DNA of 64,000 bases from Alcanivorax sp. 1008 (lineage in GTDB: Bacteria; Pseudomonadota; Gammaproteobacteria; Pseudomonadales; Alcanivoracaceae): positions 1 through 64,000 of the forward strand of contig NZ_JAFMPS010000009.1 in the NCBI RefSeq assembly GCF_020667895.1, written 5' to 3'. The notes under the pieces are model-generated. The model saw only the letters and a program-made list of their open reading frames with translations, did no database searches and had not been told where the DNA came from. This document shows, piece by piece, positions 1-64,000 of this stretch. The stretch's first letter is position 1, and every line of letters starts with the position of its first letter. A program made the translations under genes and the position numbers.

Positions 1-1542
1 CCCGATGCTGACGACACCGAGGTGGAATCGAAAAAGGCCTCTGCCACGCTGGCGCGCTGGGTGCGCTTGCATCCGCACAATATCAACCAGCGGGTAGAAG
101 TGATTGTGGAGCACTTCCGTGGCCATGTGCGCCACTTGCTCGATGGTCAGGCTAAGGCCATGGTGGTCACCGGTAGTCGTCAGGAGGCGGTGCGTTACGC
201 GCTGGCCATGCGCGCCTATGTGCATGACAAAGGCTACGAGGACGTACACCCGCTGGTAGCATTCTCCGGCAGCGTGCCGCCGGATGAGGTGATCCCTGAA
301 GAAGTCACAGAAACCAGCAGCCTGCTCAATCCCGGCCTGCATGGCCGTGATCTGGCACAGGCCTTCGACACCGACGATTTCAATGTGATGATCGCCGCCA
401 ACAAATACCAGACCGGCTTCGATCAACCCAAGCTCTGCGCCATGTACGTCGACAAGAAGCTGCAGGGCGTGGACTGCGTGCAAACCCTGTCACGCCTGAA
501 CCGGACCTTCCCCGGCAAGGAAACCTTCATCCTCGATTTTTACAACGATCCGCAGGACATCCTCGATGCCTTCGCGCCTTACTACAACAAGGCCGAGCTG
601 GAGAATGTGTCTGACGTGAATGTGGTGTACGACCTGCAGAAGACGCTGGATCAGGAGCAGATCTACCACTGGGAAGAAGTCCGCGAGTTCGCTTTGACGT
701 TCTTTGATCCGACGGCCGCCAGCAGCAAGCTCAGCTATTACTGCCACCCGGCCAAGGAGCGATTCGCCATCCGTTACAAGGCCGCGCTTGATGATATTCG
801 CGTCTGGCGGGAGAGCTTGAGAGCGGTAGAGCGCAATGGTCATAAAGCCGACGGCAAGCGCGCCGAGCAGGAGCTGAAGGAAGCCGGGGAGCGCAAGGAC
901 GCCCTGGATCTGTTCCGCAAAAACCTGCAGAGCTTCGTCCGGGCTTATGAATTCCTTTCTCAGATCGTTCACTACGATGACGTCGAGCTGGAGCAGCTGT
1001 GCGTTTACGCCAAACACCTGCACCCGCTGCTGCGCGTGGACCGACTGGATGAGGAAAAGGTAGACGTGACCGAGCTACAAATGACGCACTACCGCCTGAC
1101 CAAGCGCGCCGAACACCAGCTGCGACTGGAGGAAGAGGATGGTGAGTATGGCCTCAAGCCGCTCAGTGAAGTGGGCTCAGGCAAGCCCCATGACCCGGAG
1201 AAGAAGCGCCTTTCCGAAATTATCGAAAAGCTGAATGATCTTTTTGGGCTTGAAGTCACCGAACAGGACAAGTTGCATTTCGCTAATGGCATTGCCGACC
1301 GCATTGGTCGAGATGAAGAAGTTATGGAGCAGGTGCGTTCGCACAGCGCCGAGCAGGTAATGCATGGCCTTTTTCCGAAGAGGGTCACGGACGCAGTGCT
1401 GGATGCCCTTGGCGATCATGAGAAGTTGTCGGTGCCGATTCTGGAAAGCCAAGATACGCAGAGGGAGTTTGCGCTGGTGATTCTCCGGATGCTCGCGGGT
1501 AGGCTGGGGGAAAATAGTGCTCCAGAAACCGCCCATTGGTGA
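1..1542 (+). CDS. hsdR: Type I restriction enzyme R subunit, C-terminal part (5' end missing)
   Basis: This is the motor/nuclease subunit of a type I restriction-modification complex, which translocates and cuts unmethylated DNA. The reading frame is open from base 1, so the gene starts upstream; about 513 codons are present. Visible parts are the second RecA-like helicase lobe (VVTGSRQEAVRYA near the start, then NKYQTGFDQPKLCAMYVDKK and QTLSRLNRTFPG, helicase motifs V and VI) followed by the long helical C-terminal region that contacts the modification enzyme. The PD-(D/E)xK nuclease and Walker A box would be upstream. HsdM and HsdS are not in view. As the last gene before the tns genes it is probably transposon cargo acting in phage defence. 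The family call is firm; the cargo role is inference. Confidence 0.9.
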   Translation, partial: PDADDTEVESKKASATLARWVRLHPHNINQRVEVIVEHFRGHVRHLLDGQAKAMVVTGSRQEAVRYALAMRAYVHDKGYEDVHPLVAFSGSVPPDEVIPEEVTETSSLLNPGLHGRDLAQAFDTDDFNVMIAANKYQTGFDQPKLCAMYVDKKLQGVDCVQTLSRLNRTFPGKETFILDFYNDPQDILDAFAPYYNKAELENVSDVNVVYDLQKTLDQEQIYHWEEVREFALTFFDPTAASSKLSYYCHPAKERFAIRYKAALDDIRVWRESLRAVERNGHKADGKRAEQELKEAGERKDALDLFRKNLQSFVRAYEFLSQIVHYDDVELEQLCVYAKHLHPLLRVDRLDEEKVDVTELQMTHYRLTKRAEHQLRLEEEDGEYGLKPLSEVGSGKPHDPEKKRLSEIIEKLNDLFGLEVTEQDKLHFANGIADRIGRDEEVMEQVRSHSAEQVMHGLFPKRVTDAVLDALGDHEKLSVPILESQDTQREFALVILRMLAGRLGENSAPETAHW

Positions 1543-2321
1543 TGTCATTGCATGCCTGCTATCTGCGGCAGACCCAGCTTAGTTGCTTACATCTTTTGCC
1601 CCCCCCCCCCGACATTAATCTTTAATTTTTCAATCGAAGAATTGAAGACGGAAAATGTACATAAAGCATTACCTGACTTCCATATAGAAAAATAGTGCTC
1701 GGCCGGGAAAGCAGAAATTACTGCACTCACAATTTATAATTTTTCCTATGATATTCGTAGAATATGGAAGATTTATCTCAATTAATAAGGCGAGATATAG
1801 AATAATTCAAATTGAATTCGCGAAGTAATCCTGCGACAGAAAGTGTTTAATATTCGGATTGCTGGCGGGAAAAATGATAATAGGCCGCACTCTATTGATT
1901 CGCTTTTATAGCCCTTTTTCAGATCATTTCCCGTATAAAGTATACGATACGGAATCTGATGGAACGTCGATCAAAATCACGCCGAAAGATATTTCAACTC
2001 TGCCAGAGAAAACTTCGAGAAATCCCTTCGTCCGTCACAAAGAAAATTGTTGTTCTATGAAAGAAAAATGGTTAGGTTGCCGAGGATTTCGTTGCGACTT
2101 ATCGTCGCGGTGCCTAATAACTAGTGCGGAGAATCAATATGTAAAGCGGCAGCCATATAGCTGAGAGAGATTGGACCTTGGCGCCAACCAAGGCCCGGGT
2201 TCTGCAAATGCCCCCCCCCATCATCTCTCCAAAAATCAGAAGTGTCAATACATCAGACATCTGTCTGCGGGCGTCCTTTGGCCGAACAAAGCCAATATTG
2301 CCCCAGACGGGAGGAGAGGCT
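1543..2321. other. 779-bp non-coding stretch between hsdR and tnsAB
   Basis: This stretch is clearly AT-richer than the surrounding chromosome and carries no convincing gene. A 101-codon frame at 1859-2164 has no family resemblance, no good ribosome binding site and biased composition, so it is not called. A 12-base C run lies at 1599-1610 and a 9-base C run at 2211-2219. I looked for sequences like the 17-bp terminal sites found at 7316-7380 and saw none, so this is not the left end of the transposon. It probably contains the tns promoter, but no clear -35/-10 pair could be fixed. Confidence 0.6.
1599..1610. repeat. 12-base poly-C tract
   Basis: An uninterrupted run of twelve C residues lies 56 bp after the hsdR stop. 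A second run of nine C lies at 2211-2219, upstream of the chosen tnsAB start. Such tracts can slip during replication and are also frequent sequencing-error sites; the sequence alone does not say which applies. Confidence 0.85.
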
Positions 2322-4712
2322 ATGCGCGAAATAAATCAGGGTCGGCTCACGGAGTTGGCACTACGATCAGATCAGTTGACGGCGGCCGGCAAGTACCTCG
2401 TGCTTTCCGCTCTTAAGAATGGACCGGTGAGAAGGGTCGGCGACGGTGCTTCCAGGTCAATGTCAGGTTTCTTTTACTCGAGCAAGAATGGATCGACGGT
2501 TTATGTAGAGTCGATGACTGAGCTCAGGTTCTGTATGTCGCTTGAGCTCAACAGCCAAGTCATTGGATACGTTGAGCAACCCATGACTCTCAATATCGAA
2601 ATTCCCGTGAGGGGGAAGAAGAAGGCGAGAAAGGGGTCATATACGCCTGACTTTTTAGTTTTCTACCAGTCTGGGGAGATAGAGCTTTTTGAGGTGAAGA
2701 CTCGTGATGATCTGGAGTCGCTGTGTGGCAATGAGCCAGACATGTGGAAAAACGATGATGGTAAGGTCAGCTTTGTTCCTGCGGAGGATGCAGCTCTCAG
2801 TCTTGGCCTCGGTTTTAGCATATTCGCAGCCGAGATAAACAAGGTAAGGGATGCAAATCTTGAGATCTTATGGGCTTGTATAAACAATAGCGCGTACCTA
2901 GAGCATCGCTACGATAGTCAGATTCGGGCGAAATCACTCGATTCGCTAAAACGGCACCTTGGCCGGAGAGGCGATCTCTCTCTTACAGAGGCCAGAGAAT
3001 ATCTTGGCCTAGAAGACTACTCCTTACTAATCTACTGGCTGGCTCATGGGCTTATCAAATCCGATTGGTGTAACTTCCCTATCATATTCTCTGATGACTT
3101 TAGTATCTGGGAAGGGGAAAGAGAGGACATTCCACAAAATAGGAACGAAATCTCTACGTCAATAGAGCGAGAGATTTTCGGAATTAAAAGTCCAGAGGAA
3201 CAAAGGAGTATAGAGAAGGCACTGCACAGGTATGAGTCTGGATCCTTGGCCAGAGCAACGCGGTATAGGTGGAAGAATAAGATTCAAAGTGCGTTGAGTC
3301 GTGGCGAAAGCGCGGAGTCAGTAATTCTTCCGAAGCATAAAGAAAAGGGAAATAGAAGCCCCCGTATATCCCCTGAAGAGATGGATGTGCTGCAATCCAG
3401 TGTGAAAAAGTACTTCCTCAATAGCGAGGGTAACTCCTTCAAGGTTTCATATCTGAGATACTGGAATGATATGGAGGTATGCTTGCCTGGCAAGCGGCCA
3501 GTATCCATCACAACATTCAAGAAGTACTGCAAATCCGTTGACCATGTTTTAGCTGCTCGTGCGCGAGGGGGTCGGCGTCTGGCAAATTCGGTTGCACCTT
3601 CTGTTATAGCAGAGCGACGTCGATTGAAAACCGGCCTCCCTTTCATGATCGGAAGCATTGATCATTGGATTATGGATAGCAAATTTATTGTTTCCGCTGG
3701 TAGCAAGATAAAAGTTAGACCAATACTGACCGTGCTTGTAGACCATGCAACGCTCACAATCTTGGCCTGGTGCATCACCCTGCTACCGCCCTCTGTGCGT
3801 AATATTTCGCTAGTCTTCAGGCATTGTGTCCGGAAATGGGGGCGTATTCCTATGATATGGAACTCGGATCAGGGCGCTGAGTTTCTAAGCAAATTTATGC
3901 GCGATGCTCTCGGCGGCTATGAAAGCGGTCATCTACTGCGCCCGCCAGCAAATGGCCGATTCGGCTCGGAGATTGAGGGTACATTTAACAGGATCAGAAA
4001 TCTATTCTCGCAGGCAATTGGAGGGTTGGTGCATAGATACGATAAATCTAGATCATTTGACAGGCAGTGCGACTCTAATAATAGAGCATCCGTAAACATT
4101 ACTGAGCTATGCGCAAGATTCTCGATATTTGTGGAGCAATACAACTCGAGAATTATTGGAAATCAATCTGTCGATCCGATTGTCCAGTTGCAGAATCTGC
4201 ACGGAGACTATCCTTTCTCAGGTACAAAAATTGACGTCACAGATGCATTCTACTTTCGTACTGCGATCGATGTTCCTGACGGCATAAAATTAACCAACCA
4301 AGGAATACTTCACAAAGGTACTTGGTATAACTCCGATAGCACTCGCAAGTTCATTGGGAGAAAAGTTCCTGTCAGGTTTGACCCTGAAGAACATTCCATG
4401 ATCTACGCTCTACTGGGAGAGAGTTGGAAGAAGTTGACAAGTACAAATCATGAAATGGAAAAGCTTAGATCAATTCATGACCATACGGCACACAACGCAT
4501 GGATGCTTGATGGTCAGGAGATAAGAAAACGAGTAAAGCTAGAGATAGATAGACAAATTCTACGCGAGCAGAAAGATTTTCAGACGAAAATTGACGTGAT
4601 TCAAGATGATTCCGAGACCAATGAGCCCCAAGGGAAATATGGTCCTAGTAAAGAACCAGTTGAATATTTTGATCCCTTTTCAATATTTGAAGGAGATCAT
4701 TATGAAGGCTGA
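2322..4712 (+). CDS. tnsAB: TnsA-TnsB fusion transposase
   Basis: This single 796-residue protein joins the two strand-cleaving subunits of a Tn7-like transposase. The N-terminal TnsA-type endonuclease (about residues 45-130) has E63/E67, D110 in YTPDFL and the ExK pair E124-V-K126 of a restriction-like fold, expected to cut the 5' strands. The TnsB part has a DDE integrase core: D447 in IDHWIMD, D516 in NSDQGAEF and E552 in IEGTF, a D-35-E spacing, expected to cut and join the 3' ends. The start is ATG 2322, preceded by GGGAGGAG (2309-2316); an in-frame TTG at 2178 lacks such a site. The gene overlaps tnsC by 11 bases. In Tn7 itself TnsA and TnsB are separate; fusions are known in some Tn7-like families. 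Confidence 0.92.
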   Translation: MREINQGRLTELALRSDQLTAAGKYLVLSALKNGPVRRVGDGASRSMSGFFYSSKNGSTVYVESMTELRFCMSLELNSQVIGYVEQPMTLNIEIPVRGKKKARKGSYTPDFLVFYQSGEIELFEVKTRDDLESLCGNEPDMWKNDDGKVSFVPAEDAALSLGLGFSIFAAEINKVRDANLEILWACINNSAYLEHRYDSQIRAKSLDSLKRHLGRRGDLSLTEAREYLGLEDYSLLIYWLAHGLIKSDWCNFPIIFSDDFSIWEGEREDIPQNRNEISTSIEREIFGIKSPEEQRSIEKALHRYESGSLARATRYRWKNKIQSALSRGESAESVILPKHKEKGNRSPRISPEEMDVLQSSVKKYFLNSEGNSFKVSYLRYWNDMEVCLPGKRPVSITTFKKYCKSVDHVLAARARGGRRLANSVAPSVIAERRRLKTGLPFMIGSIDHWIMDSKFIVSAGSKIKVRPILTVLVDHATLTILAWCITLLPPSVRNISLVFRHCVRKWGRIPMIWNSDQGAEFLSKFMRDALGGYESGHLLRPPANGRFGSEIEGTFNRIRNLFSQAIGGLVHRYDKSRSFDRQCDSNNRASVNITELCARFSIFVEQYNSRIIGNQSVDPIVQLQNLHGDYPFSGTKIDVTDAFYFRTAIDVPDGIKLTNQGILHKGTWYNSDSTRKFIGRKVPVRFDPEEHSMIYALLGESWKKLTSTNHEMEKLRSIHDHTAHNAWMLDGQEIRKRVKLEIDRQILREQKDFQTKIDVIQDDSETNEPQGKYGPSKEPVEYFDPFSIFEGDHYEG

Positions 4713-5787
4713 TAGCAAATCACTTCAGAAGAGATTTCATGCTCTTGATAGTATTTTCGTCCATAAGGCACTTTCTGATGCGGTAGGTCAGATTATCTAT
4801 AGGATGGAGTACCTTCAAAATAACATCATTACGCTTGTTGGGCCAACTCAGGTTGGAAAGACAACAGCCATGAGGTTGGTTGAGGAGTCGTACTCTGCCC
4901 AAGTTGAGGTGGGAGCTATGAGATTTGTCAGGCTAAATCTCAGGGCGGGCTCTGGAAATATCGATAACGAGAGGAAAATCATATTCCAGAAAATTCTTGA
5001 CCAACTAGCGTTCCCGGGCAAGACCTATCAGGGCATCCCGGATGAGATGATAGGTCTTACCTCAAGCCGAATTAGGAGGTCTTCGCTGACCGAGCTCCGA
5101 GTTGCTGCGGAGCGAGCTCTAAGTACCGGCCAGATAACAGTGGTAATTGCTGATGAAGCCCAGGAATTATCTGCGGGTGTCAATTCTTTTATTCCCTGCA
5201 AGGGTCAGATGTCGGTACTAAAAGATCTTTCTGGCCACGATAACGTAATTGTTGTGCTGGTTGGCGGGTATGCCGTGATGGATATCTATGCAATAGATCC
5301 GCACTTGGGAGGTCGTCTTAGTGTCGTTGGATTTCATCCATATTCATCGACCGGAGATGGGAAACGCGAGTTTGCTTTATCGTTGAATAAATTGACCGAA
5401 AATCTACCAGTCAAAAGCAAAAGAGGATCTATGCTCGATTGGTTTGACAGGCTATATGAATTTTGCTGCGGAAATATCGGAATTCTTCAGAAAGTTGTGA
5501 AAGAAATTATTGCCGAGGCGGATTTGATGGGCGCAGAAGAAATCACCGAAGAGCATGTTATTTCTAGAACTGAGGATGTGTCTTCGAGAGATGCGCTGCT
5601 AGAAGAATATGCAATTGGGCTAAGTTGTTTCCCCAGCGTGCAAATTTTCTCGGCGGAACAGATCATTTCCGCCTACAAAACAAGAGAAGGGAAATCCCCC
5701 TCGGTGGGAGGTGGCGTAAAAGGTGGGAGGAAGGGCCGCGCCAAGCAGACCAAGGTATCCGGTGATGTTCGCGGAGGTCTGATATGA
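4702..5787 (+). CDS. tnsC: TnsC/TniB-type AAA+ transposition regulator
   Basis: This 361-residue ATPase should polymerise on target DNA and couple the target selector TniQ to the TnsAB transposase. It has a Walker A motif GPTQVGKTT (residues 47-55) and a Walker B motif VVIADEAQ (147-154), with the rest of the AAA+ core to about residue 290. The tail after residue 330 is basic and glycine-rich (GGGVKGGRKGRAK), which may contact DNA or TnsAB. The start at ATG 4702 has AGGAG at 4691-4695, inside the end of tnsAB, and the stop overlaps the tniQ start (ATGA), so the three genes are translationally coupled. It is shorter than TnsC of Tn7 (about 555 residues) and nearer in size to TniB-like proteins. 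Confidence 0.88.
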   Translation: MKADSKSLQKRFHALDSIFVHKALSDAVGQIIYRMEYLQNNIITLVGPTQVGKTTAMRLVEESYSAQVEVGAMRFVRLNLRAGSGNIDNERKIIFQKILDQLAFPGKTYQGIPDEMIGLTSSRIRRSSLTELRVAAERALSTGQITVVIADEAQELSAGVNSFIPCKGQMSVLKDLSGHDNVIVVLVGGYAVMDIYAIDPHLGGRLSVVGFHPYSSTGDGKREFALSLNKLTENLPVKSKRGSMLDWFDRLYEFCCGNIGILQKVVKEIIAEADLMGAEEITEEHVISRTEDVSSRDALLEEYAIGLSCFPSVQIFSAEQIISAYKTREGKSPSVGGGVKGGRKGRAKQTKVSGDVRGGLI

Positions 5788-7172
5788 AAAAATTTCTAAA
5801 AGCGTCAATTATAGGAGTTGGATCATATGAGATCGAATCATTCATGTCATTTTTTTGCAGATGGGCATGGCTTCATTTTCTAACACCTTCTGCCTTTGCT
5901 CTGGAGGTCGCGAGGGCCTGGGAGGATATAACGGGAGAGAGATTTCCAGTAAATGCAAAAGGATTTCATAATGTGAGACAACTTTTGAGGCCTGCGGAGT
6001 TTTCCTCAGCGTTTCTGCATGCGTCTTCTATCATCTTGGATGATCTTGATCTCGAAAAGGGAACATTCACCCCATTGGAGGATTGTATTTCAATTTCATG
6101 CCTTATAAATCCAAGTGCGTCTTGGTGTGGTGATTGTTTTCTTGAGCATCTTGATCATGGCACGACACCATACATTCGGCATTACTGGACGATTAGATCC
6201 GTAAAACGATGTCTTCGTCATGGGGGTTATCTGCGTATTGTCTGCCCACACTGCGGATCTCTGCAGGATAGGCTTGTCATTCAGGAGTCGGTAGCTCATT
6301 GCCAATCTTGCAGAAAGTTTATGGCTATTAGAGGAGATGGAGGGGATATTCCGTGTCGCGAGAATATCGATGAGCATTCCATCGCAATGATGCACCTCTG
6401 CGATCTTGTATCAAATGGGTGGCGTGCTAATAGAGACGTTATTAGAGATAATTTGTTGAAGATACTTAGGGCAAGACCTTTTGCATATAGCCCGCCACAC
6501 CCGTACAAAAGAAGCGATATTGTAGCGAATGATTATTACAATGTGGTTTCTAATTGTAGGAAGTTCATAGCAAATAGGGATCGCCGCATTTCTGTTCTTG
6601 ACATACTTAATATTTCTGAGTCAGTGGCAAACATTTCCTTTCTTGAGGTTCTGACGTCGGAGAGACCGGTTTGGCAAACTGCGCTGAAGTTGGGTACCAC
6701 ACTTCGTCTGCCGGCTTATCACATGCCCATTAGGCCGGTGAAAGATCGCCACAGAGATCATTTTGGGGTTTTGCATAGATTCAAGCAGATTGCCTCAAAG
6801 GAAGGTGAGATTCATTCGCTTAAGGTAGTCGCGGCGAAGCTGGGGGTCTCGGTCGGATATTTGCAGTATCGATTTCCCTCGGAAGTTTCAGATTACCGAC
6901 TGAGATATAAGACATACAAAGAGCAGGACCGTCGGCTAAGGCGGGCGAAAGCAATAACGGTTGTGAGGGCTTATTTGGCAGATGCGAGGTGGCCGGAAGA
7001 GAGGGTCTCAAGGCCTAAGTTAGTGGAGGAGCTGAGGGTCCGGACGGGGCTCGGGAGGAACGATCTTGATAGGGCTGCGATCATGGTCATGGGGGTCGGC
7101 AAGGCCAAGGTTGCTTATCGCACCAAACCTAGATCGAAGCTGCCGTCGAATGTCTTTGAGGACGTTGGCTAG
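5784..7172 (+). CDS. tniQ: TniQ/TnsD-family target-site selector
   Basis: This 462-residue protein is the likely DNA-binding subunit that directs insertion, recruiting TnsC. It has the TniQ-type cysteine pairs: C115/C118 (SWCGDC), C154/C157 (VCPHCG) and C173/C176 (HCQSCR), expected to bind zinc. A helix-turn-helix-like stretch (SLKVVAAKLGVSVGYLQYRF) is followed by a basic C-terminal region (YKEQDRRLRRAKAI). The length is close to TnsD of Tn7 rather than to the short guide-associated TniQ proteins. The gene overlaps tnsC by four bases and has GGAGGT at 5774-5779. Because the element ends beside tRNA-Arg(CCG), the tRNA gene is the natural candidate for the recognised site; that is inference. 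No second targeting gene is visible. Confidence 0.85.
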   Translation: MKKFLKASIIGVGSYEIESFMSFFCRWAWLHFLTPSAFALEVARAWEDITGERFPVNAKGFHNVRQLLRPAEFSSAFLHASSIILDDLDLEKGTFTPLEDCISISCLINPSASWCGDCFLEHLDHGTTPYIRHYWTIRSVKRCLRHGGYLRIVCPHCGSLQDRLVIQESVAHCQSCRKFMAIRGDGGDIPCRENIDEHSIAMMHLCDLVSNGWRANRDVIRDNLLKILRARPFAYSPPHPYKRSDIVANDYYNVVSNCRKFIANRDRRISVLDILNISESVANISFLEVLTSERPVWQTALKLGTTLRLPAYHMPIRPVKDRHRDHFGVLHRFKQIASKEGEIHSLKVVAAKLGVSVGYLQYRFPSEVSDYRLRYKTYKEQDRRLRRAKAITVVRAYLADARWPEERVSRPKLVEELRVRTGLGRNDLDRAAIMVMGVGKAKVAYRTKPRSKLPSNVFEDVG

Positions 7173-7230
7173 GTCCGTTGACTCGGTGCGGTGGGTATTC
7201 TGCGACGGGGCGGATTGCTGAGATGTATTC

Positions 7231-7248
7231 ACATCTAGATGGCTTGAA
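7231..7248 (+). repeat. Imperfect internal copy of the tRNA-flank sequence
   Basis: The segment ACATCTAGATGGCTTGAA inside the element resembles the chromosomal flank at 7389-7409, which reads ACAGCTAGACGGC, three extra bases, then TTGAA. Sixteen of 18 positions agree once the 3-base gap is allowed. It could be a relic of an older attachment site or a second binding site for the target selector; chance cannot be excluded. Confidence 0.35.
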
Positions 7249-7315
7249 GCGGCAGGGTACTGGGGGGATTACCGGGGCGTCTGGTCTAGCTGGGTGGGGA
7301 AGGCTACTGTTTGGC

Positions 7316-7380
7316 CGTCTCACTTTATGGTTATGTGAAAAACCATAAAATGAGAAAACGTCTCACTATATGGTTCCACA
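7316..7380. repeat. Transposon right terminus with three TnsB-type binding sites
   Basis: Three related 17-bp units lie within 65 bp. Unit A is CGTCTCACTTTATGGTT (7316-7332). Unit C is CGTCTCACTATATGGTT (7359-7375), 16 of 17 identical to A. Unit B (7341-7360) is in the opposite orientation and shares the core CTCAYTTTATGGTT on the other strand. The terminal bases 7376-7380 read TGTGG on the minus strand, like the TGTGG start of Tn7 ends. Closely packed sites of this type are what TnsB-like transposases bind. The boundary at 7380 is assigned from this terminus. Confidence 0.8.
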
Positions 7381-7381
7381 A

Positions 7382-7408
7382 TCAAGAAACAGCTAGACGG
7401 CTGCTTGA
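7382..7408 (-). terminator. Probable tRNA-Arg terminator at the transposon junction
   Basis: Reading out of the tRNA on the minus strand, CAGC and GCTG form a short stem around a six-base loop, flanked by CAAG and CTTG that can extend it, and followed by the T-rich TTTCTTGAT. The element has inserted just past this hairpin, so the tRNA and its 3' processing region stay intact. Confidence 0.45.
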
Positions 7409-7409
7409 A

Positions 7410-7486
7410 TGGCGCACCCGACAGGATTCGAACCTGTGACCCCTGCCTTCGGAGGGCAGTACTCTATCCAGCTGAGCTACGGGTGC
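7410..7486 (-). tRNA. tRNA-Arg (anticodon CCG)
   Basis: The 77-nt gene reads on the minus strand from GCACCCG to the encoded CCA. It has the acceptor stem GCACCCG/CGGGTGC, a D arm with AGCTCAGCTGGAT, an anticodon arm with loop CTCCGAA (anticodon CCG, arginine) and a T arm GGTTCGAATCC. It marks the chromosomal side of the transposon insertion. An upstream TATCAT at 7531-7536 on the minus strand, followed by a GC-rich stretch, could be its -10 box with a stringent-type discriminator, but no matching -35 was found. Confidence 0.97.
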
Positions 7487-7705
7487 GGAAATCATCGTCT
7501 TGCAAGACCCGGCACAGGGCCGGGCCGCGAATGATAGCGGCTTTGCCTTCGTAGCGTCCACCGGCATGGTGAAAATGCTCTCTTTCTGTTCCCAGGAGAC
7601 TTGTGGGCGTTCCCATTTTACAATTTTTTCCAACGACTGATCGGTCAGTTAGCTACTCTTCCCTTAGGGCCGGCCTTGCTTCCTGACCGGTCATGGAGAG
7701 ATCGA

Positions 7706-8395
7706 TTGAGAATAGCCTATCTGGAAGATGATCCGGCCCAAGCCGAACTGGTCCGCCACTGGCTGACGGGAGCAGGGCACTCCTGTTCCCACTGCAGCAA
7801 CGGCCGCGAGTTAATGACGTTGTTGCGTCGTGACAGCTTTGATTTGCTGCTTCTCGATTGGGAAGTGCCGGATATGTCCGGCGTCAGTGTGCTTGAGGAA
7901 GTGCGAGGTGCGGGCAATAGGGTACCGGTGCTATTCGCCACCCAGCGCGACGACGAGGCGTCCATTGTCGGGGCATTGGGCAAGGGTGCAGACGATTATA
8001 TGGTCAAGCCCGTCAAGCAGGCTGAATTGCTGGCTCGCATTGCTGCGCTGGGCCGTCGTGCCGGCATTGAAGACTCCCATCAGGAAGAAAGCTTCAGTCT
8101 TGGCCCATGGCAGATCGACCGTGGCCGCCGCACTATTTCCGTTGAGGGGACAGTGGTCAAGTTGACAGACAAGGACTTCGAGCTGGCCTGTTACCTGTTC
8201 CAGAACGTGGGCAAACTGTTGTCGCGCGGCCATTTACTGGAAAAAGTCTGGGGTATCATGACGCCCATCGAGTCACGCACGGTGGATGTGCATGTCAGTC
8301 GTATCCGCCGTAGCCTGCATATTCGCCCGGAAAACGGCTATCGGATCAAAACGGTGTACCAGCATGGCTACCGTCTGGAAGCTGTGACGAACTGA
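7706..8395 (+). CDS. OmpR/PhoB-family response regulator
   Basis: This 229-residue DNA-binding regulator probably works with the CHASE2 histidine kinase directly downstream. The receiver domain (1-120) has acidic residues D8/D9, phosphoacceptor D51 in LLLLDWEVPDMSG, and K101 in DYMVKP. The C-terminal winged helix (about 130-229) has the usual VKLTDKDFELACYLFQN and RTVDVHVSRIRR motifs. The start is taken as TTG 7706 because GGAGAG at 7695-7700 lies just before it and the protein then begins right at the receiver fold. A longer frame opens at 7601, but those 35 residues do not look like a receiver domain. Target genes are unknown. Confidence 0.88.
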   Translation: MRIAYLEDDPAQAELVRHWLTGAGHSCSHCSNGRELMTLLRRDSFDLLLLDWEVPDMSGVSVLEEVRGAGNRVPVLFATQRDDEASIVGALGKGADDYMVKPVKQAELLARIAALGRRAGIEDSHQEESFSLGPWQIDRGRRTISVEGTVVKLTDKDFELACYLFQNVGKLLSRGHLLEKVWGIMTPIESRTVDVHVSRIRRSLHIRPENGYRIKTVYQHGYRLEAVTN

Positions 8396-8476
8396 TATTT
8401 GGCATTCTCTCGTTGCATTCCGTTCACGGTTCGGACTACATAAAGGTGTTATCCGAGCCGGGAAAGGACTCCGATT

Positions 8477-11038
8477 GTGGCCGATCTGCTATTGCGTCGC
8501 CTGCTGTACCGTTTTCACCTTGAGCATCTGACGATTACCGTCCTGCTGGGGCTGCTATGTGCGGTACTGGCCGGGACTGGCGCTCTATCGTCCGTTGATC
8601 GGCGGCTCTATGACGGCCTGTCCGGCACTCTTTCGGCAGAGCCAAACCCCGACATTCTGATCGTTGCGATTGATGACTTCAGCCTGCGTCAGATTGGCCC
8701 CTGGCCCTGGGATCGCGCCGTCCACGCGGCGCTGGTGAATCAATTGCATGACTACGGTGCCCGCGCAGTGCTGGCTGATTTTCTTATTTCCGGGCCTGAC
8801 GCCGCCCGACCTGACAGCGATCGGTTGCTGGCCGAGGCGCTGGCAAGGCATGGCCGTGTCTACCTGCCGGTGCATGTCGAGCAACTGCGAGGTGGTCAGA
8901 CGGTAGAAGGGCTGCCCTGGCGTGAATTTGCCGAGGTTGCCCATCGCCTCGGTCATGTTGATCTGGTTATGGACAGTGATGGTGTGGTGCGCAGCCTGTG
9001 GCTGCGCTCTGGCGTTGGCCAGGCGTTTTGGCCTCATATCGGTCTGGCCCTGCTGGAGGACGAGGCTCCCTTAGTGGCCTACCAGTATCAGCGGCGTGAG
9101 CGTGGTGACAGCAGCGCCAGACTGAATATTCGCGACTACCCACGGCGCATCCCATTCAGTCAGGGGGAGTATCCACGCGTTTCCGCGGTGGATTTAATCG
9201 ACGGACGGGTACCAGCAGAGCTGGTTGAAGGGCGTATAGCGCTGATTGGTGCCACTGCAGAAGGGCTGGGCGACAGGTTTAAAACCCCCCGCTATGGCGA
9301 CCTTTCGGTGCCGGGAGTGGAGATTCATGCACGGGTGCTGGATGGTCTGCTGCGTGATCAATTGATCCGCGACGCCTCGCCGCTGGTCAGCGTGCTGTTG
9401 AGCGTGCTGATTGCATCGTTGGCGCCACTGCTGCTGCCATTTTGCCGGCCGGGCTGGGGGGTGCCTTTGATAGGCACGCTACTGCTAGTGGCAATGGTGC
9501 TATGCATGGTACTGCTGCGCAGTGAAATCTGGTGGTCGCCGGCAGCGGCAATGGTCACTGTGCTTGCCGCAGGACCGCTGTGGACGTGGCGGCGGCTTGA
9601 ATATAGTTTCGATTATCTGCAGCGCATCATCAGGCAGATGATGCGTCCCGGCGAACACAGCGGCCGCTTGATGCAGCCTGCCGATATCGCGCCGTTGTTG
9701 CGTATGCTGGGGGCGCTGCCAATACGTGCCTGGCGGCTGGAAAATCGGGCAGCCACCGGCGGCCTGCAAACCGGCGGTGAATCAGTGGAAGACTCCAGCT
9801 GGCAAGGGCAGTCGGCCAGCCATTACCTGTTCAGTCGCGGCCATGAGCAGTTTGAGCTGAGCTTGTTGTGGCGCAGTCCCCTGTTGGCAGAGCAGCTGGA
9901 AACAACGGTCCAGGCCATGCTGGCCAGAGTATCCGCACCGGCACCGACGCGGGCGGCGGCACTGCGATCAGTGGCTGGCTTGGTGGATAGCATTGGTGGG
10001 GCAGAACGCAGGCAGCGTGGCTTAACGCGAGCTCTGCATGCTGCCCTGTCGAAGCTGGACCAGGGAGTGCTGCTGGCGGATGCCTGCGGAGAAGTGCTGC
10101 TGGCCAACAACCGATTGCTTGACGTGCTGGAGCTGAAGGGACGCTCCTTGAGCGGCTGGCATCTGCTGGATCTGGCCCGTGACCTGAGGCTGGATGATGG
10201 CCGTTGGAACGATTTGCTGACCTCCGCCCTGGAGCAAGGCAGGGTGGAGGTTGAGCTGCCTGGGCGCCATGGCGAGTCGCTGTTGCTAGCCATCAGCCGG
10301 GTCGATGCCGGTGGCCAGATCGGTCAGGTGATCATTCTGCAGATCAGTGATATCACAGCGTTGGTGCGGGTGCGCCGTACCCGTGCGGAGTTGCTGCACT
10401 TTCTGTCCCACGACTTGCGTTCACCCATGATTTCTATTCTGGCGCTAACAGAAAAAATGCGTCAGAGCCCCGGCGGTACCCGCTTGCCGGACTTCCTTGA
10501 CCAGCTGGATGTTCATGCCCGTCGTAATCTGGGGGTGGCCGAGCAGTTCCTGCAACTTATCCGGCTGGAGTCCATGCTGCAGATCGACATGATTGATCTG
10601 GACATGCTGTCGGTGGTGGAAAGTGCCGTAGAGCAACTGCATGAGCAGGCCGAGATGGCGGAGGTAGCCATTCGGGTGGATTACCGTGATGAAGATCAGG
10701 TCTGGGTGCGAGGCAATCATGAGCTGCTGACCCGGCTTCTTGTCAATCTGCTTAGCAATGCGGTGCGCCACAGCGTGCCGGGCAGTTCTGTGGATGTGCG
10801 GCTATATCTGGACAATGGCGAGGTGTGTTGCGAGGTGCGCGACCGCGGCGCGGGTATTGCACTGAACCGTCAGTCACAACTGTTTAGCCAGCTGCAGGAA
10901 GATGGCAAAGGGCTTGGCCTGCGCTTTGTCGGGCTGGTGGCCAGTCGTCATGGTGGCCGGATGTTATTGGCCAGTCAGCCGGGTGAAGGCTGCCGTTTCA
11001 CTCTCGCTTTACCGGCTCTGGTGTTGGATGAGCTGTAA
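8477..11038 (+). CDS. CHASE2-domain sensor histidine kinase
   Basis: This 853-residue membrane sensor has one N-terminal membrane helix (about 19-37), a periplasmic CHASE2 domain (about 40-300, with DILIVAIDDFSLRQIGPWPWDR), and three closely spaced helices (about 300-370). A PAS-like linker follows (about 515-640, LDQGVLLADACGEVLLANN), then HisKA with H645 in LSHDLRSPM, and a C-terminal ATPase domain with N, G1 and G2 boxes (LLSNAVRH, DRGAGI, GKGLGLRF). It starts at GTG 8477, 81 bp after the response regulator, and the two almost certainly form a pair. The signal sensed by CHASE2 domains is not known. Confidence 0.9.
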   Translation: MADLLLRRLLYRFHLEHLTITVLLGLLCAVLAGTGALSSVDRRLYDGLSGTLSAEPNPDILIVAIDDFSLRQIGPWPWDRAVHAALVNQLHDYGARAVLADFLISGPDAARPDSDRLLAEALARHGRVYLPVHVEQLRGGQTVEGLPWREFAEVAHRLGHVDLVMDSDGVVRSLWLRSGVGQAFWPHIGLALLEDEAPLVAYQYQRRERGDSSARLNIRDYPRRIPFSQGEYPRVSAVDLIDGRVPAELVEGRIALIGATAEGLGDRFKTPRYGDLSVPGVEIHARVLDGLLRDQLIRDASPLVSVLLSVLIASLAPLLLPFCRPGWGVPLIGTLLLVAMVLCMVLLRSEIWWSPAAAMVTVLAAGPLWTWRRLEYSFDYLQRIIRQMMRPGEHSGRLMQPADIAPLLRMLGALPIRAWRLENRAATGGLQTGGESVEDSSWQGQSASHYLFSRGHEQFELSLLWRSPLLAEQLETTVQAMLARVSAPAPTRAAALRSVAGLVDSIGGAERRQRGLTRALHAALSKLDQGVLLADACGEVLLANNRLLDVLELKGRSLSGWHLLDLARDLRLDDGRWNDLLTSALEQGRVEVELPGRHGESLLLAISRVDAGGQIGQVIILQISDITALVRVRRTRAELLHFLSHDLRSPMISILALTEKMRQSPGGTRLPDFLDQLDVHARRNLGVAEQFLQLIRLESMLQIDMIDLDMLSVVESAVEQLHEQAEMAEVAIRVDYRDEDQVWVRGNHELLTRLLVNLLSNAVRHSVPGSSVDVRLYLDNGEVCCEVRDRGAGIALNRQSQLFSQLQEDGKGLGLRFVGLVASRHGGRMLLASQPGEGCRFTLALPALVLDEL

Positions 11039-11110
11039 TCCCTACGCGGCGTGGGTATAATGCCGCCCGACTACGGCTCCGGCCGACCCAGGCATAGAGA
11101 GGTAACTACC

Positions 11111-11566
11111 GTGAAAAAGCTGATTGTATCTGCAGCCCTGTCCGCCCTGTTGGCGTCCGGCGTCGTAATGGCCAAGAGCACCAAGGAAATCTCCCCGTAC
11201 CCGTTGGGTGAGCGTTCCACGTTCAGTGATCGCGCTATTGCCGAGCGCCTTAGCCCGGTAGGCACGGTCTGTGTAGAAGGTGAAGACTGTGGTGGCCCCG
11301 CCGCGGTTGAAGTGGCTGCTGGTCCCCGCGCCGGTGATGCGGTTTACAACGGTGCCTGCATGGCCTGTCACGCGACCGGTGCTGCTGGTGCACCGAAAGT
11401 TGGCGACAAGGCTGCATGGGCTCCGCGTATTGGTCAGGGCATGGCCACGCTGGTGAAGCACTCTATCGAGGGCTTTAACGCTATGCCGCCGAAAGGCATG
11501 TGCATGGATTGCTCTGATGATGAAATCAAAGCTGCCGTGGAATACATGGTTGGCCAGAGCCGTTAA
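11111..11566 (+). CDS. Cytochrome c5-type periplasmic monoheme cytochrome
   Basis: This 151-residue protein carries an N-terminal signal peptide (MKKLIVSAALSALLASGVVMA) and one heme attachment motif CMACH, with a distal methionine in NAMPPKGMCMDC. The extra Cys pair near the C-terminus is typical of cytochrome c5, a small electron carrier to terminal oxidases. The start is GTG 11111, with AGAGAGG just upstream; the frame is open further back but without signal-peptide character. An intrinsic terminator follows at 11581, and rep converges from the other strand. Confidence 0.9.
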   Translation: MKKLIVSAALSALLASGVVMAKSTKEISPYPLGERSTFSDRAIAERLSPVGTVCVEGEDCGGPAAVEVAAGPRAGDAVYNGACMACHATGAAGAPKVGDKAAWAPRIGQGMATLVKHSIEGFNAMPPKGMCMDCSDDEIKAAVEYMVGQSR

Positions 11567-11580
11567 TCGCGGCGAAATAG

Positions 11581-11606
11581 AAAAGGGCGCTGCGGCGCCC
11601 TTTTTT
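11581..11606. terminator. Bidirectional intrinsic terminator
   Basis: GGGCGC and GCGCCC pair around a TGCG loop, with an A run before and a T run after, between the cytochrome c5 gene and the convergent rep gene. Confidence 0.85.
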
Positions 11607-11628
11607 GTTGATGTTTTCTAAGCTGATA

Positions 11629-13650
11629 CTAGCGATTGAGCATGGCTTTGATTGCTGCCAGAGTGTCTTCTGCTACTTGCTCGGTTTTTGACTCGTCCAC
11701 CTGCACGCCTTCCCCCTGAAAATCGATATCATCTGCAGGCATTTCCTCGACGAAACGACTGCGCGCGGTGTCGATTCTCTCTCCATATTGTTTGCGCGAT
11801 AGCGCGTGTGTCATGGTAAGAGTTTCGCGCGCCCGGGTGATGCCTACGTACATCAGGCGACGCTCCTCGGTGATACTGTCCTCCTCAATGCTTGTCCGGT
11901 GTGGCAGCAGCTCTTCCTCCACCCCCATCATATAGACATGGGGATATTCCAGGCCCTTGGCGGCATGCAGGGTAAGCATTTGCACCCGATCGGAATCATC
12001 CTCTTCCTCTTGCTGCTCCAGCATGTCGATTAATACAAGCTTGCGGATAACTGCCTCAAGGTCGGAGCTGTCATCCTCCTCTTCCTGTTTGTTAAGCATA
12101 CGTTCGATGCTGGCCACCAGTTGGCCAACATTCTCCACTTTCTTTTCACCAATACGCGGGCTACTGGCCTGAGTGATAAGCCAGCCTTCGTAATCCATAT
12201 CGCTGATTAATTCTTTTACTGCCTGCAGGCTGTTGTCGCTAAAACAGTATTGGCGTTTGTGATCCAGCCAGCTTTTGAACTCTCGCAGTCGCGCCGCAGC
12301 TTTGCCGCCAAGTGCTTCGTCTAGCGCGATATCGTCACACACATGATACATGCCTTGGCCACGCTTGACCGACCAGTTGGCCAGCTTTTCCAGTGTTGCC
12401 GGGCCGATCTCACGGCGTGGTGTGTTGATGATGCGGAGAAAGGCGTTGTCGTCATCCGGGTTAACCAGCAGGCGCAGGTAACACATCAGATCCTTGATCT
12501 CGGTGCGGGCGAAAAAACTTTGCCCACCAGACACCTTGTACGGTACCTGCATGGTCTGGAACTTCATCTCAAGCAAGCGAGACTGGAAATTTCCCCGATA
12601 AAGAACCGCAAAGTCCTTCCACTTCAGCGCCTTTGTCAGGCGTTTATGGATGATGTCGCCGGCAATCCATTCGGTCTCCGCCTCTTCGTCGCGCAGCGAC
12701 ATCACCCGGATTGGATCGCCGTAGCCATAATCTGACCACAGTGACTTTTCGAAAACATGGGGGTTATTGGCAATTACCGCGTTGGCAGCCTTGAGAATGC
12801 GACCGGTGGAGCGATAGTTCTGCTCCAGCTTGATGACTTTCAGATCAGGAAAGTCGCTTTGCAGCTGAGCCAGATTCTCCGGCTTTGCTCCGCGCCATGC
12901 ATAGATCGACTGATCATCGTCGCCCACCACGGTGAACTTGTTGAGCGGCTCAACCAACTGTTTGACCAGCTCGTACTGACAGCCGTTGGTATCTTGATAC
13001 TCATCCACCAGCAGATAGCGGATGCGATTGCGCCACTTCTCCAGAATTCGCGGCTGCTCACGAAACAACAATACCGGGAGCAGGATCAGGTCATCAAAAT
13101 CTACCGCGTTACAGGCTCGCAGCATGCGGTTGTATTCGCCGTAGGTGATGGCGGCGCGCTGCAGCTCTTCGGAGTCGGCACTGGAGAGCGCCTGCTCCGG
13201 TGTCACCAGGTCATTTTTCCACTGGGATATCTTGCTCTGGAAAAATTCCACTGCCTGGATATCGCGTTCCGACTCTCCACGATGCAACAGCTCGCGCATC
13301 AATTCACGGCTGTCAGATTGGTCGAGAATGGAGAAGCCACTGCGTAGCTTGACTGCGGCCATTTCGGTTTTCAGGATCCGCAGCCCGAGGTTGTGAAAGG
13401 TGGAGACGATCAGGCCGCGGGCATCCTCGCGGGGTACCAGCTTCAGCACCCGCTCCTTCATTTCCCGGGCTGCCTTGTTGGTGAAGGTTACCGCGGCAAT
13501 ATGGCGCGCCGGCATGCCGCGCTCCTGAATCAGAGAAGCAATCTTCTGGGTGATCACACTGGTTTTGCCCGAGCCAGCGCCAGCCAGCACCAATAGCGGC
13601 CCATCGGTCCAGTTCACGGCTTCCTGTTGACGGGGATTAAGGCGGCTCAC
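11629..13650 (-). CDS. rep: ATP-dependent DNA helicase Rep
   Basis: This 673-residue superfamily 1A 3'-5' helicase helps replication forks pass bound proteins. The length equals that of E. coli Rep. Motifs are clear: Q motif LNPRQQEAV, Walker A GAGSGKT (residues 24-30), VTFTNKAAREMKER, DEYQDTN (motif II), VVGDDDQSIYAWRGA (motif III), QNYRSTGRIL, MTLHAAKGLEYPHVY (motif V) and EERRLMYVGITRAR (motif VI). The gene is convergent with cytochrome c5, an arrangement also seen in pseudomonads. UvrD is the close paralogue, but the length and sequence fit Rep. Confidence 0.95.
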   Translation of the reverse strand: MSRLNPRQQEAVNWTDGPLLVLAGAGSGKTSVITQKIASLIQERGMPARHIAAVTFTNKAAREMKERVLKLVPREDARGLIVSTFHNLGLRILKTEMAAVKLRSGFSILDQSDSRELMRELLHRGESERDIQAVEFFQSKISQWKNDLVTPEQALSSADSEELQRAAITYGEYNRMLRACNAVDFDDLILLPVLLFREQPRILEKWRNRIRYLLVDEYQDTNGCQYELVKQLVEPLNKFTVVGDDDQSIYAWRGAKPENLAQLQSDFPDLKVIKLEQNYRSTGRILKAANAVIANNPHVFEKSLWSDYGYGDPIRVMSLRDEEAETEWIAGDIIHKRLTKALKWKDFAVLYRGNFQSRLLEMKFQTMQVPYKVSGGQSFFARTEIKDLMCYLRLLVNPDDDNAFLRIINTPRREIGPATLEKLANWSVKRGQGMYHVCDDIALDEALGGKAAARLREFKSWLDHKRQYCFSDNSLQAVKELISDMDYEGWLITQASSPRIGEKKVENVGQLVASIERMLNKQEEEDDSSDLEAVIRKLVLIDMLEQQEEEDDSDRVQMLTLHAAKGLEYPHVYMMGVEEELLPHRTSIEEDSITEERRLMYVGITRARETLTMTHALSRKQYGERIDTARSRFVEEMPADDIDFQGEGVQVDESKTEQVAEDTLAAIKAMLNR

Positions 13651-13818
13651 AGCGGGGTTCCTTCAGCGGGCCGCCATGATACCAGCTCAAGGCCGGCCGC
13701 TGACACCAGCGTCCGCAGGACTGAGCGATTCCGTCCTTGTTGCCGACGGGGGCGTCCTTTAACGTCGGCCCTCTATAGGTTCGCCGTGCGGACCATCTCT
13801 GACCTTGAGGGCCCTGTG

Positions 13819-14577
13819 ATGACCGATAACCTGTTCTCCCTGAGTGGCAAACGCGTGCTGATTACTGGCGCTTCCAGCGGCTTTGGTGCTCATTTCGCCA
13901 AGGTGCTGGCCGGTGCCGGCGCCGACGTAGTGCTTGCGGCACGGCGGGTGGAGAAACTGGAGGAAACAGCGACCGAGGTTCGGGCGCTGGGTCGTCATGC
14001 GGTGGTTCTGCCTATGGATGTGTCCAGCCATGCCAGTGTTGAAGAGGCTTTCAGTGCCATGCCGGAGATCGATGTGGCCATCAACAATGCCGGCATCAAC
14101 CGCGTTGGCACCTGTGACGGTCTTGATGAGGAAGACTGGGACGCGGTTGTTGATACAGACCTGAAAGGTGTCTGGGCAGTGAGCAAGTTTGCCATTCGTC
14201 AGTGGCGCCGCGATAGCCGCCCCGGCAACCTGATCAATATTGCCTCCATCCTCGGCCTGCGGGTCGGAGCCCAACTACCGCCCTATACTGCCTCTAAAGC
14301 GGCGGTGATCCAGCTAACCAAGTCTATTGCGCTTGATTACGCTCGCTACAACATTCGCTGCAATGCTATTTGCCCTGGATTTTTTCGTACCGAGATCAAC
14401 AGCGACTGGCTGGAAACCGAGGCCGGCATAAGTCAGATCAAACGGGTGCCAATGCGACGTACCGGCGAGATGAAGGAAATGAGCGGTCCTCTGCTGATGC
14501 TTGCTTCCGATGCCTCTGCTTATATGAGTGGTTCAATTATTGCCGTTGATGGCGGACACCTGTGCTCGTCGCTGTAA
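13819..14577 (+). CDS. Short-chain dehydrogenase (LvaD-like position)
   Basis: This 252-residue NAD(P)-dependent oxidoreductase of the SDR family has the cofactor motif TGASSGFG, the NNAG motif and the catalytic YTASK. It starts at ATG 13819 with TTGAGGG just upstream. It is the first gene of a tight four-gene operon with an acyl-CoA dehydrogenase, an APH-type kinase and a DUF6285 protein. In the Pseudomonas levulinate (lva) pathway the equivalent SDR interconverts 4-oxoacyl-CoA and 4-hydroxyacyl-CoA, so a role in 4-hydroxy or 4-oxo acid metabolism is a reasonable inference. The SDR call is certain; the substrate is not. Confidence 0.85.
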   Translation: MTDNLFSLSGKRVLITGASSGFGAHFAKVLAGAGADVVLAARRVEKLEETATEVRALGRHAVVLPMDVSSHASVEEAFSAMPEIDVAINNAGINRVGTCDGLDEEDWDAVVDTDLKGVWAVSKFAIRQWRRDSRPGNLINIASILGLRVGAQLPPYTASKAAVIQLTKSIALDYARYNIRCNAICPGFFRTEINSDWLETEAGISQIKRVPMRRTGEMKEMSGPLLMLASDASAYMSGSIIAVDGGHLCSSL

Positions 14578-14587
14578 GGAGAACATG

Positions 14588-15787
14588 ATGGATTTTTCAC
14601 TGCCGCAGAATATTGAAAAGCTGCGATTAAAGGTGCGCGACTTTGTCGCCAAAGAAGTCATGCCGCTGGAGCAGAACAAGAGCAATTTTGATGAGCACGA
14701 AAACCTCAATGAAGATGTGGTCGCAGCATTGCGAGTGAAAGCAAAAGCGGCTGGGCTGTGGGGTTTTCAGGTGCCGAAAGAATATGGCGGCCTTGATGTC
14801 GGCGTGGTGGGAATGGCGGCGTTATATGAAGAAGCGGCGCGCTCGCCATTCGGGCCGGTAGCGTTTAACTGCGCGCCGCCGGATGACGGCAACATGATCG
14901 TGCTTAACAAGATTCTTTCTGAGGAGCAAAAAGCTCGCTGGTTGCAGCCCATCATCGACGGCAAGGTGCGCTCTGCTTTTGCCATGACCGAACCGGATGG
15001 CGGTTGTGGTTCTGATCCGTCTCTGACCTATACCAGTGCTACCCGGGAGGGAGATAACTGGATTATTCGAGGACGAAAGTGGTTCATTACCGGAGCAGAA
15101 GGCGCGCAGATTTTTATTCTGGTCGCGAAAACTTCTGATGACCCACGCAAGGGGCTGACTGCCTTTCTGTTTGATGCGGATCAGCCCGGCTGGGAGGTTG
15201 TCCGGCGTATCGGAATCATGGGCCCGGAAGAGCATGGCGGGCACTGTGAGCTCAAGTTTGATGGTCTGGTGATTCCGGACAGTCAGCGCCTGCTGAATAT
15301 CGGCGATGGCCTGAAAGTTACCCAGATCCGTCTTGGTACGGCGCGCTTGACCCACTGCATGCGTTGGCTTGGTCTCGCCAAGCGCTGCATGGAAGAAGCC
15401 GCCGGCTATGTGGAGAAGCGCATGAGCTTTGGCACCACTCTGTCCGAACACGAAGGCGTGCAGTGGATGCTCGGCGATGTGGCCAAGGACATTCAGATTG
15501 GCCGGCTGCTGACTATGCAGGCCGCCTGGAAGCTTGATCAGGGGGACTTTGCCCGCACCGATATTTCCATCGCCAAGATTCATGTGGCTGACACGTTGCA
15601 TAAAGCAGCTGATACCGCGATTCAGTTGTGTGGTGCGCGTGGCTACTCAAAAGACACCTTGCTCGAATGGATCTATCGCTATGCCCGTCAGGCCCGTCTT
15701 GTGGATGGCGCCAGCGAAATTCACAAAATGGTGTTGTCTCGTGCCTACCTGAAAGAAAAGGCAGATTTCTTTCACTGGGGCGTGTAA
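14588..15787 (+). CDS. Acyl-CoA dehydrogenase (LvaC/ACAD10-11-like position)
   Basis: This 399-residue flavoprotein of the acyl-CoA dehydrogenase family has the FAD/substrate-binding segments AFAMTEPDGGCGSD and WFITGAEGA, and the C-terminal IQLCGARGYSKDTLLEWIYRYAR. ATG 14588 is preferred over ATG 14585 because it sits six bases from AAGGAG. Its stop overlaps the start of the kinase gene (TAATG). In lva-type and mammalian ACAD10/11 systems the dehydrogenase-fold enzyme acts with an APH kinase on 4-phosphorylated hydroxyacyl-CoA, removing phosphate to give an enoyl-CoA. The operon context suggests the same here; ordinary acyl-CoA oxidation is the alternative. Confidence 0.88.
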   Translation: MDFSLPQNIEKLRLKVRDFVAKEVMPLEQNKSNFDEHENLNEDVVAALRVKAKAAGLWGFQVPKEYGGLDVGVVGMAALYEEAARSPFGPVAFNCAPPDDGNMIVLNKILSEEQKARWLQPIIDGKVRSAFAMTEPDGGCGSDPSLTYTSATREGDNWIIRGRKWFITGAEGAQIFILVAKTSDDPRKGLTAFLFDADQPGWEVVRRIGIMGPEEHGGHCELKFDGLVIPDSQRLLNIGDGLKVTQIRLGTARLTHCMRWLGLAKRCMEEAAGYVEKRMSFGTTLSEHEGVQWMLGDVAKDIQIGRLLTMQAAWKLDQGDFARTDISIAKIHVADTLHKAADTAIQLCGARGYSKDTLLEWIYRYARQARLVDGASEIHKMVLSRAYLKEKADFFHWGV

Positions 15788-16791
15788 TGCAGTCAGTTGA
15801 ACAGAAGGCCATTGCCGACTGGCTTGCTGCAAAAACTGGCAAGCCGGTGCAGCTCAGTAATGTGCGGGCGCTTTCCGGTGGCGCTATTCAGGAAAACTGG
15901 GCGGCAGATATTGATCTGGGTGATGAAGTTATTGCAGCGGTGATTCGCTGCGATGCGCCTTCGTCAGTATCCGACAGTCTTTCCCGGCAGCAAGAGTTCG
16001 CGCTGCTTAAAGCCGCCTTTGCCAATGGTGTTACCGTGCCGGGGCCGTTGTGGCTTGGCGATCCGGCGCTATTGGGTCGTGATTTCTTCATCATGCGTCG
16101 CGCCAATGGGACCGCCGCCGGGCACAGGCTGGTGCGTGATCTGTCGCTGGCAAATGATCGTCCGGCGCTGGCCCGACAACTGGGTCGCGAGTTGGCACGG
16201 ATCCATGGGATCAGGCCACCCCGTGATGATCTGGACTTTCTGCCGCTTCCAGAGATTCATCCTGCCCAAGAGTTCGTTGATAGTGCACGTGCATTTCTGG
16301 ATCAGTATCACAGCGCTTTTCCGGCACTGGAATGGGGACTGAACTGGCTGGAAGATAATATGCCGGCACAGGAGCCGCTATGCCTGGTGCATCGTGATTT
16401 CCGTACCGGCAATTACATGGTGGATGAGAATGGCCTGACGGCGGTTCTTGATTGGGAGTTCACTGGCTGGTCACAACCGCTGGAAGATTTGGGGTGGCTG
16501 TGTGCGCGGTGCTGGCGCTTCGGCCAACAGGGTGATGATTATGCGGTGGGCGGCATTGGTCATCGCGACGATCTGTTTGCCGGCTATCAGGAAGTATCGG
16601 GCCGCAAGCTTACCGCTGAGCAGGTGTACTATTGGGAAGTTTTTGCTCATCTGCGCTGGGCAATGATCGCCATCAAACAGGGTGAAAGGCATTTGTCCGG
16701 TGCGGAGCCATCCCTGGAGCTGGCGCTAACCTCGCACATTGTTCCCGAGCTGGAATTACACATCCTGCGTATGACCGGGTTGGAGGGCTAA
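15787..16791 (+). CDS. APH-family phosphotransferase (LvaA-like 4-hydroxyacyl-CoA kinase candidate)
   Basis: This 334-residue kinase-fold protein has the aminoglycoside-phosphotransferase catalytic loop LVHRDFRTGNYMV and the metal-binding LDWEFTGW. It starts at ATG 15787 inside the stop of the acyl-CoA dehydrogenase gene. Proteins of this subgroup sit beside acyl-CoA dehydrogenases and, where studied (LvaA, ACAD10/11), phosphorylate the 4-hydroxyl of hydroxyacyl-CoAs. The DUF6285 gene four bases downstream matches the small LvaB partner. Nothing indicates antibiotic resistance. Confidence 0.82.
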   Translation: MQSVEQKAIADWLAAKTGKPVQLSNVRALSGGAIQENWAADIDLGDEVIAAVIRCDAPSSVSDSLSRQQEFALLKAAFANGVTVPGPLWLGDPALLGRDFFIMRRANGTAAGHRLVRDLSLANDRPALARQLGRELARIHGIRPPRDDLDFLPLPEIHPAQEFVDSARAFLDQYHSAFPALEWGLNWLEDNMPAQEPLCLVHRDFRTGNYMVDENGLTAVLDWEFTGWSQPLEDLGWLCARCWRFGQQGDDYAVGGIGHRDDLFAGYQEVSGRKLTAEQVYYWEVFAHLRWAMIAIKQGERHLSGAEPSLELALTSHIVPELELHILRMTGLEG

Positions 16792-16795
16792 AACT

Positions 16796-17152
16796 ATGCG
16801 TATTCAACCGGACGGAATTAATCTGCTTGATACGGTCACTGCTCTGTTGCGTGATCAGGTGCTGCCGTCTGCTGCCGCTGACCAGCAGTACGCCCTGCGT
16901 ATGGCTTTGAACGCTATTGGCATTGCCCGTCGACAGCTGGCCAATGGCAGTCAGGCTGAACAGCAGGAGCAGGCATTGATGGCCGAGCTGCTGGCGGAGC
17001 AGGGCAGTCACGAGCAGCTATCTCGGCTATTGGCCAGGCAGGTGCGTGAAGGCAAGGTCAAAAGCAGTATGCCGCTGCGTGATTTGTTGTGGCAGGTTAC
17101 GCTTCAGCGCGTTCGGGAAAGTGCGCCGCGCTATCTCAAGCAGGAAGGATAA
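16796..17152 (+). CDS. DUF6285 protein, probable kinase partner (LvaB-like)
   Basis: This 118-residue all-helical cytosolic protein (TALLRDQVLPSAAADQQYALRMALNAIGIARRQL) resembles DUF6285 proteins that travel with APH-type kinase genes. It begins four bases after the kinase stop. By position and size it corresponds to LvaB, a small protein needed for the activity of the LvaA kinase in Pseudomonas putida. No catalytic motif is visible. The family assignment is from pattern recognition and should be confirmed by a profile search. Confidence 0.7.
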   Translation: MRIQPDGINLLDTVTALLRDQVLPSAAADQQYALRMALNAIGIARRQLANGSQAEQQEQALMAELLAEQGSHEQLSRLLARQVREGKVKSSMPLRDLLWQVTLQRVRESAPRYLKQEG

Positions 17153-17274
17153 AGCCGTTCTCAAATGCCAGAATTTCTGGAACCGCTGTTCCGGATTGGC
17201 ACAAAATGCCCTGAATGTCTGCTCGGCGACGGCCCATACTTTGGTCATTGCGGATAAGCCACAGGAGTTAGCCA

Positions 17275-18147
17275 ATGAATGCCCGCGCCCAGACAGCCAT
17301 ACGTCGTACTAATAAAAGTGATATTCAGCCGCGCAAGATGGATTTCCAGTTCGATCCAGGCATTGAGCGTTACTGGTTCGGAGGCGATCAGTTCAAGACT
17401 CTGTTGCTGACTGCGCTGTCCTGCACTTTTCCTGAGGGGGAGCGTTTCTTCGTCCGTTCAGTGCGCCACTACCAGAAAAATCTTACCGACCCACTGCTCA
17501 AGGAGCAGGTAAAGGGCTTCATTGGTCAGGAAGCGCACCATGGCAATGAGCACGAAGTTTTCAATGCCTTTATGGAAGAGCGTGGTGTGCCCACCAGCAA
17601 GGTATCGGACTTTGTGCTGAATGGCCTGAAGATGCAGGGCAAGGTGTTGTCGCCGGAGCGTCAGCTCGCCAAGACCTGTGCCTTGGAACACTTTACCGCC
17701 ATGCTGGCCGAGTTGATTCTTGAGCGTCCTGAATTTCTCGAAGGCATGGATCAGCGCATGCTGCCTCTATGGTTGTGGCATGCCGTTGAAGAGAGCGAGC
17801 ACAAGGCGGTGGCTTTTGATGTCTATCAGGATCAGGTAGGCAGCTACTGGACCCGTACCAGCGAAATGGCGATCACCACGGTCGAGTTCGTCGGCTTCAC
17901 CATTTTCCATTACTTCCAGCTGCGTGCGGAGATGGATGACAAGACGGATTTTCGTTCTGTAATGAATGGCTTCAACTGGCTGCTGGGCAAGCCGGGCTGG
18001 CTACGTCGTCTGGGGCCGTCCTATCTGGCTTACTTCAAACGAGATTTTCACCCTTCTAAGAAAGACAGCAGTCAGCTACGTCAGCAGGGACTGGAAAAGT
18101 TGGCACGCATGCTGAACCGTCCAGAGCTTCTCGAATTCGCTGCCTGA
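17275..18147 (+). CDS. Predicted metal-dependent hydrolase (PF10118 family)
   Basis: This 290-residue soluble protein is of the predicted metal-dependent hydrolase family common in hydrocarbon degraders and mycobacteria. Likely metal ligands are spread in helices: ERFFVRSVRHY, GQEAHHGNEHE, LEHFTAMLAE and WHAVEESEHKAVAFDVY. The E-x-x-H patterns recall ferritin-like di-iron proteins, so an oxygenase-like role is possible. The start has AGGAG at 17263-17267. It is 122 bp downstream of the DUF6285 gene and may form its own unit. The reaction is unknown. Confidence 0.75.
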   Translation: MNARAQTAIRRTNKSDIQPRKMDFQFDPGIERYWFGGDQFKTLLLTALSCTFPEGERFFVRSVRHYQKNLTDPLLKEQVKGFIGQEAHHGNEHEVFNAFMEERGVPTSKVSDFVLNGLKMQGKVLSPERQLAKTCALEHFTAMLAELILERPEFLEGMDQRMLPLWLWHAVEESEHKAVAFDVYQDQVGSYWTRTSEMAITTVEFVGFTIFHYFQLRAEMDDKTDFRSVMNGFNWLLGKPGWLRRLGPSYLAYFKRDFHPSKKDSSQLRQQGLEKLARMLNRPELLEFAA

Positions 18148-18158
18148 AACACGCCCTA

Positions 18159-20321
18159 TCAGAGCGGGAGAGGGTCTCCCGCTCTATCGTCAACTTGCAA
18201 CGGCACACGCACGTTTACCCACCAGAAATCCTGCTGCACGCCGATGCCCGCCACACCGCCGAGACGTGTGGCTCGTTGCCTGATAATGCCAATGCCGCGA
18301 CCTTCGTGGGAGCCCATTTTGTCCTGGTTCAGGCCATCGTTTTCCACCGATATGGCCAGTGAACCTTCCCGCTCAGACAGCTTGATCCTGATTACTGATG
18401 GGGCAGCATGGCGTAGCGCGTTGCTGACTGCCTCGCGGACAATTCTTGTCAGGTCAGCAATACGGCGCTGATCAATCTCTGTATCCAGAGAGGCCAGCGA
18501 GGAATGCCATTCAAGCGTTACGCCGCCAGCATCGCAACGCTGACGTGCTTCCTGCTCCCACTGCAGGGCTGCCTCATCCAGAGATAGCGTGAAGGTCTCC
18601 ATAGTGCTGAGCAGGTCACGCAGATCGCGAATGGCATCCCTTACCAGTTTCTGTTCATCGGTGGAGTTGCTACGGTGTAACAGGGTCAGCAGTTTGGCGC
18701 CCAGATCATCATGGATATCCTGACGGATACGATCGCGTTCACTACGCGCGCCCTGTTCATGGGCGCTTAATGACTCCTCGACTAAACGATACAACTGCAG
18801 AATCAGGGTCGCCGCTTCGATATCGCGGGAAGTAAAAAGTCGCGCGCCTTGATCCGCATGATGTAATCGCAAAACAGTATGATCTGCCGGGCTGGGTAGC
18901 TGAAGGCACAGCCCGTTGTCGGTGATTGCTGGCTTGACCAGTGTGCCTTCCGTTTCGGTGATGTCCAGCGGGTTAAATACAGCAGCGGCCGACTGTTGAA
19001 GTGCGTTGCCGAGCTGGTTGGTGCGCGAAGCGGAAACCATTGGCGGCATTGCCTGAGCCAGCCAGTCCTCAATGGTTCTGCCGCGCCGTCTGGCCAGCTT
19101 GCTCCATAGCCACTGACGCAGAGGAAAATAGATCCATCCCACCAGTGCAACTGCGAGACTCAATGCAATCGGTTTTGACAGCGCCAGGAAGCTGACCAGC
19201 AGTAGATCGATGGCGATTACTGCGAGACCGCCAAGAAACCATGCCCAGATAGAAAACCACCAGCGCTCCAGCTGGAATAGCTTGTAGCGGGTTATGCCGA
19301 AAGCCAGTCCGATGTACATGATCAGGAACGCGCCAAACATAACGCCTTGAGAAGCTGGCGGCATGACGCCCAGCGCGGCAGGAATGATAATGACGCCGGC
19401 GAATAGACCGGTGGCAAGGTAGATGGACAGCAGAAACCAGCGCAAAGCGGCACGGTCGGCCGGCTTGCTGCGCGTGCCCAGCCACTGGAAAAAGGCGAAC
19501 ACAAAGCTGAGGGCAAAAATAGCCAGCACGGACAGATGGAATTGTGCGCTTGTGCTGGTCAGTTGCAGGGTATCAGAGACCCATGTCAGTGCGGCAACCA
19601 GATAGCACAGTGAGGCAATGGGAAAGCGGCCGATGCGGATCGGGTAATGCCACAGCAGGCTGGTCAGGGAGGCGGTGAAGAACAGCGCTCCAAAGTGATT
19701 GGCGATGGACAGGGTGCGAAACAGGTCACCGTCGATCAGCAGCTCGCGGGTGCTGTATACCGCAGCGGCGGGGGCGAAAATCAGATAGCCAATACCTGTC
19801 ATGAAGTACAGGGCGGCAGGCAGGCTGCGGAGACGTACGCTCCAGACGATGGCTCCGGTCATGGCGCCAATCATGCCGAACGCCACCTGCAACCAAAACA
19901 GCAATGGCAACGAGTGAAGCGGCCGCGTGCTGGTGGCCAGAGCAAGTTGTTCGCCGCTGTCGCTGACCACGGAAAGGCTACCGCTGCTGGCAGCGTTAGC
20001 GAGGGTGCTGCTGTCGTCCATCAGTTGGTTGTAATCGGCGTATGCCGGCAGCACATCAGGCTCTTCAATTAGCAGTACTGCGTTGGCGTCGATGTATCTC
20101 TCTGCAGCCTGAAAGCCGGTGGCCCGCATGCCATCGGTGAATGTGGCAGCATTCGGCCCATGACGATCGACGCTCTGAACGGTCAGTCCGCCATCAGGGT
20201 GAACAGACCAGCTGATCCCGGTCCAAGGCAGTGACAGGGCGGTACTTACGCTTAGCAGCAGAACGCACAGGGCCAGCAGGCCGCTGAGTGTCACGGTCAG
20301 GCGGGGAGAAGGATTGAACAC
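18159..20321 (-). CDS. NarL-type sensor histidine kinase with multi-helix membrane domain
   Basis: This protein of about 720 residues starts with a membrane helix, a periplasmic segment with PDZ-like character (GGLTVQSVDRHGPNAATFTDGM), and then about eight to ten membrane helices. The cytosolic part has a HisKA_3 dimerisation motif DIRQDIHDDLGAKLL-type around RIRQDIHDDLGA, and a HATPase domain (REAVSNALRHA, GRGIGIIRQRA). The start GTG 20321 has AGGAAG at 20329-20334 on the minus strand; an upstream GTG at 20360 lacks this. It is divergent from the LuxR-type response regulator at 20444, its likely partner. The signal is unknown. Confidence 0.85.
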   Translation of the reverse strand: MFNPSPRLTVTLSGLLALCVLLLSVSTALSLPWTGISWSVHPDGGLTVQSVDRHGPNAATFTDGMRATGFQAAERYIDANAVLLIEEPDVLPAYADYNQLMDDSSTLANAASSGSLSVVSDSGEQLALATSTRPLHSLPLLFWLQVAFGMIGAMTGAIVWSVRLRSLPAALYFMTGIGYLIFAPAAAVYSTRELLIDGDLFRTLSIANHFGALFFTASLTSLLWHYPIRIGRFPIASLCYLVAALTWVSDTLQLTSTSAQFHLSVLAIFALSFVFAFFQWLGTRSKPADRAALRWFLLSIYLATGLFAGVIIIPAALGVMPPASQGVMFGAFLIMYIGLAFGITRYKLFQLERWWFSIWAWFLGGLAVIAIDLLLVSFLALSKPIALSLAVALVGWIYFPLRQWLWSKLARRRGRTIEDWLAQAMPPMVSASRTNQLGNALQQSAAAVFNPLDITETEGTLVKPAITDNGLCLQLPSPADHTVLRLHHADQGARLFTSRDIEAATLILQLYRLVEESLSAHEQGARSERDRIRQDIHDDLGAKLLTLLHRSNSTDEQKLVRDAIRDLRDLLSTMETFTLSLDEAALQWEQEARQRCDAGGVTLEWHSSLASLDTEIDQRRIADLTRIVREAVSNALRHAAPSVIRIKLSEREGSLAISVENDGLNQDKMGSHEGRGIGIIRQRATRLGGVAGIGVQQDFWWVNVRVPLQVDDRAGDPLPL
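18161..18185. terminator. Perfect 10-bp hairpin at a convergent gene junction
   Basis: AGAGCGGGAG pairs with CTCCCGCTCT around an AGGGT loop, between the hydrolase gene and the minus-strand histidine kinase. It overlaps the last codons of the kinase and lacks a T run, so it may be a weak or factor-assisted terminator. Confidence 0.5.
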
Positions 20322-20443
20322 AAGTAGGCTTCCTGTCTTACTGATATCAAAAAATACCACCCGCGTTTATGGGGGTAGGTGGCGACGCGACACCGTGCCA
20401 TCATCGGGATTCTGTGGAAAAAGTCACGACAACGGAAGAGCAA

Positions 20444-21088
20444 ATGGACTGCAGTGATATTTTACTTGTAGAAGACGTGGTCGATGTGAAGGTTTGGCTG
20501 ACCCGTCTGGTGCACAGCCATTTCCCGGACAGTGTGGTCAGAACTGCTGAGAACCGGGCTGCCGCCTTGCTGGCTGTGGGTGAGCGCCCGCCGTGCCTGG
20601 CACTGGTGGATCTGGGCCTGCCCGATGGCTCCGGCATCGACATCATCCGCGCCCTGAAAAAAGTGCGTCCGGAATGCACCTGCGTTGTGACCACAATCTT
20701 TGATGACTCTGACCACCTTTTTTCCGCCCTGCACGCCGGGGCCGACGGTTATCTGCTTAAGGATGAGCCGGAGGAAGAGTTCGTTCTGCACCTGCGAGGG
20801 ATCCTTGCCGGTCGCCCTCCACTTAGTGCTGCAATCGCTCGTAAGCTACTTGGCGTATTCAAACCGGTGCCGGAGGAAACCGTGCGCCTGGCGCCACGGG
20901 AGGAGCAGGTGTTGACGCTCATTGCTCGCGGTTACAGCGTGCGCAAAGCGGGCGAGATGCTGGGCATTTCCCAGCACACCGTGGCGGGCTATCTGAAAAC
21001 CATCTACCAAAAGCTGCAGGTTAACTCGCGGGCAGAGGCCACCCTTAAAGCAGTGGATTTGGGGTTGGTGGCTTCGTTGGTACGTTGA
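20444..21088 (+). CDS. NarL/FixJ-family response regulator
   Basis: This 214-residue regulator has a receiver domain with phosphoacceptor D56 (ALVDLGLPDGSG) and K in GYLLKDEP, and a C-terminal LuxR-type helix-turn-helix (LAPREEQVLTLIARGYSVRKAGEMLGISQHTVAGYLKTIYQKL). ATG 20444 is chosen because GGAAGAG lies at 20434-20440; the frame is open from 20369. It is divergent from the HisKA_3 kinase, so the 120-bp space between them probably holds autoregulated promoters. Confidence 0.87.
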   Translation: MDCSDILLVEDVVDVKVWLTRLVHSHFPDSVVRTAENRAAALLAVGERPPCLALVDLGLPDGSGIDIIRALKKVRPECTCVVTTIFDDSDHLFSALHAGADGYLLKDEPEEEFVLHLRGILAGRPPLSAAIARKLLGVFKPVPEETVRLAPREEQVLTLIARGYSVRKAGEMLGISQHTVAGYLKTIYQKLQVNSRAEATLKAVDLGLVASLVR

Positions 21089-21102
21089 GTATTGGCTCTG
21101 GC

Positions 21103-22587
21103 TCAGGGTTGGCTTAGCCGGTAACTAAGTGCCTCGGCAAGATGCGCAGTGGAAACCTGTGTTTCTTCCTGCATATCTGCCAGTGTGCGCGCCACTCGCA
21201 ACGTTCGATGTAGCGAGCGGGCGGATAACGTCATCCGTTGCATCGCATCACTTAGCCAGGCGCCATGGGCTGCAACTATGGGCTGTAGCTCGCTACTGCT
21301 CAAATGCTGGTTGAGCTTCTCCTGTCTGGATAGCTGGCGCTGGCGAGTGGCACGGACTCTTTCGCGCACTGGGCCGCTGGCTTCGCCTTGATCCAGTGAC
21401 ACCAGCTCATCTGGCTTAACGGCGGCAACCTCCAGATGCAGATCAATGCGATCTAGCAGCGGGCCGGATAGCTTGGACTGATAGCGCCGTGCCTTTTCAC
21501 AGCTATAGCCGCAACTGCGCTGCGGGTCGCCGAAGTAACCGCAGGGACAGGGGTTCATGGCAGCAACAAGCTGGAAGCATGCGGGAAAGGTGGTTTGCCT
21601 TGCGGCTCTGGCAATGCTGACTTCGCCGGTTTCCAGTGGTTCGCGCAGTACCTCCAGCACGCGACGATCGAACTCGGGAATTTCATCCAGAAATAGCACC
21701 CCATGGTGGGCCATGGAGATCTCCCCAGGGCGCGGATAGCTGCCGCCACCGACCATGGCAATGGCGGAGGCGGTGTGGTGGGGGCCTCGAAACGGCGGCA
21801 GGTAGAACTGCGCCGGTGGGCGCGGCCGGTGTAGTGAATGAATCGCTGCCACATCCAGAGCCTGCTGCTCATCAAGGGGCGGCAGCAGGCCGGGCAGACG
21901 ACTGGCGAGCAGGCTTTTGCCACTACCCGGCGGGCCACATAGCAGCAGGGAGTGGCCGCCACTGGCGGCGATTTCCAGAGCACGTCGCGCCTGTGGCTGA
22001 CCTCGGACGTCTGATAGACAGGGCCCAGCGCTATCGGCGGCTGGCATGGCAGGCGGGCTGGCCGGAGATAGTGGGGTGATTCCTTTGAGGTGGGCACAGG
22101 CAGCTTGCAGGCCATTGGCGCCGAGCACTGACGCGCCGCGGCACAGGCTGGCTTCCTCAGCATTATCTGCGGGCAGTAGCAGGGTACGACCAGCCCGGGC
22201 GCATGCCAATGCTGCCGGTAACACCCCCATCACCCCGCGCAGTGCCCCGTCTAGCGCCAGCTCGCCGATGCATTCGAGGCCATCAATGGTCTTGCCGGAC
22301 ACCTCACCGCTGGCGATCAGAATGCCTAGCGCAATGGGCAGGTCAAATCGTCCGCCATCCTTGGGCAGATCCGCCGGAGCAAGATTTACGGTGATACGGG
22401 TCTGCGGAAAAGGAAAGCCTGCATTAACGATGGCGGAGCGCACCCGATCACGTGACTCGCGCACTGCGGTGGCCGGCAGCCCAACAATGGTGAACGCCGG
22501 TAATCCGGGGCCAAGATGGGTTTCCACTCTTACCGACGGCGCCTGAATACCTAGCTGGGCGCGACTGAATACCTGCGAGATGGCCAT
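21103..22587 (-). CDS. comM: YifB/ComM-family Mg-chelatase-like AAA+ ATPase
   Basis: This 494-residue protein has an N-terminal ribosomal S5-like fold (GIQAPSVRVETHLGPGLPAFTIVGL), a Walker A GPPGSGKS, a Walker B GVLFLDEIPEF, and the Cys cluster NPCPCGYFGDPQRSCGYSC. In Vibrio and Acinetobacter ComM is a branch-migration helicase that helps integrate DNA during natural transformation. The start is ATG 22587 with AGGAGGA at 22591-22597 on the minus strand; the frame continues upstream but without homology. Confidence 0.93.
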   Translation of the reverse strand: MAISQVFSRAQLGIQAPSVRVETHLGPGLPAFTIVGLPATAVRESRDRVRSAIVNAGFPFPQTRITVNLAPADLPKDGGRFDLPIALGILIASGEVSGKTIDGLECIGELALDGALRGVMGVLPAALACARAGRTLLLPADNAEEASLCRGASVLGANGLQAACAHLKGITPLSPASPPAMPAADSAGPCLSDVRGQPQARRALEIAASGGHSLLLCGPPGSGKSLLASRLPGLLPPLDEQQALDVAAIHSLHRPRPPAQFYLPPFRGPHHTASAIAMVGGGSYPRPGEISMAHHGVLFLDEIPEFDRRVLEVLREPLETGEVSIARAARQTTFPACFQLVAAMNPCPCGYFGDPQRSCGYSCEKARRYQSKLSGPLLDRIDLHLEVAAVKPDELVSLDQGEASGPVRERVRATRQRQLSRQEKLNQHLSSSELQPIVAAHGAWLSDAMQRMTLSARSLHRTLRVARTLADMQEETQVSTAHLAEALSYRLSQP

Positions 22588-22681
22588 AGATCCTCCTGTT
22601 TTGAGGAGTGTCGATGGCGCTTCGGGTTCGGCGCGTACTTGATAGCCGCCACCCCGGGTCAGTGATTGGCGAGAATCGCTG

Positions 22682-24568
22682 TCAGTACTGCGCAGGGGGC
22701 TCCGTTGAGAGTCTGGCCGGTGAAGCCAGTCGCTTGCGCCATGGGCCAATTGCAAACAACACGGCCGCGATGGCCATGGTCAGGTAGTGCTGGCCGGCCG
22801 GGCTGCTTATCAGGCAAGGGTCGCATTGATACAGCAGGGCGCTGCTGATCAGAATGGTGCTGGTACTGCTGACAAACATCCACAGCAGCGATGGCCACAT
22901 CGGCTTGCGTAGCGCCAGAGCAATGCCTGTGACCACCAGCCACAGCGCCAGCATGGGCGACAGGCCGAGAGCGAAGAATGCTGACGGTCGCGCGCTCATA
23001 GCAGGCCACTGCCAGCCGGATGTTTCCTCTTTGACCCACTTGTGTTGCAGTGATTCGGGCATGGCCCAGCTATAGCAGTGCAGTGAGCAGCCCTGCCCAT
23101 TAAGCCGTTGCGGGTCTGCACCATAACGAAGCAGCAGGTCGACCAGCGGCCAGCGCTGCAGTCTGGCAGCGCGTAGCAGCGCGGTTTCTCCCTCGGCGCC
23201 AGCCATATCCGGGGACAGCCCGGCGACCAGCAGCACTTCAACGATTTCCGCGCTGGGCTGTTCGCTGCCGACGTAGTCGAGCAGTAGCAGGGGATGCCGG
23301 TCAGTAACATCGGGCAGCCCGCGGATGATGGATTGAATGACGGGTAGCCTTCCTGTATCCAGGGCCTTAGGTAGAAGTGAGCGCTTGCCAGTAATGGTGC
23401 GGGTCGGGTCGGCGCCTGCTTTGAGCAGGGCCTGGACCAGCCATAACTGGTCACTGTCCAGTGCACGTTCCAACGCCGTCATGCCCTGATTGTCGCGCCG
23501 ATCTGGCTCCAGACCAGCATTCAATAATTGCTGGAGGCGCTTGTCATCCAGGGATGCGCCGCCCTGATCGAAGGGAGGCGGAGGAGTAATAAATGCTGCC
23601 GCCAGAGTGCCGTGTTGGCGCGAGCTCAGGTTGGGGTCGGCGCCACGGGCCAGCAGTCGGGACGTGGCCTGTTCGTTGGCAAAAAATAGCGGTGGAAAGC
23701 CGCTCTCCGGCAGCTCATTCAGGGGGAAGCCGCCGGCCAGCAGCCAGTCCAGCTGCTCGTAATGTCCTTCTGTCGCCAGTCGCCATGCCAGATCACCGCC
23801 GCCTTGACTGAACACCAGCAGGGCGTCAGCCCCAGCTCGCCAGAAGCTTTCAGCACTTTCCGCCGATGCCCCTTGCCAAAGCAACTGAGCCAGAGCTCGA
23901 CTGGCGTCCACCGGATCGAGCTCGGTGGTGGGGAAACGGATCAGTAACTGATGAAGCAAGTCAGCACGCTGTGCTTGAATGAGCGCCTCTATTAGTAGTT
24001 CTCTGTCCTCGTCGCCAAGATCACCGGCGGCAGTATTCAGCAGCAGGGCAAAGGTTGTGCTGTTGTTGGGGTGGAGTACTGCATGATTGAGGGCATGGTG
24101 GCCGTCTCCATCCAGACTGAGCGGGTCGGCACCCAGAGCGATCAGTTCAGCGCTGACTCGACTGTCCGCTTCGGCACTGGCCAGATGCAGTGGTTGAATG
24201 CCCCGATTGTCGGCCAGATCGGCCGCTGCGCCGCGGCTAAGCAAAAGTAGCGCAGTGTCCTGATAAAAGGCGGCCTGTGGCGGATTGTCAGCCAGTCGTT
24301 GCAGGGAGATATGCAGAGCACTACGACCGTTCGCATCGGTTTGCTCAGCACTGACCCCGGCATCAAGCAGACGTGCCGGCCATGCTTGCGGGGCAACAGC
24401 GTCGGCATTCAGAGGACAGTCAAGCAGGCGGTGTAGAACCAGAGCATCCTCGACCAGAGTTTCCAGTGGTTGTGCAGCCAGAGCTTCCTCTCCGGCGCAC
24501 AGCGGGTCCTCGGCGGCGGCAAGGTGTCCGGCAAAAAGCAGTCCGGCGATGGCGGGCAGCAGCTTCAC
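22682..24568 (-). CDS. Ankyrin-repeat envelope protein with C-terminal membrane helices
   Basis: This 628-residue protein has a signal peptide (MKLLPAIAGLLFAGHLAAA), then many ankyrin repeats, visible as LLDAGVSAEQTDANGRSALHISLQ, LLLSRGAAADLADNRGIQPLHLA, ELIALGADPLSLDGDGHHALNHA, ALLKAGADPTRTITGKRSLL and LLLRYGADPQRL. The C-terminus has two to three membrane helices (from about residue 535). The repeats should lie in the periplasm and bind proteins. The start codon overlaps the ubiK stop by four bases. Its function is unknown, and I do not recognise a named family beyond the repeats. Confidence 0.8.
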   Translation of the reverse strand: MKLLPAIAGLLFAGHLAAAEDPLCAGEEALAAQPLETLVEDALVLHRLLDCPLNADAVAPQAWPARLLDAGVSAEQTDANGRSALHISLQRLADNPPQAAFYQDTALLLLSRGAAADLADNRGIQPLHLASAEADSRVSAELIALGADPLSLDGDGHHALNHAVLHPNNSTTFALLLNTAAGDLGDEDRELLIEALIQAQRADLLHQLLIRFPTTELDPVDASRALAQLLWQGASAESAESFWRAGADALLVFSQGGGDLAWRLATEGHYEQLDWLLAGGFPLNELPESGFPPLFFANEQATSRLLARGADPNLSSRQHGTLAAAFITPPPPFDQGGASLDDKRLQQLLNAGLEPDRRDNQGMTALERALDSDQLWLVQALLKAGADPTRTITGKRSLLPKALDTGRLPVIQSIIRGLPDVTDRHPLLLLDYVGSEQPSAEIVEVLLVAGLSPDMAGAEGETALLRAARLQRWPLVDLLLRYGADPQRLNGQGCSLHCYSWAMPESLQHKWVKEETSGWQWPAMSARPSAFFALGLSPMLALWLVVTGIALALRKPMWPSLLWMFVSSTSTILISSALLYQCDPCLISSPAGQHYLTMAIAAVLFAIGPWRKRLASPARLSTEPPAQY

Positions 24569-24813
24569 GGGGTCAGACGACGCTCCAGCTCAGCCACTTC
24601 CTTCTCCAGTGCCTCCAGTTTCTCCCGGGTGCGCCCCAGTACTTGCTGCTGGATATCAAATTCCTCGCGGCTAATCAGGTCCAGCCGGCTGATGCCTTCC
24701 TGCAGAACCGCGCGGGCGCTGCGTTCCAGCTCGCCCCTTACCTGTTCCAGTCCAGCGGGCAAGTGGCGGCCCAGCTCCGCCACCAGTCGGTCGATAAAGG
24801 GTTGGTCTGTCAT
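24565..24813 (-). CDS. ubiK: Ubiquinone biosynthesis accessory factor UbiK
   Basis: This 82-residue protein of the YqiC/BMFP family helps the aerobic ubiquinone pathway and associates with lipids and UbiJ. It has an N-terminal amphipathic part (FIDRLVAELGRHLPAGLEQVRGELERSARAVLQEGISRLDLISREEFDIQ) and a C-terminal coiled coil (LGRTREKLEALEKEVAELERRL), the typical layout. It is divergent from the nitrogen-regulated glnK promoter. Confidence 0.92.
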   Translation of the reverse strand: MTDQPFIDRLVAELGRHLPAGLEQVRGELERSARAVLQEGISRLDLISREEFDIQQQVLGRTREKLEALEKEVAELERRLTP

Positions 24814-24880
24814 GATGTTGGTACGTCCACTGGCAATCTTGTTAGGACACTCATGTTAGCACGGCATCCTTGTAGAAAAG

Positions 24881-24907
24881 AGTTGCACCATTTTGGGGAG
24901 TGCAACT
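24881..24907. promoter_or_regulatory. Candidate NtrC enhancer site upstream of glnK
   Basis: AGTTGCAC and GTGCAACT form a perfect inverted repeat with an 11-base spacer. This matches the TGCAC...GTGCA pattern of NtrC sites and lies about 90 bp before the sigma-54 promoter, a usual enhancer distance. Confidence 0.65.
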
Positions 24908-24993
24908 TAATCGTGCGCTATAATCGAGCGAGAACCCGAGGCCATGCTTCGGTGTTTTTTTTCAACCCACTGAAAAAACACGCATTTTATCTA

Positions 24994-25010
24994 TTGGCAT
25001 GGATCGTGCG
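24994..25010 (+). promoter_or_regulatory. Sigma-54 promoter of glnK-amtB
   Basis: TTGGCATGGATCGTGCG has the GG and GC dinucleotides ten bases apart that define a -24/-12 promoter (consensus TGGCACG-N4-TTGC). It is about 105 bp before the glnK start and downstream of the NtrC-like palindrome, as expected for a nitrogen-limitation promoter. Confidence 0.7.
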
Positions 25011-25091
25011 TTTAGCGAGGCAAGCAGGGGGAAACCTCTGAAGACTGGAATGGGGCACCGCCTCGATTCGGAACAGGTACGACGCCGGTGA

Positions 25092-25454
<363 letters not shown>

Positions 25455-25550
25455 CCGCCTGACGCCAAAACGGTTTGCAGTCTCAGGGCTGCACAAAAAA
25501 CGTCACGATCCATGCCAACGATTTGACGTGTCCATCTGGAGGGTTACACC

Positions 25551-26825
25551 GTGGAAAACAACATTTACGAACTACAGTACGCTATCGACACCTTCTACTT
25601 CCTGGTGTGCGGCGCGCTGGTTATGTGGATGGCGGCCGGCTTCGCTATGCTGGAATCCGGCCTCGTCCGTGCCAAAAACACAACTGAGATCCTGACTAAA
25701 AACGTCGCTCTGTTTGCAGTCGCCAGCATCATGTATTTGGTGTGCGGCTACGCAATCATGTACGGCGGTGATCTGTTCCTGTCGGGTATTGCCAACGTTG
25801 ATGCCGATGCTGTGCTGGGTGATTTTGCTGCCCGCGAAGACGGCTTCCGTGGCGGCTCTATCTATTCAGGTGCCTCTGACTTCTTCTTCCAGGTGGTGTT
25901 TGTTGCCACTGCGATGTCGATTGTCTCCGGTGCGGTGGCTGAGCGTATGAAGCTTTGGGCTTTCCTGGCTTTCGCAGTAGTCATGACCGGCGTTATCTAC
26001 CCGCTGGAAGGTAGCTGGACCTGGGGTGGCAACGACGTATTCGGCATGTACAACCTTGGCGACCTTGGCTTCAGTGACTTTGCAGGTTCAGGCATCGTTC
26101 ACATGGCTGGTGCTGCTGCCGCTCTGGCTGGTGTACTGCTGCTTGGCGCTCGTAAAGGCAAGTACGGCAAAGACGGTTCGGTGAACGCCATTCCGGGTGC
26201 CAACCTGCCGCTGGCTGCACTGGGTACCCTGATCCTGTGGATGGGCTGGTTCGGCTTCAACGGCGGTTCGGTTCTGAAGCTGGGTGACATCTCTAATGCC
26301 AACGCGGTTGCCATGGTGTTCCTGAACACCAATGCTGCAGCAGCTGGTGGTGCGATGGCTGCGCTGGTTACTGCTCGCCTGCTGTTTGGCAAAGCTGACC
26401 TGACCATGCTGCTCAACGGTGCTCTGGCTGGCCTGGTAGCGATCACCGCAGAGCCGTCCACTCCGACTGCCCTGCAGGCCACCATCTTCGGTGCCCTCGG
26501 TGGTGTACTGGTAGTGTTCTCGGTAATCACCCTGGACAAGCTGAAAATTGATGACCCGGTTGGTGCTATTTCGGTTCACGGTGTAGTTGGTCTGCTGGGC
26601 CTGCTGCTGGTGCCGATTACCAACGATGGTTCGAGCTTCAGCGGTCAGTTGATCGGTGCTGCTACCATCTTCGTCTGGGTCTTCGTCGCCAGCCTGATCG
26701 TCTGGGGCATCCTCAAGGCCACCATGGGTATCCGGGTGTCCGAGGAAGAAGAGTACGGCGGTGTGGATCTGTCCGAGTGTGGCATGGAGGCTTACCCGGA
26801 GTTTGTCAGCAGCGGCAACAAGTAA
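25551..26825 (+). CDS. amtB: Ammonium transporter AmtB
   Basis: This 424-residue inner-membrane channel for ammonium has about eleven helices and the family segments FAMLESGLVRAKNT, GSGIVHMAGAAAALAG and DDPVGAISVHGVVGLLG with the pore histidines. It has no long N-terminal signal peptide, unlike E. coli AmtB. The start is GTG 25551 with GGAGGG about nine bases upstream. It is co-transcribed with glnK and ends at a strong terminator. Confidence 0.95.
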   Translation: MENNIYELQYAIDTFYFLVCGALVMWMAAGFAMLESGLVRAKNTTEILTKNVALFAVASIMYLVCGYAIMYGGDLFLSGIANVDADAVLGDFAAREDGFRGGSIYSGASDFFFQVVFVATAMSIVSGAVAERMKLWAFLAFAVVMTGVIYPLEGSWTWGGNDVFGMYNLGDLGFSDFAGSGIVHMAGAAAALAGVLLLGARKGKYGKDGSVNAIPGANLPLAALGTLILWMGWFGFNGGSVLKLGDISNANAVAMVFLNTNAAAAGGAMAALVTARLLFGKADLTMLLNGALAGLVAITAEPSTPTALQATIFGALGGVLVVFSVITLDKLKIDDPVGAISVHGVVGLLGLLLVPITNDGSSFSGQLIGAATIFVWVFVASLIVWGILKATMGIRVSEEEEYGGVDLSECGMEAYPEFVSSGNK

Positions 26826-26850
26826 TCGCTGACAAGCAATACAGCAAAAC

Positions 26851-26876
26851 AAAGGGCGCCTTCGGGCGCCCTTTTT
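26851..26876 (+). terminator. Intrinsic terminator after amtB
   Basis: A 10-bp perfect stem (AAAGGGCGCC with GGCGCCCTTT) closes on a TTCG tetraloop and is followed by a T run. Confidence 0.93.
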
Positions 26877-26990
26877 GTTTTGTCCCTGACCGGGGGTGAC
26901 CCGGCTGCACAGCCCCAGCGCCATTGCGGTCAACCATATCACCGATGAATGTCATTATCCTTTGGGCGTCGTAATTTCGCTGAGGCCCTC

Positions 26991-27908
26991 ATGCATACCG
27001 CCACCACCCAAGTTCTGTCTAACGGTATCTCCTTGCTGGTGCATAGCTGGGGTGATCCGGGCAATACGCCGCTGCTGTTGGTGCATGGCTACCCGGACAA
27101 CCACCGGGTCTGGCAGCCGGTGGCTGAGCGGCTGGCGGATCGTTTCTATGTGATTGCCTACGATGTGCGCGGTGCCGGTGGTTCCGATGTGCCGGTCAAG
27201 CTGTCGGATTACCGCATGGAGCAACTATCGCGAGATCTGCTGGCGGTGGTTGATGCATTAATTCCCGGACGCCAGTTTCATCTGGCGGGCCACGACTGGG
27301 GTTCGATTCAAAGTTGGGAGTCGGTTACTACTGAGCCTCTCAAATCGCGCATCCTGTCATTTACCACTATCTCCGGGCCGAGCCTCGACCATATGGGCTA
27401 TTGGATGCGTAAACGCTTTACCAGTTTGTCCTGGCGTGAGCAGCGCAAGGCGCTCAGGCAGCTGGTGTCATCCTGGTACATCATGTTTTTTCAGTTGCCG
27501 GTGATTCCACCGCTGTCGTGGAGGCTTGGACTGGGCAAGTGGTGGCCAACCTATCTGGAGAAGCGTGAAGGTGTGTGCGAAGCGGCGGTAAACCCCACCC
27601 AAGCCAAGGACGGTCAGTATGGTGTCAACCTTTATCGGGCTAACTTCCAGTCCAAGCTGCTAAACCCGCAACCTCGCTACGCAGCAGCTCCAGTACAACT
27701 GATTGTGCCAACTGGTGATAATTACGTCGGCACCCAGCTGTTCGAAGACTTGCATGAATGGGTGCCGCAATTGTACCGCCGTGACATCGATGCCAATCAC
27801 TGGGTGCCGCTCAGTCATGCGGACATTATTGCCCGTTGGATTGCCGAGTTCGCCGAAGCGGTGGATGCGGGCAAACTGTCCCAATGGAGTGCGGCGCACC
27901 TTAAATGA
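26991..27908 (+). CDS. Alpha/beta-hydrolase (epoxide hydrolase-like)
   Basis: This 305-residue alpha/beta hydrolase has the oxyanion motif HGYPDN, the nucleophile region AGHDWGSIQSWE (aspartate in a G-H-D-W-G-S elbow, as in epoxide hydrolases and haloalkane dehalogenases) and the C-terminal histidine in DANHWVPLSHAD. ATG 26991 is chosen with GAGG at 26982-26985; the frame opens at 26949 without homology. An aspartate nucleophile argues against an ordinary lipase. The 3' end overlaps the convergent START-domain gene by eight bases. Confidence 0.83.
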   Translation: MHTATTQVLSNGISLLVHSWGDPGNTPLLLVHGYPDNHRVWQPVAERLADRFYVIAYDVRGAGGSDVPVKLSDYRMEQLSRDLLAVVDALIPGRQFHLAGHDWGSIQSWESVTTEPLKSRILSFTTISGPSLDHMGYWMRKRFTSLSWREQRKALRQLVSSWYIMFFQLPVIPPLSWRLGLGKWWPTYLEKREGVCEAAVNPTQAKDGQYGVNLYRANFQSKLLNPQPRYAAAPVQLIVPTGDNYVGTQLFEDLHEWVPQLYRRDIDANHWVPLSHADIIARWIAEFAEAVDAGKLSQWSAAHLK

Positions 27909-28593
27909 GAGGGGCACCGCCAGGAAATATCATGCCTTCCGTGCCCGGCAAATGGATGGGCAATTGATCGGCGCTGTCCAGCTGGTAGCGCGGAATCTTC
28001 ATGCGTTCGTGCATTTTCTGCAGTGTGGTTAGCGGCGCGCGGGTAGCTACCAGATTGGCCAGCCACCCCGGGATCATGCCACCGGGATCAACGAAGGTTT
28101 CAAAGGTAATTCGGGTCCAGCCATCGGCTAGTGGTTGCAGAATAAAGCGGTTATCCAAGGCGGGCAGGCGCACGGTGCCGGGTATCTCGTCAATCAGGCC
28201 GTGGGCTGCCACGGTATGCAGTACGGTGGTCAGGGTTTGCGGGTCTTGAGTGATCTTGGTGCGAGCGACGCCATCTCGGTCGGACACCGGCCATATTCCC
28301 TTGATGTGGATATAGGCAATATCGTCTCCAGCCTCAGGTACCAGCCGGGCGGCATGGCACTGAAAAACCCACTTGGGGAAGTTCTCCACATCGGCCAGCA
28401 CGGCGATTGCCGTCAACATGGGATAGGGCACTTCGATGCGACCGCGAAAGGCATTCAGGGGGTTGCCCTCAACCGGCTTGACCCAGACGTCCACATCAGT
28501 GCGTTCTGTGGCACTGCGTACCTGACGCCATTCACTGGCACTGGCCAGAGCTGGCAACAGAACGAGTAGAGTGATCCAGACGATTTTGCGCAT
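27901..28593 (-). CDS. START-domain lipid-binding periplasmic protein
   Basis: This protein of about 230 residues has a signal peptide (MRKIVWITLLVLLPALASA) and a START-like domain (VEGNPLNAFRGRIEVPYPMLTAIAVLADVENFPKWVFQCHAARLV, then IWPVSDRDGVARTKI). Bacterial START proteins bind hydrophobic ligands, but the ligand is unknown here. ATG 28593 is preferred over ATG 28605 because AGGAAG lies directly before it. It is convergent with the hydrolase gene. Confidence 0.8.
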   Translation of the reverse strand: MRKIVWITLLVLLPALASASEWRQVRSATERTDVDVWVKPVEGNPLNAFRGRIEVPYPMLTAIAVLADVENFPKWVFQCHAARLVPEAGDDIAYIHIKGIWPVSDRDGVARTKITQDPQTLTTVLHTVAAHGLIDEIPGTVRLPALDNRFILQPLADGWTRITFETFVDPGGMIPGWLANLVATRAPLTTLQKMHERMKIPRYQLDSADQLPIHLPGTEGMIFPGGAPLI

Positions 28594-28724
28594 CGGCTTC
28601 CTCATGACTTTTGTTGTTGTGGCTATTCAAACTGCAGCGTGATGGCAGAGAATAACAGCGGTGAGCGGCTATCTCTCGTGCTGAGTAAGCCATTGGAAGA
28701 GGTCTATGTAGGAAAATGCCGCAA

Positions 28725-29156
28725 TCAGGGCCGCCTTTTTGCTCTACCGGCGGTCTTCCCTTCGCTATCCAGTAGAGCCGTGATGATTCTTGCGAGCGCT
28801 TCACGGTTTTCCACGGAAAGTAGTTCGATCATGGTGGCCAGCGCCCGGGCATCGTACTCTGCCGGCTGTTCGCGGGTGGCCTCTTTGGCCGTAGCAGGTG
28901 TGCGGTTGGCATCCCCAAAGCGTAGCCATTCCGGTGATACTTTCAGCCAGCGCGCTAGCACCACCAGCTTTTCTTGAGAGGGAATAGAAGTGCCCTCCAG
29001 CCAGCGCCGCACCGCCTGTGGTGACACCACGGAATCTGGCGACAACACGTTGAACTTGCGTGTTAAAGCCGTTGGGCTGGCCGTAGAAACCCCGGCCTTC
29101 AACAGGGATTGTTGTAAGCGTTCGCTGAACTGAAGTTTTTCAAGATGAGTTGCCAT
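28725..29156 (-). CDS. XRE-type transcriptional regulator
   Basis: This 143-residue protein has an N-terminal helix-turn-helix of the lambda-repressor type (FSERLQQSLLKAG ... VVSPQAVRRWLEGTSIPSQEKLVVLARWLKVSPEWLRFG) and a C-terminal helical tail (ALATMIELLSVENREALARIITALL) suited to dimerisation. A palindrome at 29212-29233 in the divergent promoter region is a candidate operator. The layout resembles phage-repressor-like regulators without the peptidase domain. Confidence 0.85.
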   Translation of the reverse strand: MATHLEKLQFSERLQQSLLKAGVSTASPTALTRKFNVLSPDSVVSPQAVRRWLEGTSIPSQEKLVVLARWLKVSPEWLRFGDANRTPATAKEATREQPAEYDARALATMIELLSVENREALARIITALLDSEGKTAGRAKRRP

Positions 29157-29211
29157 GCCGCTAAAGCTAGCACCGCGGCGATAACTATAAGTTCCGAATT
29201 AAAGTACATAA

Positions 29212-29233
29212 TGGTTACCGTAGATGGTAACCA
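29212..29233. promoter_or_regulatory. Palindromic operator candidate between divergent genes
   Basis: TGGTTACC and GGTAACCA form a perfect 8-bp inverted repeat with a six-base spacer, 56 bp upstream of the XRE gene and 61 bp upstream of the membrane-protein gene. It is a plausible binding site for the XRE regulator. Confidence 0.5.
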
Positions 29234-29293
29234 CTCCCGTGAGCCTGGATGGCCCAGGGGATAAAAGGACTGCAGGCATAAGGAGAGTGCAGA

Positions 29294-29671
29294 GTGACTG
29301 TTTCAGACCGTTCTATGAGCCGCGCTGACCCGGAAAGGGTAATGCGTATTGGTGGCGTAATGATGTTGGTGCTGCTTATGATGCCGCTGGCCTTCTGGCT
29401 GCAGAAAAGTCTGCTGGTTGATAACAGCGTGCCCCGCTGTGATGCGGGTGCTGTGCTGAAGGAGCTTCGTACCCTAACCTCCGTCCGACATCCTCTGGAC
29501 GCCATGGATCCGATCCGAGATATTCACAGCGTCGGTTTTGATGCGCAAATCGGCCACCGCATATGTATGGCAACCTTGGGGCATGGCGCTCATGCACGAC
29601 AGGTGAAGTTTGCTATTAGTCATCGCAACAGCTCCCCGCCGATTTTGCGCGTGGAAGCCGTTAGCGACTGA
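29294..29671 (+). CDS. Single-helix membrane protein, unknown function
   Basis: This 125-residue protein has a membrane helix near the N-terminus (VMMLVLLMMPLAFWL) and a periplasmic part of about 85 residues containing two cysteines (PRCDAG and RICMAT) that could form a disulphide. I do not recognise a family. The start is GTG 29294 with AGGAG at 29281-29285, which supports translation. It is divergent from the XRE regulator and may be controlled by it. Confidence 0.6.
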   Translation: MTVSDRSMSRADPERVMRIGGVMMLVLLMMPLAFWLQKSLLVDNSVPRCDAGAVLKELRTLTSVRHPLDAMDPIRDIHSVGFDAQIGHRICMATLGHGAHARQVKFAISHRNSSPPILRVEAVSD

Positions 29672-29677
29672 GGGCCG

Positions 29678-30424
29678 TCAGGACATTCGACTGATCATCT
29701 TCAGCGGCATATTGCGCATCAGAAAGCCCATGACCGCCCAAGGCCAGCGCGGCACGCTGGCCTCGGCGGACTCCTTTTCAATGGCCTTGACCAGTAACCG
29801 GCATCCGGTTTCAGTGTCCACCATAAATGGGGTGTTTTTCACCTTCTCGTTAATTTCCGAACGGATATAGCCCGGATAAATAGTGCTGACCTTAATTGGC
29901 TTGCCAATCATTTCAGCGCGAATGCCTTCGGTCAGTGATGCTACCCCCGCCTTGGTGGCGGCGTAGGTGGTCAGATTTTTGGGCATGCCACGCATGGCGC
30001 TCATGGACGAGATCATTACCAGGTGGCCATCATTCTGAGCGCGAAAAATCTCCATGGCCGCTTCGCACTGGGCCAGCGCGGCAACAAAATTAGTTTCCGC
30101 AGTTTGCCGGTTGGCCCAAAAGTAGCCGGTGCCAAGGGGCTGGCCCTTGCCCATGCCAGCGTTGACGATAATCCGGTCAATGCCGCTAAACTCTTCGCGA
30201 AACTCACGGAACACCTCGAAAACCTGATCATAATTCAGTACATCCAGCGCCTTGATCGAGACCTTGATGCCGGGATGTTTGCTTTCAAGCTCAAGCTTCA
30301 ACTCCTCAAGTCGATCGGTACGCCGCGCGCATAGCGCCAGATTGCGACCCATGGCTGCAAACTCGCGGGCCATGCCGCGGCCCAAGCCGGAACTGGCGCC
30401 GGTAATCAGAATGGTCTTGCGCAT
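29678..30424 (-). CDS. Short-chain dehydrogenase
   Basis: This 248-residue SDR has the cofactor motif TGASSGLG, R residues after strand 2 (CARRTDR) that favour NADPH, NAGMG and the catalytic YAATK. It is the last gene of a five-gene minus-strand cluster with a histidine phosphatase, an APH-type kinase, another SDR and an acyl-CoA dehydrogenase, all apparently for acyl-CoA or lipid metabolism. The substrate is unknown. Confidence 0.85.
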   Translation of the reverse strand: MRKTILITGASSGLGRGMAREFAAMGRNLALCARRTDRLEELKLELESKHPGIKVSIKALDVLNYDQVFEVFREFREEFSGIDRIIVNAGMGKGQPLGTGYFWANRQTAETNFVAALAQCEAAMEIFRAQNDGHLVMISSMSAMRGMPKNLTTYAATKAGVASLTEGIRAEMIGKPIKVSTIYPGYIRSEINEKVKNTPFMVDTETGCRLLVKAIEKESAEASVPRWPWAVMGFLMRNMPLKMISRMS

Positions 30425-30436
30425 TGTTGTCTCCTG

Positions 30437-31123
30437 TTAGCGATAGGTAAGCAGGCGACGATGTTCGCCTTCGAAATGTCCATGGTCGTTAAAGGTGCTC
30501 AAATGCATGCCGCGGCGACCAACCACAATCTTGGTTACCGACGCATTAGCCACCACCCGGTTGAGTTTGCGCCATTCGCCGTCCGGCATATTCCATAGTC
30601 TTTTCACGGTGGCACAAATGGCACCACCAGATGTGAAGACCATGGTGCTGTCCACCTGATAGTTAACGATGCTATTCAGTGATTCGTCTATTCGCTGACG
30701 GAACATGGGCCAGGTTTCTTTGTATTCGTTGTCGTGTACACCGGACACCCAGCGATCCAGAGCCTGCTCAAAGAATTCCTGAAAGGCATCCTTTGGTCGC
30801 AGCGTGCGAGCCATGTCTGCCATCATATAGGTGCGACTCTTATATTTAGGGTTCTGGCGAATGATCAGCTCCTGATGATCGTATTCATTCCAGCCCGGGT
30901 CGACGCGCCACTCTGGGGATAATCCCATATGAGTCAAGACATGCTCGGCAGTTTGCTTATGTCTACGCATATTGCCGGCAACAATCATGTCTGGCCGACC
31001 GATGCGCTTTAGTAACACACCGCCAAGGTGCTGTGATTGTGCAATGCCGGTGGCGGAAAGTTCGTCATAGTCAGTTTTTCCCCATGACGCCTGACCATGA
31101 CGAATCAAATATATCACTGCCAT
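30437..31123 (-). CDS. Histidine phosphatase (phosphoglycerate mutase-like)
   Basis: This 228-residue member of the histidine phosphatase superfamily has the catalytic RHG motif at the start (LIRHGQASWG), a second arginine in NMRRHKQTAEH and the second histidine region replaced by TSGGAIC. In the usual family that position is often GHG or SHG, so the second catalytic histidine is not obvious here. It begins two bases from the APH-kinase stop. A phosphatase beside an acyl-CoA kinase is suggestive, but its substrate is not known. Confidence 0.8.
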   Translation of the reverse strand: MAVIYLIRHGQASWGKTDYDELSATGIAQSQHLGGVLLKRIGRPDMIVAGNMRRHKQTAEHVLTHMGLSPEWRVDPGWNEYDHQELIIRQNPKYKSRTYMMADMARTLRPKDAFQEFFEQALDRWVSGVHDNEYKETWPMFRQRIDESLNSIVNYQVDSTMVFTSGGAICATVKRLWNMPDGEWRKLNRVVANASVTKIVVGRRGMHLSTFNDHGHFEGEHRRLLTYR

Positions 31124-31124
31124 A

Positions 31125-32198
31125 TTAGCGCTTGCCCTTGATGACTTTCTTGCAGGTGTGCTGCAGGTAGTGATTAAACAGCCAGAAATGCTTGAATGCA
31201 GGGTTACGCGTCTGTTTGTGATGATAGCGGTAGTAGATTTGCTGCACGATCACCGCCAGACGGAAGAGTCCATAAACTTCATAAAAGGTCCAGTTATCTG
31301 CTTTTAGATTCATTTTGTCGCAGTAGTAGTCCACCACTTCGCGACGAGTAAGCATACCGGGCAGGTGGGTTGGCTGCCTACGCAACAGGGTATTGATGCG
31401 ATCATCATCCGCCTGCACCCAATAGGCCAGTGTGTTGCCGAGGTCCATCAAAGGATCACCCAGCGTCGCCATCTCCCAGTCCAGTACGCCGATAATATTT
31501 TGTGGGTCATCCGCATCCAGTACAAGATTATCCATGCGGTAGTCGTTATGAATGATTACCGTGCCGACATCGTCCGGCATATTGGCATGAAGCCAGTTGC
31601 GTACACTTGTCCAGCCTGGAACATTCCAGGTTTTCGATTTTTCGTAACGATCAGACCAGCCCGTAATCTGTCGCTTGACGTAGCCGCCGCCCTTGCCAAT
31701 ATGCTCGAGTCCGGCTGCTTGGTAATCTACTTGATGTAGCTCGATCAGCTTGTCGATTACGCCATGACATAGCTGTCGGGTCTGCCCTTCGCTGAGGGCT
31801 AGCTCCTTTGGTAAATTGGCCCGAGGAATAATCCCCTTGATGCGATCCATGACATAGAAATCACAACCCATCACCGCGCTGTCTTCGCATAGTGCCACCA
31901 TGGTGGGCACCGCTGGGTAAACTGGTTTCAGAGATTGTTGGATACGAAACTCGCGCGCCATATCGTGAGCGCCTTTTGCCTTATGGCCAAACGGCGGGCG
32001 GCGCAGGATCAGATCCCGCTCCGGGTAGCTGAGCATATAGGTGAGATTGGAGGCGCCGCCAGAAAACTGTTTGATTGTCGGCTCGCCTTGCAGGGAAGGC
32101 AGTTGTTGTTTGAGCCAATCGTCCATGGCGGAAACATCAAAGCGTTCCTCTTCTCGAACTTCGCGAGGTTTATCCAGCAGCGCCTCATTGCCGGCCAT
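31125..32198 (-). CDS. APH-family phosphotransferase (ACAD10/11 kinase-domain type)
   Basis: This 357-residue kinase-fold protein has GGASNLTY and LILRRPP in the N-lobe, the catalytic loop IIHNDYRMDNLVLD (N replaces the usual R/G of HRD/HGD) and GVLDWEMATLGDPLMDLG for metal binding. The sequence is the type fused to acyl-CoA dehydrogenase in mammalian ACAD10/11. It starts at ATG 32198, one base from the stop of the SDR gene, with GGAGAAG upstream. Phosphorylation of hydroxyacyl-CoA is the likely job; aminoglycoside resistance is not. Confidence 0.83.
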   Translation of the reverse strand: MAGNEALLDKPREVREEERFDVSAMDDWLKQQLPSLQGEPTIKQFSGGASNLTYMLSYPERDLILRRPPFGHKAKGAHDMAREFRIQQSLKPVYPAVPTMVALCEDSAVMGCDFYVMDRIKGIIPRANLPKELALSEGQTRQLCHGVIDKLIELHQVDYQAAGLEHIGKGGGYVKRQITGWSDRYEKSKTWNVPGWTSVRNWLHANMPDDVGTVIIHNDYRMDNLVLDADDPQNIIGVLDWEMATLGDPLMDLGNTLAYWVQADDDRINTLLRRQPTHLPGMLTRREVVDYYCDKMNLKADNWTFYEVYGLFRLAVIVQQIYYRYHHKQTRNPAFKHFWLFNHYLQHTCKKVIKGKR

Positions 32199-32199
32199 G

Positions 32200-33006
32200 T
32201 TACTTCTCCAGCTTCTTGTAAAAACGTCGGCCGGAGTCGGCCAATCCATAGTTATACAGCGCGGGGACGTAACGCTTGATCAGCGCCAGTGCTTTGCCCT
32301 CAGTATGTGGCAGCTCAAGGAAGCGTTGCTTCTGTTGCGCCCGAACAATTTTTGCGGCCACTTGCTCCGCCGAAAGCTTGCCCCCGGATAATAGCTTTCT
32401 CACGGTCTGATCCATGCCTGCCTCCGGCGTGCGCATGCTCTCTGCCAGATTGGTCTGGAAAAAGCTCGGACAAACCACAGTGGTATGAATGCCATAGGGT
32501 GTCAGTTCGTGGCGAAGCGTTTCGGACAGAGACACCACGCCGGCCTTGGTGACATTGTAGGAGCTCATGGTCGGCGCATTGGCCACCGCTGCGAGAGATG
32601 CGATATTGACGATGTGGCCGCTCTTCTGCTTCTTGAACAGGGGAACAAAAGTACGGCAGCCGCGGATGACACCTTTCAGATTGATGTCGATAATCCAGTC
32701 CCAGTCTTCCATGCTTATCTTGTCGATTCTGCCGCCCGCGGCCACGCCTGCGTTGTTAACCAGTACGTCCAGTCCGTCCCAGTTTTCTATGGTCCACTCA
32801 AGCAGCGTATTCCAGTCTTCATCAATTGTGGTATTTGCCTTGACGAAATGCACATCGCCTAATGGGCGTAGCTCGAACTCTGCCTCGTTGCCGCGCTGTT
32901 CATTGATGTCGGTGATCAAAACCCGCGCACCAATTTTCAGATATTGCTTGGCCATCTCTTTGCCGAGGCCCGAGGCGCCGCCGGTAATCAGAACACGTTG
33001 CGACAT
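32200..33006 (-). CDS. Short-chain dehydrogenase
   Basis: This 268-residue SDR has TGGASGLG, the acidic D after strand 2 (ITDINEQRG, NAD preference), NNAGVA and the catalytic YNVTK. ATG 33006 is chosen for GGAGAAC upstream; the frame runs 12 codons further without homology. It lies between an acyl-CoA dehydrogenase and a kinase gene in the same direction. A stem-loop at 33048-33080 separates it from the acyl-CoA dehydrogenase. Confidence 0.85.
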   Translation of the reverse strand: MSQRVLITGGASGLGKEMAKQYLKIGARVLITDINEQRGNEAEFELRPLGDVHFVKANTTIDEDWNTLLEWTIENWDGLDVLVNNAGVAAGGRIDKISMEDWDWIIDINLKGVIRGCRTFVPLFKKQKSGHIVNIASLAAVANAPTMSSYNVTKAGVVSLSETLRHELTPYGIHTTVVCPSFFQTNLAESMRTPEAGMDQTVRKLLSGGKLSAEQVAAKIVRAQQKQRFLELPHTEGKALALIKRYVPALYNYGLADSGRRFYKKLEK

Positions 33007-33047
33007 TTTTTGTTCTCCATGAAAAGAAATTCGAAAAGGCAAAACGT

Positions 33048-33080
33048 CTGAGAGCGATCCCGCTACAGAATCGCTCTCAG
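33048..33080 (-). terminator. Attenuator-like hairpin between two cluster genes
   Basis: CTGAGAGCGAT and ATCGCTCTCAG form a perfect 11-bp stem with an 11-base loop. On the minus strand it is followed by ACGTTTTGCCTTTT, so it may terminate part of the transcripts after the acyl-CoA dehydrogenase gene. Confidence 0.55.
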
Positions 33081-33100
33081 AGGCCAGCTGCTATAGCCGA

Positions 33101-34309
33101 TCAGTTCTTGTACTTCATCAACTCAAATTTCGCAATCAGGCCACGATGCACTTCATCTGGCCCGTCAGCAAGGCGCAGCGCGCGCGCTGCGGTCCATGCT
33201 GCCGCTAGCGGAAAGTCCTGACTCATGCCGCCGCCACCATGGATCTGCATGGCCATATCGACGACCTTTTGTGCCACGTTAGGGCAGATTACCTTGATCT
33301 GCGATATCTCGCTCATGGCTGCGAACACGCCCTTGTTGTCAATTAGCCAGGCGGCCTTGAGTACCAGTAGGCGAGCCTGCTCGATCATGATCCGTGCTTC
33401 GGCAATGCGCTCGCGGTTGCCACCCAGATTAACCAGCGGCTTACCAAAGGCCACTCGCTCGGTGCCGCGCTTGCACATCAACTCCAGCGCCAGCTCTGAC
33501 AAGCCGATCAGTCGCATGCAGTGATGAATGCGGCCCGGCCCAAGGCGCCCCTGGGCAATTTCAAAACCACGGCCGGGGCCAGCTATGATGGAGCTCTTCG
33601 GCAGGCGGACATTGGTGAACTCTACTTCGCCGTGGCCGTAGGGCTCGTCATACATGCCCATGGCGGTGAGCATTCGGGTGACTTTAACTCCGGGGGTGTC
33701 GCGCGGCACCAGCACCATTGAATGCTGGGCGTGACGACCCGCAGTCGGGTCGGTCAGGCCCATAAAGATCAGCACCTTGCAATTCGGGTGGCCAATACCG
33801 GTGCTCCACCATTTGGTGCCGTTCAGTACCACCTCGTCGCCGTCAATCTTCGCTGTTGCCGCCATATTGGTAGCATCGGATGAGGCAACACCCGGTTCGG
33901 TCATGCAAAAAGCAGAGCGGATTTCGCCCGCCAGCAGCGGGGTGAGCCACTGGGTCTTTTGCTCTTCATTGCCGTAGTGATACAGCACTTCCATATTGCC
34001 GGTGTCCGGCGCGTTGCAGTTAAAGATCTCCGGGGCAATCGCGGAGCGCCCGGTCAGTTCCGCCACTGAGGCATAGTCGGTCACCGACAGACCGGCGCCG
34101 AGCTTGTCGTCCGGCAAGAACATATTCCACAGGCCTTCGGCTTTGGCCTTGGCTTTCAGTTGTTCGATGAGTGGTAGCACCACCCATTTGTTGTCCAGAC
34201 TCTGCAGCTCCTGGTGATAGGCCTCCTCAGCCGGGGTGACGTGCTCGTCCATAAAGCGTTTTACGCGGTCGTAATAGTCCTGGGCTTTCGGGGAAAGGCT
34301 GAATTCCAT
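33101..34309 (-). CDS. Acyl-CoA dehydrogenase
   Basis: This 402-residue flavoprotein of the acyl-CoA dehydrogenase family has AFCMTEPGVASSDATN and WWSTGIGHP near the flavin, and MAMQIHGGGGMSQDFPLAAAWTAARALRLADGPDEVH at the C-terminus, the pattern of ACAD10/11-like enzymes. ATG 34309 has GGAGACC just upstream. It is the first gene of the minus-strand cluster and is divergent from a LysR regulator, which probably controls it. The acyl chain it acts on is not evident. Confidence 0.9.
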   Translation of the reverse strand: MEFSLSPKAQDYYDRVKRFMDEHVTPAEEAYHQELQSLDNKWVVLPLIEQLKAKAKAEGLWNMFLPDDKLGAGLSVTDYASVAELTGRSAIAPEIFNCNAPDTGNMEVLYHYGNEEQKTQWLTPLLAGEIRSAFCMTEPGVASSDATNMAATAKIDGDEVVLNGTKWWSTGIGHPNCKVLIFMGLTDPTAGRHAQHSMVLVPRDTPGVKVTRMLTAMGMYDEPYGHGEVEFTNVRLPKSSIIAGPGRGFEIAQGRLGPGRIHHCMRLIGLSELALELMCKRGTERVAFGKPLVNLGGNRERIAEARIMIEQARLLVLKAAWLIDNKGVFAAMSEISQIKVICPNVAQKVVDMAMQIHGGGGMSQDFPLAAAWTAARALRLADGPDEVHRGLIAKFELMKYKN

Positions 34310-34385
34310 GGTGGTCTCCGCATGGCTGCTGGCTTGGTCAGTGACAGTTGTTCCAGTGAGACTCAGTCTATGGCAGGCTCTACCC

Positions 34386-34400
34386 ATTCATCCAATGAAT
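34386..34400. promoter_or_regulatory. LysR-type binding box
   Basis: ATTCATCCAATGAAT is a perfect 15-bp palindrome of the T-N11-A form. It lies 18 bp before the LysR gene and 77 bp before the divergent acyl-CoA dehydrogenase gene, where a LysR regulator would bind to control both. Confidence 0.65.
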
Positions 34401-34417
34401 AGTATTTATTACCATCT

Positions 34418-35320
34418 ATGCATGACGCGAATATATCCAGAATCGACCTGAACCTGTTTGTGGTTTTCGATGCCATCGTCCGCGAGGGCAGCATCAGCGC
34501 CGCTGCGCGCAGCCTGAACCTGACCCAGCCGGCGGTCAGCCACGCACTGGCTCGACTACGCGACCGCCTTGATGATGAGCTGTTCGTGCGGCGGGGCCGG
34601 CAGATGGCCCCCACCGCCAAGGCGCGCAGCCTGATCGGCCCGGTACGTGAAGCACTCACAGGGCTACAGGCCTGCCTGTCCAGCGGACCCGCTTTTGACC
34701 CCGCCTCCGCCCGTCGCACCTTCGTGCTGGGTCTGCGCGATGGTCTCGAGGCCTGCGTGCTGCCACCTCTAATGCACAAGCTGATGGCGGACGCGGCGGG
34801 TATTGAGGTGCAGTCGCTCACCGTATCCCGCCGCGACACCCTGCGCGAACTTGCCGCTGGCCGCCTTGATTTGGCCATGGACGTGCAGCTGCCGGTGTCC
34901 GGTGATATCTGCCAGCTGCCGTTAGTCCAGTCCCCGCTGGTAGTGCTAATGCGACAAGGACACCTGTTGGCTGGTAAGGCCATGGCTCTGACTGACTACC
35001 TCGGCGCAGGCCATGTGCTCGTGTCATCGCGTCGTCGTGGCCCCGGGCTGGAGGACTTTGGTCTGGCACAGGCCGGCCACCAAAGGACAATCACTCTGCG
35101 CTGCCAGCACTATCAGGCAGCGATGGAAGTGGTAGCGGCGACGGATCTAATGCTGACCTTGCCGGCGGTGCTAGCTGAGCAGCTTGCGGGTGAGCGGTTT
35201 GTATCGGCTGCGTTGCCACTGCAAATACCACCCATGGAAATGCACCTGTATTGGCACCGAGATTTGGATGGCGATCCGGGACATCGATGGTTGCGGGGAC
35301 TATTGCTGGCTGGGCGCTAG
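34418..35320 (+). CDS. LysR-family transcriptional regulator
   Basis: This 300-residue regulator has an N-terminal winged helix (LNLFVVFDAIVREGSISAAARSLNLTQPAVSHALARLRDRLDDELFVRRGRQM) and a periplasmic-binding-protein-like effector domain. It is divergent from the acyl-CoA dehydrogenase cluster with a palindromic T-N11-A box between, the normal layout of a LysR regulator and its target. The effector is presumably an acyl-CoA-related compound, by inference from the targets. Confidence 0.9.
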   Translation: MHDANISRIDLNLFVVFDAIVREGSISAAARSLNLTQPAVSHALARLRDRLDDELFVRRGRQMAPTAKARSLIGPVREALTGLQACLSSGPAFDPASARRTFVLGLRDGLEACVLPPLMHKLMADAAGIEVQSLTVSRRDTLRELAAGRLDLAMDVQLPVSGDICQLPLVQSPLVVLMRQGHLLAGKAMALTDYLGAGHVLVSSRRRGPGLEDFGLAQAGHQRTITLRCQHYQAAMEVVAATDLMLTLPAVLAEQLAGERFVSAALPLQIPPMEMHLYWHRDLDGDPGHRWLRGLLLAGR

Positions 35321-35430
35321 CGCGCTGGCTGACTGCAGGTGAACTATATAAATTGGCAGGTCAGATTATATTATTGTTTGGAATGGTCACTATTGTGGTG
35401 TTGGCTATAAAAACAGGTGGAGGAGATGGA

Positions 35431-35622
35431 ATGAAAAATAAGTATATTGGAATCATATTTATTATTGCCGGGGCTATTTTGATGTACTGGGGCTACGATG
35501 TGTTTAACTCCGCAGGTTCGAAAATAAGCCGTGCTTTGAATAGTGGCGCTCCGATCGAAGCTTGGGCTGGCATGATAGGTGGAGCGATTTGCCTGGTCTT
35601 TGGAATATTCAAGGTGAAATAG
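35431..35622 (+). CDS. DUF3185 small membrane protein
   Basis: This 63-residue protein has two membrane helices (YIGIIFIIAGAILMYWGYDV and AWAGMIGGAICLVFGIFKV) joined by a short polar loop with the SKISRALNSGAP motif, as in DUF3185 proteins. The start ATG 35431 follows GGAGGAG. The frame is open back into the LysR gene, but that part is not protein-like. It is the first gene of an AT-richer patch. Its role is unknown. Confidence 0.8.
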   Translation: MKNKYIGIIFIIAGAILMYWGYDVFNSAGSKISRALNSGAPIEAWAGMIGGAICLVFGIFKVK

Positions 35623-35732
35623 GAATGTCTGCTGCCCGGTCCTCTCTGGTGGGGCGACCCCACGCGGATTATTAGTGACTCATCAGCATGCTTTGCCTGC
35701 CCATTAGATAGACCAAGTACAAGGCCAATCAC

Positions 35733-37043
35733 ATTAAATCTGTCCATAGAAAGCGAAATAAGTCACTTGGAATTCTTGAGCTAATCGCCATTGCTCTTGG
35801 CGGCATGGTGGGTGGAGGAATTTTTACCATCCTGGGAATTTCCGTGTCCATGGTCGGGGTTTATACCCCATTGGTCATCATTCTTGGTGGGTTGATAGCG
35901 TCCCTTGCGGCTTACTCATATATAAAACTAGGGGTCTATTATAAAGATGAGGGGGCGACCTACTCCTTTTATAAAAGAACCTTCCCCGGCTCCAGTTTTG
36001 CGGCTTCCCTTATTGGTTGGTGGGTTATATTCGGCTATATAAGCACTCTTGCGTTGTATGCCTATACGTTCGCATCTTATGCCATCAGCAGTATGCCCTT
36101 CGCCGACAGTGAATGGGCTCGAAAATTTGTTGCTGGTGCAGTAATTCTGATTTTTACACTCATCAATATTTGGAGTGTAAAAGGAATGGGTAAAATTGAA
36201 GACCTGATGGTTTACACAAAGTTAGTGATACTGGTGGTAATCTCCTTCGTCTTGATGAGTCACAGCCAAACGACCATCCCCGTATTGCTGCAGAACAACA
36301 ATGACACCAGCATATTATCCATATTTATCGTGGCCTCCATTACCTTTGTGGCATACGAAGGTTTCCAGTTGGTTATAAATGCTGTCAATGAAATGGAAGA
36401 GCCGGAAAAGAATATCCCAAGAGCAATTTATTCGGCACTATTTCTGGCCATGCTGATTTATGTTGTTATTTCAATTGGCGCTATATTAGCTATTCCTTTT
36501 GAGGCCATTATTCAGAATAAGGAGTATGCCCTTGCAGCCGGCGCAGGGGAGATACTGGGGCATTGGGGGTCGGATTTCGTTATTTTGGGTGCGCTGCTAG
36601 CCACCAGCAGTGCTATTAGTGGCACTGTATTCGGCGCCTCACGGCAGATGGCCTCGATCGCTAAGGATGGCTACTTCCCCAAATTTCTTGCACGGCGGGT
36701 CAATAGTATTCCTGTTTTCGCGATTATGTGTATGTCGCTACTGGCATTTTTACTGGTCATTGTTGGCAGTCTACAGGTCATTCTTGAATTTGGCAGTGTC
36801 ACTTTTCTGTTGGTGTCCGTGCTAATGGCCTTTGCCAACTTCAAGATTCGTCATCTAACCAAGTCATCAACATTAATTACCATATTCGCTTTCATTGGGC
36901 TTCTGTGTGGCACGGCCCTTATTCTGTTTTATGAGTTTAATAGTCAGCCGCAGCAGTTGGTTTTTATTCTGGTTATCTACGCATCGCTAACTGCCGGCTC
37001 ATTCTTTTACTCCAGAAGCAGGCGCGTCCAAGCAGGCGTTTAG
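35733..37043 (+). CDS. APC-family amino acid permease; start codon uncertain
   Basis: This permease has about twelve membrane helices and the APC hallmarks GGMVGGGIFTILG (helix 1), KDEGATYSFYKRTFPG and FVAYEGFQLVINAVNEMEEPEKNIPRAIYSAL. The first in-frame ATG (35805) would cut helix 1 in half, because the preceding codons encode NKSLGILELIAIALGG, the usual beginning of this family. Between the upstream stop TAG (35709) and that ATG there is no ATG, GTG or TTG. ATT 35733 with AAGG at 35721 is the best candidate start; the alternative is a frameshift or damaged 5' end. The substrate is not predictable. The gene is AT-richer than its neighbours. Confidence 0.75.
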   Translation: MKSVHRKRNKSLGILELIAIALGGMVGGGIFTILGISVSMVGVYTPLVIILGGLIASLAAYSYIKLGVYYKDEGATYSFYKRTFPGSSFAASLIGWWVIFGYISTLALYAYTFASYAISSMPFADSEWARKFVAGAVILIFTLINIWSVKGMGKIEDLMVYTKLVILVVISFVLMSHSQTTIPVLLQNNNDTSILSIFIVASITFVAYEGFQLVINAVNEMEEPEKNIPRAIYSALFLAMLIYVVISIGAILAIPFEAIIQNKEYALAAGAGEILGHWGSDFVILGALLATSSAISGTVFGASRQMASIAKDGYFPKFLARRVNSIPVFAIMCMSLLAFLLVIVGSLQVILEFGSVTFLLVSVLMAFANFKIRHLTKSSTLITIFAFIGLLCGTALILFYEFNSQPQQLVFILVIYASLTAGSFFYSRSRRVQAGV

Positions 37044-37080
37044 TGGCCATAATCTGGGCGATTTGAGTAGCAGGTAGAAA

Positions 37081-37527
37081 ATGGAATACCTTTCCGAGCT
37101 TGGCTACGTCGGTCTTTTCATTGCCGCATTCCTGGCGGCGACAATTTTGCCGTTAAGTTCCGAGGTGGTGTTAAGCGCCTTGCTCCTGGGTGGACTATCG
37201 CCGACTACGCTTGTAATGGTTGCAACCCTTGGCAATGTGTTGGGCTCGCTTGCGAACTATGCTCTGGGCTATTGGGCCAGCCTGGTTATGGTTAAGAAAT
37301 GGCTGAGAATTTCACAAGATGACTTTGAGCGGGCAGAGCAGCGATTTCGAAAATACGGCATGTTTTCGCTCTGTTTTGCCTGGGTGCCGATCGTAGGTGA
37401 CCCATTGACGGTTATTGCAGGCGCTTTGCGGGTCCGGCTGCTATGGTTTCTTATCCTGGTGTCTGTGGGTAAATTTCTCCGCTATGTGGTGATCAGCTAT
37501 ATGGTCCTGAATGTCTATTCAGGGTGA
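37081..37527 (+). CDS. YqaA/DedA-like (SNARE-associated) membrane protein
   Basis: This 148-residue inner-membrane protein of the VTT/DedA superfamily has the conserved LAATILPLSSEVVL, GNVLGSLANYALGYW and FAWVPIVGDPLTVIAGALR, where the last segment forms the re-entrant signature. Such proteins are linked to lipid flipping. It lies 37 bp after the permease gene and probably shares its transcript. Confidence 0.82.
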   Translation: MEYLSELGYVGLFIAAFLAATILPLSSEVVLSALLLGGLSPTTLVMVATLGNVLGSLANYALGYWASLVMVKKWLRISQDDFERAEQRFRKYGMFSLCFAWVPIVGDPLTVIAGALRVRLLWFLILVSVGKFLRYVVISYMVLNVYSG

Positions 37528-37581
37528 ATTCAGCTTGGTTTGAGAGACTGTGTCCATCAACCTACTGATGGGCCGAAAACC

Positions 37582-38163
37582 ATGGCTACTAATACCGTTC
37601 GTATCTGGGATCCCTTTGTGCGGATCTTCCACTGGCTGCTGGTCGGCGCCTTCGTCGTCGCCTATGTCAGCGAGGATGACTATCTCGATATTCATACTAT
37701 TGCCGGTTACACCGTTCTCACCCTGCTGATGCTGCGGCTTATATGGGGCTTTGTCGGCACCCGCCATGCTCGCTTTTCCGATTTTGTCCGGCCGCCGAGC
37801 GAGGCCCTGGATTATGTCAAGGAGTCCCTGTTGGGGCGGGCCAAACGCTATCTTGGGCATAACCCAGCCGGTGGCCTGATGATCGTGGCGATACTGGTGT
37901 CGCTGCTGGTTACCACTTTCTCTGGGATCGTCGTACTTGGCGCCGAAGAAGGCGCCGGGCCGCTGGCCGGAGTGATGGGAGGGGTGTCCCATTCCGTCGG
38001 CGAGGCGATGGAGGAGGTCCATGAGTTCTTCGCCAACTTCACTCTGGGTCTGGTGTTCGTCCATCTGGCAGGGGTGCTGTTCGAAAGCCTTCTGCACCGG
38101 GAAAACCTTGTCCGAGCGATGATTACCGGTGACAAGCCTGCGCTTGACGATGATTCAAAATAA
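37582..38163 (+). CDS. Cytochrome b561-type diheme membrane protein
   Basis: This 193-residue protein has four membrane helices with heme-ligand histidines (RIFHWLLVG, IHTIAGYTVL, VHEFFANFTLGLVFVHLAG). The ATG at 37582 is used; no strong ribosome site precedes it. It is the first of a set with a PepSY protein and a two-component pair, a combination known for secreted-peptide or redox-responsive membrane systems. It probably passes electrons across the inner membrane to an unidentified acceptor. Confidence 0.85.
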   Translation: MATNTVRIWDPFVRIFHWLLVGAFVVAYVSEDDYLDIHTIAGYTVLTLLMLRLIWGFVGTRHARFSDFVRPPSEALDYVKESLLGRAKRYLGHNPAGGLMIVAILVSLLVTTFSGIVVLGAEEGAGPLAGVMGGVSHSVGEAMEEVHEFFANFTLGLVFVHLAGVLFESLLHRENLVRAMITGDKPALDDDSK

Positions 38164-38167
38164 TCAC

Positions 38168-38195
38168 TTGTCCATTTTTCTGTAATTAGTACATT
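38168..38195 (+). promoter_or_regulatory. Candidate sigma-70 promoter before the PepSY gene
   Basis: TTGTCC (38168-38173) and TACATT (38190-38195) are separated by 16 bp and lie 16 bp before the PepSY start, within the cytochrome-PepSY gap. It is one reasonable promoter for the PepSY/regulator/kinase genes. Confidence 0.4.
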
Positions 38196-38210
38196 CAAAC
38201 TCTGGAGATC

Positions 38211-38528
38211 ATGACTATGAAACGTTTTAACCTGATTGCCACTACGCTACTGACAGGCCTGCTCGCCGCAGGAACCACCTTTGCCAGTGACCGGCTTGAC
38301 CACAATGAGATCTACAAGCTGCGACAGAGTGGAGAGATCATGTCTATGGAGAAGGTGCTGGAGCATGCCCGCACGATTCAGCCTGGTCAGTTGATTGAGG
38401 CCGAGCTGGAGCGCGAGAAAGGCGGCTACGTGTACGAGCTGAAGATTATCGATGCTGAGGGTCGTATGCATAAACTTGAACTGGATGCCCGTAGTGGTGA
38501 AGCGCTCAAACGCAAGATTGAGGACTAG
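38211..38528 (+). CDS. PepSY-domain periplasmic protein
   Basis: This 105-residue protein has a signal peptide (MKRFNLIATTLLTGLLAAGTTFA) and one PepSY domain (MSMEKVLEHARTIQPGQLIEAELEREKGGYVYELKIIDAEGRMHKLELDARSGEAL). PepSY domains often inhibit or sense proteases. ATG 38211 and ATG 38217 are both possible; GGAG at 38204-38207 fits the second slightly better. It is three bases before the response regulator and may feed information to it. Confidence 0.87.
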   Translation: MTMKRFNLIATTLLTGLLAAGTTFASDRLDHNEIYKLRQSGEIMSMEKVLEHARTIQPGQLIEAELEREKGGYVYELKIIDAEGRMHKLELDARSGEALKRKIED

Positions 38529-38531
38529 GCG

Positions 38532-39200
38532 ATGCGCCTGCTGATTGTCGAAGATGATCGGCAGCTAGCCGAGCGCCTTCAGCAGCAGCTCAGCGATGAG
38601 GGACTGGTCATTGACCTGGCCCACGACGGAGTGGATGGGCAGCATCTTGGCGAGGTCGAGGAGTATGATCTCGTGGTGTTGGATCTTGGTCTGCCGCGTC
38701 GCTCTGGGCTGGATGTCTTGCAGGCCTGGCGCAAGGCCGGGCGGGATATGCCGGTTCTGATTCTGACCGCTCGCGATGGTTGGCGAGAACGGGTGGAAGG
38801 TTTGCGCGCCGGGGCTGACGACTATCTTGGTAAGCCATTTCACGGTGAAGAGTTACTAGCCCGTATCCATGCTCTGTTGCGCCGCGCGGCGCCGCAGCAA
38901 GCCTTGCGGCTTCAAGTCGGCGCCTGGCAACTGGATGAGCGCCGCCAGTGTCTGGTTGATGGATCCCGTGAGCTGGCGCTGACTGCGACGGAGTTTCGTC
39001 TGCTGCGCTATATGCTTCGCCATCCTGGTGAGTTGCTATCTAAGACGCAGCTTGGCGAACATCTCTATGAGTATGCTTCTGAGCGGGAAAGTAACGTGCT
39101 TGAGGTCTATATTCGTAGGCTGAGGGAAAAGTTGGGTGCCGATTTCATTGAGACCCGCCGTGGACAGGGTTATGTCATGCATGCGAAGGGGGGTGGGTGA
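38532..39200 (+). CDS. OmpR-family response regulator (QseB/PmrA type)
   Basis: This 222-residue regulator has a receiver domain with D51 (LVVLDLGLPRRSG), K in DDYLGKPF, and a C-terminal winged helix (LTATEFRLLRYMLRHPGELLSKTQLGEHLY). The sequence type is that of QseB/PmrA regulators of envelope and cation responses. It overlaps the kinase gene by four bases (GTGA) and follows the PepSY gene by three. Confidence 0.9.
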   Translation: MRLLIVEDDRQLAERLQQQLSDEGLVIDLAHDGVDGQHLGEVEEYDLVVLDLGLPRRSGLDVLQAWRKAGRDMPVLILTARDGWRERVEGLRAGADDYLGKPFHGEELLARIHALLRRAAPQQALRLQVGAWQLDERRQCLVDGSRELALTATEFRLLRYMLRHPGELLSKTQLGEHLYEYASERESNVLEVYIRRLREKLGADFIETRRGQGYVMHAKGGG

Positions 39201-40531
39201 ACTCACTGCGTTTACGTTTGCACCTTTTGGTCGTAGCAGGGCTGGCGCTGTTGCTATTAGTGCAAATGCTGGGTCTCAGGCTAATTCCGCAGACCTTGAT
39301 AGAAAATTATGTGCTCACTCGGCTACAGCACGATTCCGATACCCTGTATGCCAGATTATTGCTCACACCGGAGTTGCCCGCACAGATATATCCAACTCTG
39401 GGCACCGTTTATGACACCCCACTTTCCGGGCACTATTTTCGCATTACCGCCGGTGATCATGTTATTCGCTCCCGCTCTCTCTGGGATGAGGACTTGGTCA
39501 CGCCTACATTAACCCAGTCATTTAGCTCGGTCAGCCACCTTGCCGGGCCTGCCGGACAACAACTACTTAGCTACAGTCATCGTTACGAGGTGCATGGCGA
39601 GACACTGACCATTAGTGTGGCCGAGGATGTGACGGTGATGGAGGAAACTGTCCGAGGTTTGGAGCGCCAGCTGTTTGCCCTTAGTTTACTCGCCCTGCTG
39701 TTAGTGCTGGTGCTACAGGTTTGGATCCTGCGGCGCGCTCTACGTCCCCTCGACGACGCGGTTGAGTCCTGCGTTCTGTTGGAAAGTGGCCAAGCTCGGG
39801 AACTGAAAGAGCAGGGGCCCAGTGAGCTACAACCCCTGTTGCAGACAATTAATCGCCTTAGCCGACATCATGGTTTGCGTTTGGCACGCAGCCGTCGTGC
39901 TCTGGGTAATGTAAGTCATGCGCTTAAAACTCCTCTGGCAGTGCTGCAGCAACAGGCAGATGAAATGGATCGGCGTGGCGAGAAGTCAGAGGCCGACGCC
40001 ATGCGTCTGCAGCTCGCTACCATGGGGCAAACTATCAGTCGTGAACTACATCGCGCGCGCATGGCCGGCAGCGGCACGCCGGGAGCTCGCTTTGACGCGC
40101 AGCTAGAACTGCCAGCGCTCTGTGAGGCGTTGAGGAAGCTTCATCACCGCCGGGTGGAAATTGAACTGACGATAACTGGAGAGCCGTGCGCGTTGGATGC
40201 GGACGACATGTTGGAGTTGTTCGGTAATCTGCTGGATAACGCCTGCAAGTGGGCTGGACGTCGGGTGCGTGTCTCTGTGCAGCAAAATACAGATGGTTTA
40301 CGAGCGCAGATTGAAGATGACGGGCCGGGCGTGGAGCAAGAGAATTTAGGAAATTTGACCCAATCAGGCCTGCGGCTGGATGAAAGTCGCCCCGGTCACG
40401 GGCTGGGGCTGGGTATTGTTCAGGATATTGTAGAGCAGTATCAGGGAACGCTGAAATTTTCTCGCTCAACCGAGCTTGATGGTTTGCGGGTTGATGTGAT
40501 TCTACCTATAGGAAAAAACGGCGCAGGCTAG
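39197..40531 (+). CDS. Sensor histidine kinase
   Basis: This 444-residue kinase has two membrane helices flanking a periplasmic domain (about 30-155), a HisKA domain with H241 (LGNVSHALKTPLAVL) and an ATPase domain (NLLDNACKWAG, DDGPGV, GHGLGLGIVQD). It starts at GTG 39197 overlapping the regulator stop. The signal may come through the PepSY protein or cytochrome of the same operon, by inference. Confidence 0.9.
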   Translation: MNSLRLRLHLLVVAGLALLLLVQMLGLRLIPQTLIENYVLTRLQHDSDTLYARLLLTPELPAQIYPTLGTVYDTPLSGHYFRITAGDHVIRSRSLWDEDLVTPTLTQSFSSVSHLAGPAGQQLLSYSHRYEVHGETLTISVAEDVTVMEETVRGLERQLFALSLLALLLVLVLQVWILRRALRPLDDAVESCVLLESGQARELKEQGPSELQPLLQTINRLSRHHGLRLARSRRALGNVSHALKTPLAVLQQQADEMDRRGEKSEADAMRLQLATMGQTISRELHRARMAGSGTPGARFDAQLELPALCEALRKLHHRRVEIELTITGEPCALDADDMLELFGNLLDNACKWAGRRVRVSVQQNTDGLRAQIEDDGPGVEQENLGNLTQSGLRLDESRPGHGLGLGIVQDIVEQYQGTLKFSRSTELDGLRVDVILPIGKNGAG

Positions 40532-40556
40532 AGGTCGTGTTTTTATATATTTAAGG

Positions 40557-40591
40557 AAAATCGGGCTATCAGAAGATAGCCCGATTTTTTT
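40557..40591. terminator. Bidirectional intrinsic terminator
   Basis: AAAATCGGGCTATC pairs with GATAGCCCGATTTT around an AGAA loop, with T runs on both strands, between the histidine kinase and the convergent ompW. Confidence 0.95.
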
Positions 40592-40610
40592 GTTAGCACA
40601 GCCCGATGAA

Positions 40611-41252
40611 TCAGAACTTTATGCCAATGCCAACCATGTATACCCACGGGTCGATCTCTACATCAATCTTTGCCGCAGGAGCACCATTAACTGTTACTCG
40701 GGCGGTAGTGTCGATGGCCACATTCCAGACGCTGGCGCTGAACATCATGTTATCGCTCATGGGAATATCGAAACCGGCTTCATAGGCGATGCCAGTTGAA
40801 TCGCTCAAGCGCAGGTCGGTGTTGCCACCCAGTGCCGCATCCAGTTCCGGGTCGGTTTTTTCACGGAAGAACATGGTGTAGTTAAAACCGACGCCCACAT
40901 ACGGCTGGAATTTCTCGCTGACATTCGGGTAGTAGTTAACCAGCAGGGTTGGCGGCAGGTGCTCGGTGGAACCAACATCGACACCAGCCAGTCCGCCGCT
41001 ACCATTCAAATCATGCTCGAAGGGCAGCGCACCCAGCAGTTCAACGCCGACACTGTTATGCACCATATAGGTGGCGCTGATACCAAAACCGACACCGTTG
41101 TCGACTTCAACCAGATCCGGGTCGGAGCTGCTGTCTGGGGCCACCAAGGCCGGGCCAAAGCGAACGATGACATCACCAGCCTCGTAGGCAAGAGCCGGGG
41201 CGGCGAGACAGGACACGGCTACAGCGAGCAGAGTGGGGCGCAAAGCTTTCAT
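40611..41252 (-). CDS. ompW: OmpW-family outer membrane porin
   Basis: This 213-residue outer membrane beta-barrel has a signal peptide (MKALRPTLLAVAVSCLAAPALA) and the OmpW features (AGDVIVRFGPALVAPDSS, GISATYMVHNSVGVELLGALPF, LPPTLLVNYYPNVSEKFQPYVGVGFNYT) ending in the aromatic-terminated GIGIKF. OmpW forms a channel for hydrophobic compounds and is often induced on hydrocarbons or low oxygen. An ANR/FNR-like box at 41310 lies upstream, and the terminator at 40557 ends it. Confidence 0.92.
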   Translation of the reverse strand: MKALRPTLLAVAVSCLAAPALAYEAGDVIVRFGPALVAPDSSSDPDLVEVDNGVGFGISATYMVHNSVGVELLGALPFEHDLNGSGGLAGVDVGSTEHLPPTLLVNYYPNVSEKFQPYVGVGFNYTMFFREKTDPELDAALGGNTDLRLSDSTGIAYEAGFDIPMSDNMMFSASVWNVAIDTTARVTVNGAPAAKIDVEIDPWVYMVGIGIKF

Positions 41253-41309
41253 GACTTTTTCCTCTTCTTGATAACTGGGGCTAGTGTGCGCCTGCCACAG
41301 AGTTAACTA

Positions 41310-41323
41310 ATGATCTGGATCAA
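41310..41323. promoter_or_regulatory. ANR/FNR-type box upstream of ompW
   Basis: On the minus strand TTGATCCAGATCAT matches TTGAT-N4-ATCAA at nine of the ten fixed positions. Its centre is about 64 bp before the ompW start, a normal location for oxygen-responsive control; ompW is FNR-controlled in E. coli. Confidence 0.55.
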
Positions 41324-41400
41324 ATGACCATGTGGTCTGTATGGGAAAGGCCTGCTTTGCTAAGGTAGCGGCCCCATTGATCAGATAGTAGCTCGCTGAT

Positions 41401-42006
41401 ATGCACCGCTATGCCGTAATCGATTTTGAAACCAATGGTCTGATGCCTGGCCAGGGTGGTCGTGCTCTGGAAGTGGCGGCGGTCATAGTAGAGGGCGGCG
41501 AGATTGTTGCTAGCTGGCAAAGTCTGATGAACCCGGGTGGGCGGGTGCCGCGATTTATCACTGACCTGACGGGCATTACCCCTGCCATGGTGCGCGCTGC
41601 ACCGTCGCCTGATGAGGTGATGACGCAGATTCACGAGTTTGTTGGCGATGCCACGCTGGTTGCCCATAACGCCAGTTTTGATCGACGCTTTTGGGAGCAC
41701 GAGCTGGACCTGTGCGGTCGCTTTTGTTCAAGCGAGTTTTTGTGCACGGTGTTGATTGGTCGCCGACTCTACCCATGGGCGCCCAACCACAAGTTGGCGA
41801 CGTTGGTGGAGTTACACAATATTCCGGTGGACGGGCGTCATCACCGGGCGCTGGCCGATGCAAGTATGACCGCACGACTATTCCAGCGTATGCAGCAGGA
41901 TCTGACCACGTTGTATGCAGAGCAGACGGCACAGGAAGGCTTCCTGCAGCGCTACCAGCGCATTAGCAGGGCCCAAGCAAAAAGTATTCCACCGTTTTAC
42001 AGCTAA
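41401..42006 (+). CDS. DnaQ-like 3'-5' exonuclease
   Basis: This 201-residue DEDDh-type exonuclease has exo I (VIDFETNG), exo II (LVAHNASFDRRFW) and exo III (HHRALADASMTARLF). It is related to the proofreading subunit of DNA polymerase III, but its length and position suggest a stand-alone exonuclease. It ends at a strong terminator and is divergent from ompW. Confidence 0.88.
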   Translation: MHRYAVIDFETNGLMPGQGGRALEVAAVIVEGGEIVASWQSLMNPGGRVPRFITDLTGITPAMVRAAPSPDEVMTQIHEFVGDATLVAHNASFDRRFWEHELDLCGRFCSSEFLCTVLIGRRLYPWAPNHKLATLVELHNIPVDGRHHRALADASMTARLFQRMQQDLTTLYAEQTAQEGFLQRYQRISRAQAKSIPPFYS

Positions 42007-42013
42007 TAAAAAA

Positions 42014-42046
42014 GCCGGGTATCCCTGAGGCGTACCCGGCTCTTTA
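42014..42046. terminator. Bidirectional intrinsic terminator
   Basis: GCCGGGTA pairs with TACCCGGC around an 11-base loop, with an A run before and T-rich sequence after, between the exonuclease and the convergent AlmA-like gene. Confidence 0.85.
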
Positions 42047-42068
42047 TTCTTCTGACTACGTTTTTAGG

Positions 42069-43634
42069 TCAGGCTTGTTTTGCCGTCTTTTTGCTAGCTG
42101 GCTTGCGCTGCGCTGCGCTGGGAGCTTTCTTGGTTTCCGCGGCCACCTTTACCGCTTCCACCGGCTTTGGTTTTTTCAACGCCGGTGGGTTACGGAACTC
42201 GAGAATGCCGTCATCGATCTTGGTGTAGCGCAACTGCGCCAGATCGAAGAAATAGTTCTGTTTGGTGGCCCACGGCGCCTTGTTCCCCTGTTTTGGGAAG
42301 ATATGTTTGGCGCGCTGAATGTAGCCGGACTGCATATCAAGGAACGGTGACTCAGATACATTCGGATCACGCTGACGCGGGGTAACCTGACGTACACCCG
42401 TCTTGTCCATGTGATTCATCAGACGGCACAAGTACTCGCTGCTGATATCCGCCTTCAGAGTCCAGGATGCGTTGGTGTAGCCGAAGATCATGGCGGCATT
42501 CGGCACATCCGATAGCATCAGCGAGCGATAGGACATTGACTGGGTGATATCGATGGGCTTGCCATCCACCGCCACGTTGACACCGCCAAGCAGCTGCAAA
42601 GACAGACCGGTGGCACTGATGATGATATCGGCCTTCAGTTCCTTGCCGGACTTTAGCTTGATGCCGTCTGCGGTAAAGGTATCGATATGGTCGGTAACCA
42701 CGGACGCCTTGCCTTTGCGAATCACCTTGAACAGATCGCCATTCGGCACCGCGCACAGGCGCTCGTCCCATGGATTGTAGCTGGGGGTAAAGTGGCTCAT
42801 ATCACCGTCTTTACCGAGCTGCTTCTCCACCATGCCAAGCAGCACCTTTTTCATAAACTTTGGCTGTGACTTGGACAGGCGGTAAATGCCCGCCTGAAGA
42901 GCAACATTGCGGCCGCGGGCGAGGTGATACACCACCTTCTCCGGCAGAACCTTGCGCAGCTGAACAGAGATCGGATCTTCCTGCGGCACCGTCGCCACAT
43001 AGGACGGTGAGCGCTGCAGCATGGTGACGTGCTTGGCCTTGTCGGTCATGGCCGGCAGTAGAGTGACCGCGGTGGCGCCGCTACCGATGATCACCACGTT
43101 CTTGTCGGTGTAGTCGAGATTTTCCGGCCAGTGCTGCGGGTGAATAAAGGTGCCTTTGTAGTCATCCCGCCCTGGGAATTCCGGGGTGTAGCCTTCGGCG
43201 TAGTTGTAGTAGCCGGTACAGCTGATCAGGAAGTTGCCGCGCACTTTGGATTCGCTGCCATCCTTCTTCTGCACCGTCAGGGTCCACAGAGCATCGTCGC
43301 TGGACCATTCTGCGTTGACCACCTTGTGACCAAAGCGGATATGACGGCGCACACCGTACTCGTCAGCGGTTTCATTGATGTAGTTGCGGATCAGGTGGCC
43401 GTCGGCAATAACCTTGGGCTCGGTCCACGGCTTGAAGTTATAGCCGAGGGTGAACATATCCGAGTCAGAGCGAATTCCCGGGTAGCGGAACAGATCCCAG
43501 GTGCCGCCAATGGCGTCGCGGCCTTCCAGAATCATGAAAGTCTTGTTCGGGCAGTCCTTCTTCAGGTGCACCGCCGCGCCAATGCCGGACAGTCCGGCGC
43601 CAATGATGATCACGTCTACGGTATCGATGGCCAT
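42069..43634 (-). CDS. almA: Flavin-binding monooxygenase, AlmA-like
   Basis: This 521-residue FAD/NADPH monooxygenase has two Rossmann motifs (GAGLSGIG at the N-terminus and GSGATAV near residue 190) and the Baeyer-Villiger fingerprint YKGTFIHPQHWP, with Y in the usual F position. The sequence and size fit AlmA, which oxidises very long-chain n-alkanes in Alcanivorax and Acinetobacter. The C-terminal tail is lysine/alanine-rich and probably disordered. ATG 43634 is taken as the start; the frame is open five codons further. A related cyclohexanone-type monooxygenase is the alternative. Confidence 0.85.
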   Translation of the reverse strand: MAIDTVDVIIIGAGLSGIGAAVHLKKDCPNKTFMILEGRDAIGGTWDLFRYPGIRSDSDMFTLGYNFKPWTEPKVIADGHLIRNYINETADEYGVRRHIRFGHKVVNAEWSSDDALWTLTVQKKDGSESKVRGNFLISCTGYYNYAEGYTPEFPGRDDYKGTFIHPQHWPENLDYTDKNVVIIGSGATAVTLLPAMTDKAKHVTMLQRSPSYVATVPQEDPISVQLRKVLPEKVVYHLARGRNVALQAGIYRLSKSQPKFMKKVLLGMVEKQLGKDGDMSHFTPSYNPWDERLCAVPNGDLFKVIRKGKASVVTDHIDTFTADGIKLKSGKELKADIIISATGLSLQLLGGVNVAVDGKPIDITQSMSYRSLMLSDVPNAAMIFGYTNASWTLKADISSEYLCRLMNHMDKTGVRQVTPRQRDPNVSESPFLDMQSGYIQRAKHIFPKQGNKAPWATKQNYFFDLAQLRYTKIDDGILEFRNPPALKKPKPVEAVKVAAETKKAPSAAQRKPASKKTAKQA

Positions 43635-43797
43635 ACTTACACTCGCCAATGTCAGGTTCAGATGAGCTGACCTTACCGGCGTGGCCCGATATGACGAAGG
43701 TCATTATGGGCCTTTCATGGGTCTGAACTGGCCGGGGTGACAAATTGGCCCGGTCGTCGGGGCCTTATTTGCTTCGATCATGGAGCAGAGCGCCCTG

Positions 43798-45762
43798 TTA
43801 GTCAGGTAGTGATATGTATCCTTTCTCATACATTTCAGTTTGATGCTTGTTCCAGTCCTGCTGAACCCTGTTGTTGGTGCGTTTCATATTTTCGTTGACG
43901 GTTGACCGCCACGCTTCAAGATCTTTTCGTTTCTGCTCTCTGCGCTCCATCTCTGCTATCCGCGCTGCATTTTCCTTTGCAAAAGCCGCTTTGGCCTGCT
44001 GCTGCCTTATGTACTCTTCCTGCGCGCGCTGCCTCTCGGCGACATGCTTTTGTAGTAGAATATTGGCGGTTGCGGGATTCCTTTCTACGTAACGACTTCT
44101 CTCGCTGTCCGTCGCGTAGCTGGAAAAAAGAAAGTCCTCAGCTATGTCTTTGGATACGTTAGCCGCCCTCTTCATTCCAGCCACATCCCCGGAATTCTTC
44201 GCTTTCCGGTAATCTATCCATGCCTGCCTGACCAGTTCGGCCTCCCGGGCTTCGGCGGCAATTCGTTCTTGCCTTTTTTCTTCTCGAATTGCGATTTTAA
44301 GATCATTCGCCGCTGCGTTAATGATATTCATACCTTCTTGGATCGAGGCAAATTCCTGCTTGGGAAGCGTTAAATGGAATTCATCAAGGGATATCCATTT
44401 GTTGCTGCCTAGTGGCTGCGCAAATAACCACCCGTCCGCGTGATAAGCAATGTCGTTCCAGAGCGGATCCGTCATGAGAGCGAAGTCCGCACTTGCTTTG
44501 CCCCAGGAATAGCCGCCAGCTTGATTGTCATAAGCGACCAGCCAGAATTTTGGCGCCAGACCCTCCCGCGTATTGCTGGTTACTTGCCCGCTTTCATTCA
44601 AGCGAACCATGATCTCAGCGGGCTTCACGCCCAGAGTACCGGGAGGGGCTTGAAATGTTCCGTCTTCCTGAAGAAAACCATATAGACCTTTGGTGCCCTG
44701 AAGGGGCCCGATGACATTCCAGATGACCCTGTGTTCTGTATTTGAAAGGCCTTGAGTGATGTCGGAATCCACCATGGGCTGGATTTTGAATTGCCCTGGC
44801 AGAAGTGTTTTGACCTCCTCCATCTTGTCGCCGCTAATGATGTGCAATTTATGAGTGCTTCTCCTCTCAATATCACTCCTGGCGTCTTTTGCAGCGATCT
44901 GCTCTGCCTGCGTCATTCTCTCGGGCGGTATGTTTTTCCTGTTGCCATACTGCATTACATAGGCCGTTGGGAAGAAAGAGTATGAATCAATAATGTCGGG
45001 CGTATATTTCAGTTTTGTTTCTTCATTGCTGACAAAAGCCAGATTGTTACCGGCCCTGAAAAGATAGTTCATATATTCTCTTGACCTTAAAGCGTATCCA
45101 CCTCCCTTCTCTTCAAGAAAGTCGTGCTCGAAAGTCTGCTTCTCTACTTTGCCCCAGTGTTTCACTGTTACACCGTCCGCATTGATAAAGACGGCATTAA
45201 TGTAGCCTGACCTGTCAGTGGGAATCTCGATAAAAAATGCGTCAGCATAGACGCGACCGTTTTCGAACTTCGTTTGATACGGGTGAACAAACACATCTTC
45301 AATGTATTTGGTGCCGGATGTATTTTGCGTAGAGCGAAAGGTAATAATTCCATACCTGTCCGTTTGCATAAAACCAATATCGACGTAGCAATCTTCTCGA
45401 TTGACCTTTGCGCCGGGATATCTCAATCCATACGTCATATTGCCCTGTCTGGAGCCTTCTGATCCGACATCTTCGGACGCAGGATTTCTGCCATAGTATT
45501 TGCAAGATTTACCAGACGGCATCTTCCACAAAATGGTGTCTGCATTACCGGTGTGGTCCCTTTTCTCGACGACTGTTGTAGAGCCGGGCTTTGGCCGTTC
45601 ACATGAAAATATTTGGTATGTGTTTTGTTTTTCAGAAATCGTTGCCACGACAGGACTGTCTTTGACACAGCTATACCAGGAATAATTGATTGGGGCGGAG
45701 CTGCACGCGGTAAGGAGGAGGGCAGCCGAAAACAAAGCCGCTTTTAGTTGAAGTTTGGACAT
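43798..45762 (-). CDS. Large lipoprotein of unknown function
   Basis: This protein of about 654 residues has a lipoprotein signal (MSKLQLKAALFSAALLLTAC) and a mature part with no family I recognise. The N-terminal half looks beta-rich with aromatic-glycine repeats (TDRYGIITFRS, YINAVFINADGVTVKHWGKVEKQTF). The C-terminal third is long charged helix (AAANDLKIAIREEKRQERIAAEAREAEL ... QRAQEEYIRQQQAKAAFAKENAARIAEMERREQKRKDLEAW), likely coiled coil. ATG 45762 has GGAG six bases upstream. It is somewhat AT-richer than its neighbours and stands alone on its strand. Confidence 0.7.
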   Translation of the reverse strand: MSKLQLKAALFSAALLLTACSSAPINYSWYSCVKDSPVVATISEKQNTYQIFSCERPKPGSTTVVEKRDHTGNADTILWKMPSGKSCKYYGRNPASEDVGSEGSRQGNMTYGLRYPGAKVNREDCYVDIGFMQTDRYGIITFRSTQNTSGTKYIEDVFVHPYQTKFENGRVYADAFFIEIPTDRSGYINAVFINADGVTVKHWGKVEKQTFEHDFLEEKGGGYALRSREYMNYLFRAGNNLAFVSNEETKLKYTPDIIDSYSFFPTAYVMQYGNRKNIPPERMTQAEQIAAKDARSDIERRSTHKLHIISGDKMEEVKTLLPGQFKIQPMVDSDITQGLSNTEHRVIWNVIGPLQGTKGLYGFLQEDGTFQAPPGTLGVKPAEIMVRLNESGQVTSNTREGLAPKFWLVAYDNQAGGYSWGKASADFALMTDPLWNDIAYHADGWLFAQPLGSNKWISLDEFHLTLPKQEFASIQEGMNIINAAANDLKIAIREEKRQERIAAEAREAELVRQAWIDYRKAKNSGDVAGMKRAANVSKDIAEDFLFSSYATDSERSRYVERNPATANILLQKHVAERQRAQEEYIRQQQAKAAFAKENAARIAEMERREQKRKDLEAWRSTVNENMKRTNNRVQQDWNKHQTEMYEKGYISLPD

Positions 45763-46012
45763 CTTTGGCTCCGCTACCATTGGCCTTAAGGGACAGTTCC
45801 GAACAACTATACTATTGCTTTATCAAACAGTTCATTACCTCGCTGGGGCCGTGCGCCTACCCGAGCCCGATGGCGATATTGGTACCTTCGTCCTATTTAC
45901 CTCTCCGGCAGCATAAGTAAGCATCGCTTGCCTGGCTTCAGGAGCGCCGGACGCTTGTCTGACGCGGTAATAACAACAATAGACCCGCCTGTGCGGGCAC
46001 AGGACCGATACC

Positions 46013-47566
46013 ATGACCGTAACCCTTCCTGCCTTGCTGGCGCGTGGCGCCACGCTGTCCCTGCTGTTGCTGATGTCCGGCTGCTACTGGGAAAACTGGA
46101 CCAAGACCGAGTCGGTGGAGCCCCAGTATTTGGTGCAGCCGGAAAGTGCCGCGCAGCTGGTGGACTATGTCGGCCGGGCGAGCCGCGCTGGCAAGCGGGT
46201 GCGTATGACCGGTTCGGGGCACTCGGCCTCAGAGGTGGCGATTACCCGGGATGTCATGTTTACCCCGGAAAAGCTGAACAAACCGCTGGCGCTGGACCAA
46301 AGCCGCCTGAAGAACCCCAATGATCCGACCCTGGCCCGGGTCATGAGCGGCATCCGGGTGAGGGATCTGAACGCGTTTCTTGATGCCAATGGTCGCGCAC
46401 TGATCAATATGGGTGGTTATGACGGTCAGACCATTGCCGGAGTGATGATGACCGCCACCCATGGTTCCGGTCTCGCCTACGGGCCCATGGCAGACCAGAT
46501 CGTCAGTTTGCAGGTTGTCGGTGAGCGCGGCCGGATGATGCAGATCGAGCCGGCCAACGGCATTACCAACCCTGCTACCTGGCCTGGCTATCTGGAAGAA
46601 AATCGGAAAATTCCGGTTGAACTGATTCAGGATGACGACGCATTTAATGCGGCCCGGGTAGCCATTGGCTCTATGGGTGTGGTGTATGCAGTAACCCTGA
46701 AAACCGATCGCAAGTTCTGGCTGCGGGAAAAGCGTTGGAAGACCACCTGGGAGGAGCTGTCAGCGCCAGGCGGTGCCATTGAACGACTGATTGCCGGTCA
46801 GCCGGTTTATGCGGATCGTCCATCGCCGGAACATTGGGAGCTGCAATACAGCCCTTATGCCACCGCGGACGGCACCCATTCGGTGCTGGTGACCGAGCGT
46901 TACCGTTCCTATACGCCGCTGCCGGAACAGTCGCAGTCTCAGCGCGGCCAGCCCGGCACCGAATTTGTTTCTGGTTTGATTACCCTGTTTGAAAAGCCGC
47001 TGGCGTGGATTCTCAGCACCATTCCGAGTCTGGCGCCGACGATTCTCGAAACCACGCTGGATACCCAGCAGGATGATAATTTTACTAATGTCTCCTACCG
47101 CGTCTTCAATATTGGAGTGGTTAATTACACCGACGCTATCGCCATTGAGGCGGCCTTTGATATTCGCGACACAGTGGCCGGTATTGAGCGCTCATTCAGC
47201 CTGGCGCAATCCATGCTGGCCCGCGGCATTCCTCACACCGGCCCGATTGCGGTTCGGTTCGTAAAAAGCACGGACAACTTTATTGCCATGCAGCAAGGCC
47301 GCAATTCCATGTTCATGGAAGTCATTATGCTGGCGGACACGCGGGGCGCGCAGGATTTGCTGAAAACCTATCAGCGCACCATGCGCGATGAGTTCTCGGC
47401 GCGACCGCATTGGGGGCTGGATCTGAAGCTGCTGCAAAGTAGCGCGGAGGCGAGCGTCCTGTATCCCAAGTGGAACGACTGGATCACCCAGTTCCGTCGT
47501 TTCAACAAAGGCACATTCGACGGCAAGGTTACTGACCGGTTAGGCATTTCCGTCAAGCCACGCTAG
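46013..47566 (+). CDS. FAD-linked oxidase of the ALO type, lipoprotein
   Basis: This 517-residue protein has a lipobox signal (LSLLLLMSGC) and a PCMH-type FAD-binding domain (about 35-215: YLVQPESAAQLVDYVGRASRAGKRVRMTGSGHSASEVA and MGGYDGQTIAGVMMTATHGSG). A C-terminal part of the sugar-1,4-lactone oxidase type follows (WFNDWITQFRRFNKGTFDG-like end). Enzymes of this group oxidise alcohols or lactones. A membrane-anchored periplasmic location is unusual for the group. It is followed by an SDR 18 bp downstream. Confidence 0.8.
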   Translation: MTVTLPALLARGATLSLLLLMSGCYWENWTKTESVEPQYLVQPESAAQLVDYVGRASRAGKRVRMTGSGHSASEVAITRDVMFTPEKLNKPLALDQSRLKNPNDPTLARVMSGIRVRDLNAFLDANGRALINMGGYDGQTIAGVMMTATHGSGLAYGPMADQIVSLQVVGERGRMMQIEPANGITNPATWPGYLEENRKIPVELIQDDDAFNAARVAIGSMGVVYAVTLKTDRKFWLREKRWKTTWEELSAPGGAIERLIAGQPVYADRPSPEHWELQYSPYATADGTHSVLVTERYRSYTPLPEQSQSQRGQPGTEFVSGLITLFEKPLAWILSTIPSLAPTILETTLDTQQDDNFTNVSYRVFNIGVVNYTDAIAIEAAFDIRDTVAGIERSFSLAQSMLARGIPHTGPIAVRFVKSTDNFIAMQQGRNSMFMEVIMLADTRGAQDLLKTYQRTMRDEFSARPHWGLDLKLLQSSAEASVLYPKWNDWITQFRRFNKGTFDGKVTDRLGISVKPR

Positions 47567-47584
47567 ATATCAGAAGGAAATGTA

Positions 47585-48400
47585 ATGGCAGGCAAACTGA
47601 ATTTTCGCGAGCGCTGGGTGCTGGTAACAGGGGCATCCTCCGGACTCGGTGAGGAAATGGCGAATCAACTTGCTGCCGAGTATGGGGCGAACCTGATACT
47701 AGTGGCGCGGCGAGCGGATCGCCTGTCAGATTTGGCCGCCAAACTGGAAAGCGCCCATGGTGTTCATTGCAAGGTGATCGCTGCAGATCTTTCCCGACAT
47801 GGGGATGTGCAGCGTGTGTTTCATGAGGCAACCGCTGAGCATGAAATCCATGGCGTTATTCTTAACGCCGGTATTACCCATTTCGGCAAGCATCAGGATC
47901 TTTCCTGGGAGCGTTTTGAAACTCTACTGCAAACCAATTTGGTAGGCGTTGTCTGGCTGGTTAATAACTTTCTTCCCTACTTTGCAGGCAAAGGCATTGA
48001 TGGGGCGATCATGTTAGTGAGCAGCATGGCAGGGATGATGCCAGTGCCGTATCAGGCCGCTTATGCGGGCAGCAAAGCGTTCCTGACAAACTTCGGTCAA
48101 AGCCTATCGGAGGAGCTGCGAGGGGAGGCGGTGTCGATCACAGTTTTCTCCCCAGGCGGAATTGCAACGCCCATGGCGCACAATAGTGATCTTCGCTACT
48201 TCGAGAACACCATGTTTCTTCAGGACGTAGCTTCCTGCGCGGCACAGGGGTTGGCCGCTATGGCAGCTCGCCGCAGGCTCTATGTGCCAGGGAAATTTAA
48301 TCGCTTGCAGCTGTTCTCATCCCGATTTGTCCCGCGTGCATTCTCGGCAGCGCTAACAGGAGCGACTTACCGTAAGGCATTGAGGGCAGCGGGACACTAG
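47585..48400 (+). CDS. Short-chain dehydrogenase
   Basis: This 271-residue SDR has TGASSGLG, NADPH-type VARRADR, NAGIT and the catalytic YAGSK. It starts 18 bp after the FAD oxidase and is probably co-transcribed. It resembles DltE-type SDRs. It converges with speE. The substrate is unknown. Confidence 0.85.
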   Translation: MAGKLNFRERWVLVTGASSGLGEEMANQLAAEYGANLILVARRADRLSDLAAKLESAHGVHCKVIAADLSRHGDVQRVFHEATAEHEIHGVILNAGITHFGKHQDLSWERFETLLQTNLVGVVWLVNNFLPYFAGKGIDGAIMLVSSMAGMMPVPYQAAYAGSKAFLTNFGQSLSEELRGEAVSITVFSPGGIATPMAHNSDLRYFENTMFLQDVASCAAQGLAAMAARRRLYVPGKFNRLQLFSSRFVPRAFSAALTGATYRKALRAAGH

Positions 48401-48408
48401 GTCGGCGG

Positions 48409-49260
48409 TCAGCCCAGCGCTTTCTTCATAAACGGCGGCAACTGCAGCGCGCCCTCATGAATGCCGGCGGTGTAGTACTGGGTTTCAAAAGTTTTCCCAG
48501 CAGACGCATCCCGGCGGAAGCTGCCAACATCGCAGCCTTTACCGGCCATGGTGCAGCTCCACCATCCCGACGGATAAACCGGCTGCGGGAACGGCAGGGT
48601 CTGGGTGCTGGTGAAACCGGCTTCGCGCATGTTGGCGTGCAGGTCCTTAATGATGGTGTCAGCGTGCAGCAGTGGTGATTCGCTTTGCTGGACGATGATG
48701 CCGCCGTCGCGCAGCACACGGTGGCAATCACGGAAGAAATCCGCCTTGAACAGGCCTTCGGCCGGGCCTACCGGGTCGGTGGAGTCGACGATGATTATAT
48801 CAACGCTGCCGGCTTCGCATTCCTGCATCCACTTCACACCGTCTATAAACAGCAGCTCGGCACGGGGATCGTTATTGGACTCGCATAACTCCGGAAAGTA
48901 TTTCTCGGACATGCGGGTAACCATCTCATCGATATCGATTTGGGTGGCCTTTTCAACACCCGGGTGGCGCAGTACTTCGCGCAGGGTGCCGCAGTCACCG
49001 CCACCGATAATCACTACTCGCTTCGGGTCTGCATGGGCAAACAGTGCCGGGTGCGACATCATCTCGTGATAGAGAAAGTTGTCGCGGCTGGTGACCATGG
49101 TGCAGCCATCAATGGTCATCAGATAGCCGAAGGTGTCGGTTTCCCACATTTCGATATGCTGGTATGCGGTCTGCACCTGTTCCAGCTTCTTGGTCAGGCG
49201 CAGGCCAAAGGCGGTGCCAGCGGAGTCGAAATGTTCAATAAACCAGCGAGATTCGGTCAT
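48409..49260 (-). CDS. speE: Spermidine synthase SpeE
   Basis: This 283-residue aminopropyltransferase makes spermidine from putrescine and decarboxylated S-adenosylmethionine. It has GGGDCGTLREVLRH (SAM-type site), the catalytic region DSTDPVGPAEGLF and the polyamine-site QTAYQHIEMWE. ATG 49260 gives the normal N-terminus. It is divergent from speA, an arginine decarboxylase, so the two share a promoter region and a pathway. Confidence 0.94.
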   Translation of the reverse strand: MTESRWFIEHFDSAGTAFGLRLTKKLEQVQTAYQHIEMWETDTFGYLMTIDGCTMVTSRDNFLYHEMMSHPALFAHADPKRVVIIGGGDCGTLREVLRHPGVEKATQIDIDEMVTRMSEKYFPELCESNNDPRAELLFIDGVKWMQECEAGSVDIIIVDSTDPVGPAEGLFKADFFRDCHRVLRDGGIIVQQSESPLLHADTIIKDLHANMREAGFTSTQTLPFPQPVYPSGWWSCTMAGKGCDVGSFRRDASAGKTFETQYYTAGIHEGALQLPPFMKKALG

Positions 49261-49455
49261 CGGGGCGGTACCTCTTGTGCTTGCCTGGTCAGGCGCAATG
49301 CGTGTCCCGGGGTAGGGGCAGTAAACGGGGCGCATTCTAGCCTGAATAAATGACCAATTCCTTACCTTCCGGCGGCTGGAGTTTTCAATGCGCAAGCCGC
49401 TGCTACTGGCGGCGCTGTGCGTCTATACTGCGTGCCATTATTGATTGGAGGTGCC

Positions 49456-51342
49456 ATGAGTAGCTGGAGTACCGCAGACGCCCTGAGAATCTACAACGTG
49501 GACCGTTGGGGTGACGGCTATTTTGGTGTCGATAGCGACGGTCATGTCACGGTACGCCCGTGCGGCACGGATGATGGCCCGACCGCGCGGCTTGAGGATG
49601 TTTTGGCTGTATGCCGCGAGCAGGGGCTACGTAGCCCGGTGCTGGTGCGCTTCGGCGGCATTTTGCGGCACCGTGTGAAGATGTTGGCCGGTGCCTTTCG
49701 TGGCGCTATCAGCGCTCAGGACTACAAGGGCGGCTATACACCGGTTTACCCGATAAAGGTCAATCAACAGCGCCGGGTCGTCACTGAGCTGTTGCGTGGC
49801 GCCGAGGGTGATCAGGCGCTGGGATTGGAGGCTGGCTCAAAGCCGGAGTTACTGGCAGTGCTGGCCCTGTCCCGTGGTGCTGGTAGCACCATAGTCTGCA
49901 ATGGCTACAAAGACCGGGAGTACGTTCGTCTTGCGCTGATGGGCGAGAAGCTCGGCTTCCGGGTCAATATCGTGGTCGAAAAGCTGTCCGAGCTGGCCAT
50001 GATCCTGCGCGAGTCAGAGGACCTGGGTGTGGCGCCGCGTATCGGCCTGCGGGTCCGGCTAATGTCGATTAGCAAGGGTAACTGGCAGAACTCGGGTGGC
50101 GAGAAAGCCAAATTCGGACTGTCAGCAGCACAGCTGGTGGAGGCAGTAGAAATCTGCCGCGCCGCGGGCAAGCTGGACTGTGTACGCATGCTGCATTTTC
50201 ATCTTGGCTCTCAGGTGGCCAATATTCAGGACATCAAGGCCGGTATGCGTGAGGCGGCGCGCTACTATCAGGAATTACGTGAGCTGGGAGCGGCGGTTGA
50301 TACTATGGATGTGGGTGGTGGTTTGGGGGTCGACTATGAAGGCACTCGCTCCCGTTCCTACTGCTCAATGAACTACGCCATGGCTGACTATGCCTGGCAT
50401 ATTGTGCAGACACTGAAAGAGTTGTGTGACCGCTCCGGACTGCCCCACCCCCATGTAATTTCCGAATCGGGCCGGGCACTTACCGCACACCATGCGGTGC
50501 TGCTGGCCAATGTGATTGATCGTGAGACTCTGTCGATTAGTGATGTCTCGGTGCCTGCGGCGCAAGCCGCTGCGGAAGTGCAGTTGCTGTGGCAGCTGAA
50601 TGAATCCTTGCGCGGCCCCAGTCCCAACTTGTTGGAGATCTATCAGGACGTGTTGGGGGCCTGGCAGGATATCCATCAGCGCTATTTGCTGGGTGAATTG
50701 TCGCTGACTGAGCGCGCAGTGGCGGAGCGGCTATATATCAACTGCCAGATTGCCATTCGTGAGCGCCTTGACGCATCGCGCAAGCATCAGCGCGCCTTGC
50801 TGGACGAGTTGAATGAAAAGCTGGCGGACAAGCTTTTCGTCAATTTCTCCGTATTCCAGTCGGTGCCGGATGTTTGGGGTATTGACCAGATTTTCCCGAT
50901 TTTGCCGCTGTCCGGCTTGAATCGGATGCCAACCCGACGTGCCGTGCTGCAGGATATCACCTGTGATTCAGACGGCCGGATCGACCAGTATGTTGATGGC
51001 GAGGGCCTTGAGACCACGCTACCCATGCCGGATGGTGCTGATACGGAGTTGGGCATCTTTATGGTGGGTGCATATCAGGAAATTCTGGGTGACCTGCATA
51101 ACCTGTTTGGTGATACGGATTCAGTGGACGCGGAAATTGATTCCGCCGGGCAGGTGCAGCTTGATCATGCCATTCAGGGCGATACGGTCAGTAGCGTACT
51201 GCGCCTGGTAAATTATGATCCGGAAAAACTACTGGATGCCCTGCGCAGCCATTGCGAGAAAGCTTCGCTCAGCACCGAGCAGCGGCAGCAGTTTGTGTTG
51301 GAAATGAGTGATGGCCTAGCGGGGTATACCTACCTTGAGTAA
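49456..51342 (+). CDS. speA: Biosynthetic arginine decarboxylase SpeA
   Basis: This 628-residue PLP enzyme converts arginine to agmatine for putrescine synthesis. It has the cofactor lysine K101 in PIKVNQQ, the glycine-rich DVGGGLGVDYEGT and the C-terminal WGIDQIFPILPL. The start is ATG 49456 with GGAGGT at 49447-49452. It is divergent from speE and overlaps the DUF4112 gene at its 3' end. Confidence 0.95.
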   Translation: MSSWSTADALRIYNVDRWGDGYFGVDSDGHVTVRPCGTDDGPTARLEDVLAVCREQGLRSPVLVRFGGILRHRVKMLAGAFRGAISAQDYKGGYTPVYPIKVNQQRRVVTELLRGAEGDQALGLEAGSKPELLAVLALSRGAGSTIVCNGYKDREYVRLALMGEKLGFRVNIVVEKLSELAMILRESEDLGVAPRIGLRVRLMSISKGNWQNSGGEKAKFGLSAAQLVEAVEICRAAGKLDCVRMLHFHLGSQVANIQDIKAGMREAARYYQELRELGAAVDTMDVGGGLGVDYEGTRSRSYCSMNYAMADYAWHIVQTLKELCDRSGLPHPHVISESGRALTAHHAVLLANVIDRETLSISDVSVPAAQAAAEVQLLWQLNESLRGPSPNLLEIYQDVLGAWQDIHQRYLLGELSLTERAVAERLYINCQIAIRERLDASRKHQRALLDELNEKLADKLFVNFSVFQSVPDVWGIDQIFPILPLSGLNRMPTRRAVLQDITCDSDGRIDQYVDGEGLETTLPMPDGADTELGIFMVGAYQEILGDLHNLFGDTDSVDAEIDSAGQVQLDHAIQGDTVSSVLRLVNYDPEKLLDALRSHCEKASLSTEQRQQFVLEMSDGLAGYTYLE

Positions 51343-51784
51343 AAGAAAGGAACACGAATACCGTCAGGCGTTAGCGCGTCTGGACAAGTATTCCAAAATG
51401 ACCGATTCGCAGTTCAGTATTCCATTTACTGGCATTCGTTTTGGCGTTGACCCGATTCTCGGTTTGCTTCCAGTGATCGGTGACTTTATTGGTCTATTAC
51501 TATCACTGCCGGTGTTGATCGAAGCCAACCGTATCGGTGCGCCGGCAGAGCTTAAGCGCAAGATGATCCGCAATATGATTATCGAAGCGGTGATGGGGGT
51601 GGTGCCGGTAGTTGGTGATGTATTCGATATCTACTGGAAAGCCAATACTCGTAATACCGCATTGCTGCGCGGCTGGATCAAGTCCCACATCGTTCCGGAG
51701 AAAACCACGGAGCCAAAAGAGTGGCTGATGATTGTTGTGCTCGGATTGCTGCTGGTCGCTCTGTTGGCCTGGCTGATCCTGTAG
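51335..51784 (+). CDS. DUF4112 membrane protein
   Basis: This 149-residue protein has two hydrophobic segments (FGVDPILGLLPVIGDFIGLLLSLPVL and MIVVLGLLLVALLAWLIL) and the repeated motif LPVIGD / VPVVGDVFDIYWKANTRN typical of DUF4112. The start is TTG 51335 overlapping the end of speA by eight bases, which implies coupling. Its role is unknown. It ends at a strong terminator. Confidence 0.8.
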   Translation: MSKRKEHEYRQALARLDKYSKMTDSQFSIPFTGIRFGVDPILGLLPVIGDFIGLLLSLPVLIEANRIGAPAELKRKMIRNMIIEAVMGVVPVVGDVFDIYWKANTRNTALLRGWIKSHIVPEKTTEPKEWLMIVVLGLLLVALLAWLIL

Positions 51785-51828
51785 CGTTGGCTTCAGTCAG
51801 GGCTTCTTACAGCGCAATACGCTTAATA

Positions 51829-51857
51829 AAAAAACGGCCCATAAAGGGCCGTTTTTT
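51829..51857. terminator. Bidirectional intrinsic terminator
   Basis: AAAACGGCCC pairs with GGGCCGTTTT around an ATAAA loop with T runs on both strands, between DUF4112 and the convergent slyD. Confidence 0.95.
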
Positions 51858-51894
51858 ATTCTGGCTGATGCAGCCCCGGCGGGGGTGCGTCAAC

Positions 51895-52380
51895 TCAGTG
51901 GTGATGACCGCCTTCGCCATGAACGTGGCCATGCTCCAGCTCTTCTTCAGAAGCTGCACGCACAGCAGTCACTTCAATGGCAAAATTCAGCACTTCGCCA
52001 GCCAGCGGATGGTTGCCATCTACGGTGACGGTGTCGCCTTCAATCTTGGTGATGGTGAACAGGCGAGGGCCGGCACCGGTGTCAGCCTGAAACTGCATGC
52101 CTGTCTCCAGGTGATCAACACCCTGGAAAGCTTCCCGCGGAACTTCCTGGATCAGTTCAGCGTGATGTTCGCCATAGCCGTCTTCTGGATTGACGGATAC
52201 ATCGAACTTGTCACCGGCGCTTTTGCCGGTAAGGGCGTTTTCCAGCCCCGGAACGATGTTGCCATGGCCGTGCAGATAGGCCATTGGCTCGCCGTGTTCA
52301 ACCGACGAATCAACCTTCTCGCCAGCCTTGTTGGTCAGAGTGTAGTGGATAGATACCACCATATTTTCAGCAATTTGCAT
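51895..52380 (-). CDS. slyD: SlyD-type FKBP peptidyl-prolyl isomerase
   Basis: This 161-residue foldase/metallochaperone has an FKBP domain (VVSIHYTLTNKAGEKVDSS ... HGHGNIVPGLENALTGK) interrupted by the IF chaperone insert (PEDGYGEHHAELIQEVPREAFQ), and a histidine-rich C-terminus (EHGHVHGEGGHHH) that can bind nickel. Confidence 0.93.
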   Translation of the reverse strand: MQIAENMVVSIHYTLTNKAGEKVDSSVEHGEPMAYLHGHGNIVPGLENALTGKSAGDKFDVSVNPEDGYGEHHAELIQEVPREAFQGVDHLETGMQFQADTGAGPRLFTITKIEGDTVTVDGNHPLAGEVLNFAIEVTAVRAASEEELEHGHVHGEGGHHH

Positions 52381-52480
52381 CTGTATCTCTGCTGCGGTCG
52401 TGGGTTTGAGGGGTTTATCCTACCGGTCTGACGGCGCCCTGCCTACCGCTGCTGGTCGGCAGGGCCGTCGTTGCCGCAGG

Positions 52481-53866
52481 TCAGAGCAGCTGGCGGGAGC
52501 GTGATACGGCGGCGCGAACTTGCTCTGGCGCGGTGCCGCCGATGTGGTTGCGCGCACTGACGGAGCCTTCCAGTGTCAGCACATCAAATACATCTTCACC
52601 GATCTCGTTACTGAACTGCTGTAGCTCGCTTAGCGACATATCAGCCAGATCTTTTTTGCTGGCGACGCCATGGGCAACAGCCTTGCCTACAATTTCATGG
52701 GCATCACGGAAGGCGATGCCTTTGCGCACCAAGTAGTCGGCCAGATCGGTGGCCGTGGCAAAGCCGCGGCGCGCCGCTTCACGCATGATTTCGCGGTTTG
52801 GCTCGATCGCCGGAATCATATCGGCGAAGGCACGCAGGCAGCCTTTCAAAGTGTCAGCGGCATCGAATAGGGGTTCTTTATCTTCCTGATTGTCCTTGTT
52901 GTAGGCCAGCGGCTGCGACTTCATCAGGGTTAGCAGTGCAATCAGATGGCCGTTAACGCGGCCGGTCTTGCCTCGCACCAGCTCTGGCACGTCGGGGTTT
53001 TTCTTTTGCGGCATGATAGAGCTGCCGGTGCAGAAACGGTCCGGCAGATTGATGAACTGGAACTGTGCAGAGGTCCACAGCACCAGCTCTTCGCTCATCC
53101 GCGACAGATGGGTCATGCACAGTGCGGCCAGAGCGCAAAACTCGATGGCGAAGTCGCGGTCACTCACCGCATCCAGTGAGTTAAAGCAGACTTCATCAAA
53201 ACCCAATAGCTCGCGGGTGCGCTCGCGGATAATCGGATAGGTCGTGCCAGCCAGTGCCGCAGAGCCCAATGGCATGCGGTTAACCCGTTTGCGGCAGTCA
53301 GCAAGACGCTCGCGATCGCGCCGTATCATTTCAAACCAGGCCAACAGGTGGTGGCCGAAAGTGACTGGCTGGGCGGTCTGCAGGTGGGTGAAGCCGGGCA
53401 TGATGGTGGCGGCTTCACGCTCAGCCAGTCCAAGAAAGCCTTCCATCAGGCGCTTCATTTCGCCATCGATAAAATCGATTTCATCACGTAGCCACAAACG
53501 GATATCGGTGGCTACCTGATCGTTGCGTGAGCGGCCGGTATGCAGCTTTTTGCCGGTGATGCCGATGCGGTCGGTGAGGCGTGCTTCAATATTCATGTGC
53601 ACGTCTTCGAGAGCTACCGACCACTGGAACTCGCCGCGTTCGATTTCACCCTTGATGGTGTTCAGGCCCTCAATGATGGCGTCTCGCTCCGCATCGGTGA
53701 GCACGCCCGCTTCCGCCAGCATGGTGGCATGGGCGATGGAGCCGCGGATGTCCTGAGCATACATGCGCTTGTCAAAATTGACGCTGGCGGTGAAGGCCTG
53801 GACAAAGGCATCGGTGGACTCGGTGAAGCGGCCACCCCAGAGCTGGTTCTGTTGGGTATCGGTCAT
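52481..53866 (-). CDS. argH: Argininosuccinate lyase ArgH
   Basis: This 461-residue enzyme performs the last step of arginine synthesis, cleaving argininosuccinate into arginine and fumarate. It has [23 protein letters not shown] and the signature [12 protein letters not shown] with the catalytic serine. ATG 53866 gives the usual N-terminus [14 protein letters not shown]. It sits beside algZ/algR and the hem genes, the pseudomonad arrangement. Confidence 0.96.
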
Positions 53867-53992
53867 GATGGTCAGGCTCGGCGGATCAGCACATCGGGCG
53901 CGCAGTATATAAGGAACAGGCGCCGGATTCATGCGCCGGCTATCGTCCGCAATGCGGGTGCGGTATAACAGTTGTCGCCGATGAGGGATGCC

Positions 53993-55036
53993 ATGGCCAT
54001 AGAACAACAACAACGACAGTTCCTGCCTAACCTGTGTAGCACCCATTCAGTGCTGGTGGTTGTAGTGATCGCCCAGCTGCTGGCGCTGGTGACCACTCTG
54101 ACGGCGGCGCTCTACAGCGATTTCTCCTTCGAGCGGCTGGCGGTTTCCTCCCTGTTTATTCAATGGGTCGCGCTGACCTCTGCGGCGCTGCTATGTGGCC
54201 TGCGTCCTACCATCAATAAGTTGCCGCTCGGCTGGGCCAGTCTGGTGGTGGTCATGGTGGTGGTGATTGATGCCTTCTGCTTTAGCCTGATGGCTGGTCA
54301 GGTATTGGACTGGATGGCCAGTGAAGTACTCATGGATCGCCGGGTCTGGGTGCGTGAGGCCTTAATCAGTGCCGCCATTGCCGCCATTATTGGCGGGGTG
54401 GTGATGCGCTATTTCTTTGTCCAGGAGCAGTTGCGGCAGAAGGACGAGGCTGAGCTGCAGTCGCGCATTCAGGCGCTTCAGTCGCGTATCCGCCCCCATT
54501 TCCTGTTTAACAGCATGAATATCATTGCCTCGCTAATCAGTGTCGATCCGGAGGCTGCCGAGCAGGCGGTGGAAGATCTGGCTCGCCTGTTTCGTGCCAG
54601 TCTGGGCGAAACAGGTAGCATGGTGACGCTGGAGCAGGAGCTTTCATTGGTGCATCGCTATATCCGTATTGAGCAGTTGCGCATGGGGGATCGCTTGCGA
54701 GTGGAGTGGGATATTCGCGTGGACCCTGAAAAGGTCACTATTCCCCAGCTGACCCTGCAGCCGCTTGTGGAGAATGCGCTTTACCATGGTATTCAGCCGC
54801 TGGCCGCTGGGGGGCTGTTAAAGATTGCCGTCTGGCAAGAGGATGGCAGGGTGCGTATTCTGGTAAGTAATCCCAAGCCGCCCGGAAACAGTGATCATCA
54901 GGGCAACCGGATGGCGCTGGAGAATATTCGCCTGCGTCTGGCCGCGCTGCATGGCAGCGGGGCCAGTGTGGAAGTGACGCCGGCAACAGAACACTACGAT
55001 GTTCTTTTGACCTATCCGCTCAAGAAGGGAGACTGA
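53993..55036 (+). CDS. algZ: AlgZ/FimS-type LytS-family sensor kinase
   Basis: This 347-residue membrane protein has four N-terminal membrane helices and a His_kinase domain with H169 in [16 protein letters not shown], followed by an ATPase domain ([33 protein letters not shown]). AlgZ partners AlgR. ATG 53993 has GAGGGA at 53983-53988; upstream TTG and ATG codons are alternatives. It is two bases from algR and is divergent from argH. Confidence 0.88.
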
Positions 55037-55038
55037 AT

Positions 55039-55779
55039 ATGCGGGTGCTGGTATGCGACGACGAGAAGCTGGCTCGAGACCGGCTGGCGCGGCTCACCGA
55101 AGCAGTGCCGGATACCGAGGTGGTGGGCGAGGCCGCTAATGGCCGAGAGGCAGTTATTCTAGCCCAGTCCAAGCGTCCTGACGTGGTGCTATTGGATATC
55201 CGCATGCCGGATATGGATGGCATAGAGGCCGCTCGCCATTTGCTCAAGCTGGAGCACCCACCGGCGGTGATTTTTTGTACCGCCTATGATGAGCATGCCC
55301 TGCAGGCATTTAAGGTGCAGGCGGTCGATTACTTGCTTAAGCCAGTATCCAGGGAGGACCTTGCCACTGCTTTGGGGCGTGTTCATGGCATCAGCCGAAG
55401 CCGGTTGGATGCGCTGGAAGGGGAGGTCGATCCACAGGGGGCTGCCCAGCGGCGGCATATCAGCGCCCGTACCCACCGAGGTATTGAGCTCGTGCCGGTG
55501 AGTGAAATCCGCTATTTTCTTGCCGATCAGAAATACGTCACGGTCAAATACCCCGATGGCGAGGTACTGATTGATGACACCCTGAAAGAGCTGGAGGATG
55601 AGTTTGGCGAGCGTTTTGTGCGTATTCACCGTAATGCGCTGGTGGCCGTGGGGTGGCTGGAAGGTATGGAGTTGGCCACCGCGGGGCACTATCAGGTTCG
55701 TTTGAAAGGGGTGGAGGAGCGGCTGGTGGTCAGCCGCCGCCACGTGGCCGGATTACGCAAGATGATGGCGCGATTATGA
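55039..55779 (+). CDS. algR: AlgR-type LytTR response regulator
   Basis: This 246-residue regulator has a receiver domain with D53 (VVLLDIRMPDMDG) and K in DYLLKPVS, and a C-terminal LytTR DNA-binding domain (HRGIELVPVSEIRYFLADQKYVTVKYPDGEVLIDDTLKELEDEFGERFVRIHRNALVAV). In Pseudomonas AlgR controls alginate, pili and other surface traits. It is placed between algZ and hemC as in that genus. Confidence 0.9.
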   Translation: MRVLVCDDEKLARDRLARLTEAVPDTEVVGEAANGREAVILAQSKRPDVVLLDIRMPDMDGIEAARHLLKLEHPPAVIFCTAYDEHALQAFKVQAVDYLLKPVSREDLATALGRVHGISRSRLDALEGEVDPQGAAQRRHISARTHRGIELVPVSEIRYFLADQKYVTVKYPDGEVLIDDTLKELEDEFGERFVRIHRNALVAVGWLEGMELATAGHYQVRLKGVEERLVVSRRHVAGLRKMMARL

Positions 55780-55856
55780 CGTGCTATGCTGCTCGCCGGC
55801 CTGCCCGGCGTGGTCCGAAGGTTCCAGATATCAGAACAACAACAGGGGATTGCCCG

Positions 55857-56168
55857 ATGAAAAAAGTAATTGTACTGCTCGCCGCTACGGCTCTGCTGGG
55901 TGGCTGTGCTTATTCGGCCAGCCCGGTTTCCGGGATGATTTACAGCAATGTTAAAGCACCGTTCACTGCCACAGCTGCTCCAGAGCAACCGCAGCGTGTT
56001 GGCCGCGCCAGCGTTCGCTCGGTGCTTGGCCTGATTGCCACCGGTGACGCCAGCATCCAGACAGCGGCACGTAACGGCGGTATTCGTGAAATCCACTTCG
56101 TTGACTACGAGTCGCAGAACTTCTTTGGGGTTCTGGCCGAGTTTACCGTGGTGGTGTACGGCAACTGA
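55857..56168 (+). CDS. TRL-like small lipoprotein
   Basis: This 103-residue protein has a lipobox signal (MKKVIVLLAATALLGGC) followed by YSNVKAPFTATAAPEQPQRVGRASVRSVLGLIATGDASIQTAARNGGIREIHFVDYE, which fits the TRL-like family of small envelope proteins. ATG 55857 has AGGGG upstream; the longer frame overlaps algR. A hairpin terminator follows at 56178. Confidence 0.83.
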   Translation: MKKVIVLLAATALLGGCAYSASPVSGMIYSNVKAPFTATAAPEQPQRVGRASVRSVLGLIATGDASIQTAARNGGIREIHFVDYESQNFFGVLAEFTVVVYGN

Positions 56169-56177
56169 TGTCTCCAG

Positions 56178-56209
56178 GCGCCCGCCAACAAGCCAAGGCG
56201 GGCGCTTTC
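56178..56209 (+). terminator. Intrinsic terminator before hemC
   Basis: GCGCCCGCC (56178-56186) pairs with GGCGGGCGC (56197-56205) and is followed by TTTCT. Confidence 0.75.
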
Positions 56210-56243
56210 TGGCACACTTGCGCCTCTGTTCAGAGAGGCCAAT

Positions 56244-57185
56244 ATGACTGATTCTCCCCGCACCGACATTCTCCGTATCGCCACCCGCTCAAGCCCACTC
56301 GCCATCTGGCAGGCTGAATATGTCCAGCAGCGCCTGACAGCGTTGAATCCGTCGCTGCAGGTTGAGCTTATTCGCATCAAAACCCAGGGCGATATCATTC
56401 TGGATACTCCATTGGCGAAAATTGGAGGCAAGGGGCTGTTCGTCAAGGAGCTGGAGCAGGCCATGCTGGATGGCCGTGCTGACATCGCTGTGCATTCTAT
56501 GAAAGACGTACCGATGGAGCTGCCCGAGGGGCTGACTCTGGCGGTGATCTGCGAGCGTGAAGATCCCCGCGATGCATTTGTCTGCAATACCTATGAACGT
56601 TTTGACGACCTGCCTTTTGCCGCCCACGTGGGCACCTCCAGTTTGCGGCGTAGCGCGCAGCTAAAGGCGGCCCGCCCAGACCTGCGCATTTCCAGCCTGC
56701 GCGGCAATGTGCAGACCCGGTTGGGCAAACTGGATAGTGGCGAGTTTGACGCCATTCTGCTGGCCGCCGCAGGTCTAAAGCGTCTTGAAATGGGGCACCG
56801 TATTCGTCATGAGCTTGCTCCGGAGGTTTGTTTGCCGGCGGTGGGTCAGGGTGCGGTGGGCATTGAGTGCCGCAGTGACGACGCGCGGGTACATGCGCTG
56901 CTGGCGCCGTTGAATGACCCGCTGACCTGGGATCGCGTGGTTGCCGAGCGGGCCATGAACCGGACTCTTGAAGGTGGCTGCCAGGTGCCCATTGCCGGCT
57001 ATGCCGAGTTACAGGACGGCCAGCTCTGGCTGCGCGGTCTGGTGGCCAGCGAGCAGGGCGACCGGGTGCTGCGAGTCGAGGGCCGAGCACCCCGTTCAGA
57101 GGCCGCTGATCTGGGCCATGATCTGGCGCAGCAACTACTTAAGGCAGGAGCCGGAGAGATTCTTGCCGAGGTTTACGGTCGCTGA
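56244..57185 (+). CDS. hemC: Hydroxymethylbilane synthase HemC
   Basis: This 313-residue enzyme joins four porphobilinogen molecules in heme synthesis. It has the N-terminal [40 protein letters not shown] and C246 in [10 protein letters not shown], the cysteine that holds the dipyrromethane cofactor. Its stop overlaps hemD by one base. Confidence 0.97.
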
Positions 57186-57901
57186 TGGCTGCCGAACCGC
57201 TGCATATTCTGGTGACTCGACCAGAGGGCCAGCAGCATGGCTTGGTGGCGCTGCTGACCGAGGCCGGTTTTCGGGTTAGTCAGCAAAGTGCACTGACCAT
57301 CGAATCTCTGCATCTGTCACCGCAGGCCAGACAGCGACTGGTGGATATCGATCAATACCATGCGGTTTTTTTTGTCAGTGCCAATGCCGCGCGATTGGCG
57401 CTCGAATCCCTTGATGATTTGTGGCCTCAGTGGCCAGTAGGCGTCCACTGGCTGGCAGTCGGCCCAGCTACTGCGGATATTCTTGCCAGCGCAGGGATAC
57501 CGGTGGAAATGCCAGCCAGTGGATTCGATAGCGAATCCACCCTGCGCCTTGAGTGTCTGCGTGAACTACACGGCAAGCGCGTGTTGATTTGCCGCGGTAA
57601 CGGTGGTCGCGAGTTGATGGCGGAAACCCTTAGGTTGCGAGGTGCTGAGGTAGATCAGCTGGTGCTTTATCAGCGCAGCTGTAATGTTGATTTTTGCTGG
57701 CCGCAGCAGTTTGTTGATGTATGCCTGGTGACCAGTTTGCAGGGCTGGCACTGTATTGCCGAACGGGTTCCGCCGCAATGCCGGGTGGTCGTGCCCGGTG
57801 AGCGTATTGCTGCTCAGGTGCGGCTTAGCCATGCCCATGTGCTGCTGGCTGATTCGGCAACTGATCAGGATATGTTGGCGGCCTGTCTGCAGTTGTCATA
57901 A
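57185..57901 (+). CDS. hemD: Uroporphyrinogen-III synthase HemD
   Basis: This 238-residue enzyme closes and inverts ring D to make uroporphyrinogen III. The family is poorly conserved; support comes from ILVTRPEGQQHGL, FVSANAARLAL, VLICRGNGGRELMAETLRLRGAEV and the position right after hemC. A 12-bp stem follows its stop. Confidence 0.92.
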   Translation: MAAEPLHILVTRPEGQQHGLVALLTEAGFRVSQQSALTIESLHLSPQARQRLVDIDQYHAVFFVSANAARLALESLDDLWPQWPVGVHWLAVGPATADILASAGIPVEMPASGFDSESTLRLECLRELHGKRVLICRGNGGRELMAETLRLRGAEVDQLVLYQRSCNVDFCWPQQFVDVCLVTSLQGWHCIAERVPPQCRVVVPGERIAAQVRLSHAHVLLADSATDQDMLAACLQLS

Positions 57902-57926
57902 CACGAAGCCCGGAGGCTTCGTGTTA
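57899..57926. terminator. Perfect 12-bp hairpin between hemD and hemX
   Basis: TAACACGAAGCC pairs with GGCTTCGTGTTA around a CGGA loop, starting in the hemD stop codon. The T run after it is weak, so it may be an attenuator or an RNA stabilising element. Confidence 0.55.
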
Positions 57927-58013
57927 ATACACCGGTTGCCGGTTGAGCCCCCGGCATTTATTGTCTTGCGCATGGGCAATCTGTTTTCCGAACAAGGACT
58001 GGGGAATAATTTG

Positions 58014-58979
58014 ATGACAACTGGCCGGCGTGATGCTTTCTCCCAGCGCGGCGCGGCGCTGCCGTGGCTGTTGGTTTTGCTACTGTTGGTGGCGGCCGGT
58101 GGCGCGGGCTGGTTCGGTTGGCAGTGGCTGAATACTAGTGCTGCAGATGTGGACGAGCTGCTTGTCGAGATCGACAGGCTGACGCTGGTGCAGCAGGAGC
58201 AGCGCGAGCAGTACGACGACCAGGTGCTATTGCTGGCCGAGCGTCTTAACGGCATCGACCGCATGCTGGAAGAGCGTGACCGCCAGCTGCAGGAAATGCA
58301 GCAGGGTGGTATGCGCCAGTGGCTGGTTGGTGAGGCAGAAGCTCTGGCCAGTCTGGCTGGACAGAGGCTGTTGCTAACGGCGGATCTGGCGGCTACCCGG
58401 CGCTTGCTGGAAGGGGCAGACGCTACCTTGGCGCGCATCAGCGACCCGCAGACTCTGACAGCACGCCGCGCTCTGGCGACGGATATCGAAGCGGTTCGTG
58501 GAGCTGAGCAGGTGGATATTCCGGCGCTGGTTTTGCGTCTGGCGGCGTTACAGGAGTTGGTAGACGAGCTGGCGGTGCCTGCCTTGCCGGTTCAGCCGCA
58601 GGCGGATCAGGCTCTGCCTGATGATGCACTCTGGTGGCAGCGTCTGGTGCACAGCCTGCCGATACGTATCCAGCATGACGAGCAAGCAGCGCCCTTGCCT
58701 TTGGACGCCACTCAGGCTGCGTTACTGCGCCTGGCTCTGGACGGCTCCCTGCAGCAGGCACAGCTGGCCTTGATGCAAGCTCGACCGCAAGTTTACGACG
58801 CCGCTCTTGATCAGGCGGACAGGCTGATTCGCTCCCGTTTCGCCGGCAATGATTCGCGGGCCCGGCATCTACTCGCCTCGTTAGCGGACTTGCGTGATCA
58901 GGCAGTGCATCAGGCGCTGCCGGAAATCGGTTCCGGATTGGCGGCTATCCGCGCGCTGAAAGCGGGGCAGCCGCAATGA
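58014..58979 (+). CDS. hemX: HemX-like membrane protein
   Basis: This 321-residue protein has one N-terminal membrane helix (LPWLLVLLLLVAAGGAGWFGWQWL), a coiled coil (VDELLVEIDRLTLVQQEQREQYDDQVLLLAERLNGIDRMLEERDRQLQEMQ) and a helical C-terminal domain. HemX is often annotated as a methyltransferase, but the sequence has no such domain. ATG 58014 is taken; ATG 57972 is possible. It overlaps hemY by four bases. Confidence 0.85.
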   Translation: MTTGRRDAFSQRGAALPWLLVLLLLVAAGGAGWFGWQWLNTSAADVDELLVEIDRLTLVQQEQREQYDDQVLLLAERLNGIDRMLEERDRQLQEMQQGGMRQWLVGEAEALASLAGQRLLLTADLAATRRLLEGADATLARISDPQTLTARRALATDIEAVRGAEQVDIPALVLRLAALQELVDELAVPALPVQPQADQALPDDALWWQRLVHSLPIRIQHDEQAAPLPLDATQAALLRLALDGSLQQAQLALMQARPQVYDAALDQADRLIRSRFAGNDSRARHLLASLADLRDQAVHQALPEIGSGLAAIRALKAGQPQ

Positions 58980-60208
58980 AGCGGACTTTCTTTGTCGTTG
59001 TGCTGTTGCTGGTGGGCGGCTTTTTCCTCGGCCGCTGGCTGCTGGCGGATCCCGGCTATGTGCTGCTGATTCGTGATGGATTGCGAGTCGAAGCCAGTCT
59101 TGGCTTTGTGCTGCTGCTATTAATTCTGGCGGCGCCGTTGTGGTCGATTATTACCCTGCTGGGGGTTTCGCTTTTCCGTCTTGCCGGGCTGGGTCGTGCC
59201 AGTCGCTGGCGTGAGCTGATTGCCAGACGGCGCCTGCGCGCGGGCTTTTTTGCGCTGGTTGATGGGGACTGGGCCCGGGCCGGGAGACTGTTTGCCGGAG
59301 CTTCTGCCAGTCAGACCTGGGCGGTGCCAGCACGTGCTGGCGAGGCATTGGCGGCAGCCGCCCAAGGGAACCATGAGCGAGTTACCGAGGTGCTCAAGCT
59401 GGCGGCTCAGCAGCAGCGAGGTCAGCCGATGGCGGATCTGCTGGCGGCGCGTTTGTTGCTCGAGGAGGGCGCCACTCGTCAGGCGCGGGTCAGACTAGAG
59501 GGACTCAGTGGGCGAGTGGAGCGTAATCCGCATCGTTTGCGTTTGTTGGCTGAGGTGCTGGAGCGAGAGCAGGATTGGCCCGCGCTGGTTGAATTATTGC
59601 CGATGCTGAAACTGTCTATTACTGATCAAAATGCCTTTGCGGTGCTTGAGCAACGGGCTTGGGCGGGATTATTGAATGCTGTGGCGCAGGCGCCAGGGGA
59701 GCCCGAAAAACGCTTGGCCGAGTTGCGTCGGACATGGAAGGAAATGCCGGCAACTTTGCATGGCAAAACGTCCATTCGTGCCCAGTACGCTGCTGCGCTG
59801 GTAGCCAATGGCGATGGCGCCGCCGCCTTTTCGCTAGTGCGTAAGGAGATCGAACAAAACTGGGACGACCGGTTGATTGCCGTATTGGAGGGCATTGCTA
59901 ATGTGCCGGCGGAGAAGTTGCTGCAACAACTTGAGCAGTGGCTGGAAGTGCGCCCGGGAAGTATTGCTCTGCTTATTTGCGCTGGCCGCACGGCAATGAA
60001 AGCCAAGCTATGGGGCAAGGCGCGCAGTTTCTTTGATGGCGCAGCCAGAGCTGGCAGCGTCACCGCATTGGCTGAGCTGGCCCGTTTGCATAGCTCGCTG
60101 GGTGATACGGACAGGGCTCTGGCGGCGCTGGAGCGGCGCATGATGTTGCTTGATGAAGCCTTGCCGGTACTGCCGCTGCCGTCACCGAGACGGCGCGAAG
60201 AGTCCTGA
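58976..60208 (+). CDS. hemY: HemY-like TPR membrane protein
   Basis: This 410-residue protein has two N-terminal membrane helices (FFVVVLLLVGGFFLGRWLL and LGFVLLLLILAAPLWSIITLL) and tetratricopeptide-type helices in the cytosolic or periplasmic part. HemY proteins accompany hemC/D/X in gammaproteobacteria and are thought to help heme synthesis at the membrane; the exact role is unclear. It must not be confused with the protoporphyrinogen oxidase of the same name in Bacillus. Confidence 0.88.
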   Translation: MKRTFFVVVLLLVGGFFLGRWLLADPGYVLLIRDGLRVEASLGFVLLLLILAAPLWSIITLLGVSLFRLAGLGRASRWRELIARRRLRAGFFALVDGDWARAGRLFAGASASQTWAVPARAGEALAAAAQGNHERVTEVLKLAAQQQRGQPMADLLAARLLLEEGATRQARVRLEGLSGRVERNPHRLRLLAEVLEREQDWPALVELLPMLKLSITDQNAFAVLEQRAWAGLLNAVAQAPGEPEKRLAELRRTWKEMPATLHGKTSIRAQYAAALVANGDGAAAFSLVRKEIEQNWDDRLIAVLEGIANVPAEKLLQQLEQWLEVRPGSIALLICAGRTAMKAKLWGKARSFFDGAARAGSVTALAELARLHSSLGDTDRALAALERRMMLLDEALPVLPLPSPRRREES

Positions 60209-60218
60209 CGAATCGCGC

Positions 60219-60932
60219 TTAGCGCGGAGCGTAGTCGAACACGTCTGAATGAATATTAGCGGCCGGCACGCCGGCTGCTACCAGGGCATCAAATACTGCC
60301 CAGGCCATGGCTGGCGAGCCGCCGATATGAAATAGCGGCCCTGACGGGTCTTGCAGTTTTGCCAGCTCGGCCAGTGCTGCTTCGTGCACCATGCCGTGAA
60401 ATTGATTCGCCGCAGGTGCGTGATTGACGGCGATGGTTTCCTGAAAGTCTTTCAGTTGTTCAAGGGTGTTGTCCGGCCATTGTGGCGGATAGATGTCGTC
60501 CACCTGCCGCCCCCCTCGGAACAGCCTCACCGGGAGGGAAAACTGTAACTCGGCCAACCTTTCAATCATGGCCCGGGCGGGGGCAAAGCCAGTGGAGCCG
60601 CAGATAAACCAAACGGGCCGATCCGGCTGCTGATCAATATAGCGCGTGCCTAGTGGCAAAGTCGCTGCCACCGTCGGCTGACTGCGCAGTTCGGCCATCA
60701 GGTCTACGGCGGACTGATTGTCCTCATCATGGCGGATATGGAGCAGCAGCTCGTTACCAGCGTCGCCAACCGCGTTGGCGATGGAAAACGCAGCGTCCTG
60801 ATTCTGGCCCAATAGCAGGTATTGCCCGGCGTGCCAGTGGATGGGCTGGTCGCTGAGCAGACGCAGCCTGACAGCGCTGATGTTGCTGTTCAGCGGCAGA
60901 ATTTCGGAAACTTGGCAATGCACGGTGTTCAC
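60219..60932 (-). CDS. NAD(P)H-flavin reductase
   Basis: This 237-residue ferredoxin-reductase-fold protein has the flavin-binding HAGQYLLLGQNQDAAFSIANA (with the S in FSIA where RxYS is usual), the NAD-binding STGFAPARAMIERL and the C-terminal HSDVFDYAPR. Similar to Fre/LuxG, it supplies reduced flavin. It is convergent with hemY. Confidence 0.85.
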   Translation of the reverse strand: MNTVHCQVSEILPLNSNISAVRLRLLSDQPIHWHAGQYLLLGQNQDAAFSIANAVGDAGNELLLHIRHDEDNQSAVDLMAELRSQPTVAATLPLGTRYIDQQPDRPVWFICGSTGFAPARAMIERLAELQFSLPVRLFRGGRQVDDIYPPQWPDNTLEQLKDFQETIAVNHAPAANQFHGMVHEAALAELAKLQDPSGPLFHIGGSPAMAWAVFDALVAAGVPAANIHSDVFDYAPR

Positions 60933-60990
60933 CGGCCACTCTCCTGGAGCAATAGTTTTACTGGCACCAATCCGACAGGGGTTGCCAGCG

Positions 60991-61644
60991 TCAATAGCTC
61001 TCTACGCCGCGCGATGTTCCCATCAGTACGACATCTGCGGGGCGGCGGGCGAACAATCCATTGGTGACCACGCCAACGATATTGTTGAGCTGTTCCTCAA
61101 GCTTGATCGGTCTTGAGATATCCAGATTATAGACATCGAGGATGAAGTTACCGTTATCGGTGACAAAGCCCTCACGGTACTGTGGCCTGCCACCCATGGC
61201 AGCTAACTTGCGACCAACATAGCCGCGTGCCATAGGAATGACTTCCACTGGCAGGGGAAATTGGCCAAGCATTTTTACTTGTTTTGACTGGTCTACAATG
61301 CAGACAAACTTTTCTGCCACAGCGGCAACGATTTTCTCTCGGGTGAGCGCCCCTCCGCCACCTTTGATCATTTCGCGATGCAAGTTGACCTCGTCTGCGC
61401 CATCTACATAGACGGGTATCTGGTCAACTTCATTGAGACCTAATAGACGGATGCCATGGGCCTTGAGCCGCTCCGCTGAGGCCTCGCTGCTGGCTACCGC
61501 TCCGCGAATCTCGTTTTTTATGCTGGCCAGAGCATCAATAAAGTAGTTTGCGGTACTGCCGGTGCCGACGCCGACGACGGTGCCGGCCTGTACATAGCCG
61601 AGTGCTGCTTCCGCCACCGCCTTCTTGAGTGCTTCTTTGTCCAT
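60991..61644 (-). CDS. rpiA: Ribose-5-phosphate isomerase A
   Basis: This 217-residue enzyme interconverts ribose-5-phosphate and ribulose-5-phosphate. It has [25 protein letters not shown] and [28 protein letters not shown], all family signatures. It is divergent from ilvA, as in E. coli relatives. Confidence 0.97.
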
Positions 61645-61742
61645 GGTCCGTTCCCCTGTCGAAGGCGGTGATTATAGGCTCATCCATAGCGTTTTGCCGC
61701 TTGCCTGCGTACCATCCTGAGATTATCTGTACCGGAACTACC

Positions 61743-63275
61743 ATGTCTGACCGTTCGCTGCTTGACCAATATGTGCGCCGTATTCTTGAAGCCCGTGTTT
61801 ATGACGTCGCCGTCGAAACACCGATTCATGCTGCTCCGCTGTTGTCCAAGCGGCTTGGTAATACGGTATGGCTCAAGCGGGAAGATCTGCAACCGGTGTA
61901 TTCGTTCAAATGCCGGGGTGCCTACAACCGTATGGCCCAGCTCAGTGAAGAGCAGCTCGCCCGTGGGGTGATCTGTGCTTCCGCGGGTAACCATGCCCAA
62001 GGTATGGCGCTGGGGGCCAAGCATCTGGGTATTCGCGCGGTGATTGTCATGCCGCGCACCACGCCGGAAATCAAGGTGCGGGCGGTTCGTAATCATGGTG
62101 CCAGAGTGGTGTTGCATGGCGATGCTTTCGATGATGCCCTGCTACATGCCCGCGAGCTCGAAGAAAAAGAGGGGCTGACCTTCGTCCATCCATATGATGA
62201 TCCCGACGTCATCGCCGGGCAGGGCACTGTTGGCATGGAAATCCTGCGTCAGCATGGTGGTCCGCTGGACGCTATTTTTATCCCGGTGGGTGGCGGCGGT
62301 CTGGCGGCCGGGGTGGCGGCCTGGGTCAAGTATCTGCGCCCGGATGTGCGCATTGTCGGCGTTGAGCCGGAGGATGCCGCCTGCCTTAAGGTGGCGATGG
62401 AAAAGGGTCGTCGCGAAGTGCTTAAGGAAGTTGGCCTGTTTGCCGATGGCGTTGCTGTGAAGCAGATCGGCAAGGAAAATTTTCGGGTACTGAAGCATTA
62501 TTGCGATGAGGTCATCACCGCTAACACCGATGAGATCTGTGCCGCCATCAAAGATACCTTTGAAGATACTCGCGCAGTTACTGAGCCGGCTGGAGCCCTG
62601 GCGCTGGCGGGATTGAAGAACTGGGTGGCAAAGCATGGCGCTGAGGGGAAAGCCCTGATTGCTATTCAGAGCGGCGCCAATGTGAATTTTGATCGTCTGC
62701 GGCATATTTCCGAGCGCGCCGAGTTGGGTGAGCAGCGTGAAGCGATTCTGGCGGTGACCATCCCCGAGCGCCCCGGTGCTTTCCGACAGTTCTGTCAGGC
62801 GATCGGCAAACGGGCAGTGACCGAGTTCAACTACCGCTACAATGACCCGCAGCAGGCGAATATTTTTGTTGGCGTGCAGACTCGGTCCGGGGGCGCCGAC
62901 TTGCTGCCCCTGCTGGAGGCGCTACGCGACAAGGGTTATCCGGTGGAGGATATGACCGGCAACGAAATGGCCAAGCTGCACATCCGCCATATGGTGGGCG
63001 GCCCTTCACCACGCAACGATCTGGCCGAGTTGCTGTTCCGGGTTGAGTTTCCGGAGCGCCCCGGCGCACTGATGGCATTTCTGCTGGCTCTTGGAGGCCG
63101 CTGGAATATCAGCCTGTTCCACTATCGTAATCATGGCGCTGCCTATGGCCGCGTGCTGGTTGGTTTCCATGTGCGCGCCGGTGAGCAGAGTGCGCTCCGC
63201 GCAGATCTGAAACAGATCCCCTATCCGATGGTGGATGAATCGGACAACCCCGCTTACCAGCGTTTCCTTGCCTGA
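61743..63275 (+). CDS. ilvA: Threonine ammonia-lyase, biosynthetic
   Basis: This 510-residue PLP enzyme makes 2-oxobutyrate for isoleucine synthesis. It has K56 in SFKCRGAYN (cofactor lysine), SAGNHAQGMA, the glycine loop PVGGGGLAAG, and two C-terminal ACT-like regulatory domains (from about residue 330) that mark the isoleucine-sensitive biosynthetic form. ATG 61743 is chosen; the frame opens at 61629 without homology. Confidence 0.96.
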   Translation: MSDRSLLDQYVRRILEARVYDVAVETPIHAAPLLSKRLGNTVWLKREDLQPVYSFKCRGAYNRMAQLSEEQLARGVICASAGNHAQGMALGAKHLGIRAVIVMPRTTPEIKVRAVRNHGARVVLHGDAFDDALLHARELEEKEGLTFVHPYDDPDVIAGQGTVGMEILRQHGGPLDAIFIPVGGGGLAAGVAAWVKYLRPDVRIVGVEPEDAACLKVAMEKGRREVLKEVGLFADGVAVKQIGKENFRVLKHYCDEVITANTDEICAAIKDTFEDTRAVTEPAGALALAGLKNWVAKHGAEGKALIAIQSGANVNFDRLRHISERAELGEQREAILAVTIPERPGAFRQFCQAIGKRAVTEFNYRYNDPQQANIFVGVQTRSGGADLLPLLEALRDKGYPVEDMTGNEMAKLHIRHMVGGPSPRNDLAELLFRVEFPERPGALMAFLLALGGRWNISLFHYRNHGAAYGRVLVGFHVRAGEQSALRADLKQIPYPMVDESDNPAYQRFLA

Positions 63276-63473
63276 CCAGCCATTTATGCAAGGCTGTCCA
63301 TTCGTACAGTTATCCACAGAAGTTAATAAATTATTCCTGATTTGAACGCTAACCTGTTGACACTTGGCATAAAACTGTTCAAATTTTGAACTGATTCTCG
63401 GTTTGTAAACAATCCACAGGCTACTGTTGCCGTCTTTGTGGATTTTTCATGTTTTCGTTTGGGGTTGCAGGTC
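63276..63473. promoter_or_regulatory. Intergenic region with DnaA-box-like sites and a palindrome
   Basis: A perfect DnaA box TTATCCACA lies at 63310-63318, with weaker matches at 63410-63418 (CAATCCACA) and, on the minus strand, 63437-63445. GTTCAAATTTTGAAC at 63377-63391 is a perfect palindrome, and TTGACA at 63357-63362 is a consensus -35 hexamer pointing toward the small gene at 63474. No clear -10 was fixed. Confidence 0.5.
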
Positions 63474-63620
63474 ATGAATAATAAGAAGCCGGATGCACTG
63501 CTGATTCTGGCCGTACTTTTCGCTGCTGGCGTGCTGTTTAGCGCTATTAGCCATGGCAGCGGGGAAGGAAAGGCAGACCCGCTGGCGGGTGGGCAGTTCG
63601 CACCGATTGTTAGTCGGTAA
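63474..63620 (+). CDS. Small single-helix membrane protein (48 residues)
   Basis: MNNKKPDALLILAVLFAAGVLF begins a protein with one membrane helix followed by a short hydrophilic tail (SAISHGSGEGKADPLAGGQFAPIVSR). ATG 63474 is preceded by GCAGGTC. The overall hydrophobic pattern and the promoter-like sequence upstream support it, but there is no family I know. The 3' end overlaps the convergent cyclo-ligase gene by eleven bases. Confidence 0.5.
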   Translation: MNNKKPDALLILAVLFAAGVLFSAISHGSGEGKADPLAGGQFAPIVSR

Positions 63621-64000
63621 TCACATCGTCCAGCGGTTGATCCCAAGGCGCTGCAGGCAGTGATTTAACTTTTTGAAAGGCATGGGCCACGCCAATCAGG
63701 TGGGGCCTTTTGGGCTGGCGAATCAAATTGGCCAAGGCCCGGTCGTAGAACCCTCCGCCCATTCCCAGCCGGTTTCCCGCCTGATCAAAAGCTACCAATG
63801 GCATCAGCAATACATCCAGACTCCATAGCGGGGCAAGGCTTTTGTGCTTCAGGGTCGGCTCCCCAATTTCATAGCGGTTGGCAACAAGCACTTCTCCCGG
63901 AGCCCAGGGAGCGAAGTGCAGGGCTGCGTCCGCATGGCGGGGCAAGATCGGCAAATACAAGGTGCGAGGCGGGTTGTCCGAGGTCAGCAATGCGGGCAGT
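63610..64000 (-). CDS. 5-formyltetrahydrofolate cyclo-ligase, C-terminal part
   Basis: The frame is open to the window end, so the N-terminus lies beyond 64000. The visible 130 codons contain the family signatures LVANRYEIGEPT (substrate site), LLMPLVAFDQAGNRLGMGGGFYDRAL and PHLIGVAHAFQKV. The enzyme converts 5-formyl-THF to methenyl-THF. In gammaproteobacteria the 6S RNA gene often lies upstream of it, which would be outside this window. Confidence 0.92.
   Translation of the reverse strand, partial: LPALLTSDNPPRTLYLPILPRHADAALHFAPWAPGEVLVANRYEIGEPTLKHKSLAPLWSLDVLLMPLVAFDQAGNRLGMGGGFYDRALANLIRQPKRPHLIGVAHAFQKVKSLPAAPWDQPLDDVITD

Follow-up and report, generated by a model that had tools for sequence, protein, structure and literature searches.

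A candidate LvaABCD-type gene unit in Alcanivorax sp. 1008 and the association of DUF6285 with one type of kinase

Introduction

The lva operon (lvaRABCDEFG) of Pseudomonas putida KT2440 functions in levulinic acid catabolism. As told in the accessible part of PMC6692424, growth on levulinate requires lvaA, lvaB and lvaC, LvaB was pulled down with LvaA, and lvaE is dispensable; the same source gives 59% identity to LvaA for the kinase of Pseudomonas citronellolis LA18T. In animals, 4-hydroxy acid catabolism involves ACAD10 and ACAD11. Four residues of mouse ACAD11, R626, H634, R637 and D753, are published as diagnostic for 4-phosphoacyl-CoA chemistry, and in a model of ACAD11 they fit a phosphate at C4 (both from the portion of PMC12440821 available to us). 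The corresponding part of PMC11342911 compares hydroxy acids, among them 4- and 5-hydroxy acids, for ACAD10.

Here we describe a related locus in a 64,000-nucleotide stretch of DNA from Alcanivorax sp. 1008, which is referred to as the window. We predict, with a probability of about 0.85, that four of its genes form a unit of the LvaABCD type, through which 4-oxo or 4-hydroxy acyl-CoA enters beta-oxidation.

The four-gene unit

The unit occupies positions 13819-17152 of the forward strand and encodes, in this order, an SDR oxidoreductase, an acyl-CoA dehydrogenase (ACAD), an APH-type kinase and a DUF6285 protein (Table 1). A preliminary description of this DNA had listed the four as consecutive and overlapping or nearly so, and indeed the gaps are 7-10, -1 and 4 nt, all within 10 nt, with a one-base overlap between the ACAD stop and the kinase start (TAATG). 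An alternative ATG for the ACAD gene lies at 14585. The Pfam scores of the four proteins are far beyond chance; the DUF6285 product, for example, matches PF19802 with an E value of 2.1e-18 and 67.2 bits against a cut-off of 28.1. The SDR has an NAD(P) motif, TGASSGFG (TGxxxGxG), and a catalytic YTASK (YxxxK).

Table 1. Positions of the features of the two modules; identities are to the products of the lva reference operon (L068), and residue roles are from the accessible part of PMC12440821.
Feature	Position	Strand	Evidence
SDR oxidoreductase, LvaD-like, 252 aa	13819..14577	+	Pfam adh_short 1.5e-51; 44.4% to LvaD
Acyl-CoA dehydrogenase-like protein, LvaC-like, 399 aa	14588..15787	+	Pfam Acyl-CoA_dh_1/M/N, Acyl-CoA_dh_1 1.4e-37; 44.7% to LvaC
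ACAD Arg248 codon, corresponding to mouse ACAD11 R626	15329..15331	+	Alignments; role as published
ACAD HCMR motif (H256-R259), equivalents of ACAD11 H634, R637	15353..15364	+	Alignments; role as published
ACAD Asp373 codon, corresponding to catalytic D753 of ACAD11	15704..15706	+	Alignments
APH-family kinase, LvaA-like, 334 aa	15787..16791	+	Pfam APH 1.2e-31; 48.9% to LvaA; LvaA falls inside its clade
Kinase catalytic residues Asp204 to Asn209 (in HRDFRTGN), corresponding to ACAD11 D220, N225	16396..16413	+	Sequence, alignment; role as published
DUF6285 protein, LvaB-like, proposed kinase partner, 118 aa	16796..17152	+	PF19802 67.2 bits; 36.8% to LvaB
Second module ACAD, ACAD10/11 type, HCMR and Asp (LADGPDEVHR)	33101..34387	-	PDB 4hr3 (putative ACAD) 1e-184, then ACAD11 3e-135
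Second module SDR (first)	32200..33042	-	Pfam adh_short 1.5e-51
Second module APH-family kinase, ACAD11 type	31125..32249	-	PDB 9o56 1e-75, 3dxp 1e-51, ACAD11 6e-47; 27% to LvaA
Second module histidine phosphatase (His_Phos_1)	30437..31123	-	Pfam 2.6e-21
Second module SDR (second)	29678..30424	-	Pfam adh_short 9e-40

The lva reference is the operon on a plasmid record (L068), which names lvaB and has the gene order known from publications, regulator-A-B-C-D-ligase-DUF485-symporter. The roles of LvaD, LvaC, LvaA and LvaB, already proposed for the four proteins, are supported by 44-49% identity to its products (37% for LvaB), with HCMR, the Asp and the kinase D/N kept. The LvaB role had been assumed for the DUF6285 protein; LvaB itself is a DUF6285 protein (PF19802, 85.3 bits), and the two are related at 3e-15 in phmmer. 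In the kinase tree, the LvaA reference nests inside the clade of kinases from unit-type modules. Best matches fall within the Lva and ACAD10/11 groups: by sequence, the best PDB match of both the ACAD (3e-61) and the kinase (4e-13) is ACAD11. The HCMR motif is specific to ACAD10, ACAD11 and LvaC, and the ACAD in the unit has it together with the upstream Arg and the catalytic Asp, so that all four residues diagnostic for 4-phosphoacyl-CoA chemistry (R248, H256, R259 and D373) are kept. For the chemistry, these residues and alignments support the LvaABCD-type assignment.

The ACAD and APH families are large (23 and 8 matches in this genome, respectively), and no kinase is present in the fetched stretch of 23 of the 80 orthologous loci, so a kinase does not accompany the ACAD everywhere. 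These observations would suit an ordinary acyl-CoA dehydrogenase that happens to lie beside an unrelated small-molecule kinase, the two sharing no pathway. We regard this as very improbable: loss of the four residues would have favored it, but the Asp and the HCMR cluster are present, the ACAD and kinase genes overlap by one base, and the same neighbors recur in Alcanivorax, Marinobacter, Azospirillum and Corallococcus loci.

Proposed pathway and substrate

In the LvaABCD-type pathway that we propose, a ligase encoded elsewhere would make the CoA ester, and the LvaD-like SDR would convert 4-oxo to 4-hydroxy forms and back. Phosphate from ATP would then be transferred onto the 4-hydroxyl by the LvaA-like kinase acting with the LvaB-like DUF6285 protein, and the LvaC-like ACAD, using FAD, the HCMR cluster and the catalytic Asp, would eliminate the phosphate without net oxidation to give 2-enoyl-CoA. 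Both this activity and the two-part nature of the kinase are predictions.

A divergent UvrD/Rep helicase gene (11629-13650) lies upstream of the unit and a Metal_hydrol gene (PF10118, 17275-18147) downstream. The latter was considered as a fifth gene and left out: the stretches fetched for the 80 ortholog loci contain no match to it. A search of 13500-18300 for sigma-70-like promoters gave none. The absence of an adjacent lvaE-type ligase, noted previously, extends to the whole contig, where the LvaE search gave no match; outside this contig, the two best hits to LvaE in the genome show 31-33% identity. Because lvaE is dispensable in P. putida, as indicated above, a linked lvaE was not counted as defining for the four-gene unit. 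Neither a transporter nor an LvaR-like regulator is apparent among the neighboring ORFs as read from the ORF list. With no ligase, transporter or such regulator beside the unit, its substrate cannot be read from context. Perhaps the substrates are 4-hydroxy acids or gamma-lactones arising from sub-terminal oxidation; the suggested connection with lactones or with the sub-terminal oxidation of alkanes would fit an Alcanivorax-like lineage.

The SDR-ACAD-kinase-DUF6285 set recurs in relatives, where some copies adjoin AMP ligases and transporters. The uptake systems differ (Liv-type ABC, TRAP and tripartite tricarboxylate transporters), and one locus is near paa genes. Moreover, the ACAD and its orthologs (58-86% identity among the rows listed) form a group distinct from LvaC, to which they are 43-45% identical. 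These patterns would suggest the same chemistry at another position or on another class of substrate, e.g., 5-hydroxyacyl-CoA or hydroxylated branched, cyclic or aromatic acyl-CoAs. However, the equivalents of R626, H634, R637 and D753, which fit the C4 phosphate in the ACAD11 model (PMC12440821, available portion), are all kept, and we consider a different substrate position or class unlikely, although it is the most serious competitor of a 4-oxo or 4-hydroxy acyl-CoA substrate.

A second module in the window

The preliminary description did not mention that the window has a second ACAD/kinase module. This one, at 29678-34387 of the reverse strand, is of the ACAD10/11 type and has the HCMR motif and a histidine phosphatase, but no DUF6285. 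For its ACAD, a start at 34309 is likelier than one at 34387. Its ACAD, kinase and SDRs are only 27-35% identical to the lva operon products, and its ACAD was rejected as the closer LvaC relative (34.8% identity to L068 LvaC versus 44.7% for the ACAD of the first module).

Since both modules have HCMR, the Asp, a kinase and SDRs, they could be two redundant forms of a single pathway, as opposed to an Lva-type and an ACAD10/11-type module with different substrates. This is improbable in our view: at 34.6% identity between the ACADs and 23.5% between the kinases they are not recent copies, one kinase is LvaA-type and the other ACAD11-type, and DUF6285 is found in one module and the histidine phosphatase in the other. 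Overlapping substrates may nevertheless be compatible with these differences. With both kinase classes about 14 kb apart in one genome, this is a direct place to test the role of DUF6285.

DUF6285 follows the kinase type

The distribution of DUF6285 displays a simple pattern. Beside the orthologous ACADs, DUF6285 is right after, or fused to, an LvaA-type kinase in 45 of 46 cases, whereas none of seven ACAD11-type kinases has one. Across 37 whole genomes, DUF6285 occurs with LvaA-type kinases in 9 of 9 cases (one borderline and six chosen as controls) and with ACAD11-type kinases in 0 of 28. A search of whole genomes with our own DUF6285 alignment likewise found nothing in the 28 genomes that had no DUF6285 by Pfam, and so this absence no longer depends on Pfam alone. 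The same search also missed Alcanivorax profundi, whose pair therefore stays borderline. Where the two genes are unfused (41 loci), DUF6285 always shares the strand of the kinase, and its stop codon is 284-488 nt beyond the kinase stop. In the 3.53-Mb genome studied here, the gene at 16796-17152 is the single DUF6285 match.

On the ACAD tree, kinase type and DUF6285 each change four times, always together. Behind the association, however, stand only 3-4 independent kinase changes and as many independent pairs (sign test, p 0.25), and so Fisher values overstate independence and the association is a pattern and not proof. Within the genomes examined, DUF6285 follows the kinase type and not the ACAD, which suggests that it is an integral partner of just one kind of kinase. 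Replacement of DUF6285 by the histidine phosphatase was rejected as a rule, as both are side by side in L067, L061, L077 and L089. An IS21 element splits the phosphatase gene in L061.

We propose that LvaA-type kinases function in two parts, with DUF6285 as the second, and that ACAD11-type kinases need none; the pattern thus predicts DUF6285 to be a subunit needed by one kinase class and not by the other. By the same rule, a DUF6285 gene is expected elsewhere in the P. citronellolis LA18T genome, given the reported identity of its kinase to LvaA. More tentatively, and at slightly less than even odds, there would be two interchangeable hydroxyacyl-CoA kinase systems, one two-part (LvaA with DUF6285 as an obligate subunit) and one stand-alone (ACAD11-type). 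The two-part kinase would also have been taken into other pathways, either alongside ACADs without the phosphate-binding residues (HCMR absent, Glu in place of Asp) or, where there is no ACAD, alongside DUF7064/DUF7065 proteins, and would act there on other hydroxylated substrates and supply a different reaction. In our literature search, no paper was found with the name DUF6285, and no title or abstract opening stated the kinase/DUF6285 pattern.

The AlphaFold2 model of the DUF6285 protein is all-helical and confident (pLDDT 90.6). It had no PDB match with an E value below 2.8, and its best VIA-align Z score, 6.0 over 49 residues, is uninformative for helices. In the model of a kinase-DUF6285 fusion (L103), most of the kinase is good (blocks mostly 90-98) and the DUF6285 part is weak (blocks mostly 60-74, one loop under 50).

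Comparison with known systems

The unit has the same four roles as the lva operon of P. putida KT2440, along with the HCMR motif, the Asp and the kinase residues. It differs in gene order (D-C-A-B instead of A-B-C-D-E), in that no linked ligase, DUF485/symporter or regulator is seen, and in that its ACAD belongs to a group only 43-45% identical to LvaC. The LA18T cluster, as described in the accessible part of PMC6692424, also has LvaA, LvaC and LvaD homologs; it is without lvaB in the region analyzed there and has a histidine phosphatase, a likeness to the second module of the window and not to the first.

The 25-hydroxysteroid kinase (PDB 9fsg and 9ft5) resembles the kinase of the unit as an APH-fold kinase that phosphorylates an alcohol, and its entries rank 2-4 among the fold matches of a kinase-DUF6285 fusion. 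Its substrate, however, is a steroid alcohol by entry title and not an acyl-CoA, and identity in the structural alignment is 20-21%.

The kinase and ACAD chemistry is also common to ACAD10 and ACAD11, and the unit has equivalents of ACAD11 R626, R631, H634, R637, D753 and D220/N225. Its similarity to ACAD11 is lower than that of the second module (3e-61 for the ACAD and 4e-13 for the kinase versus 3e-135 and 6e-47), and its kinase is LvaA-type with DUF6285, grouping with LvaA in the tree, and not ACAD11-type. ACAD10 and ACAD11 proper have kinase and ACAD in one polypeptide, whereas the unit has them in separate genes that overlap by one base. By putting this chemistry on separate genes, bacteria show which of its parts belong together.

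Gene order and likeness to the lva operon

The SDR, acyl-CoA dehydrogenase (ACAD), APH-type kinase and DUF6285 genes of the first module are consecutive, as the preliminary description had stated, with gaps of 7-10, -1 and 4 nt. Their assignment to LvaD-, LvaC-, LvaA- and LvaB-like roles is also supported, with identities to the lva products of 44.4% (SDR), 44.7% (ACAD), 48.9% (kinase) and 36.8% (DUF6285). The reference here, standing in for the P. putida KT2440 operon, is a Pseudomonas aeruginosa plasmid locus (L068) found by a tblastn search of plasmids, which has the full lva gene order and in which the lvaB gene is recorded as '4-hydroxypentanoyl-CoA kinase subunit LvaB'. This LvaB scores 85.3 bits against Pfam DUF6285 and matches the DUF6285 protein of the window at 3e-15 (phmmer).

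The ACAD carries the motif stretches IRLGTARLTHCMRW and VDGASEIHK and the kinase carries HRDFRTGN, and all six published key positions are matched (ACAD R248, H256, R259 and D373; kinase D204 and N209). The equivalents of the four ACAD residues are invariant in 15 of 15 aligned ACADs, which were picked for carrying HCMR. Judged from these sequences, the module very probably performs the 4-hydroxyacyl-CoA chemistry originally proposed for it.

Features of the window, with positions and strands
Feature	Positions	Strand	Remarks
Type I restriction R-subunit-like ORF	22-1542		ahead of the Tn7-like genes
Tn7-like transposition genes	2178-7172	+	fused TnsA/TnsB-like protein (Tn7_TnsA-like_N, rve, Mu-transpos_C); TniB/AAA protein; sub-threshold TniQ match
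UvrD/Rep helicase			upstream of the first module, divergent; same neighbour at ortholog loci L053 and L056
First module	13819-17152	+	SDR, ACAD, APH-type kinase, DUF6285
Metal_hydrol gene			downstream of the first module
Second module	34387-29678	-	ACAD, SDR, kinase, histidine phosphatase, SDR, in that order; ACAD10/11 kind, 4-hydroxyacyl-CoA-type
LysR gene	34418-35320		divergent from the second module
Flavin-binding monooxygenase-like (FMO-like) protein	42069-43649	-	candidate; may act in the oxidation of lactone- or alkane-related compounds

The source genome is 3.53 Mb in 115 contigs, and among the matches listed the closest named relatives of the first-module ACAD are from Alcanivorax (85-86%). 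Metal_hydrol was not matched anywhere in the stretches fetched for the 80 ortholog loci (the best 80 of 586). A search for sigma-70-like promoters in 13500-18300 gave none, where 2.4 would be expected by chance. In Corallococcus, a myxobacterium (L071, L072), the ACAD ortholog is 78-80% identical and the full SDR-ACAD-kinase-DUF6285 order is present; Marinobacter orthologs are less close (66-69%), which suggests a horizontal transfer.

A second module of the ACAD10/11 type

The second-module ACAD also has HCMR and the catalytic Asp. Compared with ACAD11, the second module gives 3e-135 (ACAD) and 6e-47 (kinase), versus 3e-61 and 4e-13 for the first; its identities to the L068 lva products are 34.8% (ACAD), 27.1% (kinase) and 27.9-31.4% (SDRs). 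The top PDB matches are not ACAD11; they are 4hr3, a putative ACAD in which HAMR takes the place of HCMR, for the ACAD and 9o56 for the kinase. The ACAD alignment has 23 matches in the bacterium's own genome; the first- and second-module ACADs score 740 and 326 bits and the others at most 225. A related Alcanivorax metagenome-assembled genome (G225) carries both kinases on a single contig, separated by about 30 kb and in the same relative orientation as in the window.

DUF6285 accompanies the LvaA-type kinase

DUF6285 is present in 29 of 194 genomes of the order, and 29 of the 30 regions fetched around those matches have an LvaA-type kinase next to DUF6285 or fused to it, the exception being centred on a partial 30-bit DUF6285 match (L060). 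One scan of genome contigs with the ACAD alignment gave 586 confirmed matches, the best 80 of which are the named loci. A complete LvaA-type kinase occurs in 46 of these 80; DUF6285 follows it in 41, is fused to it in four and is absent in one (L088), whose genome has DUF6285 on another contig. In each of the 41 unfused loci kinase and DUF6285 share a strand, and the DUF6285 gene stops 284-488 nt past the kinase stop. Seven loci have an ACAD11-type kinase, none with DUF6285; in four the LvaA-type kinase is cut by a contig end, and 23 have neither kinase nor DUF6285 in the fetched stretch. Five plasmid loci (L061, L062, L063, L067, L068) have the LvaA-type kinase and DUF6285, and three (L064, L065, L066) have an ACAD11-type kinase with DUF6285 neither annotated nor matched.

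Thirty-seven of the 80 genomes were searched whole: 24 without an adjacent kinase, seven with an ACAD11-type kinase and six controls picked as known carriers of both LvaA-type kinase and DUF6285. Nine have an LvaA-type kinase; identity is at least 42% in eight of them and 32% in the ninth, Alcanivorax profundi. DUF6285 is clear in those eight: six above the Pfam cut-off and two fused (G228, G230), missed by Pfam and found with our own DUF6285 alignment. In A. profundi it is borderline (26.7 bits, sub-threshold in Pfam, no match with our alignment) and directly follows the kinase. The remaining 28 have neither LvaA-type kinase nor DUF6285, by Pfam or our alignment; 27 of them, all except G217, have a kinase similar to the second one of the window (E 3e-36 or better), a similarity on which alone the label ACAD11-type rests in 20 of the 27. 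Fisher tests, which ignore kinship, give p = 8e-9 with the controls and p = 2e-4 without them (3/3 versus 0/28).

Several loci display other arrangements. A. profundi (L069) keeps SDR and ACAD (85%) without an adjoining kinase or DUF6285; its divergent kinase and sub-threshold DUF6285 match lie about 10 kb upstream. In Azospirillum and Thermus thermophilus clusters (L061, L067, L077, L089) the gene directly after DUF6285 encodes a histidine phosphatase, possibly a repair phosphatase for stray 4-phospho products; in L061 this gene is interrupted by an IS21 element. Four loci (L044, L047, L054, L057) have LvaA-type kinase and DUF6285 with no ACAD match in the fetched stretch; the gene preceding the kinase encodes a DUF7064/DUF7065 protein in L044 and L057, and a TetR gene follows in L054.

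Trees, fusions and predicted structures

In the kinase tree (92 rows, L088 left unlabelled) one branch with SH-aLRT 99 parts 80 rows with DUF6285, 29 of which (L031-L059) were gathered via DUF6285 and so cannot count against the rule, from 11 without. The LvaA reference falls on the DUF6285 side, and the second kinase of the window is a long branch. On the ACAD tree, where both traits are known for 75 of the 103 rows, kinase type and DUF6285 each change four times, always jointly; with only three to four independent pairs, significance cannot be claimed.

Kinase-DUF6285 fusions occur at five places in the kinase tree: L035/36/38-41, L058/59, L091/94, L103 and L145, of which the single-genome cases L103 and L145 could be sequencing errors. 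Pfam confirms both domains in L035, L041, L058 and L103 (31.3 bits), our own DUF6285 alignment alone confirms L091 and L145, and L094 is supported by our first HMM only (14.9 bits). The model of the L103 fusion is confident in the kinase part and weak in the DUF6285 part; its top fold matches are 3dxp, a 25-hydroxysteroid kinase and Rv3168. The DUF6285 protein of the window is modelled as all-helical (helices 7-25, 28-50, 53-66, 72-84, 92-109 and 111-116; pLDDT 90.6, pTM 0.70), and its comparison with the PDB gave no informative match.

Candidate substrates

In some relatives AMP ligases and uptake systems adjoin the unit, including a Liv-type ABC transporter with TetR (L055; Marinobacter changyiensis has the identical kinase), TRAP in Sulfitobacter and a tripartite tricarboxylate transporter in Paracoccus. 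None of these was seen among the neighbours of the first module, which makes an acid produced inside the cell, e.g., from sub-terminal oxidation or lactone opening, a plausible candidate substrate.

In eight loci, L032, L033 and the fusions L035, L036 and L038-L041, LvaA-type kinase and DUF6285 lie beside ACADs without HCMR in which Glu replaces the catalytic Asp, e.g., HFFNENRIRQAASSLG / TEGADEIQM. L038 adds a 3-hydroxyacyl-CoA dehydrogenase/ECH protein and L032 an enoyl-CoA hydratase. In these loci the reaction after the kinase should differ from that of HCMR-type units.

Comparison with known kinase systems

The relation of DUF6285 to kinase type, together with the LvaA-LvaB pulldown and the requirement for lvaB described in PMC6692424, supports the idea that LvaA and DUF6285 form a two-part kinase, which in the proteins considered here would be replaceable by a single ACAD11-type kinase with the same ACAD. 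The presence of both kinase systems inside one window, and the kinase/DUF6285 rule, should interest specialists. One published cluster may depart from the rule: in P. citronellolis the kinase shares 59% identity with LvaA, and the region analysed contains no lvaB (PMC6692424). Recombinant ACAD10/11 and Burkholderia pseudomallei proteins are reported as active in PMC11342911, and the view that ACAD11-type kinases would function without a DUF6285-like partner is in agreement with those activities.
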